Part shown: positions 1-64,000 of the stretch, piece by piece | Numbering within the stretch: position 1 is the stretch's first letter | Layout of the letters: the number at the start of each line of letters is the position of its first letter | Made by a program: the position numbers and the translations under genes | NCBI GenBank assembly: GCA_016190005.1 | Contig: JACPRK010000099.1 | Location: forward strand, 1 to 64,000 | Length of the DNA stretch: 64,000 nucleotides | Direction of reading: 5' to 3' | Source of the DNA: Candidatus Wallbacteria bacterium | GTDB taxonomy: Bacteria; Muiribacteriota; UBA6191; JACPRK01 | Notes under the pieces: model-generated | Told to the model about the DNA's origin: nothing | Database searches by the model: none | Seen by the model: the letters and a program-made list of their open reading frames with translations, nothing else

Positions 1-236
1 GACTGTCGATGGCCAATCAGGGAAACCAGCAAGGCCCCAGCGCGCCGGAGCTGCCCGTGGGTCCGCGCGCCGTCAAGGTCCTCTCGGTGGCCCTGGGATT
101 CGGAGTAGGTCTTCAGGCTTCAGGCTTCAGGCTTCAGGCTCAAGCGGGCTCCACACGAACGGCGTGCGTGTCCTCGCGGCCCCCGCGCGGTCCCCACGCG
201 GGGTCCGGATGGGGCAACCCGAGGCCTGAAGCCTGA
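1..236 (+). CDS. Possible 3' end of an upstream gene (partial)
   Basis: In the frame starting at base 3 there is no stop from the left edge to the TGA at 234-236. The first 35 or so codons have G/C-rich third positions and read like protein (ending ...VKVLSVALGFG). The rest is translated heptamer array and spacer. If a real gene enters from the left, its natural C-terminus has been replaced by repeat-encoded residues. It could equally be non-coding DNA. The expected neighbour would be the ATPase of the ABC system, but nothing in this tail identifies one. Confidence 0.25.
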   Translation, partial: LSMANQGNQQGPSAPELPVGPRAVKVLSVALGFGVGLQASGFRLQAQAGSTRTACVSSRPPRGPHAGSGWGNPRPEA

Positions 237-269
237 AGCCTGAAGCCTGAAGCCTGAAGCCTGAAGCCT
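111..269. repeat. Inverted pair of heptamer arrays (locus 1)
   Basis: The left arm (111-140) is about four copies of CTTCAGG. The right arm (225-269) is about six copies of the reverse complement, CCTGAAG. An 84-bp GC-rich spacer with no gene lies between them. The right arm ends four bases before the permease ATG at 273, so the usual ribosome-binding region of that gene is array sequence with no clear Shine-Dalgarno. The arms could form a hairpin. The unit read as AGCCTGA matches the AGYSWGW form seen at the other two loci. Confidence 0.9.
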
Positions 270-272
270 CCC

Positions 273-977
273 ATGAACGCCATCACTGCCATCGCCTCGC
301 GCGAAATCCACTCCTTCTTCGTATCGCTCAGGGCCTACGTGATTCTCACGCTCGGGCTCTCGCTCTTCACGCTGTTCTTCGCGCTTCTGCTGCTCGATGG
401 GCGCGAGGCGAGCATGCGCTCGATGTTCAAGATCATGGAGTTCCTCTTCTTGACCATCGTGCCGATCCTGACGATGGGGCTGATCGCCGAGGAGCGGCGC
501 ACGGGAACGGTGGAGCTCTTGCGCACCGCGCCGGTCTCCCGATCGGCCGTGGTTCTCGGTAAGTACGCCGGCGCCCTCGGCATCTACACGCTGATGGTGG
601 CCCTGACGGTCCACTTCTACGGAGTGCTCGAGCACTACGGCGCGCCCGACCGCTGGCCCGCGATACTCGGGTACACGGCACTGCTGCTCGAGGGCGCCTT
701 GATGCTGGCGGTCGGCGTCTTCGCCAGCTGCCTCACCTCCAGCCAGGCGGTCGCTTGCCTCGTGACCTACACGGTCTGCTTCGGGATCTACGCGCTCGGG
801 CTGATTGCCCCCTATCTGCCGGAGTCGTGGGCGCCGGCGGTCGCCTACTGGGGCGCTAGCAGCCACACCGCCTCGATGGCGACCGGGCTGATCCAGACGC
901 AGGACCTCGTCTACTTCGCAACTCTCACGCCGCTCTTCCTGGGCCTCGCGGTCTGGCGCTTCAAGAGCCAGGAGTGA
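273..977 (+). CDS. ABC-2 type transporter permease, GldF-like
   Basis: A 234-residue integral membrane protein with about six hydrophobic segments. The EERRTGTVELLRTAPVSR stretch at about residues 72-89 is the cytoplasmic signature of ABC-2 permeases, where it follows the second membrane segment. It is the membrane subunit of an ABC exporter. The next gene encodes a GldG-like auxiliary protein, the arrangement seen in the gliding/ABC-auxiliary family. The ATPase would be expected upstream, outside the window. The substrate is unknown, and in non-gliding phyla these systems have no settled role. The start ATG follows a heptamer array directly. Confidence 0.85.
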   Translation: MNAITAIASREIHSFFVSLRAYVILTLGLSLFTLFFALLLLDGREASMRSMFKIMEFLFLTIVPILTMGLIAEERRTGTVELLRTAPVSRSAVVLGKYAGALGIYTLMVALTVHFYGVLEHYGAPDRWPAILGYTALLLEGALMLAVGVFASCLTSSQAVACLVTYTVCFGIYALGLIAPYLPESWAPAVAYWGASSHTASMATGLIQTQDLVYFATLTPLFLGLAVWRFKSQE

Positions 978-1006
978 CGCGCCCCCGCCGAAAGGAATCG
1001 CACGCC

Positions 1007-2422
1007 ATGACTCATCAGAGCCCCCTGAGAAACTTCCTGAGGACCCTCGCCCGGGCGACCTGTGTTGCGGGGGCGCTTGCGCTCGTCGCCGGGATCAACT
1101 GGGTCGCCACGCGGGAGAATCGCCGCTTCGATCTCACGGCCCGCAAGGTCCACTCGCTGGGTGAGAAGACCCTCCAGATCCTGAGAGGCTTGAAGTCCCC
1201 GATCTCCATCACCGCGCTCTACCCCGGCGTCGCCCCCGAGGCCGTGGCCGATCTCCTGGGCGAGTTCCGCCGGGCGGCCGGCGGCATCGTCACGACTGAA
1301 ATCGTCGACCCACTCCAGAACCTGGGTTACGCTGCCCAGTTCGGAAACCGGATCGACGCGCAGGAGCGGCGCGTGGTCATCCAGGCCGGCAAGGCTCGCG
1401 AGGAGATCGACTGCACCGAGACCCCGCTGGACGAGGGCCGTCTCGCCAGCGCCATCTACCGCGCCGTAACAGAGTCGAGCACCGTCTACTTCCTTCGCGG
1501 GCACAACGAGTACGAGTTCGAGAGCCCGGAGCCCGACGGGCTGTCGCGGCTGGCCACCTCGCTCCGGGATCTGCAGTTCAAGGTCGAGGGGCTGGGGCTG
1601 GCGGGGGCGGGCGCCAAGGTTCCCGACGACTGCCGGGTGCTGGTGATCGCCGGCGCCCGCACGACGCCCAGTGACGAGGAGAAGAAGGAGATTTCGCGAT
1701 ACCTGGACGATGGCGGCCACGCGCTCTTCCTGGTGGAGTCCGCGATCCGCACTCCGTCCGGCACGCTCACGGAGCAGGAACAGCGCGCCAACCCCACGTG
1801 GAACGACGTGCTCTCCCGCTGGGGCGTCACGATGGGCGACAACGTGGCCGTCGACATCTCCAACCACATGGGGCAAGACATCGGCTGCCCGGCCACCAGC
1901 AAGTATCCCGACCACGACAAGATCGTGAAGGGCCTGGGCATAACCTTCTACGTGCGTCCCCGCAGCATCTCCTTCGTGAAGCCTTCGGATCGCCAGGTGC
2001 TCTTTGCGCCGCTGGTGCAGACAGTGAGCGGCGAGACGAGCTGGGCCGAGACCGACCGGACCCTTTATGTCCATTTCGACGAAGGCCAGGACCTCCGCGG
2101 CCCGGTCACCATCGGCTCCGTGCTCCTCCAGGACCCGAAGACCTGGAAGGACGGGAAGTCGACGAAGCTGGTCGTCCTCGGCGACGCCGACTTCGTCACC
2201 AACCAGTACACCAATCGCTACAGCAACCTGGACCTGGTCGTGAACAGCATTGCCTGGCTCGCCCAGCGCGAGATGCTGGCCCCCGCCGAGAAGACCGGCA
2301 CCCCGGAGCAGCGCCTCGAGATGACCGCCGGCGACATCAAGCTCGCCGTCGGCGGAATCGCCGTGTTCCCCGTGCTGGTGATGCTGTTCGGACTGAACGT
2401 CTGGCTGCGGAGGAAGAAGTAG
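1007..2422 (+). CDS. GldG-like ABC transporter auxiliary protein
   Basis: A 471-residue protein with one N-terminal membrane segment (about residues 15-32), a long periplasmic region and one C-terminal segment (about 445-465) followed by LRRKK. This is the layout of the GldG/ABC_transp_aux family. Typical features include the early RFDLTARKVHSLGEKTLQIL region and a central VLVIAGARTTPSDEEK segment. ATG 1007 is preferred because AAGGAA lies nine bases upstream; an in-frame GTG at 974 overlaps the permease end and is an alternative. The TAG stop coincides with the first bases of a heptamer array. Probable partner of the permease; cargo unknown. Confidence 0.85.
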   Translation: MTHQSPLRNFLRTLARATCVAGALALVAGINWVATRENRRFDLTARKVHSLGEKTLQILRGLKSPISITALYPGVAPEAVADLLGEFRRAAGGIVTTEIVDPLQNLGYAAQFGNRIDAQERRVVIQAGKAREEIDCTETPLDEGRLASAIYRAVTESSTVYFLRGHNEYEFESPEPDGLSRLATSLRDLQFKVEGLGLAGAGAKVPDDCRVLVIAGARTTPSDEEKKEISRYLDDGGHALFLVESAIRTPSGTLTEQEQRANPTWNDVLSRWGVTMGDNVAVDISNHMGQDIGCPATSKYPDHDKIVKGLGITFYVRPRSISFVKPSDRQVLFAPLVQTVSGETSWAETDRTLYVHFDEGQDLRGPVTIGSVLLQDPKTWKDGKSTKLVVLGDADFVTNQYTNRYSNLDLVVNSIAWLAQREMLAPAEKTGTPEQRLEMTAGDIKLAVGGIAVFPVLVMLFGLNVWLRRKK

Positions 2423-3005
2423 CCAGAAGCCAGAAGCCAGTAGTCAGTAGCCAGTAGTCAGAAGCCAGTTGCCAGTAGCCAGTAGGACTCGCGCGGGCGC
2501 GCCTTCTCAAGACCTGCGCGACGTCAGCGCGGAGGAATGGTCGAGAGCATCCGGGCCAGGTAGGCCTCGAGCATCCGGCTGATCTCCTCGAGCTCGGACG
2601 AGAGCCCATTCGTATCGCCGTAGCCAAGATCGCGCGTGAGGATTGCGTAGTAGCGGCACTCCTCGAGCGAGGCCTGGGCGATGTTGTAGTAGCGAGCCTT
2701 CTCGGGCTTCGTTCGCTTCTTGAATCCTTCGGCGATCGAGGATGGAACGGACACTGCTGCTCTCCGCCACTGGGACGTGAGCCCGAAGAGCTCGTGGCGC
2801 GGAAAGAGCGCCGTGTGCTTGTACACGGCCAGTACCCACGAATGGGCCCGTTGCCAGACCGCCAGGTCTTCGAACCGCTTCGATCGATTCATCTTGCCCT
2901 CCAACTAAGGGACGGATCGAACCGCTTCTCAGGCGCTCCCTCCCCTACTGACTACTGACTACTGACTACTGACTACTGGCTACTGACTACTGGCTACTGA
3001 CTACT
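2421..3005. mobile_element. Four-helix-bundle gene bracketed by inverted heptamer arrays (locus 2)
   Basis: The left array (2421-2486) is about nine units of AGCCAGT, AGTCAGT or AGCCAGA. The right array (2945-3005) is about nine units of the reverse complement (ACTGACT, ACTGGCT). Between them lies one minus-strand gene for a four-helix-bundle protein. Both flanking convergent genes stop at the array edges: gldG-like TAG at 2420-2422 and DUF4331 TAG at 3007-3009. The layout recalls 23S rRNA intervening-sequence elements, which carry related proteins between inverted repeats. Mobility is inferred. Confidence 0.6.
2524..2892 (-). CDS. Four-helix bundle protein (23S rRNA IVP/S23 family)
   Basis: A 122-residue protein with the family hallmarks: FEDLAVWQRAHSW at the N-terminus, SIAEGFKKRT in the middle, then ASLEECRYYAILTRDLGY. 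These proteins form pentameric helical bundles, are related to diversity-generating-retroelement Avd proteins and are encoded by many 23S rRNA intervening sequences. Their biochemical role is unclear. ATG 2892 is chosen because GGAGGG lies five bases upstream; a TTG at 2904 could add four residues. The gene stands alone between inverted heptamer arrays and is not in an rRNA gene. No reverse transcriptase or variable repeat is nearby. Confidence 0.9.
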   Translation of the reverse strand: MNRSKRFEDLAVWQRAHSWVLAVYKHTALFPRHELFGLTSQWRRAAVSVPSSIAEGFKKRTKPEKARYYNIAQASLEECRYYAILTRDLGYGDTNGLSSELEEISRMLEAYLARMLSTIPPR

Positions 3006-3006
3006 C

Positions 3007-4407
3007 CTACCGGAATCCCGGCACCGGATCGAGCAAGTACGGAAACACGCTCTGGAAGGCTCCGCTGGAGGCGTCGTTCCTGTCCACGCCGTCGGTCAGC
3101 GACTTGCCGTTCGGGGTGTCGGTGAAGCCCGTGACGAGGACTCCACCGACGGCTCGCAGCGAGATATCGACCACGTCGTCCACGGGGCGCCGGCCGTTCG
3201 GATAACCCTGCAAGTCGCCGGCGATGACGCCGAGAGGGTTAGGGCTGGGCGTGATCGGCGTGGCCATGTTGAGCCGGATCATCTCGGCCGGCCGGACGTT
3301 TGCCGGCTGGTTGAGGCCGGGGACGCCCGTCAAGAAGACCTGCACCAGGTCATTGCGCGGGGTGGCCGGAACCCTGAGCCCGTAGACCAAGGTGTAGAGC
3401 CGCGCTAGCTCGGGATCGGTCACATAGGAGAGGAACTGTGCGTCGTCGCGCGGGTTGGAGCCGTTGAACTTGTCCTTGTCCTTGAGCGGGATGACCACCT
3501 CATTCACCAGCGGCATCGCTAGCCTCGAGACCTGGACGAACGCGCCGCGCTCCGTCGAGAACCTGGGCGGCCGGTCGCGCAGAATGCGGACGGCCGGGCG
3601 GCTCGCCGTCGACCAGACACCCGCGATGCCGGTGTTGTTGGCCGTCGCGGAGAGCGTGCTGATCGGGACCTCCAGAATGATGGAGTGCACGTTGGCGCCC
3701 GCCAGTCCGTCCACTCCGGAGGAGCCCGGACTGTTCACCGGCCGTAGACCGAGCAGGTCGAAGATGCTGCCCAGGTCCGCGAAGAAGGGTTCCTCGCGCT
3801 GGCCGCAGAAGACCTTCGCGTTCCCGTGGGCGGGCAGCGTGTTGAGCGCGGCGCTGGCCAGGGTCGCGTAGTTCGGCGTGGAACGCGGTCCGATGTTCAC
3901 CGGCGGGCACGCCAGGTTGGTGCCCAGCACCTGCGCTGACTGTCCTTCCCTGAGCAGCGTGAGCGTGTAGGTCTGCTTCACGTTCCAGTCGGCGTCCGTC
4001 AGGTTGTCGATGACACCCGTGTTGTAGAGAAAGGTGCTGCCGTTGCCGACCGTCGTCGTGAACCGGAACTGGTAGGTCAGGTCCGGCAGCGCGTCGCCGT
4101 CGTTGTCGACTTTCAGCTCGTAGAGCACGTTGTCGTCGAACTTCCAGAAGTTCGGCCCGCTCTGGGGAAACTGGAGCGGGATGAAGTTGGCGATGATGCA
4201 GACTCTGTCGCCGGCGACACGGAAGAAGTAGACGTCCGTGTTGTCCGCCAGTGGGTCCTGGCTGATCAGGGGCGCCTCCCGGTGGCTGGAAGCCAGCGCC
4301 GGCGCGGAAAGGCCCAGCCCCAGCGCCAGCAGCGCTACCCCCAGTGCCCAGCCGCCACCCGTACGACGCCACGTCTGCCAAATCGATTTCATCCTGCTCT
4401 TTTTCAC
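3007..4407 (-). CDS. DUF4331 family secreted protein
   Basis: About 466 residues with a signal peptide whose mature end begins near SSHREAPLISQDP, followed by ADNTDVYFFR. These two motifs are diagnostic for DUF4331. The body is beta-rich, and the C-terminus carries DDVVDISLRAVGG and ends in LDPVPGFR. The function is unknown; family members are secreted and often accompany TPR proteins, as here, where a TPR gene diverges upstream. The start is uncertain: GTG 4407 has AAGGAG six bases before it; GTG 4425 and ATG 4392 are alternatives, and all keep the signal peptide. Confidence 0.9.
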   Translation of the reverse strand: MKKSRMKSIWQTWRRTGGGWALGVALLALGLGLSAPALASSHREAPLISQDPLADNTDVYFFRVAGDRVCIIANFIPLQFPQSGPNFWKFDDNVLYELKVDNDGDALPDLTYQFRFTTTVGNGSTFLYNTGVIDNLTDADWNVKQTYTLTLLREGQSAQVLGTNLACPPVNIGPRSTPNYATLASAALNTLPAHGNAKVFCGQREEPFFADLGSIFDLLGLRPVNSPGSSGVDGLAGANVHSIILEVPISTLSATANNTGIAGVWSTASRPAVRILRDRPPRFSTERGAFVQVSRLAMPLVNEVVIPLKDKDKFNGSNPRDDAQFLSYVTDPELARLYTLVYGLRVPATPRNDLVQVFLTGVPGLNQPANVRPAEMIRLNMATPITPSPNPLGVIAGDLQGYPNGRRPVDDVVDISLRAVGGVLVTGFTDTPNGKSLTDGVDRNDASSGAFQSVFPYLLDPVPGFR

Positions 4408-4522
4408 GTGCGACTCCTTGCTCACGTAGCTTTGCGGGTCTTCCCTTTCTAGCAGGAATCCTGCCTGCTCGCCTGAGATCAGGCCGCCCGATGATACACT
4501 ATCTGTCCGAATCGAAGACGAT

Positions 4523-5950
4523 ATGTCCGATCACCGGCAATTCCCAAGCGAGTTGTACTCAATGGCCAGTCAGGAGCTTTGCCCCCGAACCCCGACCAAG
4601 GGGCCAGCGGCCCTCCTTCGGCGAGCTCAGGACAAGCACTGGACCCCAGTTGTGCTGTGGCCCTCGGAGAAGTCGGGCGCCCGTGGTATTGCTCGTGCCC
4701 TTCGAATCCTTCTGCTCTTTTTCGCTGTTCTCGTCTTGTCCGCATCATCCGCTGCAACGCCTCGCGCGGTCGGCGTCCTCGATTCCATCCGCGCCGAGAT
4801 CGGCCGTCTGTCGCGGGCCCTGGAACGGCGCCCCGCGGACCTGCGGGCCCTGACCCTGTTGGCCGAGGCCTATCTCCGGGAGGCCCAGGTCACGGGCGAC
4901 TCCTCCGGCCATGCCCGCGCGGACGCAGCCATCCAGCGAGCGCTCGCCGTCGATCCTCAGGATTACGCGGCGCTTGCCGCCAAGGGTTGGGTCGAGTACG
5001 CCCAGCACCGCTTCGCCGAAGCCGCCGCCTCCGCGCGCAGGGCGATAGCCCTGGCGCCCGAAGCTGGCCGAAACTATGCGCTGCTCTCCGACGCGCTCCT
5101 GGAGCTGGGCCGGTACGACGAGGCCGTTCGAGCGCTCCAAGGGTTGCTCGACCGCCAGCCCGGGCCGGCCGGCTACAGCCGGGCCGCTCACATCAGGTTC
5201 CTCCACGGCGACCTCGACGGCGCGCTGGAGATGGTGGAGCTGGGGCTCGAGTCGGCGCTCAGCGGCGGCGCGCGCGACCTGGCGGCCTGGCTCTACACGC
5301 AGGCCGGCGAGCTCCACGCAGCCCGGGGAAACGTCGCCCGGTCGCGACGATCGCTAGAGCTTGCGCGAGTCCAGGTGCCCGGCTACTTCCGCGCAGCCGG
5401 CCCCCTTGCGCGATTGCTCGCCAACCAGGGCCAGCTGGACACAGCTCGCAGCGTGCTCACTGCGACGCTCGAGCGGATCGAGGACGCCGGCCTCCTTGCC
5501 ACACTCGAGGATCTCGAGACACTCCAGGGTAACGAGGCGGGGGCCCGAGCGGCGCGCCAGCGGCTCGAGTCGTTGGCAAAGCTCGACATCGCCCAGCACG
5601 GCCGCATCGACCGCGCTCTGGCCCTGGCCGACCTGGAGCAGGCCCGCAACCTGGAGCGCGCCACGGCCGCCGCCGAGGCCGAGTACCGCGAGCGGCCCGA
5701 CATCTACAGCGCCGACGCGCTGGGCTGGGCCAGATTCCGGGCCGGCCGGCTGGACGAGGCGCTGGTGCTCTCGAAAGAGGCGCTGCGGCTCGGAACGAAG
5801 GATGCGGCCCTCTTGTTCCGCCGCGGGACGATTCTGAAGGCCGCCGGCCGTGCTGCAGACGGTGAAATCGCCCTGCGAGAAGCTCGCACTCTGGGACTGG
5901 CGCTACCGCCGTCGATCTGGCGAGTACTGGCTCCGGGGAGCAAACCGTGA
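4523..5950 (+). CDS. Tetratricopeptide repeat protein, exported or membrane-anchored
   Basis: Up to 475 residues. A hydrophobic signal or anchor (about residues 58-76) is followed by at least nine TPR-like helical pairs, for example ALAAKGWVEYAQHRFAEAA and AEAYLREA. It is a protein-interaction scaffold, probably periplasmic. It is divergent from the DUF4331 gene, and the two may be functionally linked. The N-terminal 50 codons are suspect: they contain a dispersed repeat (4615-4637) and do not resemble a leader, so translation may begin later, for example at GTG 4652, although no good Shine-Dalgarno supports that choice. ATG 4562 is another option. Confidence 0.75.
   Translation: MSDHRQFPSELYSMASQELCPRTPTKGPAALLRRAQDKHWTPVVLWPSEKSGARGIARALRILLLFFAVLVLSASSAATPRAVGVLDSIRAEIGRLSRALERRPADLRALTLLAEAYLREAQVTGDSSGHARADAAIQRALAVDPQDYAALAAKGWVEYAQHRFAEAAASARRAIALAPEAGRNYALLSDALLELGRYDEAVRALQGLLDRQPGPAGYSRAAHIRFLHGDLDGALEMVELGLESALSGGARDLAAWLYTQAGELHAARGNVARSRRSLELARVQVPGYFRAAGPLARLLANQGQLDTARSVLTATLERIEDAGLLATLEDLETLQGNEAGARAARQRLESLAKLDIAQHGRIDRALALADLEQARNLERATAAAEAEYRERPDIYSADALGWARFRAGRLDEALVLSKEALRLGTKDAALLFRRGTILKAAGRAADGEIALREARTLGLALPPSIWRVLAPGSKP
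4615..4637. repeat. Dispersed CTTCG...GCTCAGGACAAGC repeat
   Basis: The 23-bp sequence begins CCTTCGGCGAGC and continues TCAGGACAAGC. It matches the widespread intergenic form CTTCGACAAGCTCAGG found scattered in many bacterial genomes. A related stretch containing ACAAGCTCAG occurs at about 34771-34793. It falls inside the apparent N-terminal coding part of the TPR gene, which argues that the true start lies downstream. Confidence 0.45.
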
Positions 5951-6247
5951 CTCTTCACCCGATGGGCGGGTTCGGATCTGAAGGAAGCGGTGCACCGAAT
6001 GGTGCAATTGCGCAACGCAAGCTGGCTTGGTGTGCGCACCGGACAGGAAGATCCGTGTGGATCGGCATGACAGCGCGAGCGCCGTCAGGTCAACATCTCG
6101 GCGCCTTCGCGGAATCCTGGAGGGTTGCGTGATCATGGCCGCCCTCTTGCTTTCGAGGGTCGGGTTGCGGGTGTTCTGTGGCCGAGTTAAGAAACATCCG
6201 GAAAGACAGAGAAGGTTGGCGACCGGGCGGAACGGAGGCAGGGAACC
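5951..6247. other. Intergenic leader before the giant gene; no gene seen
   Basis: This 297-bp gap separates the TPR gene from the giant gene. It contains a small hairpin (TGCACC, loop GAAT, GGTGCA) near 5991-6006 followed by AACGCAAGC. This superficially recalls a cyclic-di-GMP-I riboswitch, but the other conserved blocks are missing. A GTG-initiated or ATG-initiated peptide frame crosses the region but has no coding character. It probably holds the promoter and 5' leader of the giant gene. Confidence 0.4.
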
Positions 6248-9200
6248 GTGAGCGAGAAGACCGAGATTGTGGCCGTGCGCGGGAGGTTGTTCGCGTCTCA
6301 CCCGGTCCAGCGGTACGGCGCCCGCTCGCTGCTGACGCTGGTCGGCTTGACGCTGCTCACCTGCGCGAGCGCCTCGGCGCAAACGACCTACAACAAGTCC
6401 GTTGGCGTCCTGGTCACCGGGACTGGGCAGTCTCTGTTACGCCAGTCCATGAACGTCGTCGCGTTCAACAAGACGAAGGGGGTCAAGGCCGGAGAAGCCT
6501 CTCCGGTCAAGCTGAACGACACCGCTACCGTATCCGTTCCTCTCAACGGAGTCTCCGATGGAAACGTCATCGAGTTCTACATCACCAGCATTCTCAGGTC
6601 CGACGCGAGTGTCTCCGACGCCTACTTCAAGACCGAAGTTCCGGTCTCGGTCGTGGACATCACGACGGCCATCCCGAATGTGACCCTGACGGACCCATCG
6701 GGAGAGCTCAGCACTCTTGCCGGAAGTGTGTACAACGTGAGTGGTTCCATTGTGCCCGGTGTTCGGGTCATGGCCACAGTCATCCGCGACCAGAGCGATG
6801 TTCCGCTGAGCTTGACGGGCGCACTCTCCTACGAGCAGGCCTTTCCGGACACTGCCGTTACGCAGACCCTGGCTGAGAGGTTTCCGGGAGCTTTTTCGAT
6901 TGGACTCGTGGGTCCGGTAGCCGCCGGAGACTCGGTGAGACTGAGCGAAGTCTATGACCAGAGCAGCGGCACGCCGACACCACTCGGGGAAATGTGCAGT
7001 GAGGGAACCAATGCTGACGACCCGGCCGAGAACTGCAAGGCCGTGCCGATCCTCGTTCCCATCGATCCCACAACGTTGGCCTGGCAGGGAAGCACGAGCG
7101 GGGATACGACACGGTCTCGATTGATCGAGGCCGCCGACCTGAATACGGGCGGGTCCATCCGGATGGATTTCCTCGACCCGAACACGTTCGTCATCTTCAC
7201 GTACAGCCAGACGTCGAACCCATTTACCCAGACGACTCTGAATGAGCGGATTGTGGGCAAGGGCTCCCTGAACATCACGGCCACGGTCTACAACGAGTTC
7301 CTGGCCCTGGGACCCAACTTCGTCAACAATGCTTCGAATCGATTTCTCCTGGAGCCGCTCGCCGTGACCCCGGTGCTGAACATCGATCGTATGCTGGGCA
7401 CGGGAGACCAGGCCTGTTGTTTGCCAATGTCGCAAGTCATCGGCAAGCCGTACATGTACACGGCGACTTACGATGTCGAGGAGTCGGATCGAGCGGGGAT
7501 CCGAGACGGTCTCACCGTCGTGACCCTCAAGAACGCCGTCGACTTTGGCGGCAACAGCTTGACAAGCCAGACCAGCATGAAGAACTCGACCTTCGTGGCG
7601 GTCACGGTCCCTCCGCGCGTCTCGTCGATCACCTACAGCAAGGGCAACTCGGAGAACCCGCCGCACTTGCCCTCTGGCGCGTTCACCATTTCGGTCACCT
7701 TCGACGAGCGAATCACGCAGACTATCGCTCCCGTGATCACCATCCGGGACTCGAGCGGCACCATCACGGCAACAGCCAACCCAGGGAGCAATCTCCAGTA
7801 CAACCGGGACGACATCGCCAACAACACCAGTCTCTTCACCTACCCGCTGCAGACCGCCCTGGCGGCTGGCACGTATAGCATCAACATCACCAAGGCGAGG
7901 AACCTGCTCGGCGCCGAAATCGACCCTGCGGACATTACGCCGACCAACCCCAACTTCGTCGTCGACACGACGACGGCCAACGCGGCATTCACCTACTCTC
8001 GCGCCCAGCCATTCACGAAGGGGCCCGTTACCATAACCGCCACCTTCGATCAGAAGGTCACGAATCCCACGATCCAGATCGATCGGGGAGGGACCGGTAA
8101 CGACATCCCCACGACTCTGATGACCAGCACCTGCGGAAACAGCAACATCCCGTGCCTGGTCTGGAGCTACAACTACGATATCGCCCCCGCGAACGGCTCG
8201 ACGGTCACAGATGTCACGGCGACCATTACGATTACCAACGCTACTAACGAGATTGGGAACGCGAGCGCGCCGATCACGACCACGTTCACGCTGGACACGA
8301 GACCCACCTACACCCTGACCTACAGCAAGGCCAGTCTCCAGTACAAGGCAGAGACCTTCCGTATCACGGCCGTCTTCAGCGACGACGTCAAACCGGGTCC
8401 CGCCCGCATCACCATCACGGGCGGCAATGTAGGCGGATTACCCGTCACCAACAGCACCGAGATCACCCAGAGCAACCCCACAGACTTCAAGACCTGGGTA
8501 TTCAGTCGCACGATTGCGGCTGGTGACGCTCCGACCAACCCCGAAAGTAGAGACATCACGCTGGGCGTGCCTTCGTCGGCTGACGTGGCCTTGCAGGCCA
8601 GCAACACCCGGTTCACCGTCGACACGAAGGCGCCAGCGCTCACCACGGTCACCTTCAACAAGCCGTCCCAGGTTTACAAGGGAGGAGACACTCTGGTAGT
8701 GACCGGCGTCTTCAGCGAGGACATCACCCCGGTCGCACCGGCGATCACCATCACGGGTGGAAACGTGGGGGCCGCGACGGTGACCGGTGAGCCCATGGCT
8801 CCGGGTGCGAGTCCGGTGACATGGACCTACTCGGCAGTTGTTTCAGCGTCCGACGCCAGTGGCACTCGAGACATCACGATCAGCGGTCTCGACGCGGCAG
8901 GCAATCCCAGTGGCGTCCCTCCCACGCCGAGCCGCATCACCATCGACAACGCCTCGCCAACCATCCTCGACTTCAAATTCAACAAGCCCTCCCAGATCTA
9001 CAAGGCCGAGAGCTTTGACGTGACCTTCACATTCGATGAGCCGCTGGGGACAACGCCGACAATCACCATCAGCGGTGGCAATCTCGACGGACTTCCTGTC
9101 ACGAATGCCTCCATGCTGGGAGGCGGCAGAGACTGGTACCTGGTTCGCACCATCCGCAGCACCGACGGCAACGGTCTTAGGTCCATCCTCGTGACTGCCG

Positions 9201-12200
9201 TGGATGTCGCGGGAAACTCGGCAATTCTCAGCCCGGACGGAAGCGACTTCACGGTCGATACTCGTGCCCCGACCGTTTCCCTCGTCTATAGCAAAGCCAG
9301 CCGCGCGTACGGCGCCAGTCAGATGTTTGGAATCACCGCCTCGTTCAGCGAAGACCTCTCGACGCCGCCCACGCTCACGATTTCCGGGGGGAAGGTCGGC
9401 GACTCCGATGTCAACAACGAGACGCTATTCCAGGGGGGAGATGCCGCCACCTGGTTCCTGCCCGACATTGCCATCGCTTCGACGGACACGACGGGCGACC
9501 GGACCCTGGACATCGGCGCAGTGGACGATGCCGGCAACGTGGCGCAACAGCCGTCCAATGCCACGTTCAGCATCGACACCGACCTTCCGACCCTCACTGT
9601 CACCTTCGGAAAGCCTACCGCTTCCCCGTTCACGGGCATCAGTGCCGGCAACCTCGCCATCACCGCCGATTACAACAAGAACCTGGTCATTGCGCCCCAG
9701 ATCTCCATCAATCGACAGGGTACGGGCAATGATGTCATCCCCCCCGTGGAAATGCAGCAGATCAACCCGAAGAAGTGGGTCTTCACCTATGCCGTCGCGA
9801 GCGCAGACGGAGCCACGATCTTCGATGGCGACGCGGACTTGCGGATCGACACGGGAGCAGACGCGGCCGACAATACCGCCGCTTTCTCCAAGACGTTAGA
9901 GATCGATACCGCCGCGCCCACCGTCTCCCTGTCGTACAGCCGGGCGAATCCCATCCTGACCGCCGGATCCCTGGTGGTGACGGCGACGTTCAATGAGCCG
10001 GTCTTCACGTCGCCCACGATCTCCATGGTCGGCCCCGCCGGCGTGAACAACCAGTCGCTGACGATGGTCGCCGTTGCGCCTGGCCCGATCTCGGCGACCT
10101 CCTGGCAAGCCACGCTAACGATTGCCGAAGGAAATGACGGCGGGTTCACGGTCGACGTCTCCGCCGGCAAGGACAGGGCGGAGAACTCGAACCTGCCGCC
10201 CACCAGCAACAACGTTGTCGTTGTCCGTACCGCCGAGATCCCGCCGCGGACGGTCCCGTTCAAGATCCTCAACTCTCTGAGTGGCGACAGCTCCCGCCGC
10301 CAGAACATGCGCATTCGTCTTTACAACGAAACGGCACTCGCCGAGGAGCCGAATCCCGTGACCAATGTCAGGCTGGCCGAGGTTCGCTCGATGGCGCTCA
10401 CGAAAGCGGTCACCGGCGACGTGCTGCACTTCTACATCGACTCGATCCGGACGGCTGACGGCACCCCCTCCCCGGCGCTCTTCGATACTGGCGCGACCGT
10501 GACCGTGCCCGACCTGGGCACGGCCATCGAGACGCAAACCGTCAACGATCCTACCTCTGAGATTCCAACGTTGAAGGGATTCCTCAGGAACCAGTCGGGC
10601 CAGAATGTTCTCTCGACACCCGTAGACGTCATGGTTCACCACTTCGAGCCGGGCTCGGCGACGTTCACCGGCGTCGTCCAGCAGACCTTCACCCACACAC
10701 AGACGGGCGTCACCCAGGGCAATCGCGACCTGTTCCCGGGCACCTACTCTTTCACCAAGGTCGGTCCGGTCACGTTCGGGGATGCGTTGCGGCTCACCTT
10801 GAGGCGCCAGCCGGATGTGCTCGGCGCACCCGTTACCCCGACAGTGCCAGACCCGGATCCCCTGTGTCTGGCCGCAGGCGGCCCCTGCGTGCCTGCAGCG
10901 GTGGCCAGTCCCGACCCATCCGATGTGGCCGGCGCTGGAGCCAACCAGGGCGCTTATCTGGATGTGGACAGCGCACTCTCACGCGCTATCGGCCCGAACG
11001 ACCTGACCCCGGGCAGCACCGTGCGGATGAACTTCATCGATTCGCATCTCTTCGTCGGCCTGACGTACAGCAAGGACAGGACGCTGGTGGATGCAGGCCT
11101 GCTAAGAATAACCGCCACCTTCTACAACTCGTCCCGATTCTTCGACAACAACTTGCTCCAGCTCGAGCCGACTGCGACAACGCCCACCCTCGTCATCGAC
11201 CGCAACGGCAGCGGGGACACGCCGTGCTGCTACGAGATGCGCCGGGCCGTTATCGGCGATCCTTCCGTCTGGGTCGCCGATTACACCGTGGCCGTCGCCA
11301 ACCGCACCACGCTGCTGGACGGTCTGGCGGTCGTGCGAATCGAGAACGCCATCGACTATGCCGTGAACTCCCTGCCCTCCGCGGGCTTCACAACGCACAC
11401 CACCTTCGAGACGCTCACGGTACCGGCGAAGGCGACACTCGCCTTCAGCAAGGGCCGATCCGACCTCGATCCGCCCTCCGTTCCCGCAGCTCCTTTCACC
11501 ATCACGGTCACGTTCGATCAGCAGATCACCCAGGCGTCTCGGCCCAAGATCACGATCACGAGCAGCAATTCGATTCCCAGCATCAATGACGTGACAGCCA
11601 AGGACCTCGTCCTCGTCTCGGCCTCCAAGAACCAGTCCGTCTTCACCTACAACTACACGCCCTCGGCCGTGGACGGGCTCGGAAAGTCACTGGCGGGCAC
11701 CTACCTGGTCAACCCCACCCAGGCGTTCAATCTCGTAGGATTGGAGAACGACAAGACGCCGGTCCAGCCTCTGTTCACGCTGGACACGAAGCGCGCGACC
11801 CCGACCCTGCGCTACAGCCAGAGTGGCGCTGTCGTCACCACGGTCAAGGCGGGCGAAGTGCTCATCACAGCGATCTTCGACGAGCCAGTCGAGGGTCCCG
11901 TCATCGAGATCGATCGACAGCCGATTGGCTCGGGCCTCAACGACGTCCTGACCACTCCGATGGACAACTCGTGCCCTGGAGGGCTCTGCGATGAGTGGAC
12001 CTTCAAGTACAACGTGATTCCACAGACCGGCCCCACTTCCAACATCCGTGACGGGACAGCCAGTGTCACCATCCGCAACGGGATCAATCGGGTGGGTAAC
12101 ACGAGCACCGAGCCTGCACTGAACCGCACGTTCGACATCGACACGACCGCGCCGAAGGTCACTTCTATCGAGGCCATTCCTGAGTTCGTCGGCGCGGGAA

Positions 12201-15200
12201 CGGACAACCTCGCCTACCGCGTCACGTTCGACGAGGCCATGTCGACGACACTGCTGCCGACCATCTCCGTTCGACGCCCCGGGACGGCGCCCGCGGATCT
12301 GGTCACCCTGCAGCCAGGAGCGATTCCTACGCAGTTCCAAGGGACCATGGACGTCTTGCAAGCTGGCGCCATCCCCGGGCTACAGGACGGGCCGCCTGCG
12401 AACTCGGTCTCGGTGGTCTCGGCCGTCGATCTGGCGGGCAACGCGGTTGCGCCCTTTACGGCTTCCGCCGGAACGGTGTTCACGACCCAGGTGGCGACGA
12501 CTCTCGACTTCTCGCCACCCAAGGCCAGCTATGCTGCCAGCGACACCGTCAGGATCAGCGCCACCTTTGCCCGGGCACCCGTGCTCGGAATCGGCGCCGC
12601 GCCGCCCGCTCTCGTCGTGAATCGACCGGCGCCGGATGGTCTCACTTCACCCAGGACCGTCGTACTGGTACCGGTGGGGGCGACCCCCACAGCGCTGGTC
12701 TGGGTCGGAACCTACGACGTCACTCCAACCGGGGGCGAGACCTTGCTGGACGGTACGGCCACCGTCGATCTAGCCGTTCAAGACCAGGTCGGCAATCCGG
12801 CCTCGATTCTGGGGCGGAGCACCTTCGAGCTCGACGGCACGCGTCCGTTCGTCGACGTGACGCTGTCTCCTGCGTCTCCGGTGACGACGGGACCTCTCAC
12901 GATCACTGCCCGATTCCAGAAGAAGCAAGGCGGGTTCGAGGAGCCGCTCTTCACGACGCCCACCGTCAGCATCACCGCCGACCCGCTCACATGCCCAACG
13001 AACTCGGGAGGCAACGTCCAGGGCCCGAAGCAAATGCGGCAGCTGATAGCCGGAGACCCGACGGCCTGGGTGGCGTCGTTCGACATCACGACCACGAACG
13101 ACGGTTGCTTCGTGCTGCACGTCGAGGGCGGTACCGATGGCTCGGGCAATCCCAACGTCGATCCGGCAAAGCCGTTCCAGATCTTGACCAATGGCCCCAG
13201 GGTCAGCCTCACCTACAGCAGGCCGCAGCTGGCAGTGCCCCAGGGGAATCTGACCATCACCGCGTCCTTCGACTCTGCCGTTGCCGCCGACGCCACGCCG
13301 ACGATCGCCATTGCCTCTGACCTCTCCACCGTCGCGTTCAAGAACACGGTTCCCGCGACACCCATGGACGTCGCGGCCGGGCCGCAGAGGCTGACTTTCA
13401 CGTTCACTTACTCCATCGAGTCGGGCGAGGATGGTCCCTTCCGCGTGACCATCGATAACGCCAGGGATGCGGCGGGCAACATCAACCGGAAGCCCCCAGA
13501 GAATGATGTGTTCATTGTTCGCACGAGCGCGCCGAGCGTGTTCCTGGACTACTCCCAGGATGGGCGTCTCAATCCGCCCGCCCTCCATGCCGGCACGGCG
13601 ACGATCACGGCGACTTTTACGGAGGCAATCACGCCTTCGGCTCCGACAGTCACGATCGCCGGTCCGGCCGCTGTCCCACCCGGAACGCTGATGGCGGGCA
13701 TCTCGCCCTCGGCTGTCTGGACCTATCCGTGGACCATTCCGCCGGCGCCGGTGGACGCCACGTCCACCATCAGTGTTCGAGGACGCAACGCCTCGAACGT
13801 AGAGAACACCTTGCCGCCGCTGCGCGACTCGATCCGGGTCGACACGATAGCTCCGGCGGTGACGCTCACCTACAGCCCGGGCACGGTGGACAAGCCCGGC
13901 GTGCCTGTGGTGACGACCGGACCCCTGGTCATCCAGGCTGCCTTCACCGAGCCGCTGGCCCAGACGCCGACCCTCTTTCTGGAGATGGGTGCGGAGACGA
14001 TAACCGACTTTGCCTACAGTTCTGCGGATGGACAGTATTGGACCGCGAGTCGGAGCATCGTGAGCGGCCACGTCAACGGCGTCTACCAGGTCCGCGTGAC
14101 CGGCGCCCAGGACCTGGCCGGCAACGCCACGGCGGAGCCCGTCCCCAATCGCGACCTGCGAATCGATACGCAGCGGCCGTCGGTGAAGACCGTTCTCACC
14201 TTCTCGAAGATCACGTCGCGACCCATCGGAACGGGCGCCCTGACCGTTACCGCGACGTTCGACGAGCCACTCAAGGTGACTCCCGTCTTCAGAATTCTCC
14301 AGATTCGACCGGCGTCCGGCAGGCTCCTGCCCGGGACGGCCGTTGCGACCGGCTCCGACACGAGCTTTGCGGCCACCTTCACTCTGGGAGGAGCCGACGA
14401 GGGTGACTGGCGGGTATCAGCCACAAACGGCCTGGACTTCGCAGGAAATCAGAACCAGGAGATCGACCTGGGCCAGGGGCCCGTTTTTACGGTAGACACG
14501 ACGGAGCTGTCTGCGGGACTTCTGTACAAGCCTCTGACGCTCGGGCTCACGCACCACTCAGCGATCACCCCGTTCCCGATCACGGTGACCTTCAACAAAC
14601 CCGTCGTCAACCAGCCTCTGATCCACATCTCTGGTGGAGCGGCAAGCACGCTCAACGACGTTGCAAGTGCGCAGCTGTCGGCGGCTGGCTCTCCCACTTC
14701 GTCGGGGCAGACGGTTTTCCTCTACGCCCACAGATTGGTTGCCGGCGATGACGGCAGCTTCGACGTCACGCTGACGACGGCTCGGGACAAGTCTCTCAAC
14801 CTGGTCGATCCTCCTGTGACCAATGGCGCTTTCCGCGTCGACGCAACCACGCCAACGGTCCAGCTCACGTTCAGCAAGGATCGCACTCATCCACTGTCGG
14901 CCGGGTTGCTGACGATCACGGCGACATTCACGGAGCCGCTGGTGGTGACGCCCCACATCGCCATCCTGGGCGCCAACCCCAGCGATGCTTCCAATGACCA
15001 GCCCGACGTCGAGATGAGCCCCACGAGCAATCCAGCAGTTTGGGCGTTCCCCAAGGCGATCACGGCGACTGCCGGCGGCATCGACGACGATCTGTTCACG
15101 GTCACCGTTTCGCAAGGGCGCGACAAGGGCGGTAACCAGCCTGCGGCACCGACAGGAGTCACCTACCGGGTGGACACCGTCCGGCCCAACGTCGCGATCT

Positions 15201-18200
15201 CCTATAGCAAGGGCACCTCCTTCGGGGAAGGGCTGGTCGACATCTTCGCCACGGCCACCGAGCCACTCTCCTCGACTCCGACGGTCACGATCACGGGCCG
15301 CTCCGGAAGCGCGGCGACCTTCAACAATCGCACCAACGCGCGCATGGAGCCCACAGCCGACGCCAAGAAGTTCGTTTACCACTATCGGGTGGAGACGGGT
15401 GACGATGGCGCCTTCCGGATCGCGCTGGGAGACGTGCTGGACTTCTCGGGGAACCCCCTTGGCGGCCTGAGTGGCGAGGACTTCACGATCGATTCGGCGC
15501 CGGGGGTCACGCTCACCTACAGCCAGCCAGGAGCGAAGTTCAAGAGCGCTCCTCTCACGATCACGGCCACCTTCGATGAGTCGATTTCCACGCCGCCCAG
15601 CCTGTCTGTCGGCTCGACGGCCAGCCCGGCCGCCAACCTCCTGTCGTCGAGCCCCATGTCGGCGACGATCGATCCTACCGTCTTCGTGTTCGTGTGGCCC
15701 GGCGGGGGACTCAAGCCCGAGGTCGACGGCCCTGGCGTGTCGTATGTCGTGACCATCAGTGGTGCCCAAGACGCCAGTGGGAACTCCAACGCGCCGGCCA
15801 GAAACGGCGCCTTCACGGTCGACTCGACCGCGCCGAAGGTTACCGCGTTCGGCGCCGACAAGCCCAGGCCTACTTCTGGGCTGCAGTTCACGGCTGTCAA
15901 CGAGGGGACGCTGCGGATCACGGCGACCTTCGACGAGCGCCTACAGCAGGCGCCCCAGCTGAGAATCGATCGCGTCGGAGGCGGCAGCGGCAATGAGCTG
16001 CCTTCCACGCCGATGTCCCTTGTGAGCGAGAGCGCCGATGGCGACCCCGATCCGTTCAGCACCTGGACATCCACGCACGACATCGTTTCGGGAGCGGACT
16101 CCCGAATGCGGGCCACGGCGGAAAACGCTGTCGATTCCGCCGGCAACACGAGCATCACAAGCTCCTTCGAGTTCGAGGTCGACACGGAGCTGCCCAAGGT
16201 GGACACAGTAGCCTACAGCCAGAGCCGCTTCGGCGTCACGAGTGGCCCGCTGACCCTGACGGTGACCTTCTCCGAACCGATCTTCCGGGCTCCGTACATT
16301 CAGCTCATCGCGAGAACGGCGGGCGATACGAGGAACGATCTCGGTCCCAGCTCGATGCAGCCTGTCGGATCCTATCCCACTCGAGACTTCACGTTCGCAC
16401 CCGAAGCCGGGATCGTGTCGGAAGTCCTCGCAGGAGTTGACTACGAAGTCCAGATCACCCAGGCGCTCGATCGTGCCGAAAACGGCGTAGTCGCCACCGA
16501 CGTCCCCGAGCGGTTCTTCTACGTCGACACACGCTGGCCCGAGGGAAGCATCGTCTTCGGAAAGACCCCGCCCGTCTTCACCCTCGGCGCCCGAACGATC
16601 ACGGCGACTTTCGTCGAGCCCCTTGCCGTGACGCCGAGCCTCCAGATCGTGGGCGGCGAGGCCTCGAGCGACGCCAACGATCTCACGCCGACATTCATGT
16701 CGGCCACGACCACCAACTCGGTCTGGATACTGGCGATCCCGGGCGGCATCGAGCTCGGAGACGACGGCTCCTTTGGGATCACCTTCACCGCCGGGGCAGA
16801 CTTCGCTGGGAACCCCCTCGTCGTCACCCCGACGGGTTCGTCCGTCTTCACTGTCGACACGGTCGCCCCTACTGTCACGGATATCACGTACACCCGACCC
16901 ACTTCGACCTTCACCAAGGTGAACGCGGGGCCGCTCGGCCTGACGATCACCTTCAGCGAGCCCTTGGTTGAGACGCCCACGATCAACATCTCGGGCGGCA
17001 CTTCCAGCACGCTCAACGATGAATCGGGCCCGATGTCGCCCACTTCCGACGCCGCCGTGTGGACCTTCGCCTATCCAGGGACCGGCGTGGTGCCTGGTGA
17101 CGAGGGCACCTTCACTGTCAACGTGGCGAGCGGAAAGGATGCCGCGGGCAACGCCAACTTGGCGCCTTCTCTTCCGAACGCCACGTTCAGCGTGGATACG
17201 TCCGCACCCGTGCTCGTATCGCTGGAGAAGAGCCGGCCGCTGCAGCCGTTCACGAAGGTTCGTCAGGATACTCTCGTCTACACGGCAACGTTCAACGAGC
17301 CGCTTGCGGTGGCGCCCGCGATCACGGTCACCGGCGGAGCCATCTCGGAGGGAAACCACGTGAGTGGCCAGTCGATGACGCGAGGTGCGATCGCCAGCGT
17401 CTGGACTTTCTCCCAGGACATCGGCTCGACCGACGACGGCCTGTTCAACGTCACCATCGCCGGCGGCCGAGACCAGGCCTCCAACGATGCGCTCGCGTCT
17501 ACACGTAACGCGTTCTTCGAGGTCGACACGCTGGCTCCGTCCGCGGTGGCGATCGCCTACAGCCGCGCGGGTACGAGTTTCGCCACGGGTGCCCTGACCC
17601 TGACGGTCACCTTCTCTGAGGCGATGGCCGTGACGCCGACATTGAAGATCTCCGGCGGAAGCAACGACAGCGGAGCCAACGACGTGGTGGACTTCATGAG
17701 GCCCGCAGCGTCGCCGCTCACCTGGACTTTCACGTATCCCAACCCAGGTCTGAAAAAGGGTGATGACGGCACTTTCCAGGTCACATTCCTCGGGGGCGAG
17801 GACATGGCCGGCAACCCGGTTGCGTTGTCACCCACGGCAAGTGGGAGCTTCGCCGTGGACACGGTCGAACCCGCGGTCTCTCTGACTTACGGCCGGTCGG
17901 GCAGGACTTTCCTGCGCGGCGTCGACGGTCGGCTGGCGATGAATGCGGGGCCTCTGACCATCACGGCGACGTTCACCAAGGAGCTTGTACGGTCACCGTC
18001 GATTGTGATCTCCGGCGGCCGTCTGGGCCCCGAAAATGATCGCCCGAGCACCGAGATGATTCAGGCCGGGACCGACAAGAAGGTCTGGACGTACAGCTAT
18101 CCGACCGGTCTGGTCGCCAACGACGACGGGATCTTCAATGTGGCGATCACGGGTGGCCGCGACGCCTCGGGAAATGCAAACCTCGCCGTTCAGGGAGTCG

Positions 18201-21200
18201 ATTCTCAATTCGTTGTGGATACGCGGCCGCCGGCGGTCGTAACGCTGGACCGGCCGACCCCCGTGACCCCCTTTAGCCGGGTCCGCCAGGGCGCAGCTCT
18301 ATATGCCGTAACCTTTGATGAGCCGATCGTGACCACACCCACGCTGTCGGTGGCCGGCGGCACGGCAACCAGCACCGCCAACGACCTGAACAGCCGCGAG
18401 ATGGAGCGGACTGTGACGACCACAGTGTGGGTCCTGGCTCACACTATCAAGACGGGCGATGATGGGACCTTTACGGTCTCCGTTGGCTCCGCCAACGACG
18501 TCGCCGGCAACACCAACCAGGCGCTCACGTCGAACAACACGTTTGTGGTGGACGCGACCGCTCCTACTGTCACGAACATCTCCTACGACAAGCCGGTGGC
18601 GCCGTTGACGCGCGTCACGACGGGTACGCTGAACATCACGGTGCTCTTCAGCGAGGCGCTCTCGGGCGGCGCGCCGGCCCCCGTGATGACCCTCTCCAGG
18701 CCAGGCGCCGCGCCGGACGTTCGCCCCATGACCGCCAGCGGCAACGCCGCTCAGTGGACCCTGGCATACACCGTGACGCGCGCGGCGGGATTGGTGCGGG
18801 ACGGGACCGTGGACTTGACGATCGACGCCTTCGACGGCGCGAACAACCCTGTCGTGTCCCCTTCGACTGGCGCAAGCTTCGAAGTCGACACACTCCCGGG
18901 TTCCGCCACGCTTTCCTACAGCGCTAGCGACAGCCAAAACGTGCCGCCCGGTCCGTTGCGGATCACAGCGGCCTTTACGGAGCCGCTGGCCGCTCCGCCC
19001 CAGATCGCGCTGGTCGGATTCCCGGGCGCCAACAACGTCGGCCCGCTCCGCATGACCGCCTCGGGAGATCCCGCGGTCTTCACCTTCGACACGACCATCG
19101 TGCGTGACAACCCGGGCATCTTCTCGGTTCTGCTGCTCGGCGCCCAGGACCTGGCGGGCAACGCCATCACTCAGTTCCAGAACGGCCAGATCAAAGTGGA
19201 CCCGAACGCTCCGGCGACGACTCTGCGATACAGCCGGGGCCCCAACGGCGTCACTAGCGGTCCGCTCACCATCACCGCCGAGTTCAGCAAGCCGATCGTC
19301 ACGACCCCGCTGATCAGCATCACGGGTCGCGCCGGCGACAACAACGTCGTCTCGCAGCCGATGACGCGCGTCGACACCTCCACGTTCCGCTTCGTCAAGG
19401 ACATCGGCACAGGCAACGACGGCCTCTTCACCGTCTCCGTCGCCGGCGCCAAGGACACGGCCGGCATCGACGCTGGCCCCCCGGCCGACACCACGCTGGT
19501 CGTCGACACGACGCCGCCTAGCGTCTCCATGGGTTACTCCCGGAATCCGCCCGTCTTCGGCGCCGCTACGGTCCGCGTCACGGCCACCTTCAGCGAGCCG
19601 ATTGCGTCGGGCGTGAGGCCCAGCCTTTCTCTCTTCCTCACCAGCGGTCTGCTCGTCGCCGAACCGCGGCAGATGACGGTCTCCACCACCCGAACCGTCT
19701 TCTTCTTCGACTTGCCCTTCGCCGCGGGCGAGGACGGCTTCTATGACATCTCCGTCGAGGGCGGCACTGACTTGGCCGGCAACGCAAACCTTGCGGCGAC
19801 CAACAACCGCATCGAGATCGACACGACCCCCCCGGGCGTCGTACTCGAGTACAACCGGCCTGTCTCCGCGGTTCCGTCAGGGCTGTTCGCCATCACCGCC
19901 ACCTTCACCGAACCGTTGACCTCGGCCCCCACGATCTCGATCGCAGGCCCGCCAGGCGCCAACAACCGGTTCGCGACGCCGATGACCCGAGCCGGCTCCG
20001 ACCTGATCTACACCTACGCGACCAACATCGTCCCGGGCAACAGCGGCGACTTCACTGTTGCCGTCTCCGACGCGCTCGACCGGGCCGGCAACTCCAACTC
20101 CGCGGCCGTCAACTCCGCCATCGACATCGTCGCCGCCAACGTGGCCGTCGCCTTCGTGTACAGCCGAGACCCGGCCGGCGTCCCCGCGGGTCCACTCACC
20201 CTCACGGCCTCCTTCGGCGGCGTGTTGAGTACCTTGCCGACTCTGTCCATTGCCGGACCGGCCGGTGCCAACAACGCCCAAGCGGCGTCGATGAGCGGCC
20301 CGGTTCCCGGTTCGGTCTTCGCCCTGACCCGCACCATCGTCGCCGGTAACGACGGCGCCTTCAATGTCTCGCTCGGCAACGTGCGCGACCAGCTCGGGAA
20401 CACCACTGTCTCCATCTCGGGCGGGCGCTTCACTGTCGACACCGTCCGGCCGACCGTTGCCCTCTCCTACGACAAGAACCTCGCGGCCGTCGGACGCGGG
20501 CCTCTCACCATCACCGCCCTCTGCTCCGAGCAGGTCGTCAACCGGCCCGTGCTCACTGTCACTGGCCCCGCCGGCCCGAACAACCGCTCGGCGTTGCCAA
20601 TGCTGGGGGCAGTGCCTGGAAACCTCTTCACCTTCGTTCTAGACGTCCAGGTCGGCAACGACGGGCTCTTCACCGCCGCCGTCAGCGGCGCTACCGACGT
20701 TGCCGGCAACGACAATCTGCCGGCCACCAATGCGACGTTCGTCGTCGCCACCGTGGCCCCCTCGGCTGTGCTGACTTACAGCGCCGACCCCGGCGGCATC
20801 GGCGCCGGAATGCTCACCCTGACCGCGACGTATGATCAGCCGCTGCTCGGCGCGCCCACGATCTCGATCGCGGGTCCGGCCGGCTCCAACAACCGATCGC
20901 CCGTCCAGATGACGCGGGTCGACTCCAGCAGCTACGTCTTCCTGCTTCCGGTGGTCACAGGCAACGACGGCTCATTCACCGCTACGCTTGCCGGCGCCAT
21001 CAGCGCCGCCGGTCTCTCGGGCACCGCCGTCTCGAACAACCGCTTCACGATCGACACGACCCCGCCCGTGCTGCTCGTCAGCGACCCGGCCGAAGGGCGG
21101 ACGGTTGGCACCCAGATCACGGTCGGCGGCAGTGTCTCGGATCTCACCTCGTCCGTGGTGCGCGTCAGCAGCCCAAGTGGCGTCTTCGCGACGGCTACTC

Positions 21201-23737
21201 TCGTGGTCAGCGCCGGCGCCTTCAGGGGCGTCGTCAACGTCAATCCGCAGGCTACGACGGTCGCCATCGAGCTCGCGCTCCAAGCCGTCGACCGCGCCGG
21301 CAACCGTTCGGACGTGATCACCCGGCGCGTGCGCTTCGACACGGACGGCGACGGCATGCCGGACGACTTCGAGTTCGCCGCCACGCTCGCCCGCACGAAT
21401 CAGGGCAGCGTCACGGGGCTCGACCCCAGCGCCGATGACGACTCCGACGGCCTCTCCAACCTGCAGGAGTACGCGGCCGGCACCGATCCCGAGAAGTCCG
21501 ATACCGACGACGACGGCGTCGCCGACGGCGCCGAAGTGCAGGCGGGCTCGGACCCGGCACGGGCCTCGGACAACCGGCCCACCGTGCTGGTCTCCACGGC
21601 TGCCCCGCTGGTCGATCCCGGCATCGTCGCTTTTGACGCCAGCAGGAGCTTCGATCCGCGCGGACGGACCCTCACCTATGCGTGGAGCCAGCTGACCGGC
21701 GAGCCGCCGGCCTCCAGTACCCGCTTCCAGGCCACGGCGGCGAAGGCCGTCGCGCTGGCCGATCTGACGGCCGCCGGCGAGTACACCTTCGCCGTGTCGG
21801 TCGGAAACGGATCCACCTTCCGGGTGCCGCCCACCAGCACCGTGGGCGTTGCTATCCGCGACTTGCCGCCGCGTGCGCGGGCTGGCTTGAAGCGCTCGCT
21901 CTCGCTTACCGGCGAGACGACCCGCGCTGTGCTCGACGGCGGCCGGTCATTCGACCCCAACGGAGACACTGTGTCGTATTCGTGGCTGATGACGAAGAAC
22001 CCGGGCTTCGGCGCCACGCTCGTCTCAGGCGCGGACACGGCATCCCCCGTGATCGACTTCCGACTGCCCGGGGCCTACGAGGCGACGTTGACCGTCCGCT
22101 CGCGCTCGGCCACGGCGCAGGGGACCGGCACGCTCTCTGCTAGCGAGGGCGTCGTCATCCTGGTCGGGAGCCCGACGGCCCGCGTACCCATCGCCAGCGC
22201 GGGCATCGATCAAGAGGTGCTGGCCCTGGGAAGCACGGTCGATGAGCTGGTCAACCTCTTCGGCCGCGACAGCGTCGATCCTGACCGGCCGACCACTGAT
22301 CCCACCCGCCCGACACTCGAGTTCCAGTGGCGGCAAGTCTCCGGCCCGATCGTGGCTGTGGCCGACCGCATCGGCGACGCTCGTGGGCAGTCTGCCTCGG
22401 ATGCCTACCGGAGCGTCGACCCGACCGTGCACCTGACCGCGGCGGGCGAGTACGTGTTTGGGTTGACGGTCCGCAAGCGCTTCGGCGCGGGCGTGCTCGG
22501 GCTCGAGAGCGCCGAGGACACCGTGACCGTCAAGGTGCTCAGGTTGCAGATCTCGGTGAACAAGCCCCCACGTTCCAACGCCGGGTTCGACCGGCTCATC
22601 GGCGGGTTCGACGTCAATCAACCACCGCGCGTCATCCTGAACGGGAGCGGCTCGTCCGATCCCGACCAGGCGTCCGAGACTCTGCGGTTCCGCTGGAATC
22701 AGGAGCGGTTCGACCAGCAGGACCTGACGCCCGAGATCATGCTCTCCGATTCGTCGTCCGCCAGACCCGAATTCGTGCCTCCTGCGCCCGGCAACTACCG
22801 ATTCCGGCTGATCGTCACGGACAACGGCGGCATCGACAGCTTGCCGGCGTTCGTCAACGTGCAGGTTGTCTCGGCGGCCCGGCCTCTCCCGCCCGTCATC
22901 GGCACGGTCTCGGCCATGGACGCCGATGGCGTTGCCTTCAACTTCGCTCGTCCGGCGCAGATCACTACCGGCACCACTCCCGTCATCTTCTTGCAGGCGC
23001 AGGCGACCGACCCCTCCGGCGCCGCGCTCTCCTACCGCTGGGTGCAGGACCGCGAATCCTCGACTGCGGCGACTGTGACGCTCGACAGTGACGAGACGGC
23101 CCGCGCCTCCTTCCGGCCGCTGGTGTCGGGCGTCTACGCCTTCAAGCTGCTGGTCTGGAACGGCGAGCTCTCCTCGGAGTCCCGCGTGACGGTCCCCGTC
23201 GACGACCTGCGGCCCGGCAAGAATGCCGGTCTCACACCCGTCATCCAGCTCACGAACACAGTCGTCAACGTCGGCGGCGCTTCCGGCGGTACGATCGTCA
23301 TCGACGCCGGCTCGACCTTCGACCGGGATTCGCGCATTGCCGGTCGCGTCGCGGGAGTCATCACCTACCTCTGGCGGCAGATTTCCGGCCCCGTGCGGCT
23401 CACGTTCGACCGCTCCGCGTCCAGCATCAGCCTCTCGCTCGAGAGCGGCGCCGTCGGCACCTACGTCTTCGAGGTTGTGCTCGACGACGGTCAGGACGCC
23501 GTGGTCCAGCAGGTTTCGTTCAAGACCACGGTCGATTCGACCGGCGGCACTCCGCCCCCCGACAGCGGCGGGACCACTCCTCCCGCATCCGTCGTCGAAG
23601 CCGGTGGCGGTGGCGGAGGCTGCGCAATGGGCGCCGCCGGCGGGTCACCTACTGCATTGCCCGACCTGCTCGTGCTCCTCGCCGGGTTCGTCGGCGCCGC
23701 CACGGCCCGCCGGCGGCGCCGGGGTGGCACGGTCTGA
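6248..23737 (+). CDS. Giant secreted protein, about 39 Ig-like repeats, PKD-like domains, C-terminal sorting tail
   Basis: A 5,829-residue protein. A signal peptide ends near SASAQ (residue 45). A unique module (about 48-330) precedes bacterial Ig-like repeats of 95-125 residues with the pattern APTVTLTYS..., GPLTITATFSEPL, TPTISISGG and DAAGN. The unique module recurs at about 1335-1610 with its following repeats. Later repeats (about 4218-4940) share an IAGPAGANNR loop. Calcium-type Asp-rich motifs (DTDGDGMPDD, SDTDDDGVADG) lie at about 5032-5100, and PKD/REJ-like domains at about 5115-5770. The C-terminus is a poly-Gly run, Cys5792, a hydrophobic helix and RRRRR, as in JDVT-CTERM and MYXO-CTERM substrates. 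Probably a cell-surface adhesin or stalk-like filament; ligand unknown. One uninterrupted frame, start GTG. Confidence 0.9.
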   Translation: MSEKTEIVAVRGRLFASHPVQRYGARSLLTLVGLTLLTCASASAQTTYNKSVGVLVTGTGQSLLRQSMNVVAFNKTKGVKAGEASPVKLNDTATVSVPLNGVSDGNVIEFYITSILRSDASVSDAYFKTEVPVSVVDITTAIPNVTLTDPSGELSTLAGSVYNVSGSIVPGVRVMATVIRDQSDVPLSLTGALSYEQAFPDTAVTQTLAERFPGAFSIGLVGPVAAGDSVRLSEVYDQSSGTPTPLGEMCSEGTNADDPAENCKAVPILVPIDPTTLAWQGSTSGDTTRSRLIEAADLNTGGSIRMDFLDPNTFVIFTYSQTSNPFTQTTLNERIVGKGSLNITATVYNEFLALGPNFVNNASNRFLLEPLAVTPVLNIDRMLGTGDQACCLPMSQVIGKPYMYTATYDVEESDRAGIRDGLTVVTLKNAVDFGGNSLTSQTSMKNSTFVAVTVPPRVSSITYSKGNSENPPHLPSGAFTISVTFDERITQTIAPVITIRDSSGTITATANPGSNLQYNRDDIANNTSLFTYPLQTALAAGTYSINITKARNLLGAEIDPADITPTNPNFVVDTTTANAAFTYSRAQPFTKGPVTITATFDQKVTNPTIQIDRGGTGNDIPTTLMTSTCGNSNIPCLVWSYNYDIAPANGSTVTDVTATITITNATNEIGNASAPITTTFTLDTRPTYTLTYSKASLQYKAETFRITAVFSDDVKPGPARITITGGNVGGLPVTNSTEITQSNPTDFKTWVFSRTIAAGDAPTNPESRDITLGVPSSADVALQASNTRFTVDTKAPALTTVTFNKPSQVYKGGDTLVVTGVFSEDITPVAPAITITGGNVGAATVTGEPMAPGASPVTWTYSAVVSASDASGTRDITISGLDAAGNPSGVPPTPSRITIDNASPTILDFKFNKPSQIYKAESFDVTFTFDEPLGTTPTITISGGNLDGLPVTNASMLGGGRDWYLVRTIRSTDGNGLRSILVTAVDVAGNSAILSPDGSDFTVDTRAPTVSLVYSKASRAYGASQMFGITASFSEDLSTPPTLTISGGKVGDSDVNNETLFQGGDAATWFLPDIAIASTDTTGDRTLDIGAVDDAGNVAQQPSNATFSIDTDLPTLTVTFGKPTASPFTGISAGNLAITADYNKNLVIAPQISINRQGTGNDVIPPVEMQQINPKKWVFTYAVASADGATIFDGDADLRIDTGADAADNTAAFSKTLEIDTAAPTVSLSYSRANPILTAGSLVVTATFNEPVFTSPTISMVGPAGVNNQSLTMVAVAPGPISATSWQATLTIAEGNDGGFTVDVSAGKDRAENSNLPPTSNNVVVVRTAEIPPRTVPFKILNSLSGDSSRRQNMRIRLYNETALAEEPNPVTNVRLAEVRSMALTKAVTGDVLHFYIDSIRTADGTPSPALFDTGATVTVPDLGTAIETQTVNDPTSEIPTLKGFLRNQSGQNVLSTPVDVMVHHFEPGSATFTGVVQQTFTHTQTGVTQGNRDLFPGTYSFTKVGPVTFGDALRLTLRRQPDVLGAPVTPTVPDPDPLCLAAGGPCVPAAVASPDPSDVAGAGANQGAYLDVDSALSRAIGPNDLTPGSTVRMNFIDSHLFVGLTYSKDRTLVDAGLLRITATFYNSSRFFDNNLLQLEPTATTPTLVIDRNGSGDTPCCYEMRRAVIGDPSVWVADYTVAVANRTTLLDGLAVVRIENAIDYAVNSLPSAGFTTHTTFETLTVPAKATLAFSKGRSDLDPPSVPAAPFTITVTFDQQITQASRPKITITSSNSIPSINDVTAKDLVLVSASKNQSVFTYNYTPSAVDGLGKSLAGTYLVNPTQAFNLVGLENDKTPVQPLFTLDTKRATPTLRYSQSGAVVTTVKAGEVLITAIFDEPVEGPVIEIDRQPIGSGLNDVLTTPMDNSCPGGLCDEWTFKYNVIPQTGPTSNIRDGTASVTIRNGINRVGNTSTEPALNRTFDIDTTAPKVTSIEAIPEFVGAGTDNLAYRVTFDEAMSTTLLPTISVRRPGTAPADLVTLQPGAIPTQFQGTMDVLQAGAIPGLQDGPPANSVSVVSAVDLAGNAVAPFTASAGTVFTTQVATTLDFSPPKASYAASDTVRISATFARAPVLGIGAAPPALVVNRPAPDGLTSPRTVVLVPVGATPTALVWVGTYDVTPTGGETLLDGTATVDLAVQDQVGNPASILGRSTFELDGTRPFVDVTLSPASPVTTGPLTITARFQKKQGGFEEPLFTTPTVSITADPLTCPTNSGGNVQGPKQMRQLIAGDPTAWVASFDITTTNDGCFVLHVEGGTDGSGNPNVDPAKPFQILTNGPRVSLTYSRPQLAVPQGNLTITASFDSAVAADATPTIAIASDLSTVAFKNTVPATPMDVAAGPQRLTFTFTYSIESGEDGPFRVTIDNARDAAGNINRKPPENDVFIVRTSAPSVFLDYSQDGRLNPPALHAGTATITATFTEAITPSAPTVTIAGPAAVPPGTLMAGISPSAVWTYPWTIPPAPVDATSTISVRGRNASNVENTLPPLRDSIRVDTIAPAVTLTYSPGTVDKPGVPVVTTGPLVIQAAFTEPLAQTPTLFLEMGAETITDFAYSSADGQYWTASRSIVSGHVNGVYQVRVTGAQDLAGNATAEPVPNRDLRIDTQRPSVKTVLTFSKITSRPIGTGALTVTATFDEPLKVTPVFRILQIRPASGRLLPGTAVATGSDTSFAATFTLGGADEGDWRVSATNGLDFAGNQNQEIDLGQGPVFTVDTTELSAGLLYKPLTLGLTHHSAITPFPITVTFNKPVVNQPLIHISGGAASTLNDVASAQLSAAGSPTSSGQTVFLYAHRLVAGDDGSFDVTLTTARDKSLNLVDPPVTNGAFRVDATTPTVQLTFSKDRTHPLSAGLLTITATFTEPLVVTPHIAILGANPSDASNDQPDVEMSPTSNPAVWAFPKAITATAGGIDDDLFTVTVSQGRDKGGNQPAAPTGVTYRVDTVRPNVAISYSKGTSFGEGLVDIFATATEPLSSTPTVTITGRSGSAATFNNRTNARMEPTADAKKFVYHYRVETGDDGAFRIALGDVLDFSGNPLGGLSGEDFTIDSAPGVTLTYSQPGAKFKSAPLTITATFDESISTPPSLSVGSTASPAANLLSSSPMSATIDPTVFVFVWPGGGLKPEVDGPGVSYVVTISGAQDASGNSNAPARNGAFTVDSTAPKVTAFGADKPRPTSGLQFTAVNEGTLRITATFDERLQQAPQLRIDRVGGGSGNELPSTPMSLVSESADGDPDPFSTWTSTHDIVSGADSRMRATAENAVDSAGNTSITSSFEFEVDTELPKVDTVAYSQSRFGVTSGPLTLTVTFSEPIFRAPYIQLIARTAGDTRNDLGPSSMQPVGSYPTRDFTFAPEAGIVSEVLAGVDYEVQITQALDRAENGVVATDVPERFFYVDTRWPEGSIVFGKTPPVFTLGARTITATFVEPLAVTPSLQIVGGEASSDANDLTPTFMSATTTNSVWILAIPGGIELGDDGSFGITFTAGADFAGNPLVVTPTGSSVFTVDTVAPTVTDITYTRPTSTFTKVNAGPLGLTITFSEPLVETPTINISGGTSSTLNDESGPMSPTSDAAVWTFAYPGTGVVPGDEGTFTVNVASGKDAAGNANLAPSLPNATFSVDTSAPVLVSLEKSRPLQPFTKVRQDTLVYTATFNEPLAVAPAITVTGGAISEGNHVSGQSMTRGAIASVWTFSQDIGSTDDGLFNVTIAGGRDQASNDALASTRNAFFEVDTLAPSAVAIAYSRAGTSFATGALTLTVTFSEAMAVTPTLKISGGSNDSGANDVVDFMRPAASPLTWTFTYPNPGLKKGDDGTFQVTFLGGEDMAGNPVALSPTASGSFAVDTVEPAVSLTYGRSGRTFLRGVDGRLAMNAGPLTITATFTKELVRSPSIVISGGRLGPENDRPSTEMIQAGTDKKVWTYSYPTGLVANDDGIFNVAITGGRDASGNANLAVQGVDSQFVVDTRPPAVVTLDRPTPVTPFSRVRQGAALYAVTFDEPIVTTPTLSVAGGTATSTANDLNSREMERTVTTTVWVLAHTIKTGDDGTFTVSVGSANDVAGNTNQALTSNNTFVVDATAPTVTNISYDKPVAPLTRVTTGTLNITVLFSEALSGGAPAPVMTLSRPGAAPDVRPMTASGNAAQWTLAYTVTRAAGLVRDGTVDLTIDAFDGANNPVVSPSTGASFEVDTLPGSATLSYSASDSQNVPPGPLRITAAFTEPLAAPPQIALVGFPGANNVGPLRMTASGDPAVFTFDTTIVRDNPGIFSVLLLGAQDLAGNAITQFQNGQIKVDPNAPATTLRYSRGPNGVTSGPLTITAEFSKPIVTTPLISITGRAGDNNVVSQPMTRVDTSTFRFVKDIGTGNDGLFTVSVAGAKDTAGIDAGPPADTTLVVDTTPPSVSMGYSRNPPVFGAATVRVTATFSEPIASGVRPSLSLFLTSGLLVAEPRQMTVSTTRTVFFFDLPFAAGEDGFYDISVEGGTDLAGNANLAATNNRIEIDTTPPGVVLEYNRPVSAVPSGLFAITATFTEPLTSAPTISIAGPPGANNRFATPMTRAGSDLIYTYATNIVPGNSGDFTVAVSDALDRAGNSNSAAVNSAIDIVAANVAVAFVYSRDPAGVPAGPLTLTASFGGVLSTLPTLSIAGPAGANNAQAASMSGPVPGSVFALTRTIVAGNDGAFNVSLGNVRDQLGNTTVSISGGRFTVDTVRPTVALSYDKNLAAVGRGPLTITALCSEQVVNRPVLTVTGPAGPNNRSALPMLGAVPGNLFTFVLDVQVGNDGLFTAAVSGATDVAGNDNLPATNATFVVATVAPSAVLTYSADPGGIGAGMLTLTATYDQPLLGAPTISIAGPAGSNNRSPVQMTRVDSSSYVFLLPVVTGNDGSFTATLAGAISAAGLSGTAVSNNRFTIDTTPPVLLVSDPAEGRTVGTQITVGGSVSDLTSSVVRVSSPSGVFATATLVVSAGAFRGVVNVNPQATTVAIELALQAVDRAGNRSDVITRRVRFDTDGDGMPDDFEFAATLARTNQGSVTGLDPSADDDSDGLSNLQEYAAGTDPEKSDTDDDGVADGAEVQAGSDPARASDNRPTVLVSTAAPLVDPGIVAFDASRSFDPRGRTLTYAWSQLTGEPPASSTRFQATAAKAVALADLTAAGEYTFAVSVGNGSTFRVPPTSTVGVAIRDLPPRARAGLKRSLSLTGETTRAVLDGGRSFDPNGDTVSYSWLMTKNPGFGATLVSGADTASPVIDFRLPGAYEATLTVRSRSATAQGTGTLSASEGVVILVGSPTARVPIASAGIDQEVLALGSTVDELVNLFGRDSVDPDRPTTDPTRPTLEFQWRQVSGPIVAVADRIGDARGQSASDAYRSVDPTVHLTAAGEYVFGLTVRKRFGAGVLGLESAEDTVTVKVLRLQISVNKPPRSNAGFDRLIGGFDVNQPPRVILNGSGSSDPDQASETLRFRWNQERFDQQDLTPEIMLSDSSSARPEFVPPAPGNYRFRLIVTDNGGIDSLPAFVNVQVVSAARPLPPVIGTVSAMDADGVAFNFARPAQITTGTTPVIFLQAQATDPSGAALSYRWVQDRESSTAATVTLDSDETARASFRPLVSGVYAFKLLVWNGELSSESRVTVPVDDLRPGKNAGLTPVIQLTNTVVNVGGASGGTIVIDAGSTFDRDSRIAGRVAGVITYLWRQISGPVRLTFDRSASSISLSLESGAVGTYVFEVVLDDGQDAVVQQVSFKTTVDSTGGTPPPDSGGTTPPASVVEAGGGGGGCAMGAAGGSPTALPDLLVLLAGFVGAATARRRRRGGTV

Positions 23738-23792
23738 CCAAGGCAGTCCGCGCGAACACTCCGTCGCGACGGCCCCAGGCTGGAAGAGGTCC

Positions 23793-24212
23793 TTACTTGC
23801 GCGGCTGCGCCCAGTCGAGGGCGGCCTGGGCGGGATCGGGCTCGTCCAGGCAGGGCGGCCGGGTGGGTACGACGGGCAGGCCGGCGCGGCGGGCGCTCTT
23901 CTCGACCATCGCGATCTTGTGGCACTCGGAGTAGTTGCGGCAGTTGGAGCAGCAGTGCTTCGGCAGCCCGAGCTCGCCGCGGCGCCAGTTGATCTCACAG
24001 CTCTGGAAGTGCTGGCAGCGCCAGCAGCAGTCCCACCCCATCGTGAGGTCATGGCGCTCCTTGATGCTCTCGATGAGCAGGATCAGCTGGACCGTGTTCT
24101 CCTTGTTGGTCGGTTGCTCCATCAGCTCGTTGAAACGCACGATCTCCTCCTCGGTGCCATAGCAGTTGGCTATGAACACTTCTTCGGCGTAGAACGGCGT
24201 GTACTTGGTCAT
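23793..24212 (-). CDS. Cysteine-rich hypothetical protein
   Basis: A 139-residue protein I do not recognise. The N-terminal half is acidic and helical (EEEIVRFNELMEQ, IESIKERHDL). The centre has two clusters, CCWRCQHFQSC and CCSNCRNYSEC, with a further Cys near the end of each (CEINW, CHKIAM), suggesting one or two zinc or iron-sulfur sites. There is no signal peptide, so it is probably cytoplasmic. It ends 55 bp from the convergent end of the giant gene and lies 84 bp downstream of the glycosyltransferase gene on the same strand. Confidence 0.65.
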   Translation of the reverse strand: MTKYTPFYAEEVFIANCYGTEEEIVRFNELMEQPTNKENTVQLILLIESIKERHDLTMGWDCCWRCQHFQSCEINWRRGELGLPKHCCSNCRNYSECHKIAMVEKSARRAGLPVVPTRPPCLDEPDPAQAALDWAQPRK

Positions 24213-24295
24213 GGTTCGGGGGGCCGGGAGATCATGAAACTACGAACGCGAAGTGACGCCGTCAAGGCGGCCGCAATTCCCGTGCCGCCCGGGGC

Positions 24296-26092
24296 TCAGC
24301 GTTGGGCCTGCAGGCCGACCGAAACGGAGCCTGCCAGCTTGGAATCGTCGCTCGCCTCGGCGTAGGTTTTCAGCAGCTTTTCCCGCAAGACTTCCTTCAC
24401 GAAGAGCGGCAGCGAGGCAATCCGGCTCAGGCGGTGCGGCTCCCGCGCCACCCGGTACAGCCACTCCAGCCCCAGGCTGCGGAAGATCACGGGCGCCCGG
24501 ATGGCGGCGCCGGCCAGCACGTCGAAGGTGCCCCCCACGCCCATCATCAGCTTCACGTCAACGCGCTGCAGGTTGGCGGCGATCCAGGTCTCCTGCTTGG
24601 GCACGCCCATCGCTACGAGCAAGATGTCCGGCCTGAGACGGTTGATCTCCTCGAGGATTGCCGGCTCGTCGGCCTGGGTGAAGTAGCCATCGCGAGCGCC
24701 CAGCAGCCGCAGGCCCGGATGGCGTTGTCTCAGGGTCTGGGCGGCCGCCGGCAGAACCTCGGGTTTCGCTCCCAGCAAGTACATGCCCCATCCCTTTTGC
24801 TCGGCCGTCGCGGCGATGCGGTCCACCAACTCCACTCCCGGAATCCTTTCCAGAAGCGGGCTCTCGTAGAGCACGTCGGCGGCCCAGACAACGCCGGCCC
24901 CATCGGGAACCCTCGCGTCCGCGCGCAGCACGATGTCCCGGTACTCCTCGTCCTGGAGCGTCCTGAGGATCGCCAAGGCGTCCGGGGTGATGATGTAGTG
25001 CGGCCGGTTCTCGTCGATCATCCGCTCCACGCGCTTGAGCACATCGTCGAACCCTTCGACCGTGAACGGCACACCCAGAATCTCCAGCTTCTCGCCCCTG
25101 GCCAGACGCTTGTGCTCCGTCCTGTCTGCGAGGAGCACAAAACTCACCAGACGCCAGTAGACGACGGCGGAGAGCAGCGCCAGCCCGGCCGCCCAGAGGC
25201 CGTTGCCCGTTGCCATGTAGACCAGCGCGATCATGTTGCCCATCAGGCAGAACAGCATCACCAGGTCCACCGTCCGCTCCAGGCTGAAGTTCCAGCGGAA
25301 CGCCCAGCGGGCGCCCTTACGGCTGGCCAGGTTCGGCGCCAGGTAGCTCGTAACCATGACGTAGGTGAAGAAAAGCACCGGCGTCGCCAGAAGCAACAGC
25401 GGCGTCACCAGCGAGATGAGCGCCACGCGCTTGATGGCGCAGACGACCGGTAGAACCGCCAGCGTCATTGCCCAGAGCGAAGCCGCCACCGAATCGGTCC
25501 GCGCCGCCCGGCCGCGGTGGCCGCGAAGCCAGAGCGCCGTCGTCGCGCCGGCCAGCACCAGCCCCAGCACCAGCGCGTCCGGACTCGAGTTCCTCTGGTG
25601 GAACATCAGGCCGCCCAGCAACATGTAGGAGAGCAATGCCAGCACGGCTTGGAAAAGCCCGGGAAGCGCTCGCGCGGCCCGGAGCAACGTGACGAAGCCG
25701 GCGAACCAGATGAGCGTCGCCACGGTCGACCATCCCGAGAAGAACCAGTACCCGCCCGACGGCCGCTGGATGAAGTGGATTTCGACGCCGGCGCGGACCA
25801 GGCACAGATACGCGGCAAGCTCTGCCAGGAGCAGTCCCCGGGCGCCCAGGCCCTGTTGCCGGGCGATGCTGCCCCCGATCCCGAGGATGGCCGCTGCGCC
25901 TACGATTCCCGCGGCCAGGGAGCTGGCGTGGGAGCTGAAGACCACCAGGAAGGCCAGGAAGAGACCGTAAGCAGCGAAGTCCTGCCAGCGATTCTCATCT
26001 ATGCCCGCCCTGCTCAGGAATCGGGCCTGCAGGTCGAGCCAGGCGAAGCTGACCACCAGAACCAGCAGGAAAAGGACGAGGGGGTGGATCAC
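24296..26092 (-). CDS. WecG/TagA/CpsF-family glycosyltransferase with large N-terminal membrane domain
   Basis: A 598-residue protein. The first 350 or so residues form about ten membrane segments. The last 240 form a WecG/TagA/CpsF transferase: LGVPFTVEGFDDVL, IITPDALAIL, VPDGAGVVWA, LLVAMGVPKQE, GVGGTFDVLAGA and LGLEWLYR. The family transfers a sugar from a UDP-sugar to a polyprenyl-linked acceptor at the inner membrane. Most members are soluble or peripheral and about 250 residues long, so the fusion is unusual and would fix the enzyme at the membrane. GTG 26092 is chosen because GGAAGGAA lies just upstream; longer starts would translate through the palindrome region. Confidence 0.85.
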   Translation of the reverse strand: MIHPLVLFLLVLVVSFAWLDLQARFLSRAGIDENRWQDFAAYGLFLAFLVVFSSHASSLAAGIVGAAAILGIGGSIARQQGLGARGLLLAELAAYLCLVRAGVEIHFIQRPSGGYWFFSGWSTVATLIWFAGFVTLLRAARALPGLFQAVLALLSYMLLGGLMFHQRNSSPDALVLGLVLAGATTALWLRGHRGRAARTDSVAASLWAMTLAVLPVVCAIKRVALISLVTPLLLLATPVLFFTYVMVTSYLAPNLASRKGARWAFRWNFSLERTVDLVMLFCLMGNMIALVYMATGNGLWAAGLALLSAVVYWRLVSFVLLADRTEHKRLARGEKLEILGVPFTVEGFDDVLKRVERMIDENRPHYIITPDALAILRTLQDEEYRDIVLRADARVPDGAGVVWAADVLYESPLLERIPGVELVDRIAATAEQKGWGMYLLGAKPEVLPAAAQTLRQRHPGLRLLGARDGYFTQADEPAILEEINRLRPDILLVAMGVPKQETWIAANLQRVDVKLMMGVGGTFDVLAGAAIRAPVIFRSLGLEWLYRVAREPHRLSRIASLPLFVKEVLREKLLKTYAEASDDSKLAGSVSVGLQAQR

Positions 26093-26218
26093 GCTCGGGG
26101 TTCCTTCCGCCGGCCCGGGACGGTCCCGCCGGCAGCCCGGACAATGTTCCGGGGAAATCGGACGATTATAGCATAGATATCGGCTCCAGGCCACCGTCAG
26201 TCGATCTGGCGACAGGCA

Positions 26219-26277
26219 GGAAAACCAGGGACACACGACTCATTTTTTTAAAATGAGTCGTGTGTCCCCGGTTTTCC
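26219..26277. repeat. Long perfect palindrome, REP/RAYT-type repeat
   Basis: The arm GGGACACACGACTCATTTT pairs with AAAATGAGTCGTGTGTCCC around a TTT loop. A single A-C mismatch is followed by a further GGAAAACC/GGTTTTCC pairing, giving a stem of about 27 bp. It lies between the divergent glycosyltransferase and dehydrogenase genes, so it is not placed as a simple terminator. Similar GTGTCCCCGGTTTT palindromes are familiar near REP-associated tyrosine transposases, but no transposase is in this window. Confidence 0.85.
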
Positions 26278-26311
26278 CGGTGCGGGCTCAATCAGCTATG
26301 CTGGCCCCGCC

Positions 26312-27304
26312 ATGAAAATCGCCTGCTTCAGCGTCAAGCCCTACGATCGCGAGTTCTTGCTCGGGGCCAACTCGGCGTTCGGACACGAGCTGACGTTTCT
26401 GGAACCTCACCTCTCCCACGAGACAGTCGCTCTGGCCGCCGGCTTCCCGGCGATCTGCGTCTTCGTCAACGACAGGCTGGATCGGTCTGTGCTAGAGGGT
26501 CTCGCTTCTGGCGGCTGCAGGCTGGTGGCGCTGCGCTGCGCGGGCTTCAACAACGTCGATCTCGCGGCAGCGAACGCCTTGGGCATCACGGTGGTCCGGG
26601 TGCCGGCGTACTCGCCGCACGCGGTGGCCGAGCACACCGTCGCGCTCATCCTGGCCCTGAACCGGCGGCTGCACCGGGCCTACAACCGCGTGCGCGAGGG
26701 AAACTTCGCGCTGGACGGGCTCCTGGGGTTCGACCTCCACGGCAAGGTGGCCGGCATCGTCGGCACCGGAAAGATAGGGGCCGTGGTCGCTCGCATCCTC
26801 CACGGATTCGGCTGCAGACTGCTGGCGACCGACGCGGTGCAGAACCCAGACTGTCTTGCCTTGGGGGTCGAGTACGTGCCGTTGCACGGGCTGCTCAGGC
26901 AGTCCGACATCGTCACCCTCCACTGCCCCCTCACGCCCCAGACCCGCTACCTGATCGACAGCCACTCCATCCTCGAGATGAAGGCAGGCGCGATGCTCAT
27001 CAACACGGGCCGAGGAGCCCTGGTCGAGACGACGGCGGTCATCGAGGGGCTCAAGCGCGGCAAGATCGGCTACCTGGGGCTCGACGTCTATGAAGAGGAA
27101 GGCGACCTCTTCTTCGAGGACCTCTCGAGCCAAGTCATCCAGGACGACGTGTTCACGCGCCTGCTCACGTTCCCCAACGTCCTCATCACCGGCCACCAGG
27201 CCTTCTTCACCCGCAACGCTCTGGAGGCCATCGCGACGACCACGCTTGCCAACGTCGGCGCCTTCGAGCAGGGCCGAGCCAGCGGCAACGAGCTGAGAGC
27301 CTAG
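26312..27304 (+). CDS. ldhA: D-lactate dehydrogenase (fermentative, LdhA-like)
   Basis: A 330-residue protein, matching the 329 of E. coli LdhA, with recognisable similarity throughout: [35 protein letters not shown] (NAD-binding loop), [21 protein letters not shown] (active-site Arg), [14 protein letters not shown] and ITGHQAFFT (catalytic His). It reduces pyruvate to D-lactate with NADH in the cytoplasm. The gene is single and divergent from the glycosyltransferase, with the palindrome between them. Its TAG stop overlaps the convergent stop of the next gene in the four bases CTAG. Activity on another 2-oxoacid cannot be excluded. Confidence 0.9.
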
Positions 27305-28296
27305 GGCCGCGGCCGCCGAGCGCCTTCCAGCACGCTGAACTGGATGGCGGGGCGCAGCGGCTCCAGGAATCCGCGGATCGCGCGAGCCGTCAGGGCCAGC
27401 GCCGGCCGCGTTGCGGCGATCATGCGATCCCTCGGTCCAGCCGGCTCCATCCGCGCCAAGTCGGCTTCGGTCGCCGGCACGTCGACGGGCTGGTGGAACC
27501 GGTCGCCAAAGAACTCGATGCAGGCGCCGAAGAGCCGACCCGACTGCTCATGCGCTTTGCGCGCCACGCGCCGGACGGCGTCGCCGGGGTCGTCGAACTT
27601 CTCGAGATCGATGCCGCGCAGAGTCTGGCCCAGCTCGAGTGTGTCCTCGGCCACACGCCGGGCGATCCACGCTTCGTAGGCCAGGTGGTAATTGCTGGTG
27701 ACTTTCGTCGTCCCGGCGATCGGGCTCGTGGGCACGACGAAGCGGGTGGAGGTCTGGGTGGCGTGGTACGGCTGGCCCAGGTCCTCCACGTAGTGCATCG
27801 CGCATGCCAGGTAGCGCAGGCCCCAGTACGTGTCGCCCCGCGCCAGCGCGGCCTTCGCCGCTTCGCACCAGAGCGCCGCGCGCTCGGGCGCGGCCCCCAT
27901 CGCCGTGGCCGGCAGCGGGAAATGGACCGTCCATGACGGATAGTACATGTGGAAGTAGCCGCGGCTGCTCATTCCCGTGTAGCCGCCCATGAAGCGCTGC
28001 TGCCAGCTGACGCGCAGCTCCTGGTCGGGTCCGTCGTCGGGTTCCATCGCGTAGCGCTCCAGGATCGACCGCGCCGTAAGATGGTCACCCTGCCGCTCGC
28101 CCTTGTAGGGGAAGGCATAGTCCTGCCGGATCTCGGAGACGCGATCCGTGCGAGTCGTTACCAGCACCGGCGGCAGGCTGTCGAGCCACGCCACGTCCGC
28201 CAGCGCCAGCCGCGTGAGCCGGTCGTGACCGTCCCAGGCCATGGCGCCAGCCGGCGCCGCTAGCAGCAGAGTCGTGAGCCAGGCGACAATTTTCAT
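27301..28296 (-). CDS. Secreted zinc-dependent phospholipase C/S1-P1 nuclease-like protein
   Basis: A 331-residue protein with a signal peptide that would be cut after AMA, exposing Trp21 as the mature N-terminus. In Bacillus cereus phospholipase C the N-terminal Trp binds zinc. The other ligands are visible: His24 (DGH), the Asp-His in GDHLTARS, the His-Asp-His in [13 protein letters not shown] and the His-Glu in NYHLAYEAW. All expected zinc ligands therefore seem present. It is probably a periplasmic or extracellular phosphodiesterase; whether lipid or nucleic acid is the substrate cannot be told. It is convergent with ldhA. Confidence 0.8.
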
Positions 28297-28330
28297 GGGC
28301 GCAAGATTCTAGCAGCCCGCGTCCCGAAAC

Positions 28331-29437
28331 TCAACGTCCGGCGAACCGGGCGCTCGATGCCCGGTCGGTGGCGGTCCAGGCCAGCCCCTCGTTGCCGCGG
28401 CGCTCCCAGTCGTTGACGGCGTCGGCAAGAAAGGCGAGCACGGCTGCCTCGTAGCGCTCTCCCAGCACGTCGTGGGCCCGGACGTGCACTGCACCCGGAA
28501 CCCGCAGCAACCGCTTCGGACCCGAGTAGAGCCTGTGCATCCTGGCCGAGTGCTCCGGCGGCACTACCGTGTCCTCCTCGCCGTGGATGAACAGTACGGG
28601 TCTCGGAGCCAATCCCTCCAGCGAGTCCTGCGGTCGCACCCAGTTCATCGACCAGCCTGTCGCCAGCCGCCCCCACAGATCGCAAGCATGCTGCACCGGC
28701 GTCACGAGCCAGTCCGGGTACTTCCGATACTGCTCGCGGCACATTTCCCAGAGCGTGGCGTACGGGCTGTCCAGCACGAAAGCGGCGATCTCCGGCGCGT
28801 ACGGCGCCATCACCAGCGCCGCCGAGGCGCCCATCGACTGACCGAACACGACGACCGGTCTCAATCGCACGCGCGCCTGCGCCGTGCAGGTGGCCAGGTG
28901 GAGATCGGCCGCTTCGAAGCCTCCCAGCGTGCTCATCGTGCCCTGACTGGTGCCGCAGGCCCGGAAGTCGAACAGCAGGCACGCGTAGCCTGCTCGCACC
29001 AGGAACGCCGCCTTGCCCAGCATCTGCTGGCGATTGCCCCCCGCGCCGTGTGCCAGCACCACGGTCGCCTTGGGCGTATCGACGCCGAGGGCCGGCATCC
29101 ACCAACCCGCTAGCGTGAGCTTGTCGAAGGTGCGAAGCTCGAGCTCCCGGTAGGTCAGTCCGCGGGCGAACCTATCGGGCGTCGTGTGGATAGGCAGGCG
29201 AGGCCGGTAGAGGTTCCGGTAGACGGTCGGCACGGGAAGCGCCACGCCGAACAGGAATCCCATCAGCGCGACCAGCGCTACGGCGTTGCGCCGGGGCCGG
29301 CCCTGGGCCAGCACTTGCCGCGGCCACCAACTGGTTCTCGTGGGACCCCGGATGGCATCCGCCGCTGGCACGCGCACGAACCCGCCGCGCCGGTCCTCGG
29401 CGTCGCCGTGCTCGGGCTCCAACGCGGTTTCGCTCAC
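28331..29437 (-). CDS. Alpha/beta hydrolase, membrane-anchored (second of tandem pair)
   Basis: A 368-residue protein. One membrane segment at about residues 52-70 precedes an alpha/beta hydrolase domain: VVLAHGAGGNRQQ (oxyanion strand), FGQSMGASAA (nucleophile elbow Ser), LFIHGEEDTVVPPEHS (acid Asp) and a His in GAVHVRAHD. The family resembles BEM46/YqkD-type serine hydrolases. Its start overlaps the stop of the upstream hydrolase by four bases (ATGA), so the two are translationally coupled. The paralogue shares the same order of motifs, indicating tandem duplication. Substrate unknown; the active site probably faces the periplasm. Confidence 0.85.
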   Translation of the reverse strand: MSETALEPEHGDAEDRRGGFVRVPAADAIRGPTRTSWWPRQVLAQGRPRRNAVALVALMGFLFGVALPVPTVYRNLYRPRLPIHTTPDRFARGLTYRELELRTFDKLTLAGWWMPALGVDTPKATVVLAHGAGGNRQQMLGKAAFLVRAGYACLLFDFRACGTSQGTMSTLGGFEAADLHLATCTAQARVRLRPVVVFGQSMGASAALVMAPYAPEIAAFVLDSPYATLWEMCREQYRKYPDWLVTPVQHACDLWGRLATGWSMNWVRPQDSLEGLAPRPVLFIHGEEDTVVPPEHSARMHRLYSGPKRLLRVPGAVHVRAHDVLGERYEAAVLAFLADAVNDWERRGNEGLAWTATDRASSARFAGR

Positions 29438-30357
29438 GGCCGTTGTCCCTCGTCGGCACCTGCCATCGCCCTGTCGAAGTGGTCCAGCACGCGCCGTGCG
29501 TACTCCTGGCCGTGCTTCATGTGGGCCGCCACGTGCCAGGCGTCGGGCACCAGCCAGAGCTGCTTGGACCCGCGATACGCCGCGTGCAATCGAATGCTGT
29601 GCTCGTACGGAATGAGCGCGTCCTTCTCTCCATGGATGAAGAGCACCGGGCGCGGCGCTAGTTCCTGCACGTGCTGCTCAGGGCTGATGTCGAAGATGGA
29701 ACCGCCGACCATTAGCGAGCCCCAAAAGCTGACGGCGTACTGCAGCGGCACGCCCAGCAGATCAGGAACGTGGCGGAAGTTCTCCCGGGCCATCTCCCAG
29801 AGTGACGCGAACGGACTGTCGAGCACGTACGCAGCCACCCTGGGCGTGTCGGCCGCCGCCAGGATGGCGGTTGCCGCGCCCATCGACTGCGCGAAGATGC
29901 CGACGGGGAGGCCTGGCGCCTTCCGCTCCAGGGCCGAAAGTCCCGCCCGAAGGTCCAGCGTCTCCCGCATGCCCAGGCTGCACCGCCGCCCCTGGCTCTT
30001 GCCGTGGTTGCGGAACTCGAAGAGCAGGCACGAGTACCCCGCCGGCGCCAGAAACTGGGCCTTGGGCAGGACGTCTTCCCGGTTGGCCCCGACCCCGTGG
30101 CAGACCAGCACGGCCCCCTTCGGCTTCTTCACCGGCGCCGGGATGTACCAGGCGGCCAGCCGCAGCCCGTCGGCCGTTTCCAGCTCCAGGTCCTCGAAGG
30201 CGAGCGGCGGGGCATAAGAGCGAGGGTCGCCCTGCGGCACCCGGTGGACCCGGAACACGTTCGTGCCGGCTGCCGCGATCGGGCCGAAGAGCACCACCAG
30301 CAGGCCGATCCTGAGCGCGGCCCGCCCTGTCTTCGCCAGCTGTTTCCGAACGTCCAT
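29434..30357 (-). CDS. Alpha/beta hydrolase, membrane-anchored (first of tandem pair)
   Basis: A 307-residue protein. A signal or anchor at about residues 12-32 precedes the hydrolase fold: LVCHGVGANREDV, FAQSMGAATA (nucleophile Ser), LFIHGEKDALIPYEHS and a catalytic His in DAWHVAAHM. It is clearly paralogous to the next gene and coupled to it by an ATGA overlap. The six-module TM-TPR gene ends only 12 bp upstream, so the three genes are probably one transcript. Substrate unknown. Confidence 0.85.
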   Translation of the reverse strand: MDVRKQLAKTGRAALRIGLLVVLFGPIAAAGTNVFRVHRVPQGDPRSYAPPLAFEDLELETADGLRLAAWYIPAPVKKPKGAVLVCHGVGANREDVLPKAQFLAPAGYSCLLFEFRNHGKSQGRRCSLGMRETLDLRAGLSALERKAPGLPVGIFAQSMGAATAILAAADTPRVAAYVLDSPFASLWEMARENFRHVPDLLGVPLQYAVSFWGSLMVGGSIFDISPEQHVQELAPRPVLFIHGEKDALIPYEHSIRLHAAYRGSKQLWLVPDAWHVAAHMKHGQEYARRVLDHFDRAMAGADEGQRP

Positions 30358-30369
30358 CCCGGATGAAGT

Positions 30370-33297
30370 CTACACGCCGGCCGCGTCCGCTACCGCTATG
30401 AGGCGCTCCCTGAGCGCCGGCTGGACCGGCTCCAGCACCAGCGACTCCTCGTACTCCCGCACGGCCGCGTGCAGCTCGCCGGCAGCTTCCAGGGCTCGCC
30501 CCAGATGGGCACGCGTCGAGGCGTTCGACGGGCTGATGCGCGCGGCCAGTGTCAGCTCCTCGATTGCGCCCTGCGCATCCCCCACGTCCAGCAGCTCCAA
30601 ACCCGCCTGAACGTGTCTTCTGAGTCGACTGGCCCGCACCCAGGCTGCCCCCAGCCCGGCGCCGAGAAGCAGGCTGACCGGCGCACCGATCACGGCGCCC
30701 GCCGCCGCATGCGAGAAGGCCGCTCCGATCGGGACCATCCACGCGAAAAGCACGGCCTCCGCCGGCGGCCGCCGGACCGGCCCGTCCGAGCGCACGCGGT
30801 TGCGTCCTGCGGACCGCCTCGGGCCGCGGACCGACTCGAGCTCCAGCAGCCCCCGCGCCAGGTTGTGCCGCACGTCCAGCCGGGCCGCGGCTCCCGGCGC
30901 CGATCGCAGCGCCTCCCGATACTGGAGCACCGCGGAGCGCAACTCCCCCTGGTCGTGGAATCTCAGCCCCAGGTTGTAGCGCGCGGTCATCAACGGGACG
31001 GAGCCGACGGCCTGGCGGATGGCGCGTCGGTACTCCAGCCCGGCCTCCCGGCCGTTGCCGCCGGCCTCCAGCGCGAGCGCGCGCCGAAGATGGACGTACG
31101 TCTGAAAGTCGGCGGCGAACAGGCAGGCGATCGAGGCGCTGTACAGGAACAGCAGGAGCTGGCCCGCCGACGCCCCGCCCGGCTGCGTCATCTGCCAGAG
31201 CATAGAGACGGACACCAGGCCTGCGGTCACCGCGAAGAGGCCACAACCGGCCAGTGCTCCGGCCCCTGCGCGCATCGGGCCGCGCAGGCTCCGCCTGGGC
31301 TCTGCCAGCGACGGCGCCGGGCCCGCCGGGCGCGCCTGGCCGTCCCCGGAGTCCGGCTCGTGGAGCGTCAGGCTGCGGGCTGCTGCCGTGTGGCCGGGGT
31401 CGAGCCGTAGCGCTTCCCTCAGCTCGGATGCGGCCTCGCGGTCGAGGCCGGCCTCCTGGTGGGCGCAGGCTAGCAGGTAATGAAGCTCCGCAGAGCGCGT
31501 GGAAAGCGCCAGCGCCTGCCGCGAGAGGAGCGCGGCCGCCTCGTGATCCCCCGCGTTGAGGAACCAGCGCGCCGCCGCTGCCTTGCGGGCGGGCGCCCCG
31601 ACCCGCACTACCAGCCATGCCGCGAGCGCCCCGGCCGCCAACGCGGGCCAGCAGCCCAGTTGGGGCCAGAGCACGTGCAGCCCCGCAGCCCACCCGGTGC
31701 CCAGCAAGAGCGGGAGCACGCCGCCTGCCATTGCGGAGCGATCCTGGCCAAAGCCGAGACTGGCCGCCGTCGCCCCGGCCGGCAGCTGCTCGATGGCGAG
31801 CGCCAGGTTGTTCTCTGCGCTCGGGAGCCACTCCTCGGCGCCGAACGCCGCCGAGATGACCTGCCGGTACTCCCGGATCGCACCCGGCAGGTCGCCGTCC
31901 TGATGGTACGCGGTCCCCAGGTTGTAGCGCGTGAGCGAGCCAGCCAGCATCGGCGCGGCCCGGCCGGCTGCCTCGTAGCAGCGGATGGCGCCGGTGGTGT
32001 CACCAGCCTCCTGCAGACGGATTCCCGTCCTTACGAGGCGCTGGAAGCTGGCACTCGCCAGCAGGAGGCCGACCGAGACGAGCCATGCCGCCAGTGCCAG
32101 TCCGATCGGCATCGTCCAGCCCTCTCGCGCCGCAAGTGTCGCCGCGCCCGGCTGCAGCACCGACAGCGCCACGATCGAGGTAGCCACGACCGCCACCGCC
32201 GCCAGCACGCTCGAGTCCCGGGACGGAGTCATCGGGCCTCGCGGGGGAATCACCCAGTCCTCAGGTAACGACCGAGCGGCCGGTGCGGCCGGGTTCACCG
32301 CCTCCATCAGGGCTGCGAGGCGCTCCGAGGCCTCCGCGGAGTTCGGGCTGAGCGCCAGCGCCTCATGGTACTGGGCGCGCGCAGCCCCTGGGTTGCCGCA
32401 CGCCTCGTGAGCAGCCCCGAGCGCCACATGAGCCTGGAGCTGGCGAGGCCAGAGCCGGATCGACTCCCGGAAGTCCTCGCAAGCTCCGGCTGCGTCACCG
32501 AGCGCGAGCAGGTAGTGGCCCCGAGCCAGCCGCACCCGGGAGAGCGTTCCGCGCGCCGCCGCCGCGCACGCCAGGAGCGCCAGGAGAAGGAAGCCGATCC
32601 GGTCGGGAATCCAGGGCGCCAGCAGGCGCTCCATCGTGACGGCGATTGTGATGTAGACCAGGAAGACGAGCGGGCCATGGAGGCGTCCGGCACTCGAAGG
32701 CGCGGCCGGTACCGGTCCCTCTTCCAGCGCGGCGCGCAGGTTCGCTGCGCAGGCGCGCGCGGTAGCGTCGCTGGCGGGGACGGGTCCGCCAAGCCGGGAG
32801 CGCAGGGCACTGCGGTAGAGCCTAACGGCTTCCGCGTGCTCTCCTCGTCGATGGAGCGCGCACCCCAGCGCCAGGTGGTGGAGACCGTTCAGCCCCTGCG
32901 CGCGCGCCGTGGCGCGCCGGAAGTGGGCCTCCGCCTCCTCGTCCTCGCCTCGTGACCAGGCGGCCAGCCCCCGTCTCAAGTGGCGAACCGCCAGCAGCTC
33001 CGAAAGCAGAGCCGCGGCGATGATGCAGAAAAAGAGAAGAGGCAAAAACCTCGCGAGGCTCGCCGCGGGCGGCTCGAAGGCGGCCGCGGCCTTCAGCCCA
33101 GGCAGCGTCATCGCGGCCAGGATGGCGAGCTCCAGGAAGCCGGCCGCCAAGAGCGCGCTCCAGAACCTGGGAGGCCCCACGGGCTCTGCGGGGAGCGCGC
33201 GTTTGCCTGCTCCAGTCCGGCATGGACCGTCGGGCGCCGGCGATGGGGTGGCGGGATCGGGTGGCGTGGGCTGCTGGGGCTCGTTCGGTGCGGTCAT
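30370..33297 (-). CDS. Six-module membrane TPR protein
   Basis: A 975-residue protein built from about six modules of roughly 150-165 residues. Each module has one or two hydrophobic segments followed by two to three TPRs, for example RLARGHYLLALGDAAGACED, LTRYNLGTAYHQDGD, LHYLLACAHQEAGLD, ARYNLGLRFHDQGELRSA and LRRHVQAGLELLDVGDAQGA. The N-terminus is Pro-rich. It is probably an inner-membrane scaffold. I know of no named family with this alternation. ATG 33297 is chosen for the GGAAGGAG nine bases upstream; ATG 33330 is less well supported. It probably shares a transcript with the two downstream hydrolases. Confidence 0.75.
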   Translation of the reverse strand: MTAPNEPQQPTPPDPATPSPAPDGPCRTGAGKRALPAEPVGPPRFWSALLAAGFLELAILAAMTLPGLKAAAAFEPPAASLARFLPLLFFCIIAAALLSELLAVRHLRRGLAAWSRGEDEEAEAHFRRATARAQGLNGLHHLALGCALHRRGEHAEAVRLYRSALRSRLGGPVPASDATARACAANLRAALEEGPVPAAPSSAGRLHGPLVFLVYITIAVTMERLLAPWIPDRIGFLLLALLACAAAARGTLSRVRLARGHYLLALGDAAGACEDFRESIRLWPRQLQAHVALGAAHEACGNPGAARAQYHEALALSPNSAEASERLAALMEAVNPAAPAARSLPEDWVIPPRGPMTPSRDSSVLAAVAVVATSIVALSVLQPGAATLAAREGWTMPIGLALAAWLVSVGLLLASASFQRLVRTGIRLQEAGDTTGAIRCYEAAGRAAPMLAGSLTRYNLGTAYHQDGDLPGAIREYRQVISAAFGAEEWLPSAENNLALAIEQLPAGATAASLGFGQDRSAMAGGVLPLLLGTGWAAGLHVLWPQLGCWPALAAGALAAWLVVRVGAPARKAAAARWFLNAGDHEAAALLSRQALALSTRSAELHYLLACAHQEAGLDREAASELREALRLDPGHTAAARSLTLHEPDSGDGQARPAGPAPSLAEPRRSLRGPMRAGAGALAGCGLFAVTAGLVSVSMLWQMTQPGGASAGQLLLFLYSASIACLFAADFQTYVHLRRALALEAGGNGREAGLEYRRAIRQAVGSVPLMTARYNLGLRFHDQGELRSAVLQYREALRSAPGAAARLDVRHNLARGLLELESVRGPRRSAGRNRVRSDGPVRRPPAEAVLFAWMVPIGAAFSHAAAGAVIGAPVSLLLGAGLGAAWVRASRLRRHVQAGLELLDVGDAQGAIEELTLAARISPSNASTRAHLGRALEAAGELHAAVREYEESLVLEPVQPALRERLIAVADAAGV

Positions 33298-33393
33298 GGT
33301 CGGCTCCTTCCTCCCTCCGCCGGCCATCATAGGCCCGTCCGCAGCGGAAAAACGAGAACCGGAGCTACCGCCGATCGGGGTTCGGCCACCCGA

Positions 33394-34566
33394 TCACACC
33401 TTCTGGAGGACGGCGCACTTGAGGTAGCGCGTCTCCGGCATCGCGGGTACAGCCGGGTGATCGTGGGATTGTCCGCGAAGCTCCAGCATTCGAACGGAGC
33501 GGCCTGTGGCGGCGGCGGCACGGGCCAAGGTGCGCACGAAATCCTCCGCGGAGACGTGGTAAGAGCATGACGAGGTGACGAGGTAGCCGCCTTCGGGGAC
33601 GAGCTCGAGCGCCTTGCGGTTGATGCGCTCGTAGGCCACGAGCGCCTCCTTGAGGTCCTTCTTCGTGCGCGCGAAGGGGGGCGGGTCGAGGAAAACGACG
33701 TCGAAGGAGCGGCCTGTCTCGCGGGCCTTGTCGAGAAAGGCGGGCACGTCCTTCTCGAGAGGCTCGATGCGGTCGGCCAACCCGTTGGCGAGAAAGTTCT
33801 CACGCGCCAGCGCCAGGGCCAAGCCGCTGGAGTCGACGGCGGTGACGGCTTGCGCGCCGGCGCGGGCTGCCGAGAGTGCCCAGGAGCCCGTGTAGCAGTA
33901 GGCGTCGAGCACGCGCTTGCCCTCGCAGAGCCGCGCCGCCAGCGCTCGGTTGTCGCGCTGGTCGAAGTAGAAACCCGTCTTCTGGCCGGCCAAGGGGTCG
34001 ACCTTGTACCGAAGCCCGTCGATGACCGCCTCGAGCGGTCCCTCCAGCTCCCCGTGCGCCACCTTGACGTAGGAGCCGAGCCCCTCGAGTGCGCGGGCCG
34101 AGGTGTCGTTGCGCAGCACGATCACGCGAGGCGAAACCGCGCGGCGGAGCGCCTCCAGGAACATCGGCAGGAGCTCCTCGGCGCCCGCCGTGGTGGTCTG
34201 CACAGCGACGGTGTCGCCGTAGCGATCCGCGATGAACCCGGGGAGGAAGTCGCCCTCGCTGAAGACGAGCCGGTAGGCCGTCTCGCCGGGGTACCAGGCC
34301 TGCCTGAGCGCCAGCGCCGCCTTGATTCGCTTGGAGAAGAACGCTTCGTCGATGGTGTCCTGGTGGCGCGTCAGGATGCGGCAGGCGATGAGCGACGCCC
34401 GGTTGTGGTAGCCCAGGCCGACGAAGTGGCCCGTGGCGCTCTTGACGACCGCGAGCGCGCCCGGCTCGGCCTTCCCGTCGATCGCTTCGATCTCGTTGGA
34501 GAAGATCCAGAGATGTCCTGCGCGAATGCGGCGCTCTTCCGACTTCTTGAGTGTGATGGTGAGCAA
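33394..34566 (-). CDS. rlmI: Class I SAM-dependent 23S rRNA methyltransferase, RlmI-like
   Basis: A 390-residue protein of the RlmI/RlmK-N-terminal family. It has an N-terminal PUA-like domain (RRIRAGHLWIFSNEI), the ELEGPLEAVIDGLRY linker, then a Rossmann methyltransferase with DQRDNRAL, VLDAYCYTGSWALSAA (SAM loop), AVDSSG and LDPPPFARTK (catalytic DPPxF). The family methylates cytosine C5 in 23S rRNA (m5C1962 in E. coli); the exact target here is inferred. It starts at TTG 34566 with GGAGGAG five bases upstream. It is divergent from the aldehyde dehydrogenase gene, with heptamer locus 3 between them. Confidence 0.85.
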   Translation of the reverse strand: MLTITLKKSEERRIRAGHLWIFSNEIEAIDGKAEPGALAVVKSATGHFVGLGYHNRASLIACRILTRHQDTIDEAFFSKRIKAALALRQAWYPGETAYRLVFSEGDFLPGFIADRYGDTVAVQTTTAGAEELLPMFLEALRRAVSPRVIVLRNDTSARALEGLGSYVKVAHGELEGPLEAVIDGLRYKVDPLAGQKTGFYFDQRDNRALAARLCEGKRVLDAYCYTGSWALSAARAGAQAVTAVDSSGLALALARENFLANGLADRIEPLEKDVPAFLDKARETGRSFDVVFLDPPPFARTKKDLKEALVAYERINRKALELVPEGGYLVTSSCSYHVSAEDFVRTLARAAAATGRSVRMLELRGQSHDHPAVPAMPETRYLKCAVLQKV

Positions 34567-34599
34567 TTTGTCTCCTCCGGTCGGGGGGAAGGGTACAGG

Positions 34600-34862
34600 A
34601 GCGAGTAGCGAGTAGCGAGTAGTGAGTAGTGAGTAGTGAGTAGCGAGGAGTGAGGCGGGACGCTTGCGTCCGCACGTCCTCTTCGGCTCGCCTGACTACT
34701 CCGCGACTCTCCAGCTACTCCTCGGATCCGTTCCCAAGTCGAGGAGTCTGGCCCCCATCAGTATCGGGCTTTCACAAGCTCAGCCCGAAAGTTCGTGGGG
34801 CGACGCTGGATAGGCTCGTGGCCTCTCGTTCCTCACTACTCGCTACTCACTACTCGCTACTT
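34600..34862. repeat. Inverted pair of heptamer arrays (locus 3)
   Basis: The left array (34600-34654) is about eight units of GAGTAGC or GAGTAGT. The right array (34832-34862) is about four units of the reverse complement (CTCACTA, CTCGCTA). The 177-bp spacer has no gene. It includes a stretch near 34771-34793 with ACAAGCTCAG, like the dispersed repeat at 4615. The element occupies most of the 444-bp divergent region between rlmI and the aldehyde dehydrogenase, leaving about 150 bp beside the latter for its promoter. Confidence 0.9.
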
Positions 34863-35010
34863 GGTCCCGTGACTCGCGACACGCGAGATCCCGCTCGGTG
34901 AGCGGCATGACGCGGCATGCAGACGTTGACTTTGCGAGCGCCGGATGGTAGCATCGCGGGACGCTTCGAGCGCGAGAGTCCGGGCCAACAGCGGTGGGAG
35001 GAGGAGTGCG

Positions 35011-36507
35011 ATGGCGGCAGCGTACGGGAACTTCATCAATGGTAAGTGGATCACGAAGGGCTCCAGGGGGACCTTCGAGAACCGTAGTCCCGCCGATCCG
35101 TCGGACGTCATCGGCATCTTCCCGGAGTCCGGCCACGAGGAGATCGAGGCGGCCGTTCGCGCCGCCTCGGAAGCCTTGCCGGCCTGGAGCCGCACGCCGG
35201 CCCCCCGCCGCGGCGAGATTCTTCGGCGCGTGGGCGACCTGCTCGGCAAGCACAAGGACGAGATCGCCAAGCTCGCCACGCGCGAGATGGGCAAGGTTCT
35301 GGCCGAAACTCGCGGCGACGTTCAGGAGGGGATCGACTGCGCCTACTACTACGCCGGCGAAGGCCGCCGCATGTTCGGGCAGACCGTGCCGACCGAGCTT
35401 CCGAACAAGTTCGGCATGTCGATCCGCCGCCCCATCGGCGTGGCCGGTCTGATCACTCCCTGGAACTTCCCTCTCGCCATCCCGACCTGGAAGTCCTTCC
35501 CCGCCCTCATCTGCGGCAACACGCTGGTCCTGAAGCCCGCCGAGGACAGCCCGGCGACCGCTGTCAAGTTGATGGAAATCTTCGAGGAGGCCGGGGTCCC
35601 CAGGGGTGTGGTCAACCTGGTGCACGGCGACGGGCCCAACACGGGCGCGGCGCTCGTGAAGCACGAGAAAATCGGAGTCATCAGCTTCACCGGCTCCAGC
35701 GACACCGGTCGCGAGATCGCCCGGCTGACGGGCGGTTCGCTGAAGCGGTGCTCGCTAGAGCTGGGCGGCAAGAACGCCCAGATCGTGATGGAGGACGCCG
35801 ATCTCGACTTGGCCATCGAGGGGGCCCTCTGGGGCGCCTTCGGGACAACGGGCCAGCGCTGCACGGCTACCAGCCGGTTGATCGTGCACAAGAAGGTCGC
35901 CTCCGAGCTGACCGGCCGCCTGGTCGAGCAGGCCAAGAAGCTCAAGCTCGGCAACGGTCTGGAGGAGTCGACGCAGGTCGGGCCGCTGGTCAACAAGACC
36001 CAGCGCGAGCGGGTCGCCGGCTACTGCAAGGTCGGCCAGGAGGAAGACGGCGCCAAGGTGCTCCTGGGCGGCAAGGCGCCGGGCGGGAAGCTGTCGAAGG
36101 GCTACTTCTTCGAACCGACGGTCTTCGCCGGCGTCACGCCGAAGATGCGGATCTTCCAGGAGGAGATCTTCGGGCCGGTCATCGGCATCGTCGAGGTGAA
36201 GTCCTTCGAGGAGGCGATCGCGGTGTTGAACGACAGCCGCTACGGCCTCTCGTCCAGCATCTACACGAAGGACGTCAACCGTGCTTTCAAGGCCATCGAG
36301 CAGATCGAGGCCGGCATCACTTACATCAACGGCCCCACCATCGGCGCCGAGGTCCACTTACCCTTCGGCGGCGTGAAGGACACCGGTAATGGCCACCGCG
36401 AGGCCGGCACCACCGGTCTGGACATCTTCAGCGAGTGGAAGGCCGTCTACGTCGACTACAGCGGCAAGCTGCAGAAGGCGCAGATCGACACGCATCCCGA
36501 CGACTGA
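35011..36507 (+). CDS. NAD(P)-dependent aldehyde dehydrogenase
   Basis: A 498-residue protein with complete ALDH motifs: TPWNFPLAIPTWK (cofactor-binding Asn and Lys), FTGSSDTGREI, catalytic Glu250 in LELGGKN, nucleophile Cys284 in GQRCTATSR, and EEIFGPVIGI. It oxidises an aldehyde to the acid. The next gene, 113 bp downstream, is a class III aminotransferase, which suggests joint catabolism of an omega-amino acid such as lysine, GABA or a polyamine product, with the aminotransferase making the semialdehyde. The exact substrate is not readable from sequence. ATG 35011 has GGAGGAGGAG just upstream. Confidence 0.9.
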   Translation: MAAAYGNFINGKWITKGSRGTFENRSPADPSDVIGIFPESGHEEIEAAVRAASEALPAWSRTPAPRRGEILRRVGDLLGKHKDEIAKLATREMGKVLAETRGDVQEGIDCAYYYAGEGRRMFGQTVPTELPNKFGMSIRRPIGVAGLITPWNFPLAIPTWKSFPALICGNTLVLKPAEDSPATAVKLMEIFEEAGVPRGVVNLVHGDGPNTGAALVKHEKIGVISFTGSSDTGREIARLTGGSLKRCSLELGGKNAQIVMEDADLDLAIEGALWGAFGTTGQRCTATSRLIVHKKVASELTGRLVEQAKKLKLGNGLEESTQVGPLVNKTQRERVAGYCKVGQEEDGAKVLLGGKAPGGKLSKGYFFEPTVFAGVTPKMRIFQEEIFGPVIGIVEVKSFEEAIAVLNDSRYGLSSSIYTKDVNRAFKAIEQIEAGITYINGPTIGAEVHLPFGGVKDTGNGHREAGTTGLDIFSEWKAVYVDYSGKLQKAQIDTHPDD

Positions 36508-36620
36508 GGCCGCCCGGCGCGGTCCCAGCTCGCCACCGGATCGCCTCGAGCGCGCCCGCCTCGAGGGGCATCCGAGTCCCATTTCTCACACCTCCCAACC
36601 TCAGGAACAGGGTGATTCCC

Positions 36621-37982
<1,362 letters not shown>

Positions 37983-37986
37983 GTCC

Positions 37987-38379
37987 GTGGGGCGCCTGAC
38001 CGGCCGACCCGCCGCGCTCATCGTCGACGACTCCCAGTTCATCTGCAGGATCCTGGCGAAGAGCCTGCTCGACTACGGCTTCCGGCTCGTAGCGCTCGCG
38101 GCGAGCTGCGAGGAGGCGCTGGTCCAGACCTCCGCCTTCTCGCCCGATCTGATCACGCTCGACCTGGTGCTGCCGGACGGCAACGGCTTCGAACTTTTCG
38201 GAAGGCTGCGGGAGGCGCGGCCGGGCGCGCAGATCGTGATCGTGAGCGACCTTCGCCAGGTCGAGAACTTCGACCGGGCCAAGGAGATCGGCGCCGCCGC
38301 GTTCCTCAGCAAGCCGTTCCAGGAGACCCAGCTGGTGCAGCTGCTCCAGCGGTTGGATCTGGGGGCGGCGAAGCCGTAG
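37987..38379 (+). CDS. Single-domain response regulator
   Basis: A 130-residue CheY-like receiver with no output domain. Visible are the acidic pair in LIVDDSQF, phosphoacceptor Asp59 in LDLVLPDGNG, IVSDLRQ, and Lys in FLSKPF. It is predicted to be phosphorylated by a histidine kinase and to act through protein contact. It starts at GTG four bases after the aminotransferase stop, so it is probably co-transcribed with it. Its last 74 bp overlap the 3' end of the hydrolase gene on the opposite strand. A hybrid kinase lies 5 kb away, but a link is only a guess. Confidence 0.85.
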   Translation: MGRLTGRPAALIVDDSQFICRILAKSLLDYGFRLVALAASCEEALVQTSAFSPDLITLDLVLPDGNGFELFGRLREARPGAQIVIVSDLRQVENFDRAKEIGAAAFLSKPFQETQLVQLLQRLDLGAAKP

Positions 38380-39169
38380 CGTCCGGGCCGTCCAGGAACT
38401 CGGTCACGATCGACTCGAAGAGGGCTGGGTACTCCAGGTTTGGGCAGTGACCGCAGTCTCGGAAGACCTCCAGGCGTGCGCCGGGAATCCAGGCGCGTGC
38501 CAGCAGCGGTTGCAGCGGTGACACGATGCGGTCCCGATCGGCGCCGATGGCCAGCGTCGGACAGGCGATCAGCGCCAGGTCCCGGCGGTCGCCGTCGTGG
38601 GTGAGCGCGTGCAGGGCCAGCCGGGCTGTCGCCGGGCTTGCGCGGCCCGCGACGGCGAGCACGTCCTCCGGGACGCCCACGGCGTACGAGAAGAAGGGGG
38701 CCGAGATGCGCCGCGCGGCGTCGACGCCCAGGAGCCCCGTGGCGATCCACCGGGCCCACCCCCAGCGAGCGAGCATGCAGACGGGCGAGAGCGCCGTGCG
38801 TCCCTCGAGCGCGGCGGTCACGAGGACCAGTTTGCGGACCAGCGCAGGCTCCGCGGCGGCCAGCCGGGCGGAGACCATTCCGCCCATCGAGTGGCCCACC
38901 AGAAACACCGGTCCGCCGCCCACACCGCGGATGAAGTCTGCCAGCCGGTGGGCCTGCTGATAACTCGTGGCGCCCTCGCGCGCGACGCAGGAGGAGAGGC
39001 CGAACCCGGGCAAGTCGACGGTCAGCACGCGGTAACGTGCCGCGAGGGCCTCGGCCGTCGAGCGCCAGTAGACGGAGCTCACCGGCCAGCCGTGCACCAG
39101 AACCAGCGTCGGTCCCGACCCGCGCTCCTCGTAGTGAATCTCGGCGTCCGAGACACGAAAACTCGCCAT
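38306..39169 (-). CDS. Alpha/beta hydrolase (soluble)
   Basis: A 287-residue protein with the classic alpha/beta hydrolase order: LVHGWPVSS (oxyanion), LPGFGLSS, GHSMGGMVSA (nucleophile Ser), GADRDRIV (acid Asp region) and a His in DCGHCPNLEYP. There is no signal peptide. It resembles epoxide hydrolase/haloperoxidase-type enzymes, but the substrate is unknown. The C-terminal 25 residues (Pro/Ala/Gly-rich) are encoded opposite the response regulator end and look like a read-through extension of a normal domain. It is divergent from the gene at 39289. Confidence 0.85.
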   Translation of the reverse strand: MASFRVSDAEIHYEERGSGPTLVLVHGWPVSSVYWRSTAEALAARYRVLTVDLPGFGLSSCVAREGATSYQQAHRLADFIRGVGGGPVFLVGHSMGGMVSARLAAAEPALVRKLVLVTAALEGRTALSPVCMLARWGWARWIATGLLGVDAARRISAPFFSYAVGVPEDVLAVAGRASPATARLALHALTHDGDRRDLALIACPTLAIGADRDRIVSPLQPLLARAWIPGARLEVFRDCGHCPNLEYPALFESIVTEFLDGPDATASPPPDPTAGAAAPAGSPGTAC

Positions 39170-39288
39170 CCTGTCTCCTCTGCCCGAGGATTCTCGCGCC
39201 TTTCGAGCCCGTTCTCAAGCTTCCCGGGTTCGTTGACCTGGCGCCGCCAGCATGCCAGACTGGACGTCGCGAGGCGGGTTTCCAGCGG

Positions 39289-39909
39289 ATGGACGACCAG
39301 AGGTTGAGGCTCAAGCGGCGGCTGCAGGAGTTTCAGCTCGAGCGGCTCAAGGGAACGTACGAGGATTTCCTGGCAGGGTCGCCTTACGAATCGCTCTGCG
39401 GATTCTTCACGACTCATCTCTACAATGCGCAGGACTTCACGGCCCGCAATGAGAGCTTCAAGAAGCTGGTGCACGCCTTCGAGTCGGCTTTCGGAACCGA
39501 GGTCTTGCACAGCATCTCGCTGTTGCTGGACGTGCACGATCTCTCAGAGAGGCTCGACGACGACGTGGTGGAGCAGTTCGTGAAGATGGGCGTGGGGCTC
39601 GACTTCGACATGGCCGCCTACGAGCGCGCCTACTTCGTCGCCGACAAGTACCCCGAGCGGGAGCGCCAGATCGAGATGCTGGTCGACGCGGTCCACATCG
39701 TCCACCGGATTGCTTTCTTTCCGTTCATCGGGTTTCTGCTGAAGACCCTCTACGCCGGCGCGCTGATGATCGGCGCGACGCCGATGGTGCAGTTCCTCCA
39801 GGACGGCTATGACGCCTTTCGCACGGTGAAGGACCCGACCCCATTCACGAAGGCGATCCACGATCGGGAGATGGAGCGCCTCGACCGGATATACGGAGTC
39901 AAGAAATGA
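39289..39909 (+). CDS. Hypothetical helical protein coupled to the reductase-like gene (FFLEE/DUF8198-like?)
   Basis: A 206-residue, mostly helical protein. The N-terminal part (RLQEFQLERLKGTYEDFLA, then FFTTHLYNAQDF, then LHDLSERLDDDVVEQF-like text) recalls a small proteobacterial family with an FFLSDLYG motif that I associate with the FFLEE/DUF8198 name; this is memory-based and uncertain. The second half has a hydrophobic stretch FFPFIGFLLKTLYAGALMI, possibly membrane-associated. It overlaps the downstream reductase-like gene by four bases (ATGA), so the two products are probably partners. No catalytic motif is seen. The start is uncertain, as no strong Shine-Dalgarno is present. Confidence 0.6.
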   Translation: MDDQRLRLKRRLQEFQLERLKGTYEDFLAGSPYESLCGFFTTHLYNAQDFTARNESFKKLVHAFESAFGTEVLHSISLLLDVHDLSERLDDDVVEQFVKMGVGLDFDMAAYERAYFVADKYPERERQIEMLVDAVHIVHRIAFFPFIGFLLKTLYAGALMIGATPMVQFLQDGYDAFRTVKDPTPFTKAIHDREMERLDRIYGVKK

Positions 39910-42020
39910 AACGAGTCGTTTGCATCAGCCTGGGACCGTCGAGCCAGGACCGCACCTTCGTCGTCCGACTGCTGGACCAGGAGATCCAGGTCGAGAAGCG
40001 GGGGACCGACGGCGACCTGCAGCGGGCAGCGGAGCTCATCGAGAAGCTGGACGGTCAGGTGGCGGCCTTCGGACTGGACAGCATGAACCGGACCTTCGTC
40101 GTCGGGAAGAAGACGTGGCTGCACGAGGAGATCGACATGCTGGCGCGTCGGGCCCACTCCACGCCCGTCGTCGACGGCTCGGAGCTCAAGCGCACGCTGG
40201 AACGGTGGGCCGTGGCGCAGATGGAGCGCCAGTTTCCGGAGCTCTTCCGCGGAAAGCTCGTCTTCGTGCCGAGCGGCGTCGATCGGTACGGCATGTCGAC
40301 CGTGCTCCAGAACGCCGGCGCTCGGCTGGTCTTCGGTGACGTCATTTTCCACTGGGGGCTGCCGTGGGCACTCAAGAGTCTCTCGCAGCTGGAGACCTAC
40401 TCGCGGCTGGCGATGCCCTATCTCTGCGGCCGCCCCTACAAGTCGATGTACCCCGTGGGCCGCCGTCAGGAAGAGCAGCGGCCGCTCGGCACTCACTGGT
40501 TCGAGGAAGCCGACATCATCGCGGGCAGCCTCCATTACATCCGCCGCTATGCCCCCGATTCGCTCTACAACAAGGTGGTCATCACCAACCAGCTCCAGAG
40601 CGAGGATCTGGACGACCTGCGCCGCCGCGGCGTGAGGATGGTGCTGACGACCACGCCCGAAATCGACGGCGAGTCCTTCGGCACCAACGTGCTGGAGGCG
40701 ATATTCGTCGCGTTACTCGACAAGCCCTTCGCCGAGATCCGGCTCGACGACTACCTCAACCTCATCCCCAGGACCGGCATCCAGCCGCGCGTGGTCTACC
40801 CGCAGGGCCAGCCGGTCGACGTGGAGAAGTTCGCCTTCGTCATTCACCCGCTGACCGCCAAGGACATCTTCAAGCACCCGTTGCTCAAGTACCTGAAGTT
40901 CCTGCCTGAGCGCTGGGTGGAGTGGCTGGTGGCGTTCTCGCCGGTGATGCTCCTGAGCCACGTGACCGGCGCGCGCTCGGCCACGGGCCGGGAGCTCGAG
41001 GGGTGGCTGCTGGGTCTGGGCGCAACGCCCAAGGAGATGATGACGCGGAATCCGGAGTTCACGTACCGCAAGCTGTTGCGGGCCGCCGAGATCGCCGAGG
41101 GACTGGGCGCGAAGATCATGGGGCTGGGCGCCTTCACCAGCATCGTGGGCGACGCCGGCGTGACGGTGGCCAAGCGGGCCAACATCGCGATCACCTCGGG
41201 GAACAGCTACACGGTCGCCTCCACCCTGGAGGCCGCCAAGACCGTGGCGCGCCGCATGGGCCACGACTTGACCAGCGGCGTCGCCGCGGTCGTCGGGGCG
41301 ACGGGCAGCATCGGAGCGGTCAGCGCGCGGCTAGTGGCGCAGGTGGCGCGCAAGGTGATCCTGGTGGCGCCCCGGCCGGAGAAGCTGCTGGAGTTGCAGG
41401 AGAAGATCCAGTCCGAGTCGAATGCGGAGGTGGTGATCGCCACGGAGGCGCTCGACTGGCTGGTCGACGCCGACCTGATCATCACCACCACGACTGCCCG
41501 CGGCGGCAAGATCATCGACATCGAGAAGGTGAAGCCCGGCTGCGTGATCTGCGACGTGGCCCGTCCGCTCGACATCCAGGAATCCGATGCCCGCAAGCGG
41601 CCCGACGTGCTGGTGATCGAGAGCGGCGAGCTGGAAGTCCCGGGGCCCGTCGACTTCCACTTCAACATCGGTCTGCCGCCGAAGACGGCTTACGCCTGCC
41701 TGTCCGAGACGATGATCCTCGCGATGGACGGCCGCTACGAGAGCTTCACGCTGGGCCGCGAGATCGAGATGGACAAGGTCAAGGACATCTACAAGATGGG
41801 CAAGAAGCACGGCTTCAAGCTGGCGGCCATCCGCAGCTTCGGCCGGGTCGTGACCGACCAGGAGATCCGGCTGGTCCGGGAGCACGCCGACGACGCGAGG
41901 CGCCGACGCAAGATGCCGGTCCCACCTGCCCTTCCGGAGCTGGACGAAGCGCCCTCGGTCGTGCCGGAGACTGCCGCGCCGCCCGCCCGTGAGTCGGGTC
42001 CGAGGGCAGAAATGCCTTGA
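39906..42020 (+). CDS. Acyl-ACP reductase-like (COG5322-type) dehydrogenase with large N-terminal domain
   Basis: A 704-residue protein. The C-terminal part (about 330-660) follows cyanobacterial long-chain acyl-ACP reductase block by block: LGAFTSI, ITSGNSYTVASTLEA, the nucleotide loop GATGSIG at about 464, VILVAPRPEKLLELQ, AYACLSETM and MGKKHGFKL. Cys598 aligns with the catalytic Cys of the cyanobacterial enzyme (FACFAEAM). It may reduce an acyl thioester to an aldehyde with NAD(P)H. The N-terminal 320 residues (PSGVDRYGMSTVLQNAG, ADIIAGSLHYIRRYAP) match no domain I can name. The C-terminus is an Ala/Pro-rich tail. It is coupled to the preceding gene; its stop overlaps the -35 box of the phasin promoter. 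Confidence 0.75.
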   Translation: MKRVVCISLGPSSQDRTFVVRLLDQEIQVEKRGTDGDLQRAAELIEKLDGQVAAFGLDSMNRTFVVGKKTWLHEEIDMLARRAHSTPVVDGSELKRTLERWAVAQMERQFPELFRGKLVFVPSGVDRYGMSTVLQNAGARLVFGDVIFHWGLPWALKSLSQLETYSRLAMPYLCGRPYKSMYPVGRRQEEQRPLGTHWFEEADIIAGSLHYIRRYAPDSLYNKVVITNQLQSEDLDDLRRRGVRMVLTTTPEIDGESFGTNVLEAIFVALLDKPFAEIRLDDYLNLIPRTGIQPRVVYPQGQPVDVEKFAFVIHPLTAKDIFKHPLLKYLKFLPERWVEWLVAFSPVMLLSHVTGARSATGRELEGWLLGLGATPKEMMTRNPEFTYRKLLRAAEIAEGLGAKIMGLGAFTSIVGDAGVTVAKRANIAITSGNSYTVASTLEAAKTVARRMGHDLTSGVAAVVGATGSIGAVSARLVAQVARKVILVAPRPEKLLELQEKIQSESNAEVVIATEALDWLVDADLIITTTTARGGKIIDIEKVKPGCVICDVARPLDIQESDARKRPDVLVIESGELEVPGPVDFHFNIGLPPKTAYACLSETMILAMDGRYESFTLGREIEMDKVKDIYKMGKKHGFKLAAIRSFGRVVTDQEIRLVREHADDARRRRKMPVPPALPELDEAPSVVPETAAPPARESGPRAEMP

Positions 42021-42046
42021 CGGTTTATAACGCGGTGCGTTATAGT
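42017..42046 (+). promoter_or_regulatory. Promoter with palindromic operator in the spacer
   Basis: A -35-like TTGACG (42017-42022) and a -10-like TATAGT (42041-42046) are 18 bp apart. The spacer and the first part of the -10 are filled by the perfect inverted repeat TATAACGC-GGT-GCGTTATA (42026-42044). A dimeric regulator bound there would block polymerase. The TGA stop of the reductase-like gene overlaps the -35 box. The site serves the phasin and PhaR-type genes about 100 bp downstream. Confidence 0.6.
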
Positions 42047-42144
42047 GGCCGTGTCTGATTTCCGGGTGCATCGCCTCGCTCGGCGAGGAATCACTCGGTG
42101 GGAGCCAGTGCGAAAGCGCTGACAACAGCGAAGGAGGAACGGCC

Positions 42145-42522
42145 ATGGCTACCCAAACCAAGGACACGGCTCGGGGAGAGGGGAATCCCTGGGTCAACCA
42201 GATCCGCAACGTCCTGCTGGCAGGAGTCGGCGCGGTCGTGCTCGCCCAGGAGGAGCTCGAGGACTTCGTCGGCAAGCTCGTCAAGAAGGGCGAGATGGCC
42301 GAGAAGGACGGCAAGAAGCTCCTGGGCGATATCCTCGCCCGCCGCAAGCGCCAGGCGAAGAGGGACATCGGCTCCATCGAGAGTACCCTCGCCTGCCGCA
42401 TCGAAAACGCCCTGCATAGCGTCCGGCTGGTCAGCAAGAAGGATGTCGACCAGCTCTCCAACCAGATCGACGCCCTGGCCGCCGAGGTCGATCGGCTCGC
42501 CCGGGATCACCGCGCCCACTGA
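42145..42522 (+). CDS. Phasin family protein (polyhydroxyalkanoate granule-associated)
   Basis: A 125-residue protein with the phasin PhaI/PhaF layout: an amphipathic N-terminal helix (NQIRNVLLAGVGAVVLAQEE), a basic linker (ARRKRQAKRD) and a C-terminal helix LVSKKDVDQLSNQIDALAAEV of the kind that forms coiled coils. Phasins coat storage granules. A spaced operator-promoter and AAGGAGG just before the ATG support a well-expressed gene. The PhaR-type gene follows after 20 bp. No PHA synthase is in the window, so granule identity is inferred; some phasin-like proteins have other roles. Confidence 0.75.
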   Translation: MATQTKDTARGEGNPWVNQIRNVLLAGVGAVVLAQEELEDFVGKLVKKGEMAEKDGKKLLGDILARRKRQAKRDIGSIESTLACRIENALHSVRLVSKKDVDQLSNQIDALAAEVDRLARDHRAH

Positions 42523-42542
42523 GACGAAAGGCATTCCAGACA

Positions 42543-43256
42543 ATGAGAATCATCAAGCGCTACGCCAACCGAAAGCTCTACGACACCAGCGTCCGCCGCT
42601 ACATCAATCTCGTGGAGATCGCCGAGCTCGTCCAGAAGGGCTCGGAGGTCAAGGTCGTCGACAGCAAGACCGGTGAGGACATCACCAAGGTCACCCTGTC
42701 TCAGATCCTCCTCGAGAAGGAGAAGCGCAAGCAGGGCTTCGTCCCCAAGACGCTCTTCGCCAACCTGATCCGCAAGGGAGGAACCTCGATCGTGGATTAC
42801 GTCAAGAGATCCGCCAAGGGCGGCCTCGGCTTCATCCACTGGGCCGAGGACGAAATCGACAAGGGCGTCAAGAAGCTCGTGCACGCTCGCCAGATCACCG
42901 AGTCCGAGGCCAAGCGCCTCCGCGAGGACATCGTCCACCGGCTGCTCCGCACCAAGGAGGACTGGGAGAAGGCGATCGACGATCGCATCCAGTCGATGCT
43001 CCATCGCCTCAACATCCCCGCCCAGCGCGACATCGTCAGGCTCACCGAGAAGCTCTCGGTGCTGGCCAGGAAGGTCGAGTCGCTCAACGGCAAGGCCAAG
43101 AAGTCTCCGTCGGCAGCCAAGCCCGCCGTCGCCGTCAAGGGCGTCGTGCGCCGCAAGGTCGCCACGAAGAAGGCGGGCCGCGCCCGCGTCGAGGCGATCG
43201 GTGTCACCGGCGGCTCGCACGGCACCGTCGAGAAGGCCGACGAGAAGGCGTCGTAA
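42543..43256 (+). CDS. PhaR-type DNA-binding domain fused to a phasin-like region and basic tail
   Basis: A 237-residue protein. Residues 1-62 are a PHB/PHA accumulation regulator DNA-binding domain: IIKRYANRKLYDTSVRRYI, VDSKTGEDITKVTLSQILLE. Residues of about 66-185 are helical and phasin-like, with the LNIPAQRDIVRLTEKLSVLA coiled-coil signature. The last 50 are Lys/Ala-rich, like the histone-like tail of PhaF. PhaR proteins sense PHA and repress phasin genes; here sensor, granule binder and nucleoid-binding tail appear in one chain. It is the likely regulator of the palindrome at 42026-42044, though the known PhaR site differs. Co-transcribed with the phasin. Confidence 0.8.
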   Translation: MRIIKRYANRKLYDTSVRRYINLVEIAELVQKGSEVKVVDSKTGEDITKVTLSQILLEKEKRKQGFVPKTLFANLIRKGGTSIVDYVKRSAKGGLGFIHWAEDEIDKGVKKLVHARQITESEAKRLREDIVHRLLRTKEDWEKAIDDRIQSMLHRLNIPAQRDIVRLTEKLSVLARKVESLNGKAKKSPSAAKPAVAVKGVVRRKVATKKAGRARVEAIGVTGGSHGTVEKADEKAS

Positions 43257-43309
43257 CGTCGACCGGGCTTCGCGGCCCGTTCGGCCCTCGCATTCTATCC
43301 ACTGCAGCA

Positions 43310-43350
43310 TGCGCCCCCCGGGAAGTTTCGCGACTTCCCGGGGGGGCGCA
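43310..43350 (+). terminator. Strong GC hairpin after the PhaR/phasin gene
   Basis: TGCGCCCCCCGGGAAGT pairs with ACTTCCCGGGGGGGCGCA around TTCGCG, with one bulged G. This gives a stem of about 17 bp located 54 bp after the stop. No T-run follows (ATATCACG), so it may end transcription inefficiently or protect the 3' end. Confidence 0.55.
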
Positions 43351-43494
43351 TATCACGGCGCAAGCGGCGGTCCGCAGTTATGCTGCGTGCCCGTCTTGCC
43401 GATGAGCCGAGTAGCGATTTCGTTGTCCGTCTAGGCTCCACCACGTCGGCACGTCTGGCTTGAAGGCGGCCGGGAAGGCGCTAGGATCCGCTCG

Positions 43495-46770
<3,276 letters not shown>

Positions 46771-46826
46771 GAACCGTCGAAAGATGAATAAGAGTTGTCA
46801 GACGGTACGGGGAAACGCGAGGGCCC

Positions 46827-47924
46827 ATGGATAAGAGGGAGACCCACAGGTCGATCCTGATCGTCGATGAGCTGGAGGAGCGTCGGGTGCGCAACTCGCA
46901 GCTGCTGCAGCGGGCGGGCTTTGCCGTCTTCGCGTCGCCGACGGGCGACATGGCGCTCAGGATGTTCCAGGAGTTTCGGCCGGCGATCGCGCTGGTCGGG
47001 GAGGCGATGAAGCCGTTGCGGGAGGTGGATCTCTGCGCAGCTCTGCGGCGGCTGCCCGACGGGGCGACGCTGCCGATCGTCCTGCTGATGCGGGAAGAGG
47101 ATTCAGTTTTGCGGGCTGGCGCCTTCGCGGCCGGGGCCGACGACGTCATCGCCGACAGTGTCCCGCCGGAGGAGCTGCTGGTGCGGATCGAGCGGCTCTC
47201 GGAACGCCGCCACCAGGACGAGCGGGCCAACGAGAGCGACCGCCTGGACGCTGTTTTCCGGGTGGCGCACACCATCCGTCATGGCATCAACAATCCGTTG
47301 CAGGTTGTGGAGCTGGGGCTCGAGATGCTGCGCGAGAAGCTGGAGTCCGACGGCGAGGCGCTGGAGCTGCTGGGGAAGCTCTCCGCGAGCATCGATCGCG
47401 TGCGTCAATTGATGGACCGGCTCAGCCACCTCACCCAGCTGAAGACGAACCCGGACTTCGAGGATCGCAACATCCTGGACGTGTTCGACTCCGAGGCCAA
47501 GCATGTGAAGCGACTGCGAGAGCGTGGGGCCTACCGGGTCCTGGTGGTCGAGGACGACGCGGGGCAGCGTCTGGTGACGACCTCGGTCTTGGCGCGCTCG
47601 GGTCTTTTCACGGCCCAGGACGCCTCCTCGGGGCAGCAGGCGTTGGAGATGGCGAAAGCCGATCCTCCGGACGTGATCCTGACCGACCTGAACATGCCGG
47701 GGCTCAACGGCTTCGAGCTCTGCGAACGGGTGAAGGCGGACCCGGAGCTGGCGCACACGGTGGTAATCGTCTTCACGGTGCGGCAGAGCCTGCGAGACCT
47801 GCTGATGTGTCATGAGCTCGGCGCGGCGAATTACCTGGTCAAGCCGATCCATCCGGCGCGGCTCGTGGAGCAAATCTTCCGCACCATGGGTTTGCAAGGA
47901 TATGTCGAGCTTCCGCGAAGTTGA
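46827..47924 (+). CDS. REC-DHp-REC phosphorelay protein lacking an ATPase domain
   Basis: A 365-residue protein. An N-terminal receiver-like domain (about 1-125) keeps the SILIVDE strand but lacks the phosphoacceptor: the site reads ALVGEAMKP. A helical hairpin (about 140-210) reads HTIRHGINNPLQ, a histidine-kinase H-box with His152, but no HATPase follows. The C-terminal receiver is intact: VVEDDAG, Asp287 in LTDLNMPGLNG, FTVRQS and LVKPIHPAR. The layout suggests a phosphotransfer protein, perhaps receiving phosphate from the adjacent hybrid kinase. It lies 56 bp downstream of that kinase on the same strand. Confidence 0.75.
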   Translation: MDKRETHRSILIVDELEERRVRNSQLLQRAGFAVFASPTGDMALRMFQEFRPAIALVGEAMKPLREVDLCAALRRLPDGATLPIVLLMREEDSVLRAGAFAAGADDVIADSVPPEELLVRIERLSERRHQDERANESDRLDAVFRVAHTIRHGINNPLQVVELGLEMLREKLESDGEALELLGKLSASIDRVRQLMDRLSHLTQLKTNPDFEDRNILDVFDSEAKHVKRLRERGAYRVLVVEDDAGQRLVTTSVLARSGLFTAQDASSGQQALEMAKADPPDVILTDLNMPGLNGFELCERVKADPELAHTVVIVFTVRQSLRDLLMCHELGAANYLVKPIHPARLVEQIFRTMGLQGYVELPRS

Positions 47925-48156
47925 AAAAGCGTGCGGTCCCGACTCGCCCGAGGTAGTATCAAAATTAGATCCGCGCCGCGGGCGCGTGTATCGTTCGTAT
48001 CACGCGAAAAAAAAGTTGTCATGGACTCTGGACTCGGTTCGTAACCCTTGCTACAGTCCATGTTTGGGCCGCACCTGCGGCGCCACATTCCTACGAGTTT
48101 CCACACGACGCGACAGGTTCACCGAAGGGCAACACCCAGAAGCGACACCCCAGTCG

Positions 48157-49062
48157 ATGGCATCTCGGATTAGCGGAACAAGTCCCCGCAGCCCAGTTCG
48201 GGTCGCCCGAACCTCGTTCGGCGCCGCCCGGCGGCAGCTTCGGCGCAGGAGCCGGCGGGCTGCTGCGTTCTCGCTGATCGAGCTGGTGATCGTCGTCATC
48301 ATCATTGGCGTGCTGGTCGCGGCCGGCGTCTCCAAGTACCAGGACTTCGCCGAGACCTCCCGGCGAAAGACCTGTCTGGGCCACCTGGCAGGCTTGGAGC
48401 ACGGCTTGGCGGTCTGGGAGACGGTTCACGAGGTGCTCGCCGAGAACTCCAAGTGCGCCTTCGGGTTCACCCCCCGCACCGGCCAGCTGACCGACACGGC
48501 CTTGGTTCCCGGAATCCTCGCCAGCGGCCCCTCCGGAGCGGTCGCGGGCATTACGGACTCCCAGCCCGTCGTCGGCGGCCCAGATAGCTTTGTCAATCGC
48601 TTGATGTCCGGCCCCTTGAACGAAGTCATCCGCGACGACCGTCTCTTCGTCTGCCCCTCCGCCGTTTCACGCTACTATGCTGGAGAGATCCAGTACGTGC
48701 CCGATGACTTCCTCGACTCCATCGGCGGCGGGGTTGGCACCGCGCCGCACGGCACCCCGATCGGCCTCGGCGGCCGCTACTTCTGCGTCGTGGCAAGCTT
48801 GGGCAATCGCGTCATCAGCGCCCCGATCACTAACGGCGGCTTCCCGGCCGGCTGGATCACCGACGCGAGCGTGCCTTCCGACGTCGGGGTCCTTTCTCCC
48901 TGCCCCCAGCCCCCGTTCCGCATCGTGATTTGCGGCAGCTACGGCACCTTCGGCACGGGCACGGGCGCCCGGCCCAACGTCCCCGGCACCAGCGCGATCA
49001 ACCAGGGCGGACCCGTCGGCCCGGACGGCTCCACCCTCAGCCGCCACTCATCGCGCTGGTAG
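48157..49062 (+). CDS. Prepilin-like (type IV pilin/pseudopilin) protein
   Basis: A 301-residue protein. A long basic leader of about 37 residues ends in RRAAA and is followed by the prepilin motif FSLIELVIVVIIIGVLVAAG, with the conserved Glu at position 5 of the mature chain. The residue before the cut is Ala where Gly is usual. The body is Gly/Pro-rich with several Cys. It resembles general secretion pseudopilins or type IV pilins but sits alone: no pilus assembly genes are nearby. An upstream frame extends it, but it overlaps the previous gene and is unlikely. Confidence 0.75.
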   Translation: MASRISGTSPRSPVRVARTSFGAARRQLRRRSRRAAAFSLIELVIVVIIIGVLVAAGVSKYQDFAETSRRKTCLGHLAGLEHGLAVWETVHEVLAENSKCAFGFTPRTGQLTDTALVPGILASGPSGAVAGITDSQPVVGGPDSFVNRLMSGPLNEVIRDDRLFVCPSAVSRYYAGEIQYVPDDFLDSIGGGVGTAPHGTPIGLGGRYFCVVASLGNRVISAPITNGGFPAGWITDASVPSDVGVLSPCPQPPFRIVICGSYGTFGTGTGARPNVPGTSAINQGGPVGPDGSTLSRHSSRW

Positions 49063-49141
49063 CGGCCTGGCCGCGCCCTGGGGGAGGGTTTGGCAGAAGA
49101 CGGCCGCTTGAGGCGTCGCCGCTTCCTGTCGATAGCCAGTC

Positions 49142-50230
49142 ATGATGCTGCGACCCGATTCGCTCACCTCTGTCATGACTCGACTCCCCAGGCTGCTCCT
49201 TTCCGCCACCTTGACCCTCGCCCTGACAGGACCCACGGTGGGAGCTACCGAGGCGCCGCCTGATTGGCTCGTCGTCGATGCCGAGCCCGAGTCAGGCCGC
49301 TCCGGTCCCGGGACTTCAGATGACAGCGCCGACGAGCTTGCCGACCCCTGGGCCGATTCCACCCACGAAATGCTGTCGAGCCAGCACTCCACGCCAGCTC
49401 GGCTCGTCGACTCCGTCGGCGCGCCTCCCGCGGGCCGCTGCGACCACCACCGCTCCAATCACTGCAAGAACGATCGCACCGACACCCGCATCGTGCAGAT
49501 GGAGAACATCCACACGGCGACGCCCGGCAACTGGATCGTCGAACTGGCCTACCTGCAGCGTGACGCCGACACCCGCTACGTGGCCAACATGCAGAAGTAC
49601 GAGCTGGAGACCGGTCGCGCCGAAGTCCGCTACGGTGTTCGGGATGGCCTGGAAGTCAGTCTGGGAGGCCGGGCGCTGCCCGCCACCCTGTTCACCGCAG
49701 TCGGCCAGACCCCGTTCGGGCAGGTCACCGACATCGAACCCATCGTTTCCATGGGCGTCAAGCACTCGGGAGGGATGTCCGATACCGACTGGAAGTATGC
49801 CCTGGGGGCCAACAAGTCGCTCGGAAACAGCAACAGCCGGCAGTTCGAGCTTCCGGACGACGCCCGCGCCGCCGACGCCATCTACGGAGTGCTTTCACAT
49901 CCTCTGATCGACGGCGTCGACACCCTCTTCGGCGTGCAACGGGCCTGGCTGCCTTCCGCTGGCGCCGGTACCGACCAGACGATGGATAGCCTGGGGCTGG
50001 GGTTCCAGGTCAGGCCGCACCGTAACTGGACCGTCAGCCTCGAGGCGATCGCCGAAGACCTCCCCGGCAACGGACAATCGGGAGTTTCGCTCCTGGCCGA
50101 CAGGACGCCCGGTTATCTCAACGCCAGCGTCCGCGCCGCTATCGGCGAGGTCGCGCTCGAGACCGCGCTCCACCGCCTGGACGACCCGGAATACTCCCAG
50201 CTCGACATCGCGCTCTCGAAGGCCTTCTGA
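49142..50230 (+). CDS. Probable outer-membrane beta-barrel protein
   Basis: Up to 362 residues. A signal peptide lies at about 14-35 (LLLSATLTLALTGPTVGA), then a low-complexity acidic stretch, then from about residue 110 alternating hydrophobic strands (GNWIVELAYLQRD, DGLEVSLGGR, NWTVSLEAIAEDL, YLNASVRAAIG) and a C-terminal Phe (LDIALSKAF), the outer-membrane insertion signal. A Cys/His pair in GRCDHHRSNHCKND could bind a metal. The function is unknown. It begins 80 bp after the prepilin gene on the same strand. Start at 49142, 49145 or the ATG at 49175. Confidence 0.65.
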   Translation: MMLRPDSLTSVMTRLPRLLLSATLTLALTGPTVGATEAPPDWLVVDAEPESGRSGPGTSDDSADELADPWADSTHEMLSSQHSTPARLVDSVGAPPAGRCDHHRSNHCKNDRTDTRIVQMENIHTATPGNWIVELAYLQRDADTRYVANMQKYELETGRAEVRYGVRDGLEVSLGGRALPATLFTAVGQTPFGQVTDIEPIVSMGVKHSGGMSDTDWKYALGANKSLGNSNSRQFELPDDARAADAIYGVLSHPLIDGVDTLFGVQRAWLPSAGAGTDQTMDSLGLGFQVRPHRNWTVSLEAIAEDLPGNGQSGVSLLADRTPGYLNASVRAAIGEVALETALHRLDDPEYSQLDIALSKAF

Positions 50231-50330
50231 GGGCCGGGTCCGGCAGGTACTCTGCAAACCGGAACCGGTGTTACCGGCTCTCGGCGCATGATAGGATTGA
50301 ATGCCCATTCACGGGCAGGAGGTCGCTGGC

Positions 50331-52001
50331 ATGCCGGTCGAGAGTCACCCCGAGGTTCGAGCGCCGCGGGGCGTGGAGATTTCGTGCAAGGGGTGGCTCC
50401 AGGAAGCTGCGCTGCGCATGCTGATGAACAACCTCGACCCCGAGGTGGCCGAGGACTGGCAGAGCCTCGTCGTGTATGGGGGCTCTGGCAAGGCCGCGCG
50501 GGACTGGAAGGCGTTCGAGGATATCGTGCGATCGCTGCGCGCGCTCGAATCCGACGAAACGCTTCTGGTGCAGTCCGGCAAGCCGGTCGGCATCTTCCGC
50601 ACGCACGCGGACGCTCCTCGGGTGCTGATCGCCAACTCCAATCTCGTGCCGGCTTGGGGTAACTGGGATCACTTCCGCCAGCTCGAAGCGCGTGGGCTGA
50701 TGATGTACGGGCAGATGACCGCGGGAAGCTGGATCTACATCGGCACCCAGGGCATCCTGCAGGGCACGTTCGAGACCTTCGCCGAAGCAGCACGCCAGCA
50801 CTTCGGCGGCACCCTGGCCGGGCGGCTGGTGTTGACGGCCGGGCTGGGCGGCATGGGCGGCGCGCAGCCCCTGGCGGTGACGATGAACGAGGGCGTCGCG
50901 CTCTGCGTGGACGTCGACCCCGACCGCATCGCCAAGCGACTGGCGACCCGCTACCTCGACTGGAAGGCGCCGGACCTGGACACGGCGATCCGGGTGGCGC
51001 TCGAGAAGAAGGCCGCGCGCCAGCCCTACAGCATCGGACTGGAGATGAACGCCGCGGTCGCGCACCCCGAGCTGCTCCGGCGCGGCGTGCTCCCCGACAT
51101 CGTCACCGATCAGACCAGCGCGCACGACATGTTGAACGGTTACGTTCCGCACCAGATGCCGCTGGCCCAGGCCGTGGCGATGCGCCGGGAGGACCCCTCG
51201 CGCTATCAGGCCCTCTCCGGCGAATCCGTGGCGATCCACCTGCGAGCGATGCTCGACTTCCAGAAGGCGGGCAGCGTGGTCTTCGATTACGGCAACAACA
51301 TTCGCGGTGAGGCAAAGAAGGCAGGCGTGGAGGACGCGTTCTCGTTCCCCGGGTTCGTGCCGGCCTACGTTCGCCCGCTCTTCTGTGAAGGGAAGGGGCC
51401 CTTCCGCTGGGCGGCGCTCTCCGGCGACCCGGCCGACATCCGGCGGACCGACGACCTGGTGCTGGAGCTCTTCCCGGCCGACAAGCACCTGGCGCGCTGG
51501 ATCTCGATGGCCCGGGAGCGTGTCGCCTTCCAGGGGCTTCCGGCGCGCATCTGCTGGCTCGGGCTCGGGGAGCGCGCGCGCTTCGGCCGAGCCATCAATG
51601 ACGCCGTCGCCAGCGGCCAGCTCAGGGCCCCGATCGTGATCGGCCGCGACCACCTCGACACCGGCTCCGTCGCCAGCCCCAACCGAGAGACCGAAGGCAT
51701 GCTCGATGGCAGCGACGCCGTTGCCGACTGGCCGCTCCTGAACGCCATGCTCAACGCCGTGAGCGGAGCGACGTGGGTCAGTCTGCACCACGGCGGCGGA
51801 GTTGGCATCGGCAACTCCATCCACGCCGGCCAGGTCATCGTGGCCGACGGTACGCCGGCCGCCGCTTCCCGCCTGGAGCGCGTCCTGACCAACGATCCCG
51901 CCACCGGCGTGATGCGGCATGCCGACGCCGGCTACGAGAAGGCCCGCCAGATCGCCCGGGAGCGCAGCGTCAAGCTGCCCAGCCTGGGAATCAACGTCTG
52001 A
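50331..52001 (+). CDS. hutU: Urocanate hydratase (urocanase)
   Basis: A 556-residue protein, the usual urocanase length. Typical blocks include [40 protein letters not shown], the NAD-binding glycine run [15 protein letters not shown] and [15 protein letters not shown] near the C-terminus. It converts urocanate to 4-imidazolone-5-propionate with tightly bound NAD+ in histidine degradation. ATG 50331 is preferred over 50301 because AGGAGG lies nine bases before it. hutI follows after 16 bp. Histidine ammonia-lyase (hutH) is not in the window. Confidence 0.95.
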
Positions 52002-52017
52002 TGCCGCAAGAGCGCCC

Positions 52018-53298
52018 ATGGGAAACCTGATCCTCAAGAACGCCCGCCAGCTCGTCACCTGCGCAGGCACCGCACCGCGCCGCGGTCTGGACCTGGGCAC
52101 CGTGCAGGTGATCGAGGACGGCGCTCTCATCGTCCAGGGCGGCATCATCGACATGGTCGGGACGACGGAGGCGATCGAGGACAAGCTGGCCCACGGCCAC
52201 TGGTACGAGGACCCGGAGGAGTTCACGACCATCGATGCCAGCGGCCAGGTCGTCGTGCCCGGCTTCGTCGATCCGCACACGCACGCATGCTTCACGGGCT
52301 ACCGCCACGACGAGGTCGAGCTGCGGCTCGGGGGCCGCAAGTACCTCGACATCCTCGCCGCCGGCGGAGGAATCCTCTCGACGGTTCAGAAGGTCCGCGA
52401 CTGCGAAGAGGGCGTGCTGGCCGAAGAGACGTACCGGCGCCTCTTGTTGATGCTGTCGCTCGGGACCACCACGGTCGAGGTGAAGAGCGGCTACGGACTG
52501 GACCTGGAGAGCGAGCTGAAGATCCTGCGCGCGATCGCCAAGGCCGCCGAGATGGCCCGGGAGCAGCTGACGGTGGTGCCGACGTTCATGGGGGCCCACG
52601 CCGTGCCGCGGGAGCTGAAGAGCGAGCCCGGGGAGTACGTCGAGCGGCTTTGCCGGGAGATGATCCCACGCGTGGCCGAATCCGGCCTTGCACGCTACTG
52701 CGACGTCTTCTGCGAGGAGGAGGTCTTCGGGCCGGTCCAGGCGCGCCGTATCTTGAAGACGGCCCAGGAACACGGATTGGGCGCCAAGATCCACGCCGAC
52801 GAGATCGGCGAGTGCGGAGCGCTCGACGTCGCCGTCGAGCTTGGGGCGGCCAGCGCGGATCACCTGCTGGTGACGGGGGAGGCCGGCATCCGCAAACTCG
52901 CCGATTCGGAGACCTGCGCCGTGCTCTTGCCCGGCACGGCCTTCTGTCTACGGTCCGGACGGTACGCTGCCGGCCGGCGGATGGTAGACCAGGGGTGCGC
53001 CGTGGCGCTGGCGACGGACTGCAACCCGGGTAGCTGCTTCACCGAGTCGATGCCGCTCGTCATGGCGATGGCCTGCTTCGGCATGGGGCTGACGCCTGCG
53101 GAGGCGCTGAACGCGGCCACGATCAACGCCTCTCACGCCATCGGGTTGGCCGACCAGCTCGGAAGCCTCGAGGAGGGCAAGGCCGGGGACCTGGTGCTGC
53201 TGGACAGCCCGGACTACCGGCACCTGGTCTATCACTTCGGGATCAACCAGGTGGGGATGGTCGTGAAGAAGGGCGAGATCGTCTACGTGAGGGACTGA
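52018..53298 (+). CDS. hutI: Imidazolonepropionase
   Basis: A 426-residue amidohydrolase: metal-binding PGFVDPHTHACFTGYR, KSGYGLDLESELK, FMGAHAVPRE, KIHADEIGECG and LATDCNPGSCF match HutI. It hydrolyses 4-imidazolone-5-propionate to N-formimino-glutamate, following urocanase. The next gene, dnaE, starts within its stop codon (TGATG), so the two are translationally coupled. This is an odd pairing of catabolism with replication. Confidence 0.95.
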   Translation: MGNLILKNARQLVTCAGTAPRRGLDLGTVQVIEDGALIVQGGIIDMVGTTEAIEDKLAHGHWYEDPEEFTTIDASGQVVVPGFVDPHTHACFTGYRHDEVELRLGGRKYLDILAAGGGILSTVQKVRDCEEGVLAEETYRRLLLMLSLGTTTVEVKSGYGLDLESELKILRAIAKAAEMAREQLTVVPTFMGAHAVPRELKSEPGEYVERLCREMIPRVAESGLARYCDVFCEEEVFGPVQARRILKTAQEHGLGAKIHADEIGECGALDVAVELGAASADHLLVTGEAGIRKLADSETCAVLLPGTAFCLRSGRYAAGRRMVDQGCAVALATDCNPGSCFTESMPLVMAMACFGMGLTPAEALNAATINASHAIGLADQLGSLEEGKAGDLVLLDSPDYRHLVYHFGINQVGMVVKKGEIVYVRD

Positions 53299-56200
53299 TG
53301 CCGCACGCCGACTTCGTCCATCTGCACGTCCACAGCCACTACTCGCTGCTCGACGCCGCCGCGACGGTGCCGCAGCTCGTGAAGGCGGCCTCGAAGCTGA
53401 AGATGCCGGCGATGGCGCTGACCGATCACGGGGCAATGTACGGCGCGGTCGAGTTCTGCCAGAAGGCGTCGAAGGAAGGCGTGAAGCCGATCGTGGGCTG
53501 CGAAGTCTACGTGACGGAGGGCAGCCGCCGCGTGATGTCGCGCAATCAGGCCGTGCATCACCTGACGCTGCTGGCGAAGAACCAGGTCGGCTATCAAAAC
53601 CTTTGCCGGCTGGTCTCGCTGGCTTTCACGGAGGGATTCTACTTCCGGCCGAGAATGGACGAGGAGCTGCTGGGCGAGTCGCACGAGGGGATCATTGCGC
53701 TCTCGGGATGCCAGTCCGGAAAGATCTTCCAGTATCTGCTGGCGGGCCGCCAGGACGACGCGGTGGCCGCCGCGAAGGCTTATCGCGAGCTCTTCGGCGA
53801 GGAGAACTTCTACCTGGAGCTCTGCGACCACGGGCTCGACAAGCAGAAGCTCGTGATGCCTCAGCTCATCGAGCTGGGAAAGTCGCTGGGCATCCCGTTC
53901 GTCCTGACGAACGACTCGCACTACGTGTCGGCCGACGATCACGAGGCGCAGGACCACCTCTTCTGCATCACGGCGGGCCGGATGTTGAACGACGAGCGGC
54001 GTCCCAAGCTGGACAGCACGGAGTACTACCTGAAGAGCGCCGAGGAGATGCGCAAGCTGTTCCCGGAGGTGCCGGAGGCCTACGCCAACACGGTGCGGAT
54101 CGCGTCGATGTGCAACGTCGACGTGACGACCAAGCAGAAGTACTTGCCGAAGTTCGACGTTCCGGGCGGCCGCACGTCGGCCGAGTACCTGAGGGTCCTC
54201 TGCGATCAGGCCCTGCCGACGCGCTACGAGGAGACGACCGAGGACATCCGCAAGAGGCTGGACTTCGAACTGTCGGTGATCGAGAAGATGGGGTTCCCGG
54301 CCTACTTCCTGATCGTCTGGGACTTCATCCACCACGCACGTTCCAAGGGGATCAGCGTGGGCCCTGGGCGCGGCTCGGCGGCCGGGTCGCTGGTGGCCTA
54401 CCTGCTCGGAATCACGAACATCGACCCGCTCAAGTACAGCCTGGTCTTCGAGCGGTTCCTGAACCCCGAGCGCGTGAGCATGCCCGATATCGACATCGAC
54501 TTCGACTTCGAGCGCCGCGGCGAGGTCGTCGCGTACGTGGTCGAGAAGTACGGCCGCGACAACGTGAGCAAGATCGCGACCTTCAACCTGCTGAAGGCGA
54601 AGGCGGCCCTGAAGGACGCGGCGCGGGTTCGCGGCGTGGAGTTCTCGCTGTCCAACAAGATCTCCAAGGCGATCCCCGAGGAGCTGAACATCACGCTGGC
54701 TCAGGCACTGGAGCAAAGCGCGGAGCTTCGTCAGTTCGCGGCGCAGGACCCGAAGCTCTTCGAGATCGCGCAGAAGCTGGAGGGGATGGCGCGCAACACG
54801 TCGATCCACGCGGCCGGCATCGTCATCGCCCCCGACAAGATCTGGAAGTACGCGCCACTGGCGAAGAACAAGGACGAGATAGCCACGCAGTTCGACATGA
54901 AGAGCCTGGACGAGATCGGGCTCCTCAAGATGGACTTCTTGGGGCTCAAGACGCTGACGTTGATCGACAACGCGCTCGACAACATCCGCAAGCGCCGCAA
55001 GGTCGAGCTCGACATCGGCCGCATCCCGATGGACGACAAGCGGACCTACCGGCTCCTGGCGGCGGGTGACACCGTGGGCGTGTTCCAGTTCGAATCTTCG
55101 GGATTCAAAGAGCTGCTCAAGCGGCTCAAGCCGACGGTCTTCGAAGACCTCATCGCCGTTATCGCTCTCTACCGCCCAGGGCCGCTGGGCAGCGGTATGG
55201 TCGACGACTTCATCGATGGCAAGCACGGGAAGAAGAAGGTGGTCTACCCGCACGCCAAGCTGGAGGGAATCCTCAAGGAGACCTACGGCGTGATGCTCTA
55301 CCAGGAGCAGGTGATGCAGTGCGCCTCGATCATGGCAGGCTACAGCCTGGGCGAAGCCGACCAGCTGCGCCGGGCGATGGGCAAGAAGAAGCCCGACGAG
55401 ATGGAGCGGCAGCGGGCCCGGTTCCTGGACGGCGCCAAGGCCAACGAGGTCGACCTGCAGAACGCGGAGACGATCTTCAACCTGATGCAGAAGTTCGCCG
55501 ACTACGGCTTCAACAAGAGCCATAGCGCGGCCTATGCGCTGATCAGCTACCAGACGGCGTACCTCAAGGCCAACTTCCCGCACGAGTTCATGGCGGCCGT
55601 TCTGACCAACGACCGCGACGACACGGATCGCATCGCCTCCTTCATCGAGGAGTGCCGGCGCATGGGAATCAGCATCCTGCCTCCGGACGTCAACGAGAGC
55701 GACACCAACTTCACGGTGGTCGGCAAGGCGATCCGGTTCGGACTGTCGGCGATCAAGGGGATCGGAGACAGCGCCGTGAGCAGCGTCATCCAGGCGCGGG
55801 AACGGCATGGGCCATTCCCGAACATGGAGACGTTCTGCCGCCGGGTGGATAGCCGGGCCGTGAACAAGCGCATCCTGGAGAGCCTCATCAAATGCGGCGC
55901 CCTGTCGAGCTTCCCTCAGAACCGCGCCCAGCTTCTGGCGGCGGTAGAGCTGGCGATCAGTCTGGGACAGGATTCACAGCGAAACGAGTCCGTGGGGCAA
56001 ATGACTCTCGCGGATCTGCTCTCGGGTGGCGCCGGGAGCTCCGAGGGAGGATTCGGCGTCGGTCAGATCAGCTACCCGGAGATCCCGGAGTTCCCAGAGC
56101 GCTCGCTGCTCAACTTCGAGCGCGAGACGCTGGGCCTCTATCTCTCAGGCCACCCGATGCTCGGGTTCCAGCCGTTGCTCGACCGCATCACTGGCATCTC

Positions 56201-56807
56201 CACGCTGGCCGACCTGCCCGGGATGGCGGAGGATTCGCAGTTCGTGGTGGCTGGCATGGTGAAGTCGGTGCGCAAGGTCCGCTCCAAGTCGTCCGGCAAG
56301 GAGATGGCCATCGTGATGCTGGAGGACGTTCGCGGGTCGGTCGAAGTGCCGCTGTTCTCGGAGCGCTTCGAGGAGGCCAAGTCCTACCTCAAGGAGGACA
56401 CGGTCGTGCTGGTTTGGGGCACGATCCAGAGCAGAAACGGCGAGAAGCGGCTGTCGCCCGACGGCACGCTGCCGCTGGAGGGGCTGTTCGGCGAAAAGGG
56501 CTGGAAGGCCAGCGTCTGTGTCCAGACGCCGCGCGCCGGGCTCAGCAAGGATCAGGCGGCCCGGATGAAGAACATCCTGCTGAACCATCGGGGCCGCCAC
56601 CCCGTAGAAGTGTTCGTGCCGGTCCGAGATCAACGCGTGGTCGTCCGCCTGGGCAAGGAGTTCAAAGTCAGCCCGAAGGCCGAGCTGGTGACCGCCCTGG
56701 AGGAGCTCCTCGGCGAGCGGGCCGTGACCATCCAGGTGGCGCTTCCGGAGCGGCCACCGTCGCGCCATCGCTTCGCGGCCGCGGCCGCAGCCAGGGGTGG
56801 CGAATGA
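53298..56807 (+). CDS. dnaE: DNA polymerase III alpha subunit
   Basis: A 1,169-residue protein, the length of the DnaE1 type. It has an N-terminal PHP domain (HLHVHSHYSLLDA, ALTDHGAMYG), VGPGRGSAAGSLVAYLLGI, the catalytic carboxylates Asp397, Asp399 and Asp401 in PDIDIDFDFERR, a YGFNKSHSAAYA thumb/finger segment, HhH and OB-fold regions near the C-terminus. It is the catalytic core of the chromosomal replicase. The start overlaps the hutI stop by one base and the stop overlaps the next gene by four (ATGA), so expression appears tied to the hut genes unless an internal promoter exists. Confidence 0.97.
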   Translation: MPHADFVHLHVHSHYSLLDAAATVPQLVKAASKLKMPAMALTDHGAMYGAVEFCQKASKEGVKPIVGCEVYVTEGSRRVMSRNQAVHHLTLLAKNQVGYQNLCRLVSLAFTEGFYFRPRMDEELLGESHEGIIALSGCQSGKIFQYLLAGRQDDAVAAAKAYRELFGEENFYLELCDHGLDKQKLVMPQLIELGKSLGIPFVLTNDSHYVSADDHEAQDHLFCITAGRMLNDERRPKLDSTEYYLKSAEEMRKLFPEVPEAYANTVRIASMCNVDVTTKQKYLPKFDVPGGRTSAEYLRVLCDQALPTRYEETTEDIRKRLDFELSVIEKMGFPAYFLIVWDFIHHARSKGISVGPGRGSAAGSLVAYLLGITNIDPLKYSLVFERFLNPERVSMPDIDIDFDFERRGEVVAYVVEKYGRDNVSKIATFNLLKAKAALKDAARVRGVEFSLSNKISKAIPEELNITLAQALEQSAELRQFAAQDPKLFEIAQKLEGMARNTSIHAAGIVIAPDKIWKYAPLAKNKDEIATQFDMKSLDEIGLLKMDFLGLKTLTLIDNALDNIRKRRKVELDIGRIPMDDKRTYRLLAAGDTVGVFQFESSGFKELLKRLKPTVFEDLIAVIALYRPGPLGSGMVDDFIDGKHGKKKVVYPHAKLEGILKETYGVMLYQEQVMQCASIMAGYSLGEADQLRRAMGKKKPDEMERQRARFLDGAKANEVDLQNAETIFNLMQKFADYGFNKSHSAAYALISYQTAYLKANFPHEFMAAVLTNDRDDTDRIASFIEECRRMGISILPPDVNESDTNFTVVGKAIRFGLSAIKGIGDSAVSSVIQARERHGPFPNMETFCRRVDSRAVNKRILESLIKCGALSSFPQNRAQLLAAVELAISLGQDSQRNESVGQMTLADLLSGGAGSSEGGFGVGQISYPEIPEFPERSLLNFERETLGLYLSGHPMLGFQPLLDRITGISTLADLPGMAEDSQFVVAGMVKSVRKVRSKSSGKEMAIVMLEDVRGSVEVPLFSERFEEAKSYLKEDTVVLVWGTIQSRNGEKRLSPDGTLPLEGLFGEKGWKASVCVQTPRAGLSKDQAARMKNILLNHRGRHPVEVFVPVRDQRVVVRLGKEFKVSPKAELVTALEELLGERAVTIQVALPERPPSRHRFAAAAAARGGE

Positions 56808-58093
56808 AACTCATCGAGACCTGGCGCAAGGACGCCGCGCGCGAGATCGACGCGCTGCTGTCGGTCGCCAATCCGCTCGAGACCTTCCTGATCGAGGGCC
56901 CCTACCTGACGATCCAGTACGCCAACGTCAAGAACTACGGGGACGGAGCGGTACGCGAGTACATGGCCCAAGAGGACCGCGATCCCGACCAGTTCACCTG
57001 GGAGATCGACGCCCGGCGCCTGAGGCGCCGCGTGGCCGAGATCGACGCCGGCTATCTCCGGGCACTCAACCGAGCCCGCCGCGAGATCATGGGATTCCAC
57101 CGGCGCCAGCTGCCTGTGAGCTGGCACGTGACCGGCAGCTACGGCGAAATCACGGGTCAGCACTACACCGCCCTCGAACGCGTCGCCATCTGTCTGCCGC
57201 GCGACTGGAAGTTCTCGCCGGCCGGCTTGATGATGTACCTGGCGCCGGCCCGGGCCGCCAAGGTCGGACTCATCTACCTGAACGTCCCCGCGCCCACCGG
57301 CGAGACCCAGCCCGACCCGATGCTGTTCTGGATGGCCCGGCAGTGGGGCGTCGAGAAGGTCTACTGCCTCCCGGAAATCTGCTCGATCTTCGCCTTCACT
57401 CAGGGCACCGAGACCGTCCCGCGTGTCGACAAGATCATCTCCCAGGGCTCCAGCGCCGTCCAGGCTGCGATGCTGATGGTCAGCCAGAGCGTCGGTACCA
57501 AGTTCCTCGCCGCCGACAACGACACCATCATCATCGCCGACAACACCGCCAACCCCGCCTACATCGCCGCCGACGTCGTCTGCCTCACCGAGGACCCCAG
57601 CCTCAGGCGCGTCGTCGTCATCACCCCCTCCGTCGTCACCGCCAACGAGGTCATGGAGGAGATCAGCAAGCTCGCCGGCAGCGCAAGCGACCCGCACCGC
57701 CAGATGCTGGACCGCACAGGCGCCATCGTCCTGACGCGCACGCTCGCCGAGGCGATCGAAATCGCGAATCACCACCCGCCCAAACACCTCAACCTGTTCG
57801 TCGAGCATCCCCTCGAGCTGCTCAGCTCAATCTCCAACGCCGGCGTCATCTGCCTGGGGGAAAACACCCCCGCGGCCCTCGACCAGTATTTCGCCAGTGC
57901 TGGCAACCTGGCACCTCCCAGCCCTCAGCTGCGCTACTCCTCGCCATTGGAGGTTCAGGACTTCCTCAAGCGCTCCAGCCTGGTCTTCTACTCCAAGCGA
58001 AAGGTCAAGGGCATCTGCCGACTCATGGACACGCTGACCCGCCAGGAGCAGCTTCCCCTCCACTCGCGCAGCATCCGCATCCGGCTGAGCTGA
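56804..58093 (+). CDS. Histidinol dehydrogenase-like protein with altered zinc and catalytic residues
   Basis: A 429-residue protein that aligns with HisD over its length (KVYCLPEICSIFAFTQGT, PRVDKI, IIIADNTANPAYIAAD, AGVICLGENTPAAL). Key sites differ. In the SQAEH block of E. coli HisD (zinc ligands Gln259 and His262) this protein has Leu261 and Asp264. The catalytic Glu-His of APEHL is Lys327-His328. Asp360 and the C-terminal His420 are kept. The glycine loop GPGN is SQGS. Normal histidinol oxidation is therefore unlikely; a different dehydrogenase or a non-catalytic role is possible. It is coupled to dnaE by an ATGA overlap. Confidence 0.75.
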   Translation: MKLIETWRKDAAREIDALLSVANPLETFLIEGPYLTIQYANVKNYGDGAVREYMAQEDRDPDQFTWEIDARRLRRRVAEIDAGYLRALNRARREIMGFHRRQLPVSWHVTGSYGEITGQHYTALERVAICLPRDWKFSPAGLMMYLAPARAAKVGLIYLNVPAPTGETQPDPMLFWMARQWGVEKVYCLPEICSIFAFTQGTETVPRVDKIISQGSSAVQAAMLMVSQSVGTKFLAADNDTIIIADNTANPAYIAADVVCLTEDPSLRRVVVITPSVVTANEVMEEISKLAGSASDPHRQMLDRTGAIVLTRTLAEAIEIANHHPPKHLNLFVEHPLELLSSISNAGVICLGENTPAALDQYFASAGNLAPPSPQLRYSSPLEVQDFLKRSSLVFYSKRKVKGICRLMDTLTRQEQLPLHSRSIRIRLS

Positions 58094-58435
58094 GCGTCCT
58101 TTACGCCACCGCAGCCGCGAATTAGATCTCCGGGTGCGCACCGGCACCGTGATCCTCCAGCGGCAGTCGCGTTGTGTTGCGGTCGAGGTGCTTCAGGTCG
58201 TAACTCCATGCGAAACAAGCTGCGGATGGACCGAGAGCTTTCTGTCCCATGAACCAGGATACGCAGGTCCCGGAATGAGCCGGTCAACGGTCACGTGGGT
58301 CACCAGACGGAACACGAACGCCCAGGAACCGACAATCCCAGCGCCAGTTCTGTACGAGTTGCCTGTTTCTGCCGATTCTGGTATCAGGGTTGCATCCGAA
58401 AGCCCTGGGAAGTAACTCACGGAGGGCGACGAACC
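58094..58435. other. Intergenic region upstream of the 66-residue gene
   Basis: This 342-bp stretch carries no convincing gene on either strand. A promoter-like pair lies near its end (58359-58387). The remainder may hold the 3' untranslated region of the hisD-like gene; no terminator hairpin with a T-run is visible there. Confidence 0.4.
58359..58387 (+). promoter_or_regulatory. Predicted promoter of the 66-residue gene
   Basis: TTGCCT (58359-58364) and TATCAG (58382-58387) are separated by 17 bp, as for a sigma-70-type promoter. Transcription would begin about 40 bp before the ATG at 58436. Confidence 0.4.
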
Positions 58436-58636
58436 ATGAAACGCTCCAACTGCCAGAATCCGGGTGGACTGGGATTCGCCGAGATGATGCTCTGCTCGGA
58501 CAGCGTGTTCAGCCAGGTCTGCCAGGAGATCGAGGCCGGTGATTGGAACCGGGCTCGAGCCCTGCTGAAGCTGGCCGAGGGACCCACCGAGGGCAAGACG
58601 CCGCCGTCGATGCGCCAGCGAGACAGCTCGAGCTGA
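58436..58636 (+). CDS. Small hypothetical protein (66 residues)
   Basis: A 66-residue protein I do not recognise. It begins MKRSNCQNPGGLGFAEMML, has a central amphipathic helix (VCQEIEAGDWNRARALLKLA) resembling half of a TPR, and ends in a polar Ser/Arg tail. It has two Cys before the helix and one within it, and no signal peptide. ACGGAGGG lies ten bases before the ATG. A promoter-like pair precedes it and a strong terminator follows, so it looks like a self-contained unit. Its coding status rests on this context. Confidence 0.55.
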   Translation: MKRSNCQNPGGLGFAEMMLCSDSVFSQVCQEIEAGDWNRARALLKLAEGPTEGKTPPSMRQRDSSS

Positions 58637-58667
58637 GCCGGTTCCCAACCAAGTAGACGATGACCCG

Positions 58668-58697
58668 ACCGGCCGCCCAAGGGCGGCCGGTTCTCGT
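58668..58697 (+). terminator. Rho-independent terminator
   Basis: ACCGGCCGCCC pairs perfectly with GGGCGGCCGGT around AA (11-bp stem) and is followed by the T-rich TCTCGTTTCTT. It lies 32 bp after the 66-residue gene. Confidence 0.75.
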
Positions 58698-58803
58698 TTC
58701 TTGTGGTGCGATATCGGCAACCCTGGAGGCCATGATGTGGTAGTGGAAAGGGTAAAGACTCCGCCGATCGAGCGGAGCCGTCCGGTTTCCCCGTTTTCTT
58801 CCT

Positions 58804-59661
58804 ATGATGCCCTTCCCTTCGAGACGCCCCTGGTTGTCCCTTTTGGTGCTCATCGCCTTGACGGCATGGCCGGCCGGTGCACAGGCGCCCGCCGTGCCGG
58901 AGTTCGACGGGCTGGAGCTGCCCGGGGCCTCACCCGCCGCGCCGTCGAGCTCCGAGACGCTCGAGACCGACCTGGCCGAGCTGCGGGAGCTGGCTCGCTA
59001 CTCGCTGCGAGCTTCGCTGACCGAGGCCGAGGAAGAGCGGTCCGCCGACCTGGTCGAGCGGCTCGCGGAGCGCCGCCCCGTGCGCCGGGCCGTCGCACAC
59101 CTGCTCAACCGCAAGGGCGGCAAGCTGGACCGTTGGGTGAATCGGGCGCTCATCCGCCGCGCCTGGAAGAAGCACGGTCCGCTGCCCAATCTGGCCGAGG
59201 TGACCCCCACGATCGTCCGGGGCGGTCAGCCCTCCTCCGAGGGGTTCCGGCGTCTGCGGGAGCGAGGTGTGAGGACAATTGTCAACTTGCGCATGGAGGA
59301 CGGCTCCGAGCGGACGAGCGTCGAGGCCCTGGGGATGACCTACGTCTCGATACCGATCCCGGACACGGAAGCGCCGACGCGCGAGCAGGCGATCAGGTTC
59401 CTGGAGCTGTGTGGGGAGAGCTCGAGCCAGAAGAAGCTCTTTTTCCACTGCGCGGCCGGTGTCTACCGCACCGGGACGATGGCCGGCCTGTACCGGATTT
59501 CCCGTGGCGCCTCGGCGACCCACGCGCTCGAAGAAGCCGAGACCTTCGGATGGCGCGAGAGCTGGCTCAATGCCGACATGGAGGCCGCCTTCCTGCGCCA
59601 GTGGGCTGCCCAGTCGAGCTTTGGCCGACCGTCGCGAGGGGACCAACCCGATGCGCGTTGA
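58804..59661 (+). CDS. Secreted tyrosine/dual-specificity phosphatase-like protein
   Basis: A 285-residue protein with a signal peptide (LLVLIALTAWPAGAQA). After a helical region comes a cysteine-phosphatase domain: PTIVRGGQPSSEGFRRL, GVRTIVNLRMEDG, IPIPDTEAPT (possible general-acid Asp) and the CX5R loop HCAAGVYRTG with Cys216 and Arg222. This resembles periplasmic DSP/DUF442-type phosphatases. Export is unusual for a protein phosphatase and suggests a lipid, inositol phosphate or envelope substrate. The start (ATG 58804 or 58807) follows a terminator by about 100 bp. It overlaps the next gene by 11 bp. Confidence 0.8.
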   Translation: MMPFPSRRPWLSLLVLIALTAWPAGAQAPAVPEFDGLELPGASPAAPSSSETLETDLAELRELARYSLRASLTEAEEERSADLVERLAERRPVRRAVAHLLNRKGGKLDRWVNRALIRRAWKKHGPLPNLAEVTPTIVRGGQPSSEGFRRLRERGVRTIVNLRMEDGSERTSVEALGMTYVSIPIPDTEAPTREQAIRFLELCGESSSQKKLFFHCAAGVYRTGTMAGLYRISRGASATHALEEAETFGWRESWLNADMEAAFLRQWAAQSSFGRPSRGDQPDAR

Positions 59662-61144
59662 ACGCGCCGTGAAGGGCGCCGCGGCCGTCGCGGCGCTCGT
59701 GGCCGTGGCTGCGCTTCTGGCCCTGGGCGCGCCGTGGTGGGCACGCGCGCAGCGCGCGCCTGCACACTCGCTGCCTGCCTTTTCTGGGCTGAACGCTTCC
59801 GGGGTGACCACCTCAGGGCCCGAAGCCGAGCTGGACCGCGGCCTGCGCGTCTACTCCGAGGGCGCGACGCTGAGGGCGGACATTGACGCCAGGCACGGAA
59901 ATCTTCCTCCGGGTGAAGTCGAGTATTCCAGACCCGAGCGGTACCCGTGGCGCCTGGCCGCAGTGATCCAGATCGAGTTCACGGCCTACCTGCAGAAGGT
60001 CGGACGCGATCTCAAGAAGGACATCGGCGATCTGGAGACACTGGAGCCCGAGACGCAGCATTACCTCAAGGTCACGCTCTCGCAGGAGCTCGAGGCGCGC
60101 ATGCGCCACATCATCATGCAGCAGCAGCTGATGACGGGGAACCGCTACCGGCTGCTGGCCGTCGACCCAATGGGGAGCGACCCCACGGGAATGCGCCAGA
60201 TGCCGCCGGCCTTCTACACCGACGGCGAGGGCGCCAAGGAGATCTTGCGACGGCTGGGCCAGACGCTCTCGATCAGCCTGCTTGCCCACGAGCGGGTGCT
60301 GTATGACGTCGTGACGGCCATCCTGATGTCCGGTCCGTCGCCGGTCCGGCAGGCGATCGGCCATCTGCTGGACCCGTCCCACTTCCCGCCGGCGCCCGAC
60401 CAGGACGATATCGTCACGCGACTCGGCAAGGAAGGGCTGCCGCGGATGGTCGTCGGCGTGGGCGGCTACACCGTCGGGGCGCTCGGCATCTTGGCGTACA
60501 GTCTCACGAAGCAGGGCCTGCTCGGTTACGACCTCGATTTCAACCGGATCACGGTGACGAAGTACGTGCTGAAGACGGACAAGTACGGCTTCGGGTGGCG
60601 CATCGACACGGCCGGATTCGGCTTTGACAACGTGCACGCCGGGCTGCAGGTGGGAACCGAGCATGCGACTGTGGCCGTGCTGGCCGGGGGAAAACTGCAG
60701 ACCGGTGGCGGGCCGGTCTTTCCGAAGCCGGAGACGACCATCCTGGCGACCTACAAGCTGGTGGAGGGCGGGGCTCCCGGCCACGTATCGTCGGCGCTGG
60801 CGCTGATGGCGGAGGCGCACATCCCCTGGAACTCGGTAGACGGCAAGCCGAGGACCGAGGTCGGCTTGCTCTATCACACGGTCGCTCCGGGGAGCACTCC
60901 GGGGTCCGAAAAGCGCTGGATCGTCGACTCTCGCGTGAGCGGGTCGGTTTCGGACCCGGACTGGAGGGTCCAGACGACCTACAAGGTCCAGGAGCGCCGC
61001 AGCAACTGGTACCTGGGCGTGGGCATCGGCAATGAGCGGCCGATTCCGCAGTCGTCGCTGGACCAGTACGACTCCCGGCGCTACGGCGGTCCTGGAGCTG
61101 CTCGCCAGACCTACGGTTACGCCTTCTTCGGGATGGACTTCTGA
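59651..61144 (+). CDS. Hypothetical exported protein, probable outer-membrane barrel
   Basis: A 497-residue protein I do not recognise. A signal peptide (VAALVAVAALLALGAPWWARAQ) is followed by a helical region to about 290 (VIQIEFTAYLQKVGRDLKKDI, LSQELEARMRHIIMQQQ). A glycine-containing hydrophobic stretch (MVVGVGGYTVGALGILAYSL) comes next. The last 200 residues have alternating strands (YGFGWRIDTAGFGFDNVHAG, WRVQTTYKVQERRSNWYLGV) and end in FFGMDF, a beta-barrel-type aromatic end. It overlaps the phosphatase by 11 bp and is followed within 2 bp by a TPR gene, so it belongs to an operon of exported proteins. Confidence 0.65.
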   Translation: MRVERAVKGAAAVAALVAVAALLALGAPWWARAQRAPAHSLPAFSGLNASGVTTSGPEAELDRGLRVYSEGATLRADIDARHGNLPPGEVEYSRPERYPWRLAAVIQIEFTAYLQKVGRDLKKDIGDLETLEPETQHYLKVTLSQELEARMRHIIMQQQLMTGNRYRLLAVDPMGSDPTGMRQMPPAFYTDGEGAKEILRRLGQTLSISLLAHERVLYDVVTAILMSGPSPVRQAIGHLLDPSHFPPAPDQDDIVTRLGKEGLPRMVVGVGGYTVGALGILAYSLTKQGLLGYDLDFNRITVTKYVLKTDKYGFGWRIDTAGFGFDNVHAGLQVGTEHATVAVLAGGKLQTGGGPVFPKPETTILATYKLVEGGAPGHVSSALALMAEAHIPWNSVDGKPRTEVGLLYHTVAPGSTPGSEKRWIVDSRVSGSVSDPDWRVQTTYKVQERRSNWYLGVGIGNERPIPQSSLDQYDSRRYGGPGAARQTYGYAFFGMDF

Positions 61145-61145
61145 C

Positions 61146-61952
61146 ATGCATGCCACGACCGAAATCGCCCTGGGCAACAGGGTTGTCCGGACGGCTCGGG
61201 GGGTGGCGCTTGCGCTCGTCCTGAGCTGTGGGGCGGCGCTGCCCGGCGCGCAGGTGAACGAAGGTGCTGCGGCCGCTCAGCCCAGGCCGACGGGCGACGA
61301 GACGGTCGACCGCGCCCGCGCAGCGCTGGCGCGCGGAGAGCAGGCACGCGCGGAGAAACTGCTCTCGAGCCCGCATCGTAACGGAGCGGCGGCCTCGTTG
61401 CTGGGGACGATTCTGCTGGGCGCGGGCAGGACGGCCGAGGCGCTGGCGGTGCTGGAGGAAGCCTGCCGCAAGCTGCCGGGGGACCCGTACCCCATGGGAT
61501 TGAAGTCGACGGCGCTCTCGGAGCTGGGCAGGCCGCAAGAGGCGCTGGCGGCGGCCGAGGAGGCCCGGAAGCTGGACCCGCGGGGGTTGGACGCGCTGCG
61601 GCTTCTGAGCGAGCTTCACGCCCGGGCCAAGCGGTACCGCGAGCTGGTCGGCGTGAGTGAGGAGATCATTCGTCGAGACCCAAAAGACCCTGTGGCTCCT
61701 TTCAGGGCAGCGCTCGGCGAGGCGGGCCAGGGGCGGTTCGGCCAGGCGCGGCGTTGGGCCCTGCAGGCCGCGCAGCTGGCGCCGTCCGAGCCGCGGGTCT
61801 GGCTCCTCCTGGGGCGCATCGAGGAACGGCTGGGGAAGCGGGCCGACGCGAAGAAGCGCTACGAGCGCGCGCAGGCCGAGGGTCTCTCCGCGGCGGACTT
61901 GATGGAGGCCGAGCTGGGGCGGGGCCCCGGCCGGCGGGAGGACGGTAGATGA
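61146..61952 (+). CDS. Exported TPR protein
   Basis: A 268-residue protein. A signal peptide (VALALVLSCGAALPGAQ) is followed by about five TPR units, for example LLGTILLGAGRTAEALAVLEEA, LSELGRPQEALAAAEEA and LLGRIEERLGKRADAKKRYERA. It is a periplasmic adaptor or scaffold. The start ATG 61146 lies just after the previous stop, and its stop overlaps the next start (ATGA). It is presumably a partner of the neighbouring outer-membrane protein or phosphodiesterase. Confidence 0.75.
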   Translation: MHATTEIALGNRVVRTARGVALALVLSCGAALPGAQVNEGAAAAQPRPTGDETVDRARAALARGEQARAEKLLSSPHRNGAAASLLGTILLGAGRTAEALAVLEEACRKLPGDPYPMGLKSTALSELGRPQEALAAAEEARKLDPRGLDALRLLSELHARAKRYRELVGVSEEIIRRDPKDPVAPFRAALGEAGQGRFGQARRWALQAAQLAPSEPRVWLLLGRIEERLGKRADAKKRYERAQAEGLSAADLMEAELGRGPGRREDGR

Positions 61953-64000
61953 CGAGACTCAGGCTGGTCGCGGCGATCGCGTGCCTGGCGTGGGCAGCTC
62001 CGCTGGCCGGGGCCCCTGCGGGGTCGCCGGACACGAGCGGCCTGGAGCGCGCCCATGCCGGGGGCGCTGTGCGCGACCGAGGCGCGCCGCCAGCGGACCT
62101 GGGAACGCTGGCCCGCGCCATCCTCAAGTCACCCGATGGGCCAATGGCCAAGCGGCTGCCCGCGCTGTCGTCGGCGCTCTCGTTCTACAAGGACAGGCTG
62201 ACGGGCGAGGACCTGGTCTCCTACGGTCGCCGGAATGCCCCCGACGACGAGGCGGGAATTCGCGCAGTGCTGGCGGCCCACGGCGTGCTTCCCGAGCGCG
62301 CGACCCAGGTGCAGCGGGATCGCGCCATCCAGCGGCTGGCCAACGTCGAGTACCCGCTGAGGGATCGCGCGGCGGCCACCGAGGTGTTGAACTACTTCAT
62401 GGTGCTGGCGGCTTCCGAGGAGGCGCGCGGGCACGACGGCGCGCTGTACAGGAAGGCGTACGAGCAGTTCCGCACGGCTTGCGCGACTGGACTGCAAGCC
62501 GCCGGTGGCGGCGGCGAGCTCCTGGCCGACGGCTTCCAGGAGTCGCAGCTACACGGCGCCCAGGACCTGGAGCCGGTGGAGAACCTGGTCCTGGGATTTC
62601 GGCCGGCGCTGGAGCAGGTGCTGGCCGCGGCCGCCGCTCAGGGCGCGGCAGAGCCCGTGGCCGATCTGGCCCAGCGCGTCGAGGCGGCCGGCGTTCTGCG
62701 AGAGCGGCGAGAGGCGCTCAGGGAGACTGCCGTCGAGGCTGCAAAGGCCGCTGCCTTCGCCGAGGTGCTGGCTGCCCGCGGCGACGCAGCGGGCTCCGCC
62801 CGGCAGCGGGCCCGTGCCCAGAAGCTGCAGGCCGAGCTGAACGCGCGACTGGCGGACCCGCGCTTCGCCGCCAGCGCGGCCAGCGACGCAGCCGACTTGC
62901 TGGCCTACCTGCGCCGCCGAGCGCTGCGCGACCCGTTGCTGGCCGGAGGGCCCGGACGGGAGCTTGCGGCCCTGCTGGTGCGCAAACACCCCGAGGCCGG
63001 CGAGACAGCCGCTCCGGCGCCGTCTGTCGCCGACTGCACGGCCTGGCAGAAGGAGGTCGACCGCTTGCTGCTGCTGTCGTCGCGCGGGCCCTACCTGCTG
63101 CTGATCGACATCGACGGGCTGCGGCCCGACAAGCTCGAGGAGATGCTCACGGCTCGCGAGGGCCTGGGGCAGGAGGCGCTGCCCAACTTCGATCGCTTCG
63201 TCGCCCGGCGGGGCGCCTTCCTCCGGAACCACGTCACCTGCTTCCCTTCGTCCACGTACCCAGGGACCACGACGTTCTTGACCGGTCGGCACTCCAAAAC
63301 GCACCGCATCCAGTCGAACACGCTCTTCTTCAAGGACATCAAGGACGCCCAGGACCGGGGAAACCTCACGGCCGCCAGAAAGAGGAACTGGGTCGACTAC
63401 CTGTCGACCAAGCAGGGCAAGTTCGCTGCCGAAGACGTCCCTGGGGACAACCCCTACATCTTCGAGATGCTGCAACCAGCGGCGCTGACCTTCTTTCCGA
63501 CGAGCCGTGGCGTGCATCCTCGGTTCTCCAAGGACGGCTTCCTGATGGGCATGACCGGCATGTTCTTCGAGCACGACGGGAGCTACGTGCCGTTCGGAGA
63601 CCGCGGGTTCGACGACCTCACCATCACGGCCGCCTACGAGATGGTGAATGATGGCAATCCCTACACGAAGGACGGACGGGTCTTCCTGCCGGCCAAGCTG
63701 ATGGGCCACTACTTCGCGTGGATCGACCACGCTTCGCACGCTGCCATCCAGGGTCAGGCCGGGCCGGAGGTGCGGCGATTCCTCGAGTATCAGGACCGGC
63801 TTTTCGGGCGGTTGATGCGGATGATCGAACGGCTCGGAATCATGGAAGAGCTAGTGGTCGCCATCATCAGCGATCACGGGCATTTCGCCGGGCCGGCGGA
63901 GAGTGGCTCGGAATCGGCTCCGGCCAAGGACGGCAACGTGCCGTACTCGCTCTCCAAGCGATTCGAGGAGAAAGGGTTCAAGCTGCGGAGATCGGACAAG
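61949..64000 (+). CDS. Type I phosphodiesterase/nucleotide pyrophosphatase-like protein (3' end missing)
   Basis: At least 684 residues; the frame is open at the window edge. A signal peptide (LVAAIACLAWAAPLAGAPAG) and a helical region of about 340 residues precede an alkaline-phosphatase-superfamily domain: LLIDIDGLRPD (metal ligand Asp387), CFPSSTYPGTTTFLTG with nucleophile Thr436, YFAWIDHASHAA (Asp/His ligands) and VVAIISDHGHFAG (Asp-His ligands). Members hydrolyse phosphodiesters or phosphonate bonds outside the cytoplasm. The large helical N-terminal domain is unusual for the family. It is coupled to the TPR gene by an ATGA overlap. Confidence 0.85.
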   Translation, partial: MTRLRLVAAIACLAWAAPLAGAPAGSPDTSGLERAHAGGAVRDRGAPPADLGTLARAILKSPDGPMAKRLPALSSALSFYKDRLTGEDLVSYGRRNAPDDEAGIRAVLAAHGVLPERATQVQRDRAIQRLANVEYPLRDRAAATEVLNYFMVLAASEEARGHDGALYRKAYEQFRTACATGLQAAGGGGELLADGFQESQLHGAQDLEPVENLVLGFRPALEQVLAAAAAQGAAEPVADLAQRVEAAGVLRERREALRETAVEAAKAAAFAEVLAARGDAAGSARQRARAQKLQAELNARLADPRFAASAASDAADLLAYLRRRALRDPLLAGGPGRELAALLVRKHPEAGETAAPAPSVADCTAWQKEVDRLLLLSSRGPYLLLIDIDGLRPDKLEEMLTAREGLGQEALPNFDRFVARRGAFLRNHVTCFPSSTYPGTTTFLTGRHSKTHRIQSNTLFFKDIKDAQDRGNLTAARKRNWVDYLSTKQGKFAAEDVPGDNPYIFEMLQPAALTFFPTSRGVHPRFSKDGFLMGMTGMFFEHDGSYVPFGDRGFDDLTITAAYEMVNDGNPYTKDGRVFLPAKLMGHYFAWIDHASHAAIQGQAGPEVRRFLEYQDRLFGRLMRMIERLGIMEELVVAIISDHGHFAGPAESGSESAPAKDGNVPYSLSKRFEEKGFKLRRSDK

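Follow-up and report, generated by a model that had tools for sequence, protein, structure and literature searches.

A four-helix-bundle gene between inverted heptamer arrays as a probable member of a family of small mobile elements

We found a four-helix-bundle gene of the S23 family between two inverted arrays of heptamer repeats in the window, a 64,000-nucleotide stretch of a Candidatus Wallbacteria genome. We consider it likely, at a probability of roughly 0.8, that this locus represents one member of a family of small, widespread mobile elements, which have inverted arrays as their ends and usually carry one S23 gene. The S23-bearing elements would measure about 0.4-0.6 kb and end in inverted arrays of 7-10-nt tandem repeats, and gene-less array pairs of about 0.1-0.3 kb would be their related, non-autonomous forms. 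The start of an element tends strongly to coincide with, or adjoin, the stop codon of an upstream gene on the same strand. A sequence-only reading of the window had suspected a small mobile or selfish element at this place, and its suspicion is supported by complementary arms around S23 genes, by empty sites, and by a flip and excess divergence of the cassette in a sister species.

The locus in the window

The left array (2418-2485, plus strand) is built from AGTAGCC/CAGTAGT units and the right array (2945-3005, minus strand) from units that read CTACTGA on the plus strand; both have period 7 according to TRF, and the right array is inverted relative to the left. Between them, on the minus strand, lies the S23 (23S_rRNA_IVP) gene, which spans 2524-2892 from its ATG or 2524-2904 from an alternative TTG start. 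The neighbouring genes, a gldG-like ABC auxiliary gene (974-2422, plus) and a DUF4331 gene (3007-4425, minus), both have syntenic counterparts with 98% amino-acid identity in the sister species. They are convergent and both terminate at array edges, the gldG-like gene with a TAG within the first unit of the left array and the DUF4331 gene with a stop 2 bp past the right array. TRF and PF05635 thus confirm what had been read from the letters, an S23-type gene between inverted heptamer arrays at a convergent junction. This convergent setting is the less common one among S23 loci. Its placement outside rRNA holds as well, with no 23S rRNA match within the window. E. coli 23S likewise found no match among 110 S23 loci or in the loci L138-L197, and an rRNA origin of the S23 loci was ruled out on these grounds.

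In the predicted RNA fold of the window cassette, the complementary ends around the S23 ORF form a stem, in which 57 of the first 70 bases pair with the last 70, compared to 11 in shuffled sequences. PF05635 has a single match in the window's genome (a 4.48 Mb assembly, 72.7% complete), and none above the cut-off in a more distant congener (one at 25.6 bits; genome 74% complete).

The S23 protein

The window protein reaches 111.6 bits against PF05635 (curated cut-off 33.8), also matches TIGR02436, 'four helix bundle protein', and folds into four helices in its AlphaFold (AF2) model (pLDDT 93). The best PDB match of this model is 2gsc, the Xanthomonas campestris protein XCC0516 (TM 0.83-0.88), and 2rld (BT_0352) is matched too. 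The protein is a clear member of the S23/23S_rRNA_IVP family, whose solved structures are five-chain assemblies. The DGR accessory protein Avd shares the fold (chains 4dwl and 8ub7; query-normalised TM 0.70-0.76), but the window protein stays under the cut-off of the NCBIfam Avd model (21.3 bits against 80), and S23 differs from Avd in having no recurrent partner gene. A Ka/Ks of about 0.1 between the window gene and its sister copy indicates that the protein is under purifying selection. To our knowledge, genes annotated as 'four helix bundle protein' are common and without a known role. An anti-phage defence function was set aside, as PADLOC assigned 0 families to four S23 proteins; phage carriage was discarded after one S23 query returned no match.

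A flipped and diverged cassette in the sister species

The sister species (G001) holds an S23 cassette at the same locus as the window's genome (G000), in the opposite orientation. In blastn comparisons, window 2453-2991 aligns in minus orientation to G001 C8:141148-141685 with 83.3% identity, and the sequences on its two sides, window 225-2469 and 2973-4536, align in plus orientation with 96.1% and 94.5%; the inner edges of the cassette are conserved between both genomes. Between G000 and G001, the S23 genes show a Ks of 0.468 and a Ka of 0.045, 2-5 times the values of the three flanking genes (Ks 0.119 for gldG, 0.215 for the DUF4331 gene and 0.093 for gldF; Ka about 0.0095). A cassette that is flipped and diverged at a shared site implies that cargo was exchanged or flipped between the arrays. 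A misassembly in either MAG would leave the divergence of the cassette unexplained.

The array positions in the window are common to G000 and G001, so that the elements have stayed in place over the span that separates these two genomes, which we count against our explanation. No empty allele turned up for the window S23 locus, at which the contig of a more distant congener (G002) breaks off. For two further G001 S23 loci, tried as possible empty sites, no orthologous flanks were found in G000. Further flips were sought in other same-site S23 pairs, with none among the alignments listed; two loci of congeneric genomes, L008 and L030, carry different S23 subtypes at one site instead.

Two other array pairs in the window, which the sequence-only reading had suggested as gene-less relatives of the S23 locus, proved by TRF to be real inverted pairs without an S23 gene. 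Locus 1 combines CTTCAGG arrays at 111-140 with GCCTGAA arrays at 224-269, and its G001 counterpart has different heptamers, AGTAGYG on the left and GCCTCAA on the right. Locus 3 consists of GAGTAGY arrays at 34600-34654 and 34832-34861; it is 97% identical in G001, where one array is shorter by one 7-bp unit, and missing in G002, which has about 40 bp in place of the 262-bp array pair. The G002 sequences on the two sides of this site show 74% and 81% identity, a divergence of the flanks that makes a target duplication at locus 3 indiscernible.

Arrays of this type are abundant in the two closely related genomes: AGTAGYSAGTAGYSAGTAGYSAGTAG (CAGTAGY/GAGTAGY type, up to 2 mismatches) has 413 matches in G000, 522 in G001 and 9 in G002, and its reversed control has 0 in all three. 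Matches overlap inside an array, so that arrays are fewer than matches; a count by eye among the matches listed gave at least 47 array clusters in G000. Among the same matches, at least eight plus-then-minus pairs have starts 120-206 bp apart, and no minus-then-plus pair occurs within 1 kb. The reversed-pattern control, together with the comparison of repeat periods described below, ruled out a chance or low-complexity origin of the arrays.

Inverted arms around S23 genes across phyla

A first set of S23 genes, drawn from many phyla, comprised the best 80 of 578 loci from a profile search of genome contigs. Around these 80 loci, period-7 arrays reach a density of 5.88 per 10 kb in the 500 bp nearest to the gene and of 0.46 per 10 kb at distances above 1 kb, and other periods are far rarer. 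Period-7 arrays stand on at least one side of 26 of the 80 genes and on both sides of 12. The association becomes broader in an arm test without a fixed period, which compares the 350 bp upstream with the reverse-complemented 350 bp downstream. A score of at least 13 was reached by 60 of 77 loci (3 of the 80 were excluded for short flanks), compared to 9.1% of cross-locus pairs and 2.5% of 855 distant windows; a score of at least 20 was reached by 37 of the 77 loci, 1.5% of cross-locus pairs and 0.2% of distant windows. In a second set, the 44 full-flank loci out of L138-L197, 37 loci scored at least 13, against 4.2% of cross-locus pairs and 1.1% of 88 windows; this set comes partly from the same genomes, shares a few loci with the first set, and is therefore not wholly independent of it. 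Arrays around other four-helix-bundle genes, which had been named as a check for the window's genome with its single S23 gene, were thus found across relatives. The remaining 17 of 77 and 7 of 44 loci score below 13, which counts against the generality of the arms.

The repeat unit is not uniform. Among 55 loci with a score of at least 15, the best-fitting period is 7 in 32 and 8-10 in 19. Their left arms have a purine fraction of 0.69, compared to 0.56 in flanking sequence, and 35 of the 55 contain a Shine-Dalgarno-like string. One S23 variant (L046:5735-6235, on G001:C112) has inverted hexamer arrays of GCCCCA/GCCCTT-like units on its two sides, which shows that the units are not always heptamers.

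The upstream neighbour lies on the S23 strand at 63 of 75 loci, more often than expected from 204 of 310 adjacent pairs (p 6e-4); for the downstream neighbour the count is 55 of 75 (p 0.18). Where the upstream gene is co-directional, the left arm begins no more than 10 bp from its stop at 28 of 47 loci, as judged with a simple ORF caller. Insertions that are tolerated in tight operons necessarily lie near a stop, and this proximity may therefore reflect selection instead of targeting. Neither a recurrent partner gene nor a recurrent transposase was found among 282 neighbour ORFs (221 clusters), and the larger clusters come from loci whose flanks also align, among the alignments listed.

Two pairs of loci drew attention on their own account. 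Two 97% identical S23 segments (L108:3878-4337 and L109:89-548) have different flanks within one Bryobacterales genome; they were dropped as proof of mobility because both carry one common frameshift and arrays are lacking at one outer end. At L011 and L028, which belong to two congeneric genomes, one and the same S23 cassette has rearranged flanks, with the segment downstream in one genome lying upstream in the other.

Filled and empty sites

S23 genes occur in 31 cyanobacterial plasmid records, and regions from six of these were compared with related plasmids, which have orthologous sites without the cassette. The clearest insertion is shared by Trichormus variabilis plasmid C and Scytonema NIES-4073, in which the S23 insert stands between two copies of GTAAT. 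This is a 5-bp target duplication that takes in the TAA stop of the upstream gene, and the site is empty in four related plasmids. Two heptamers distinguish the filled copies from each other. By reading of the sequence, an AGGAG supplied by the array of the Trichormus element precedes the S23 start, and the right array contains the end of the S23 frame. A site in a Nostoc operon carries the insert in three plasmids and lacks it in five, and TTCTA flanks the insert on both sides with one base off; the next gap of the same operon holds a different S23 gene with AAAAGGGG arrays in another plasmid. In Picosynechococcus PCC 7003, a cassette (L220:2495-2851) lies between cas10 and cmr3 of a type III-B CRISPR operon, at a site that has no S23 cassette in PCC 7002. 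S23 cassettes thus insert at empty sites as whole units with sharp ends.

The gene-less pairs show comparable behaviour. One such element, which lies within an S23 gene in Nostoc N6, occurs at 103 places in 43 plasmid records, and six of six further copies have the same array ends. Exact gene-less insertions hit a rarA-like gene, an S23 gene, and the space between two genes; an exact empty site belongs to the 184-bp blunt insertion in the rarA-like gene, and a second to an insertion of 208-209 bp, whose shared sequence is no longer than 2 bp. This Nostocales family has internal palindromes and inserts without target duplication. At one Nostoc site (L227 versus L231), the array pair is common and the interior differs. 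Gene-less array pairs are more numerous than S23-bearing copies and, as these alignments indicate, are mobile too.

Empty sites, which had been suggested as a test of mobility, thus exist both for locus 3, absent in G002, and for the S23 cassettes on plasmids. The outcome for target duplications is divided: the S23 insertions show 5 bp in the clearest case and close to 5 bp in another, and the gene-less family shows 0-2 bp, hence no duplication. Such differing lengths do not establish a single mechanism of integration.

Co-occurrence of arrays and S23 genes

In a sample of 396 genomes from the phylum of G039, exact matching of CAGNAGNCAGNAGNCAGNAG (CAGNAGN) detected arrays in 82 genomes, and PF05635 was present in 187, with up to 11 S23 candidates scored per genome. 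S23 genes occur in 72 of the 82 array-positive genomes (odds ratio 12.5, Fisher p 1.6e-17, from raw genome counts that ignore kinship and genome size). All 34 genomes with at least 9 pattern hits have S23, and the 10 array-positive genomes without it have no more than 8 hits each. The 115 S23-positive genomes without a CAGNAGNCAGNAGNCAGNAG match would be expected if repeat sequences vary by lineage. The reversed control (GANGACN) gives many matches in three genomes of the phylum (G107 with 756 hits, G165 and G186), which are probably other heptamer array families.

Proposed mechanism and alternative explanations

Our data suggest that S23 is the only recurrent gene of the element family, and that this family is related to the intervening sequences (IVS) of 23S rRNA. 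No transposase was found in cis with the elements. From the IVS-like fold and the lack of any gene recurring beside S23 we infer a mechanism in which the arrays serve as the working ends of the element. They could allow a long hairpin to form in its transcript, in the manner of the rRNA IVS, and array-to-array recombination could flip and swap the cargo. The S23 protein may bind the array in the form of RNA or single-stranded DNA and help to spread or maintain it, and cutting and joining would be left to an enzyme in trans.

For the window locus itself, the strongest competitor is a simple inversion of a fixed intergenic gene between inverted repeats, without any mobility. G000 and G001 share the site, the outer arrays and the inner cassette edges and differ in orientation, as such an inversion would predict, and we give this explanation appreciable weight, somewhat short of an even chance. 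The excess S23 divergence, however, fits exchange better, and the comparison suggests that exchange with another copy via the arrays would account for both orientation and divergence more readily than a mere inversion. A higher evolutionary rate of the cassette may be another source of this excess. Less probable is that the arrays are an independent, host-driven repeat of slippage-prone heptamers or terminator- or processing-like hairpins, in which S23 is a passive cargo of recombination. The numerical excess of gene-less pairs, the cargo that varies at the same array site (L227/L231, L008/L030, locus 1), the variable unit numbers (L217 versus L221, locus 3) and the presence of other sequences between arrays would all agree with it. 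It is made less likely by distant phyla that share S23 and inverted arrays with different repeat sequences, by array-rich genomes that nearly always have S23, and by whole cassettes that insert as units.

IS200/IS605-like single-strand transposition leaves no target duplication. The elements might be non-autonomous derivatives of such a known transposon type, mobilized by a transposase in trans with S23 as a hitch-hiker; this would suit the Nostocales gene-less family with its internal palindromes and missing duplication. We regard it as improbable, more so than a host-driven repeat, given that a 5-bp duplication flanks the clearest S23 insertion, that no transposase recurs beside S23, and that the linkage to S23 across phyla would be left unexplained. 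A family of mobile elements with array ends and an S23 gene therefore stays our preferred reading.

The REP/RAYT system (REPtron) likewise consists of many dispersed gene-less inverted units and a small number of copies that bear a gene and have this repeat on both sides; S23, in contrast, is a four-helix bundle without a recognised transposase domain, and the ends of its elements are tandem arrays. Dispersed heptamer repeats are also known as STRR in cyanobacteria. The closest likeness is to the 23S rRNA IVS with an S23p ORF in Coxiella, Leptospira and others, where an S23 ORF stands between complementary, stem-forming ends; a trait of these IVS is their excision by RNase III. According to the accessible text of one report, the 23S rRNA IVS are regarded as selfish, and the Coxiella IVS has two to three GACAGAT heptamers and a degenerate one directly before the ORF (PMC4990558). 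The same text holds S23p to be probably not expressed in Coxiella (PMC4990558), which we count against our explanation. The present elements differ from the IVS in lying outside rRNA, in having tandem arrays as ends, and in having gene-less relatives and cargo exchange.

In Xanthomonas, about 70 inverted GGGAATC heptamer pairs per genome lie mostly between co-oriented genes, near the 3' end of the upstream ORF, as the accessible part of the source describes (PMC4692102). There they are treated as G-quadruplex simple repeats, and the terms 'S23' and 'four helix' are absent from the text of that paper (PMC4692102). A Dyella S23 gene (L121) lies between GGGAATA/GGGAATC arrays, adjoining a stop codon. 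The Beggiatoaceae TAACTGA repeats form dispersed intergenic heptamer arrays, which are direct repeats with one inverted set and have no S23 link in the accessible text (PMC4679880). The cause of the excess of heptameric repeats in bacteria is not agreed upon, as far as the accessible text states (PMC4692102).

More tentatively, and with odds that we place just under even, the inverted tandem arrays of 7-10-nt units that are dispersed in genomes of many bacterial phyla (Xanthomonas GGGAATC, cyanobacterial heptamers, CAGTAGY) and the rRNA IVS could form one class of mobile elements without a transposase, in which the terminal array is recognised by oligomeric S23 as an RNA- or ssDNA-binding protein, stop codons are the target, and cargo is exchanged via the arrays. 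Each component by itself, whether S23 proteins, rRNA IVS, MITEs or heptamer repeats, is known; a union of them, supported by filled and empty sites and by co-occurrence, is absent from the papers that could be searched, and a literature search mostly outside subscription journals returned no paper that ties S23 genes outside rRNA to heptamer arrays. This union would link role-less 'four helix bundle protein' genes to the excess of heptameric repeats, and would set the 23S rRNA IVS within a broader family located mostly between protein-coding genes. Suitable test beds are the filled and empty plasmid pairs of cultured cyanobacteria, Xanthomonas with its solved S23 structure, and the orientation-changing cassette of the sister species.

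Other repeats in the window and its genome

A repeat of about 100 bp with a GAGCTC-centred palindrome (L044:2774-2880) has many copies in G000, sometimes beside or between heptamer arrays, and by eye the interior of locus 3 resembles it. A sequence of 120-160 bp recurs with 95-100% identity at L045:1-163 (G001:C106) and on the G000 contigs C104, C112, C20 and C118; it opens the contigs C104 and C112 and probably represents one end of an insertion sequence that has several copies and here adjoins an S23 gene. The window also contains a repetitive ORF of 5829 amino acids (6248-23737), much of whose first half is about 65-67% identical to G001, compared to 88-96% in its surroundings.

Follow-up and report, generated by a model that had tools for sequence, protein, structure and literature searches.

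A probable two-domain acyl-thioester reductase with an FFLEELY-motif partner, a candidate source of fatty aldehydes or alcohols for stored lipids in Chloroflexota and a Wallbacteria-labelled lineage

A gene resembling the fatty acyl-ACP reductase (AAR) of cyanobacteria, found in another lineage and next to phasin genes, raises the question of which product it would deliver and to which lipid. The gene was analysed in a window of 64,000 nucleotides (the whole stretch of DNA studied) from a groundwater bacterium that bears the NCBI label Ca. Wallbacteria. Two open reading frames of the plus strand, coding for a 206-residue protein, P0001 (39289-39909), and a 704-residue fused reductase, P0002 (39906-42020), share the ATGA at 39906-39909, where the stop of the first gene overlaps the start of the second, an arrangement compatible with translational coupling. 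The high GC3 of the fused frame (0.92) indicates that it is coding. In the window genus, the fused protein has homologues of 99% (G001) and about 90% identity (G002, where the contig ends inside the gene), and in both genomes the gene for the small protein lies directly 5' of the fused gene with the same spacing. On the same strand follow the genes of a phasin-like protein of 125 residues (42145-42522; PF05597, E=8.2e-14) and of a PhaR-like regulator of 237 residues (42543-43256; PF07879, E=7.9e-26). The overlapping pair, the phasin genes next door and, within the window, the lack of a visible aldehyde decarbonylase had all been part of the original prediction and were borne out. On the other side, an alpha/beta hydrolase gene (38306-39169, minus strand; PF12697/PF00561) diverges from the pair and its membership in the system is uncertain. 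In 15 Chloroflexales loci, the gene that follows the fused one also codes for an alpha/beta hydrolase; the equivalence of the two hydrolases was dropped, their similarity being weak (E 0.01).

The C-terminal half of the fused protein had been matched to the cyanobacterial acyl-ACP reductase. The domain extends over residues ~306-665 (40821-41900); residues 344-642 match the PDB entry 6jzq of AAR (E=8.5e-23) and residues 346-659 the PigE entry 4ppm (E=1.9e-30). Against the canonical AAR model TIGR04058, the protein scores 96.5 bits (E=1.9e-27) for a cutoff of 449.7, and its best NCBIfam match, PigE NF053554, reaches 196.8 bits for a cutoff of 850 and covers the reductase part only. Since both scores lie below their cutoffs, the protein should be regarded as a superfamily member and as neither of the named equivalogs. 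Judged by its sequence, the C-terminal domain belongs to the AAR/PigE-type thioester reductase superfamily and is not a canonical cyanobacterial AAR; what stood of the earlier assignment is the superfamily, the catalytic Cys and the nucleotide loop. Cys598 (codon 41697-41699) aligns with the acyl-acceptor Cys of AAR in the alignments to 6jzq and 4ppm and, like Glu601, is invariant in 63/63 relatives. In the nucleotide loop G464-A-T-G467-S-I-G470 (GxxGxxG; 41295-41315), G464 and G467 are conserved in all 63 relatives and G470 in 60 of them, and T430, G432, N433 and T436 are likewise invariant. The same Cys, the GxxGxxG motif and an acyl-Cys/hydride mechanism are described for PtTamH, an AAR-like thioester reductase fusion acting on fatty acyl thioesters (PMC9594044). 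With the cyanobacterial AAR (TIGR04058; 6jzq/6jzy), the domain thus has in common the reductase fold family, the catalytic Cys, the nucleotide loop and, presumably, the conversion of acyl-ACP into aldehyde, but the window protein adds an N-terminal domain of 297 residues and a partner protein, and no aldehyde-deformylating oxygenase is seen alongside. PigE and PtTamH, the closest NCBIfam and PDB matches, are fusions as well, and one of their halves is a reductase of the AAR superfamily; the other is a PLP aminotransferase, whereas in the window protein it is an unnamed domain of dehydrogenase fold.

For this N-terminal part, a domain of 320 residues without a name had been predicted. Residues 1-297 (39906-40796) gave no family in Pfam, in NCBIfam or by PDB sequence search, and the boundary lies nearer 300. 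The AlphaFold2 model, confident at a pLDDT of 95.6, shows two lobes of a dehydrogenase-like fold. A Foldseek search with this model retrieved the folds of malic enzyme, glutamate dehydrogenase, AAR and the carmabin TAD, and the TM-scores with AAR and TAD (0.46-0.48) were the highest among the listed matches. In the alignment columns, the glycine loop and the reductase Cys are absent from the N domain, and D90, G91, D145 and G207 are strictly invariant (71/71). An origin of the N domain by tandem duplication of the AAR domain was rejected, the resemblance being one of fold alone and the profile-profile comparison of the two halves (hhalign) giving 0.3%. The N domain is, as far as its sequence tells, a separate family that is unnamed in Pfam and NCBIfam. 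It might nevertheless be a degenerate AAR-fold pseudoenzyme that scaffolds a pseudo-dimer, in which case the aldehyde would be the sole product; the leading TM-scores of AAR and TAD and the loss of both the glycine loop and the Cys are in agreement with such a role. The profile-profile comparison, which finds no homology between the halves, speaks against it, as do the four residues, whose invariance suggests a ligand or active site. We hold the pseudoenzyme to be doubtful but worth serious consideration, and it is compatible with a function in lipid storage. The alcohol-forming fatty acyl reductase MA-ACR, used for fatty alcohol production, has two domains as well, with the thioester reductase at the C-terminus, but its N domain is described as an aldehyde reductase (PMC8492656), whereas that of the window protein is devoid of the glycine loop.

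The 206-residue protein had been described as helical. Its AlphaFold2 model is all alpha (pLDDT 88), and its family is already named: residues 10-202 match NF047641, "FFLEELY motif protein", with 158.3 bits for a cutoff of 55. No PDB fold matched the model at E<=0.001, and no paper on the "FFLEELY motif" turned up in the literature searched. A ferritin-like aldehyde oxygenase was rejected, as an alignment of 29 sequences lacks any invariant His, an ExxH motif and other di-iron signatures and no PDB fold was matched. Weak phmmer matches to plant sesquiterpene synthases (E 0.04) disappeared with a profile, and a Pfam EF_TS match (E 0.16) was discarded.

The system had been noted as lying outside cyanobacteria; it is not unique to the window lineage: the fused protein has at least 567 relatives and the fusion is common in Chloroflexota. 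Among 80 named loci, the N and AAR-type domains are fused mainly in Chloroflexota, and also in the window lineage, and in Bacillota, Armatimonadota and Abditibacteriota the N domain is encoded by a gene of its own beside that of the AAR-type domain. In a sample of 382 genomes, an AAR-like match is present in 35 of the 39 genomes with an N domain; the two domains are fused, adjacent or co-occurring. In the tree, the Chloroflexota fusions group with the window protein in a single clade of 61 rows (SH-aLRT 90, the starred level being 95), the window branch sitting outside Chloroflexota, and the fusions L072/L135 and L005/L145/L141 fall elsewhere.

The FFLEELY protein follows the fused form closely. 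In a set of 221 Chloroflexota genomes, filtered at 85% completeness, the fused protein and an above-cutoff FFLEELY protein occur in the identical 22 genomes, from families f247, f68, f302, f297 and f310, and FFLEELY is found in 0/21 of the remaining genomes with a P0002 match, whose genes are unfused (Fisher p about 1e-30, uncorrected for kinship). In the 49 genomes holding named loci, FFLEELY was detected in 33/40 with a fused gene, being undetectable in the other 7, and in 0/9 with split genes. The NF047641 cutoff was passed in 7 of the 382 sampled genomes, six of which have a main-clade fused protein. The predicted conservation of the two-gene pair is therefore very strong as co-occurrence, but adjacency is confined, among the loci examined, to the window genus; the window partner, a clear member of NF047641, differs from the rest of its family in this respect. 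The seventh genome (G184) lacks the fused reductase, and its FFLEELY gene is flanked by hslVU-like and ubiE-like genes (L117:6168-6920); the genome also has matches to the wax ester synthase WS/DGAT, which suggests a wider role of FFLEELY in neutral lipids.

Does the phasin neighbourhood recur as well? In seven Chloroflexota loci, phasin and/or PhaR-like genes were found no more than about 4 kb from the fused gene. PF07879 proteins were confirmed by Pfam in three of them (L048, L051, L090) and by similarity in L070 and L102; in L074 and L085 the sole visible phasin-like ORF is end-truncated. The genomes of L048, L051, L070 and L090 (G402, G405, G420, G425) have WS/DGAT and no credible PhaC. 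Furthermore, in three genomes of one Chloroflexales genus (G506, G610, G638), a fused paralogue and a WS/DGAT gene have 4 bp (ATGA) in common, the WS/DGAT gene of G610 matching PF03007, PF06974 and TIGR02946. WS/DGAT is absent from most sampled Chloroflexales carrying only the type-A fusion, and no consistent lipid gene surrounds the FFLEELY genes in the Chloroflexota neighbourhoods examined. In the window genus, no WS/DGAT (PF03007) was found in three genomes, 73-83% complete (G000-G002), and a PhaC-like gene is present, with a score of 242 bits that lies below the cutoff of 365; the window phasin may therefore serve PHA, and the PHA-granule parts matched in the window are the phasin PF05597 and PHB_acc_N.

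On balance, these data make it somewhat probable that the operon encodes a two-domain acyl-thioester reductase with a helical helper, supplying fatty aldehyde, or perhaps alcohol, for a neutral storage lipid. No published biochemistry was found on any family member, and we infer the steps as follows. The AAR-type domain would take an acyl chain from acyl-ACP (or acyl-CoA) onto Cys598, and its reduction of this thioester by NAD(P)H would yield a fatty aldehyde. The N domain would work on the same acyl/aldehyde flux, by a second reduction to alcohol or by carrier docking or regulation, and the fused form specifically would depend on the FFLEELY protein. The product would feed a neutral storage lipid, of wax-ester type where WS/DGAT is present and possibly another in the window organism, and the phasin and PhaR-like proteins would manage the granule.

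The aldehyde or alcohol could instead serve membrane lipids or signalling, as ether lipids or long-chain alcohols, phasin and PhaR being an independently placed PHA module. This is unlikely in our opinion: the PhaC-like synthase without detected WS/DGAT in the window genus and the pairs of AAR and N-domain genes of Bacillota and Armatimonadota, without WS/DGAT in the tested genomes, are compatible with it, but the phasin/PhaR linkage recurs in Chloroflexota with WS/DGAT and without credible PhaC, and the WS/DGAT operon of G506, G610 and G638 also argues for storage. A service of the AAR-type domain in secondary metabolism, as in PigE and TamH (aldehyde for transamination or condensation), is quite improbable, for although PigE is the best NCBIfam match, an aldehyde dehydrogenase (34945-36507) and a class III aminotransferase (36435-37982) lie upstream and the genome has a separate aminotransferase-AAR fusion, the PigE score is far under its cutoff, no biosynthetic cluster can be discerned, the widespread reductase with its conserved fusion and FFLEELY is not cluster-like, and the TamH-like layout is already present in that other ORF.

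The latter (L002:4-2337; G000:C132, match 9347-10084) is a second AAR-like ORF with a class III aminotransferase followed by an AAR-type part, as in PtTamH, and by analogy may form fatty amines. The upstream genes of the window (34945-37982), an aldehyde dehydrogenase and then an aminotransferase of acetylornithine/4-aminobutyrate type, lie just before the FFLEELY/reductase pair, and a homologue of this aminotransferase is near FFLEELY in a Roseiflexus locus (L204).

In keeping with the storage reading, wax esters are reported from Roseiflexus and Chloroflexus (PMC4400912). The known wax-ester fatty acyl reductases are FarA, AcrB, Acr1 and FcrA, none described as AAR-type (PMC11948995), and no paper naming the wax-ester alcohol reductase of Chloroflexus or Roseiflexus was found in the open-access literature, most subscription journals being outside the search. 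FcrA, the proven reductase for wax esters in the Chloroflexota member Ca. Promineifilum breve, resembles the window protein in having an N-terminal extension, but it is described as an HMGR homologue, not of the AAR family, which converts acyl-CoA into alcohol in four electrons (PMC11948995). FcrA thus speaks against the fused protein being the exclusive reductase of this kind, and in a MAG labelled Promineifilum (L099) both the fused gene and FFLEELY are present as well. The recurrence of fusion and FFLEELY points to an undescribed route to fatty aldehydes or alcohols for stored lipids. That it represents a new class of alcohol-forming, acyl-ACP-dependent reductase (AAR, dehydrogenase-fold domain and FFLEELY helper), making the alcohols of wax esters in Chloroflexota and in the lineage labelled Wallbacteria, separate from FarA, AcrB, Acr1 and FcrA, is conceivable but rather doubtful. 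The fused reductase is nonetheless a concrete candidate, with a partner protein, for the wax-ester alcohols of Chloroflexus and Roseiflexus; a likely function is attached to two families, NF047641 and the N-terminal domain, and a conserved acyl-ACP reductase fusion with its helper could serve the engineered production of fatty aldehydes or alcohols.

Two further genes of the window were recorded. A hybrid sensor kinase (43495-46770; MASE1, CHASE, HisKA, receiver, Hpt) is encoded directly 3' of the PhaR-like gene. PKD, bacterial TSP3 and Sde0182-type domains occur in the C-terminal half of an ORF of 5829 residues (6248-23737, plus strand), whose first 2900 residues gave no Pfam match; it is a candidate giant surface protein.
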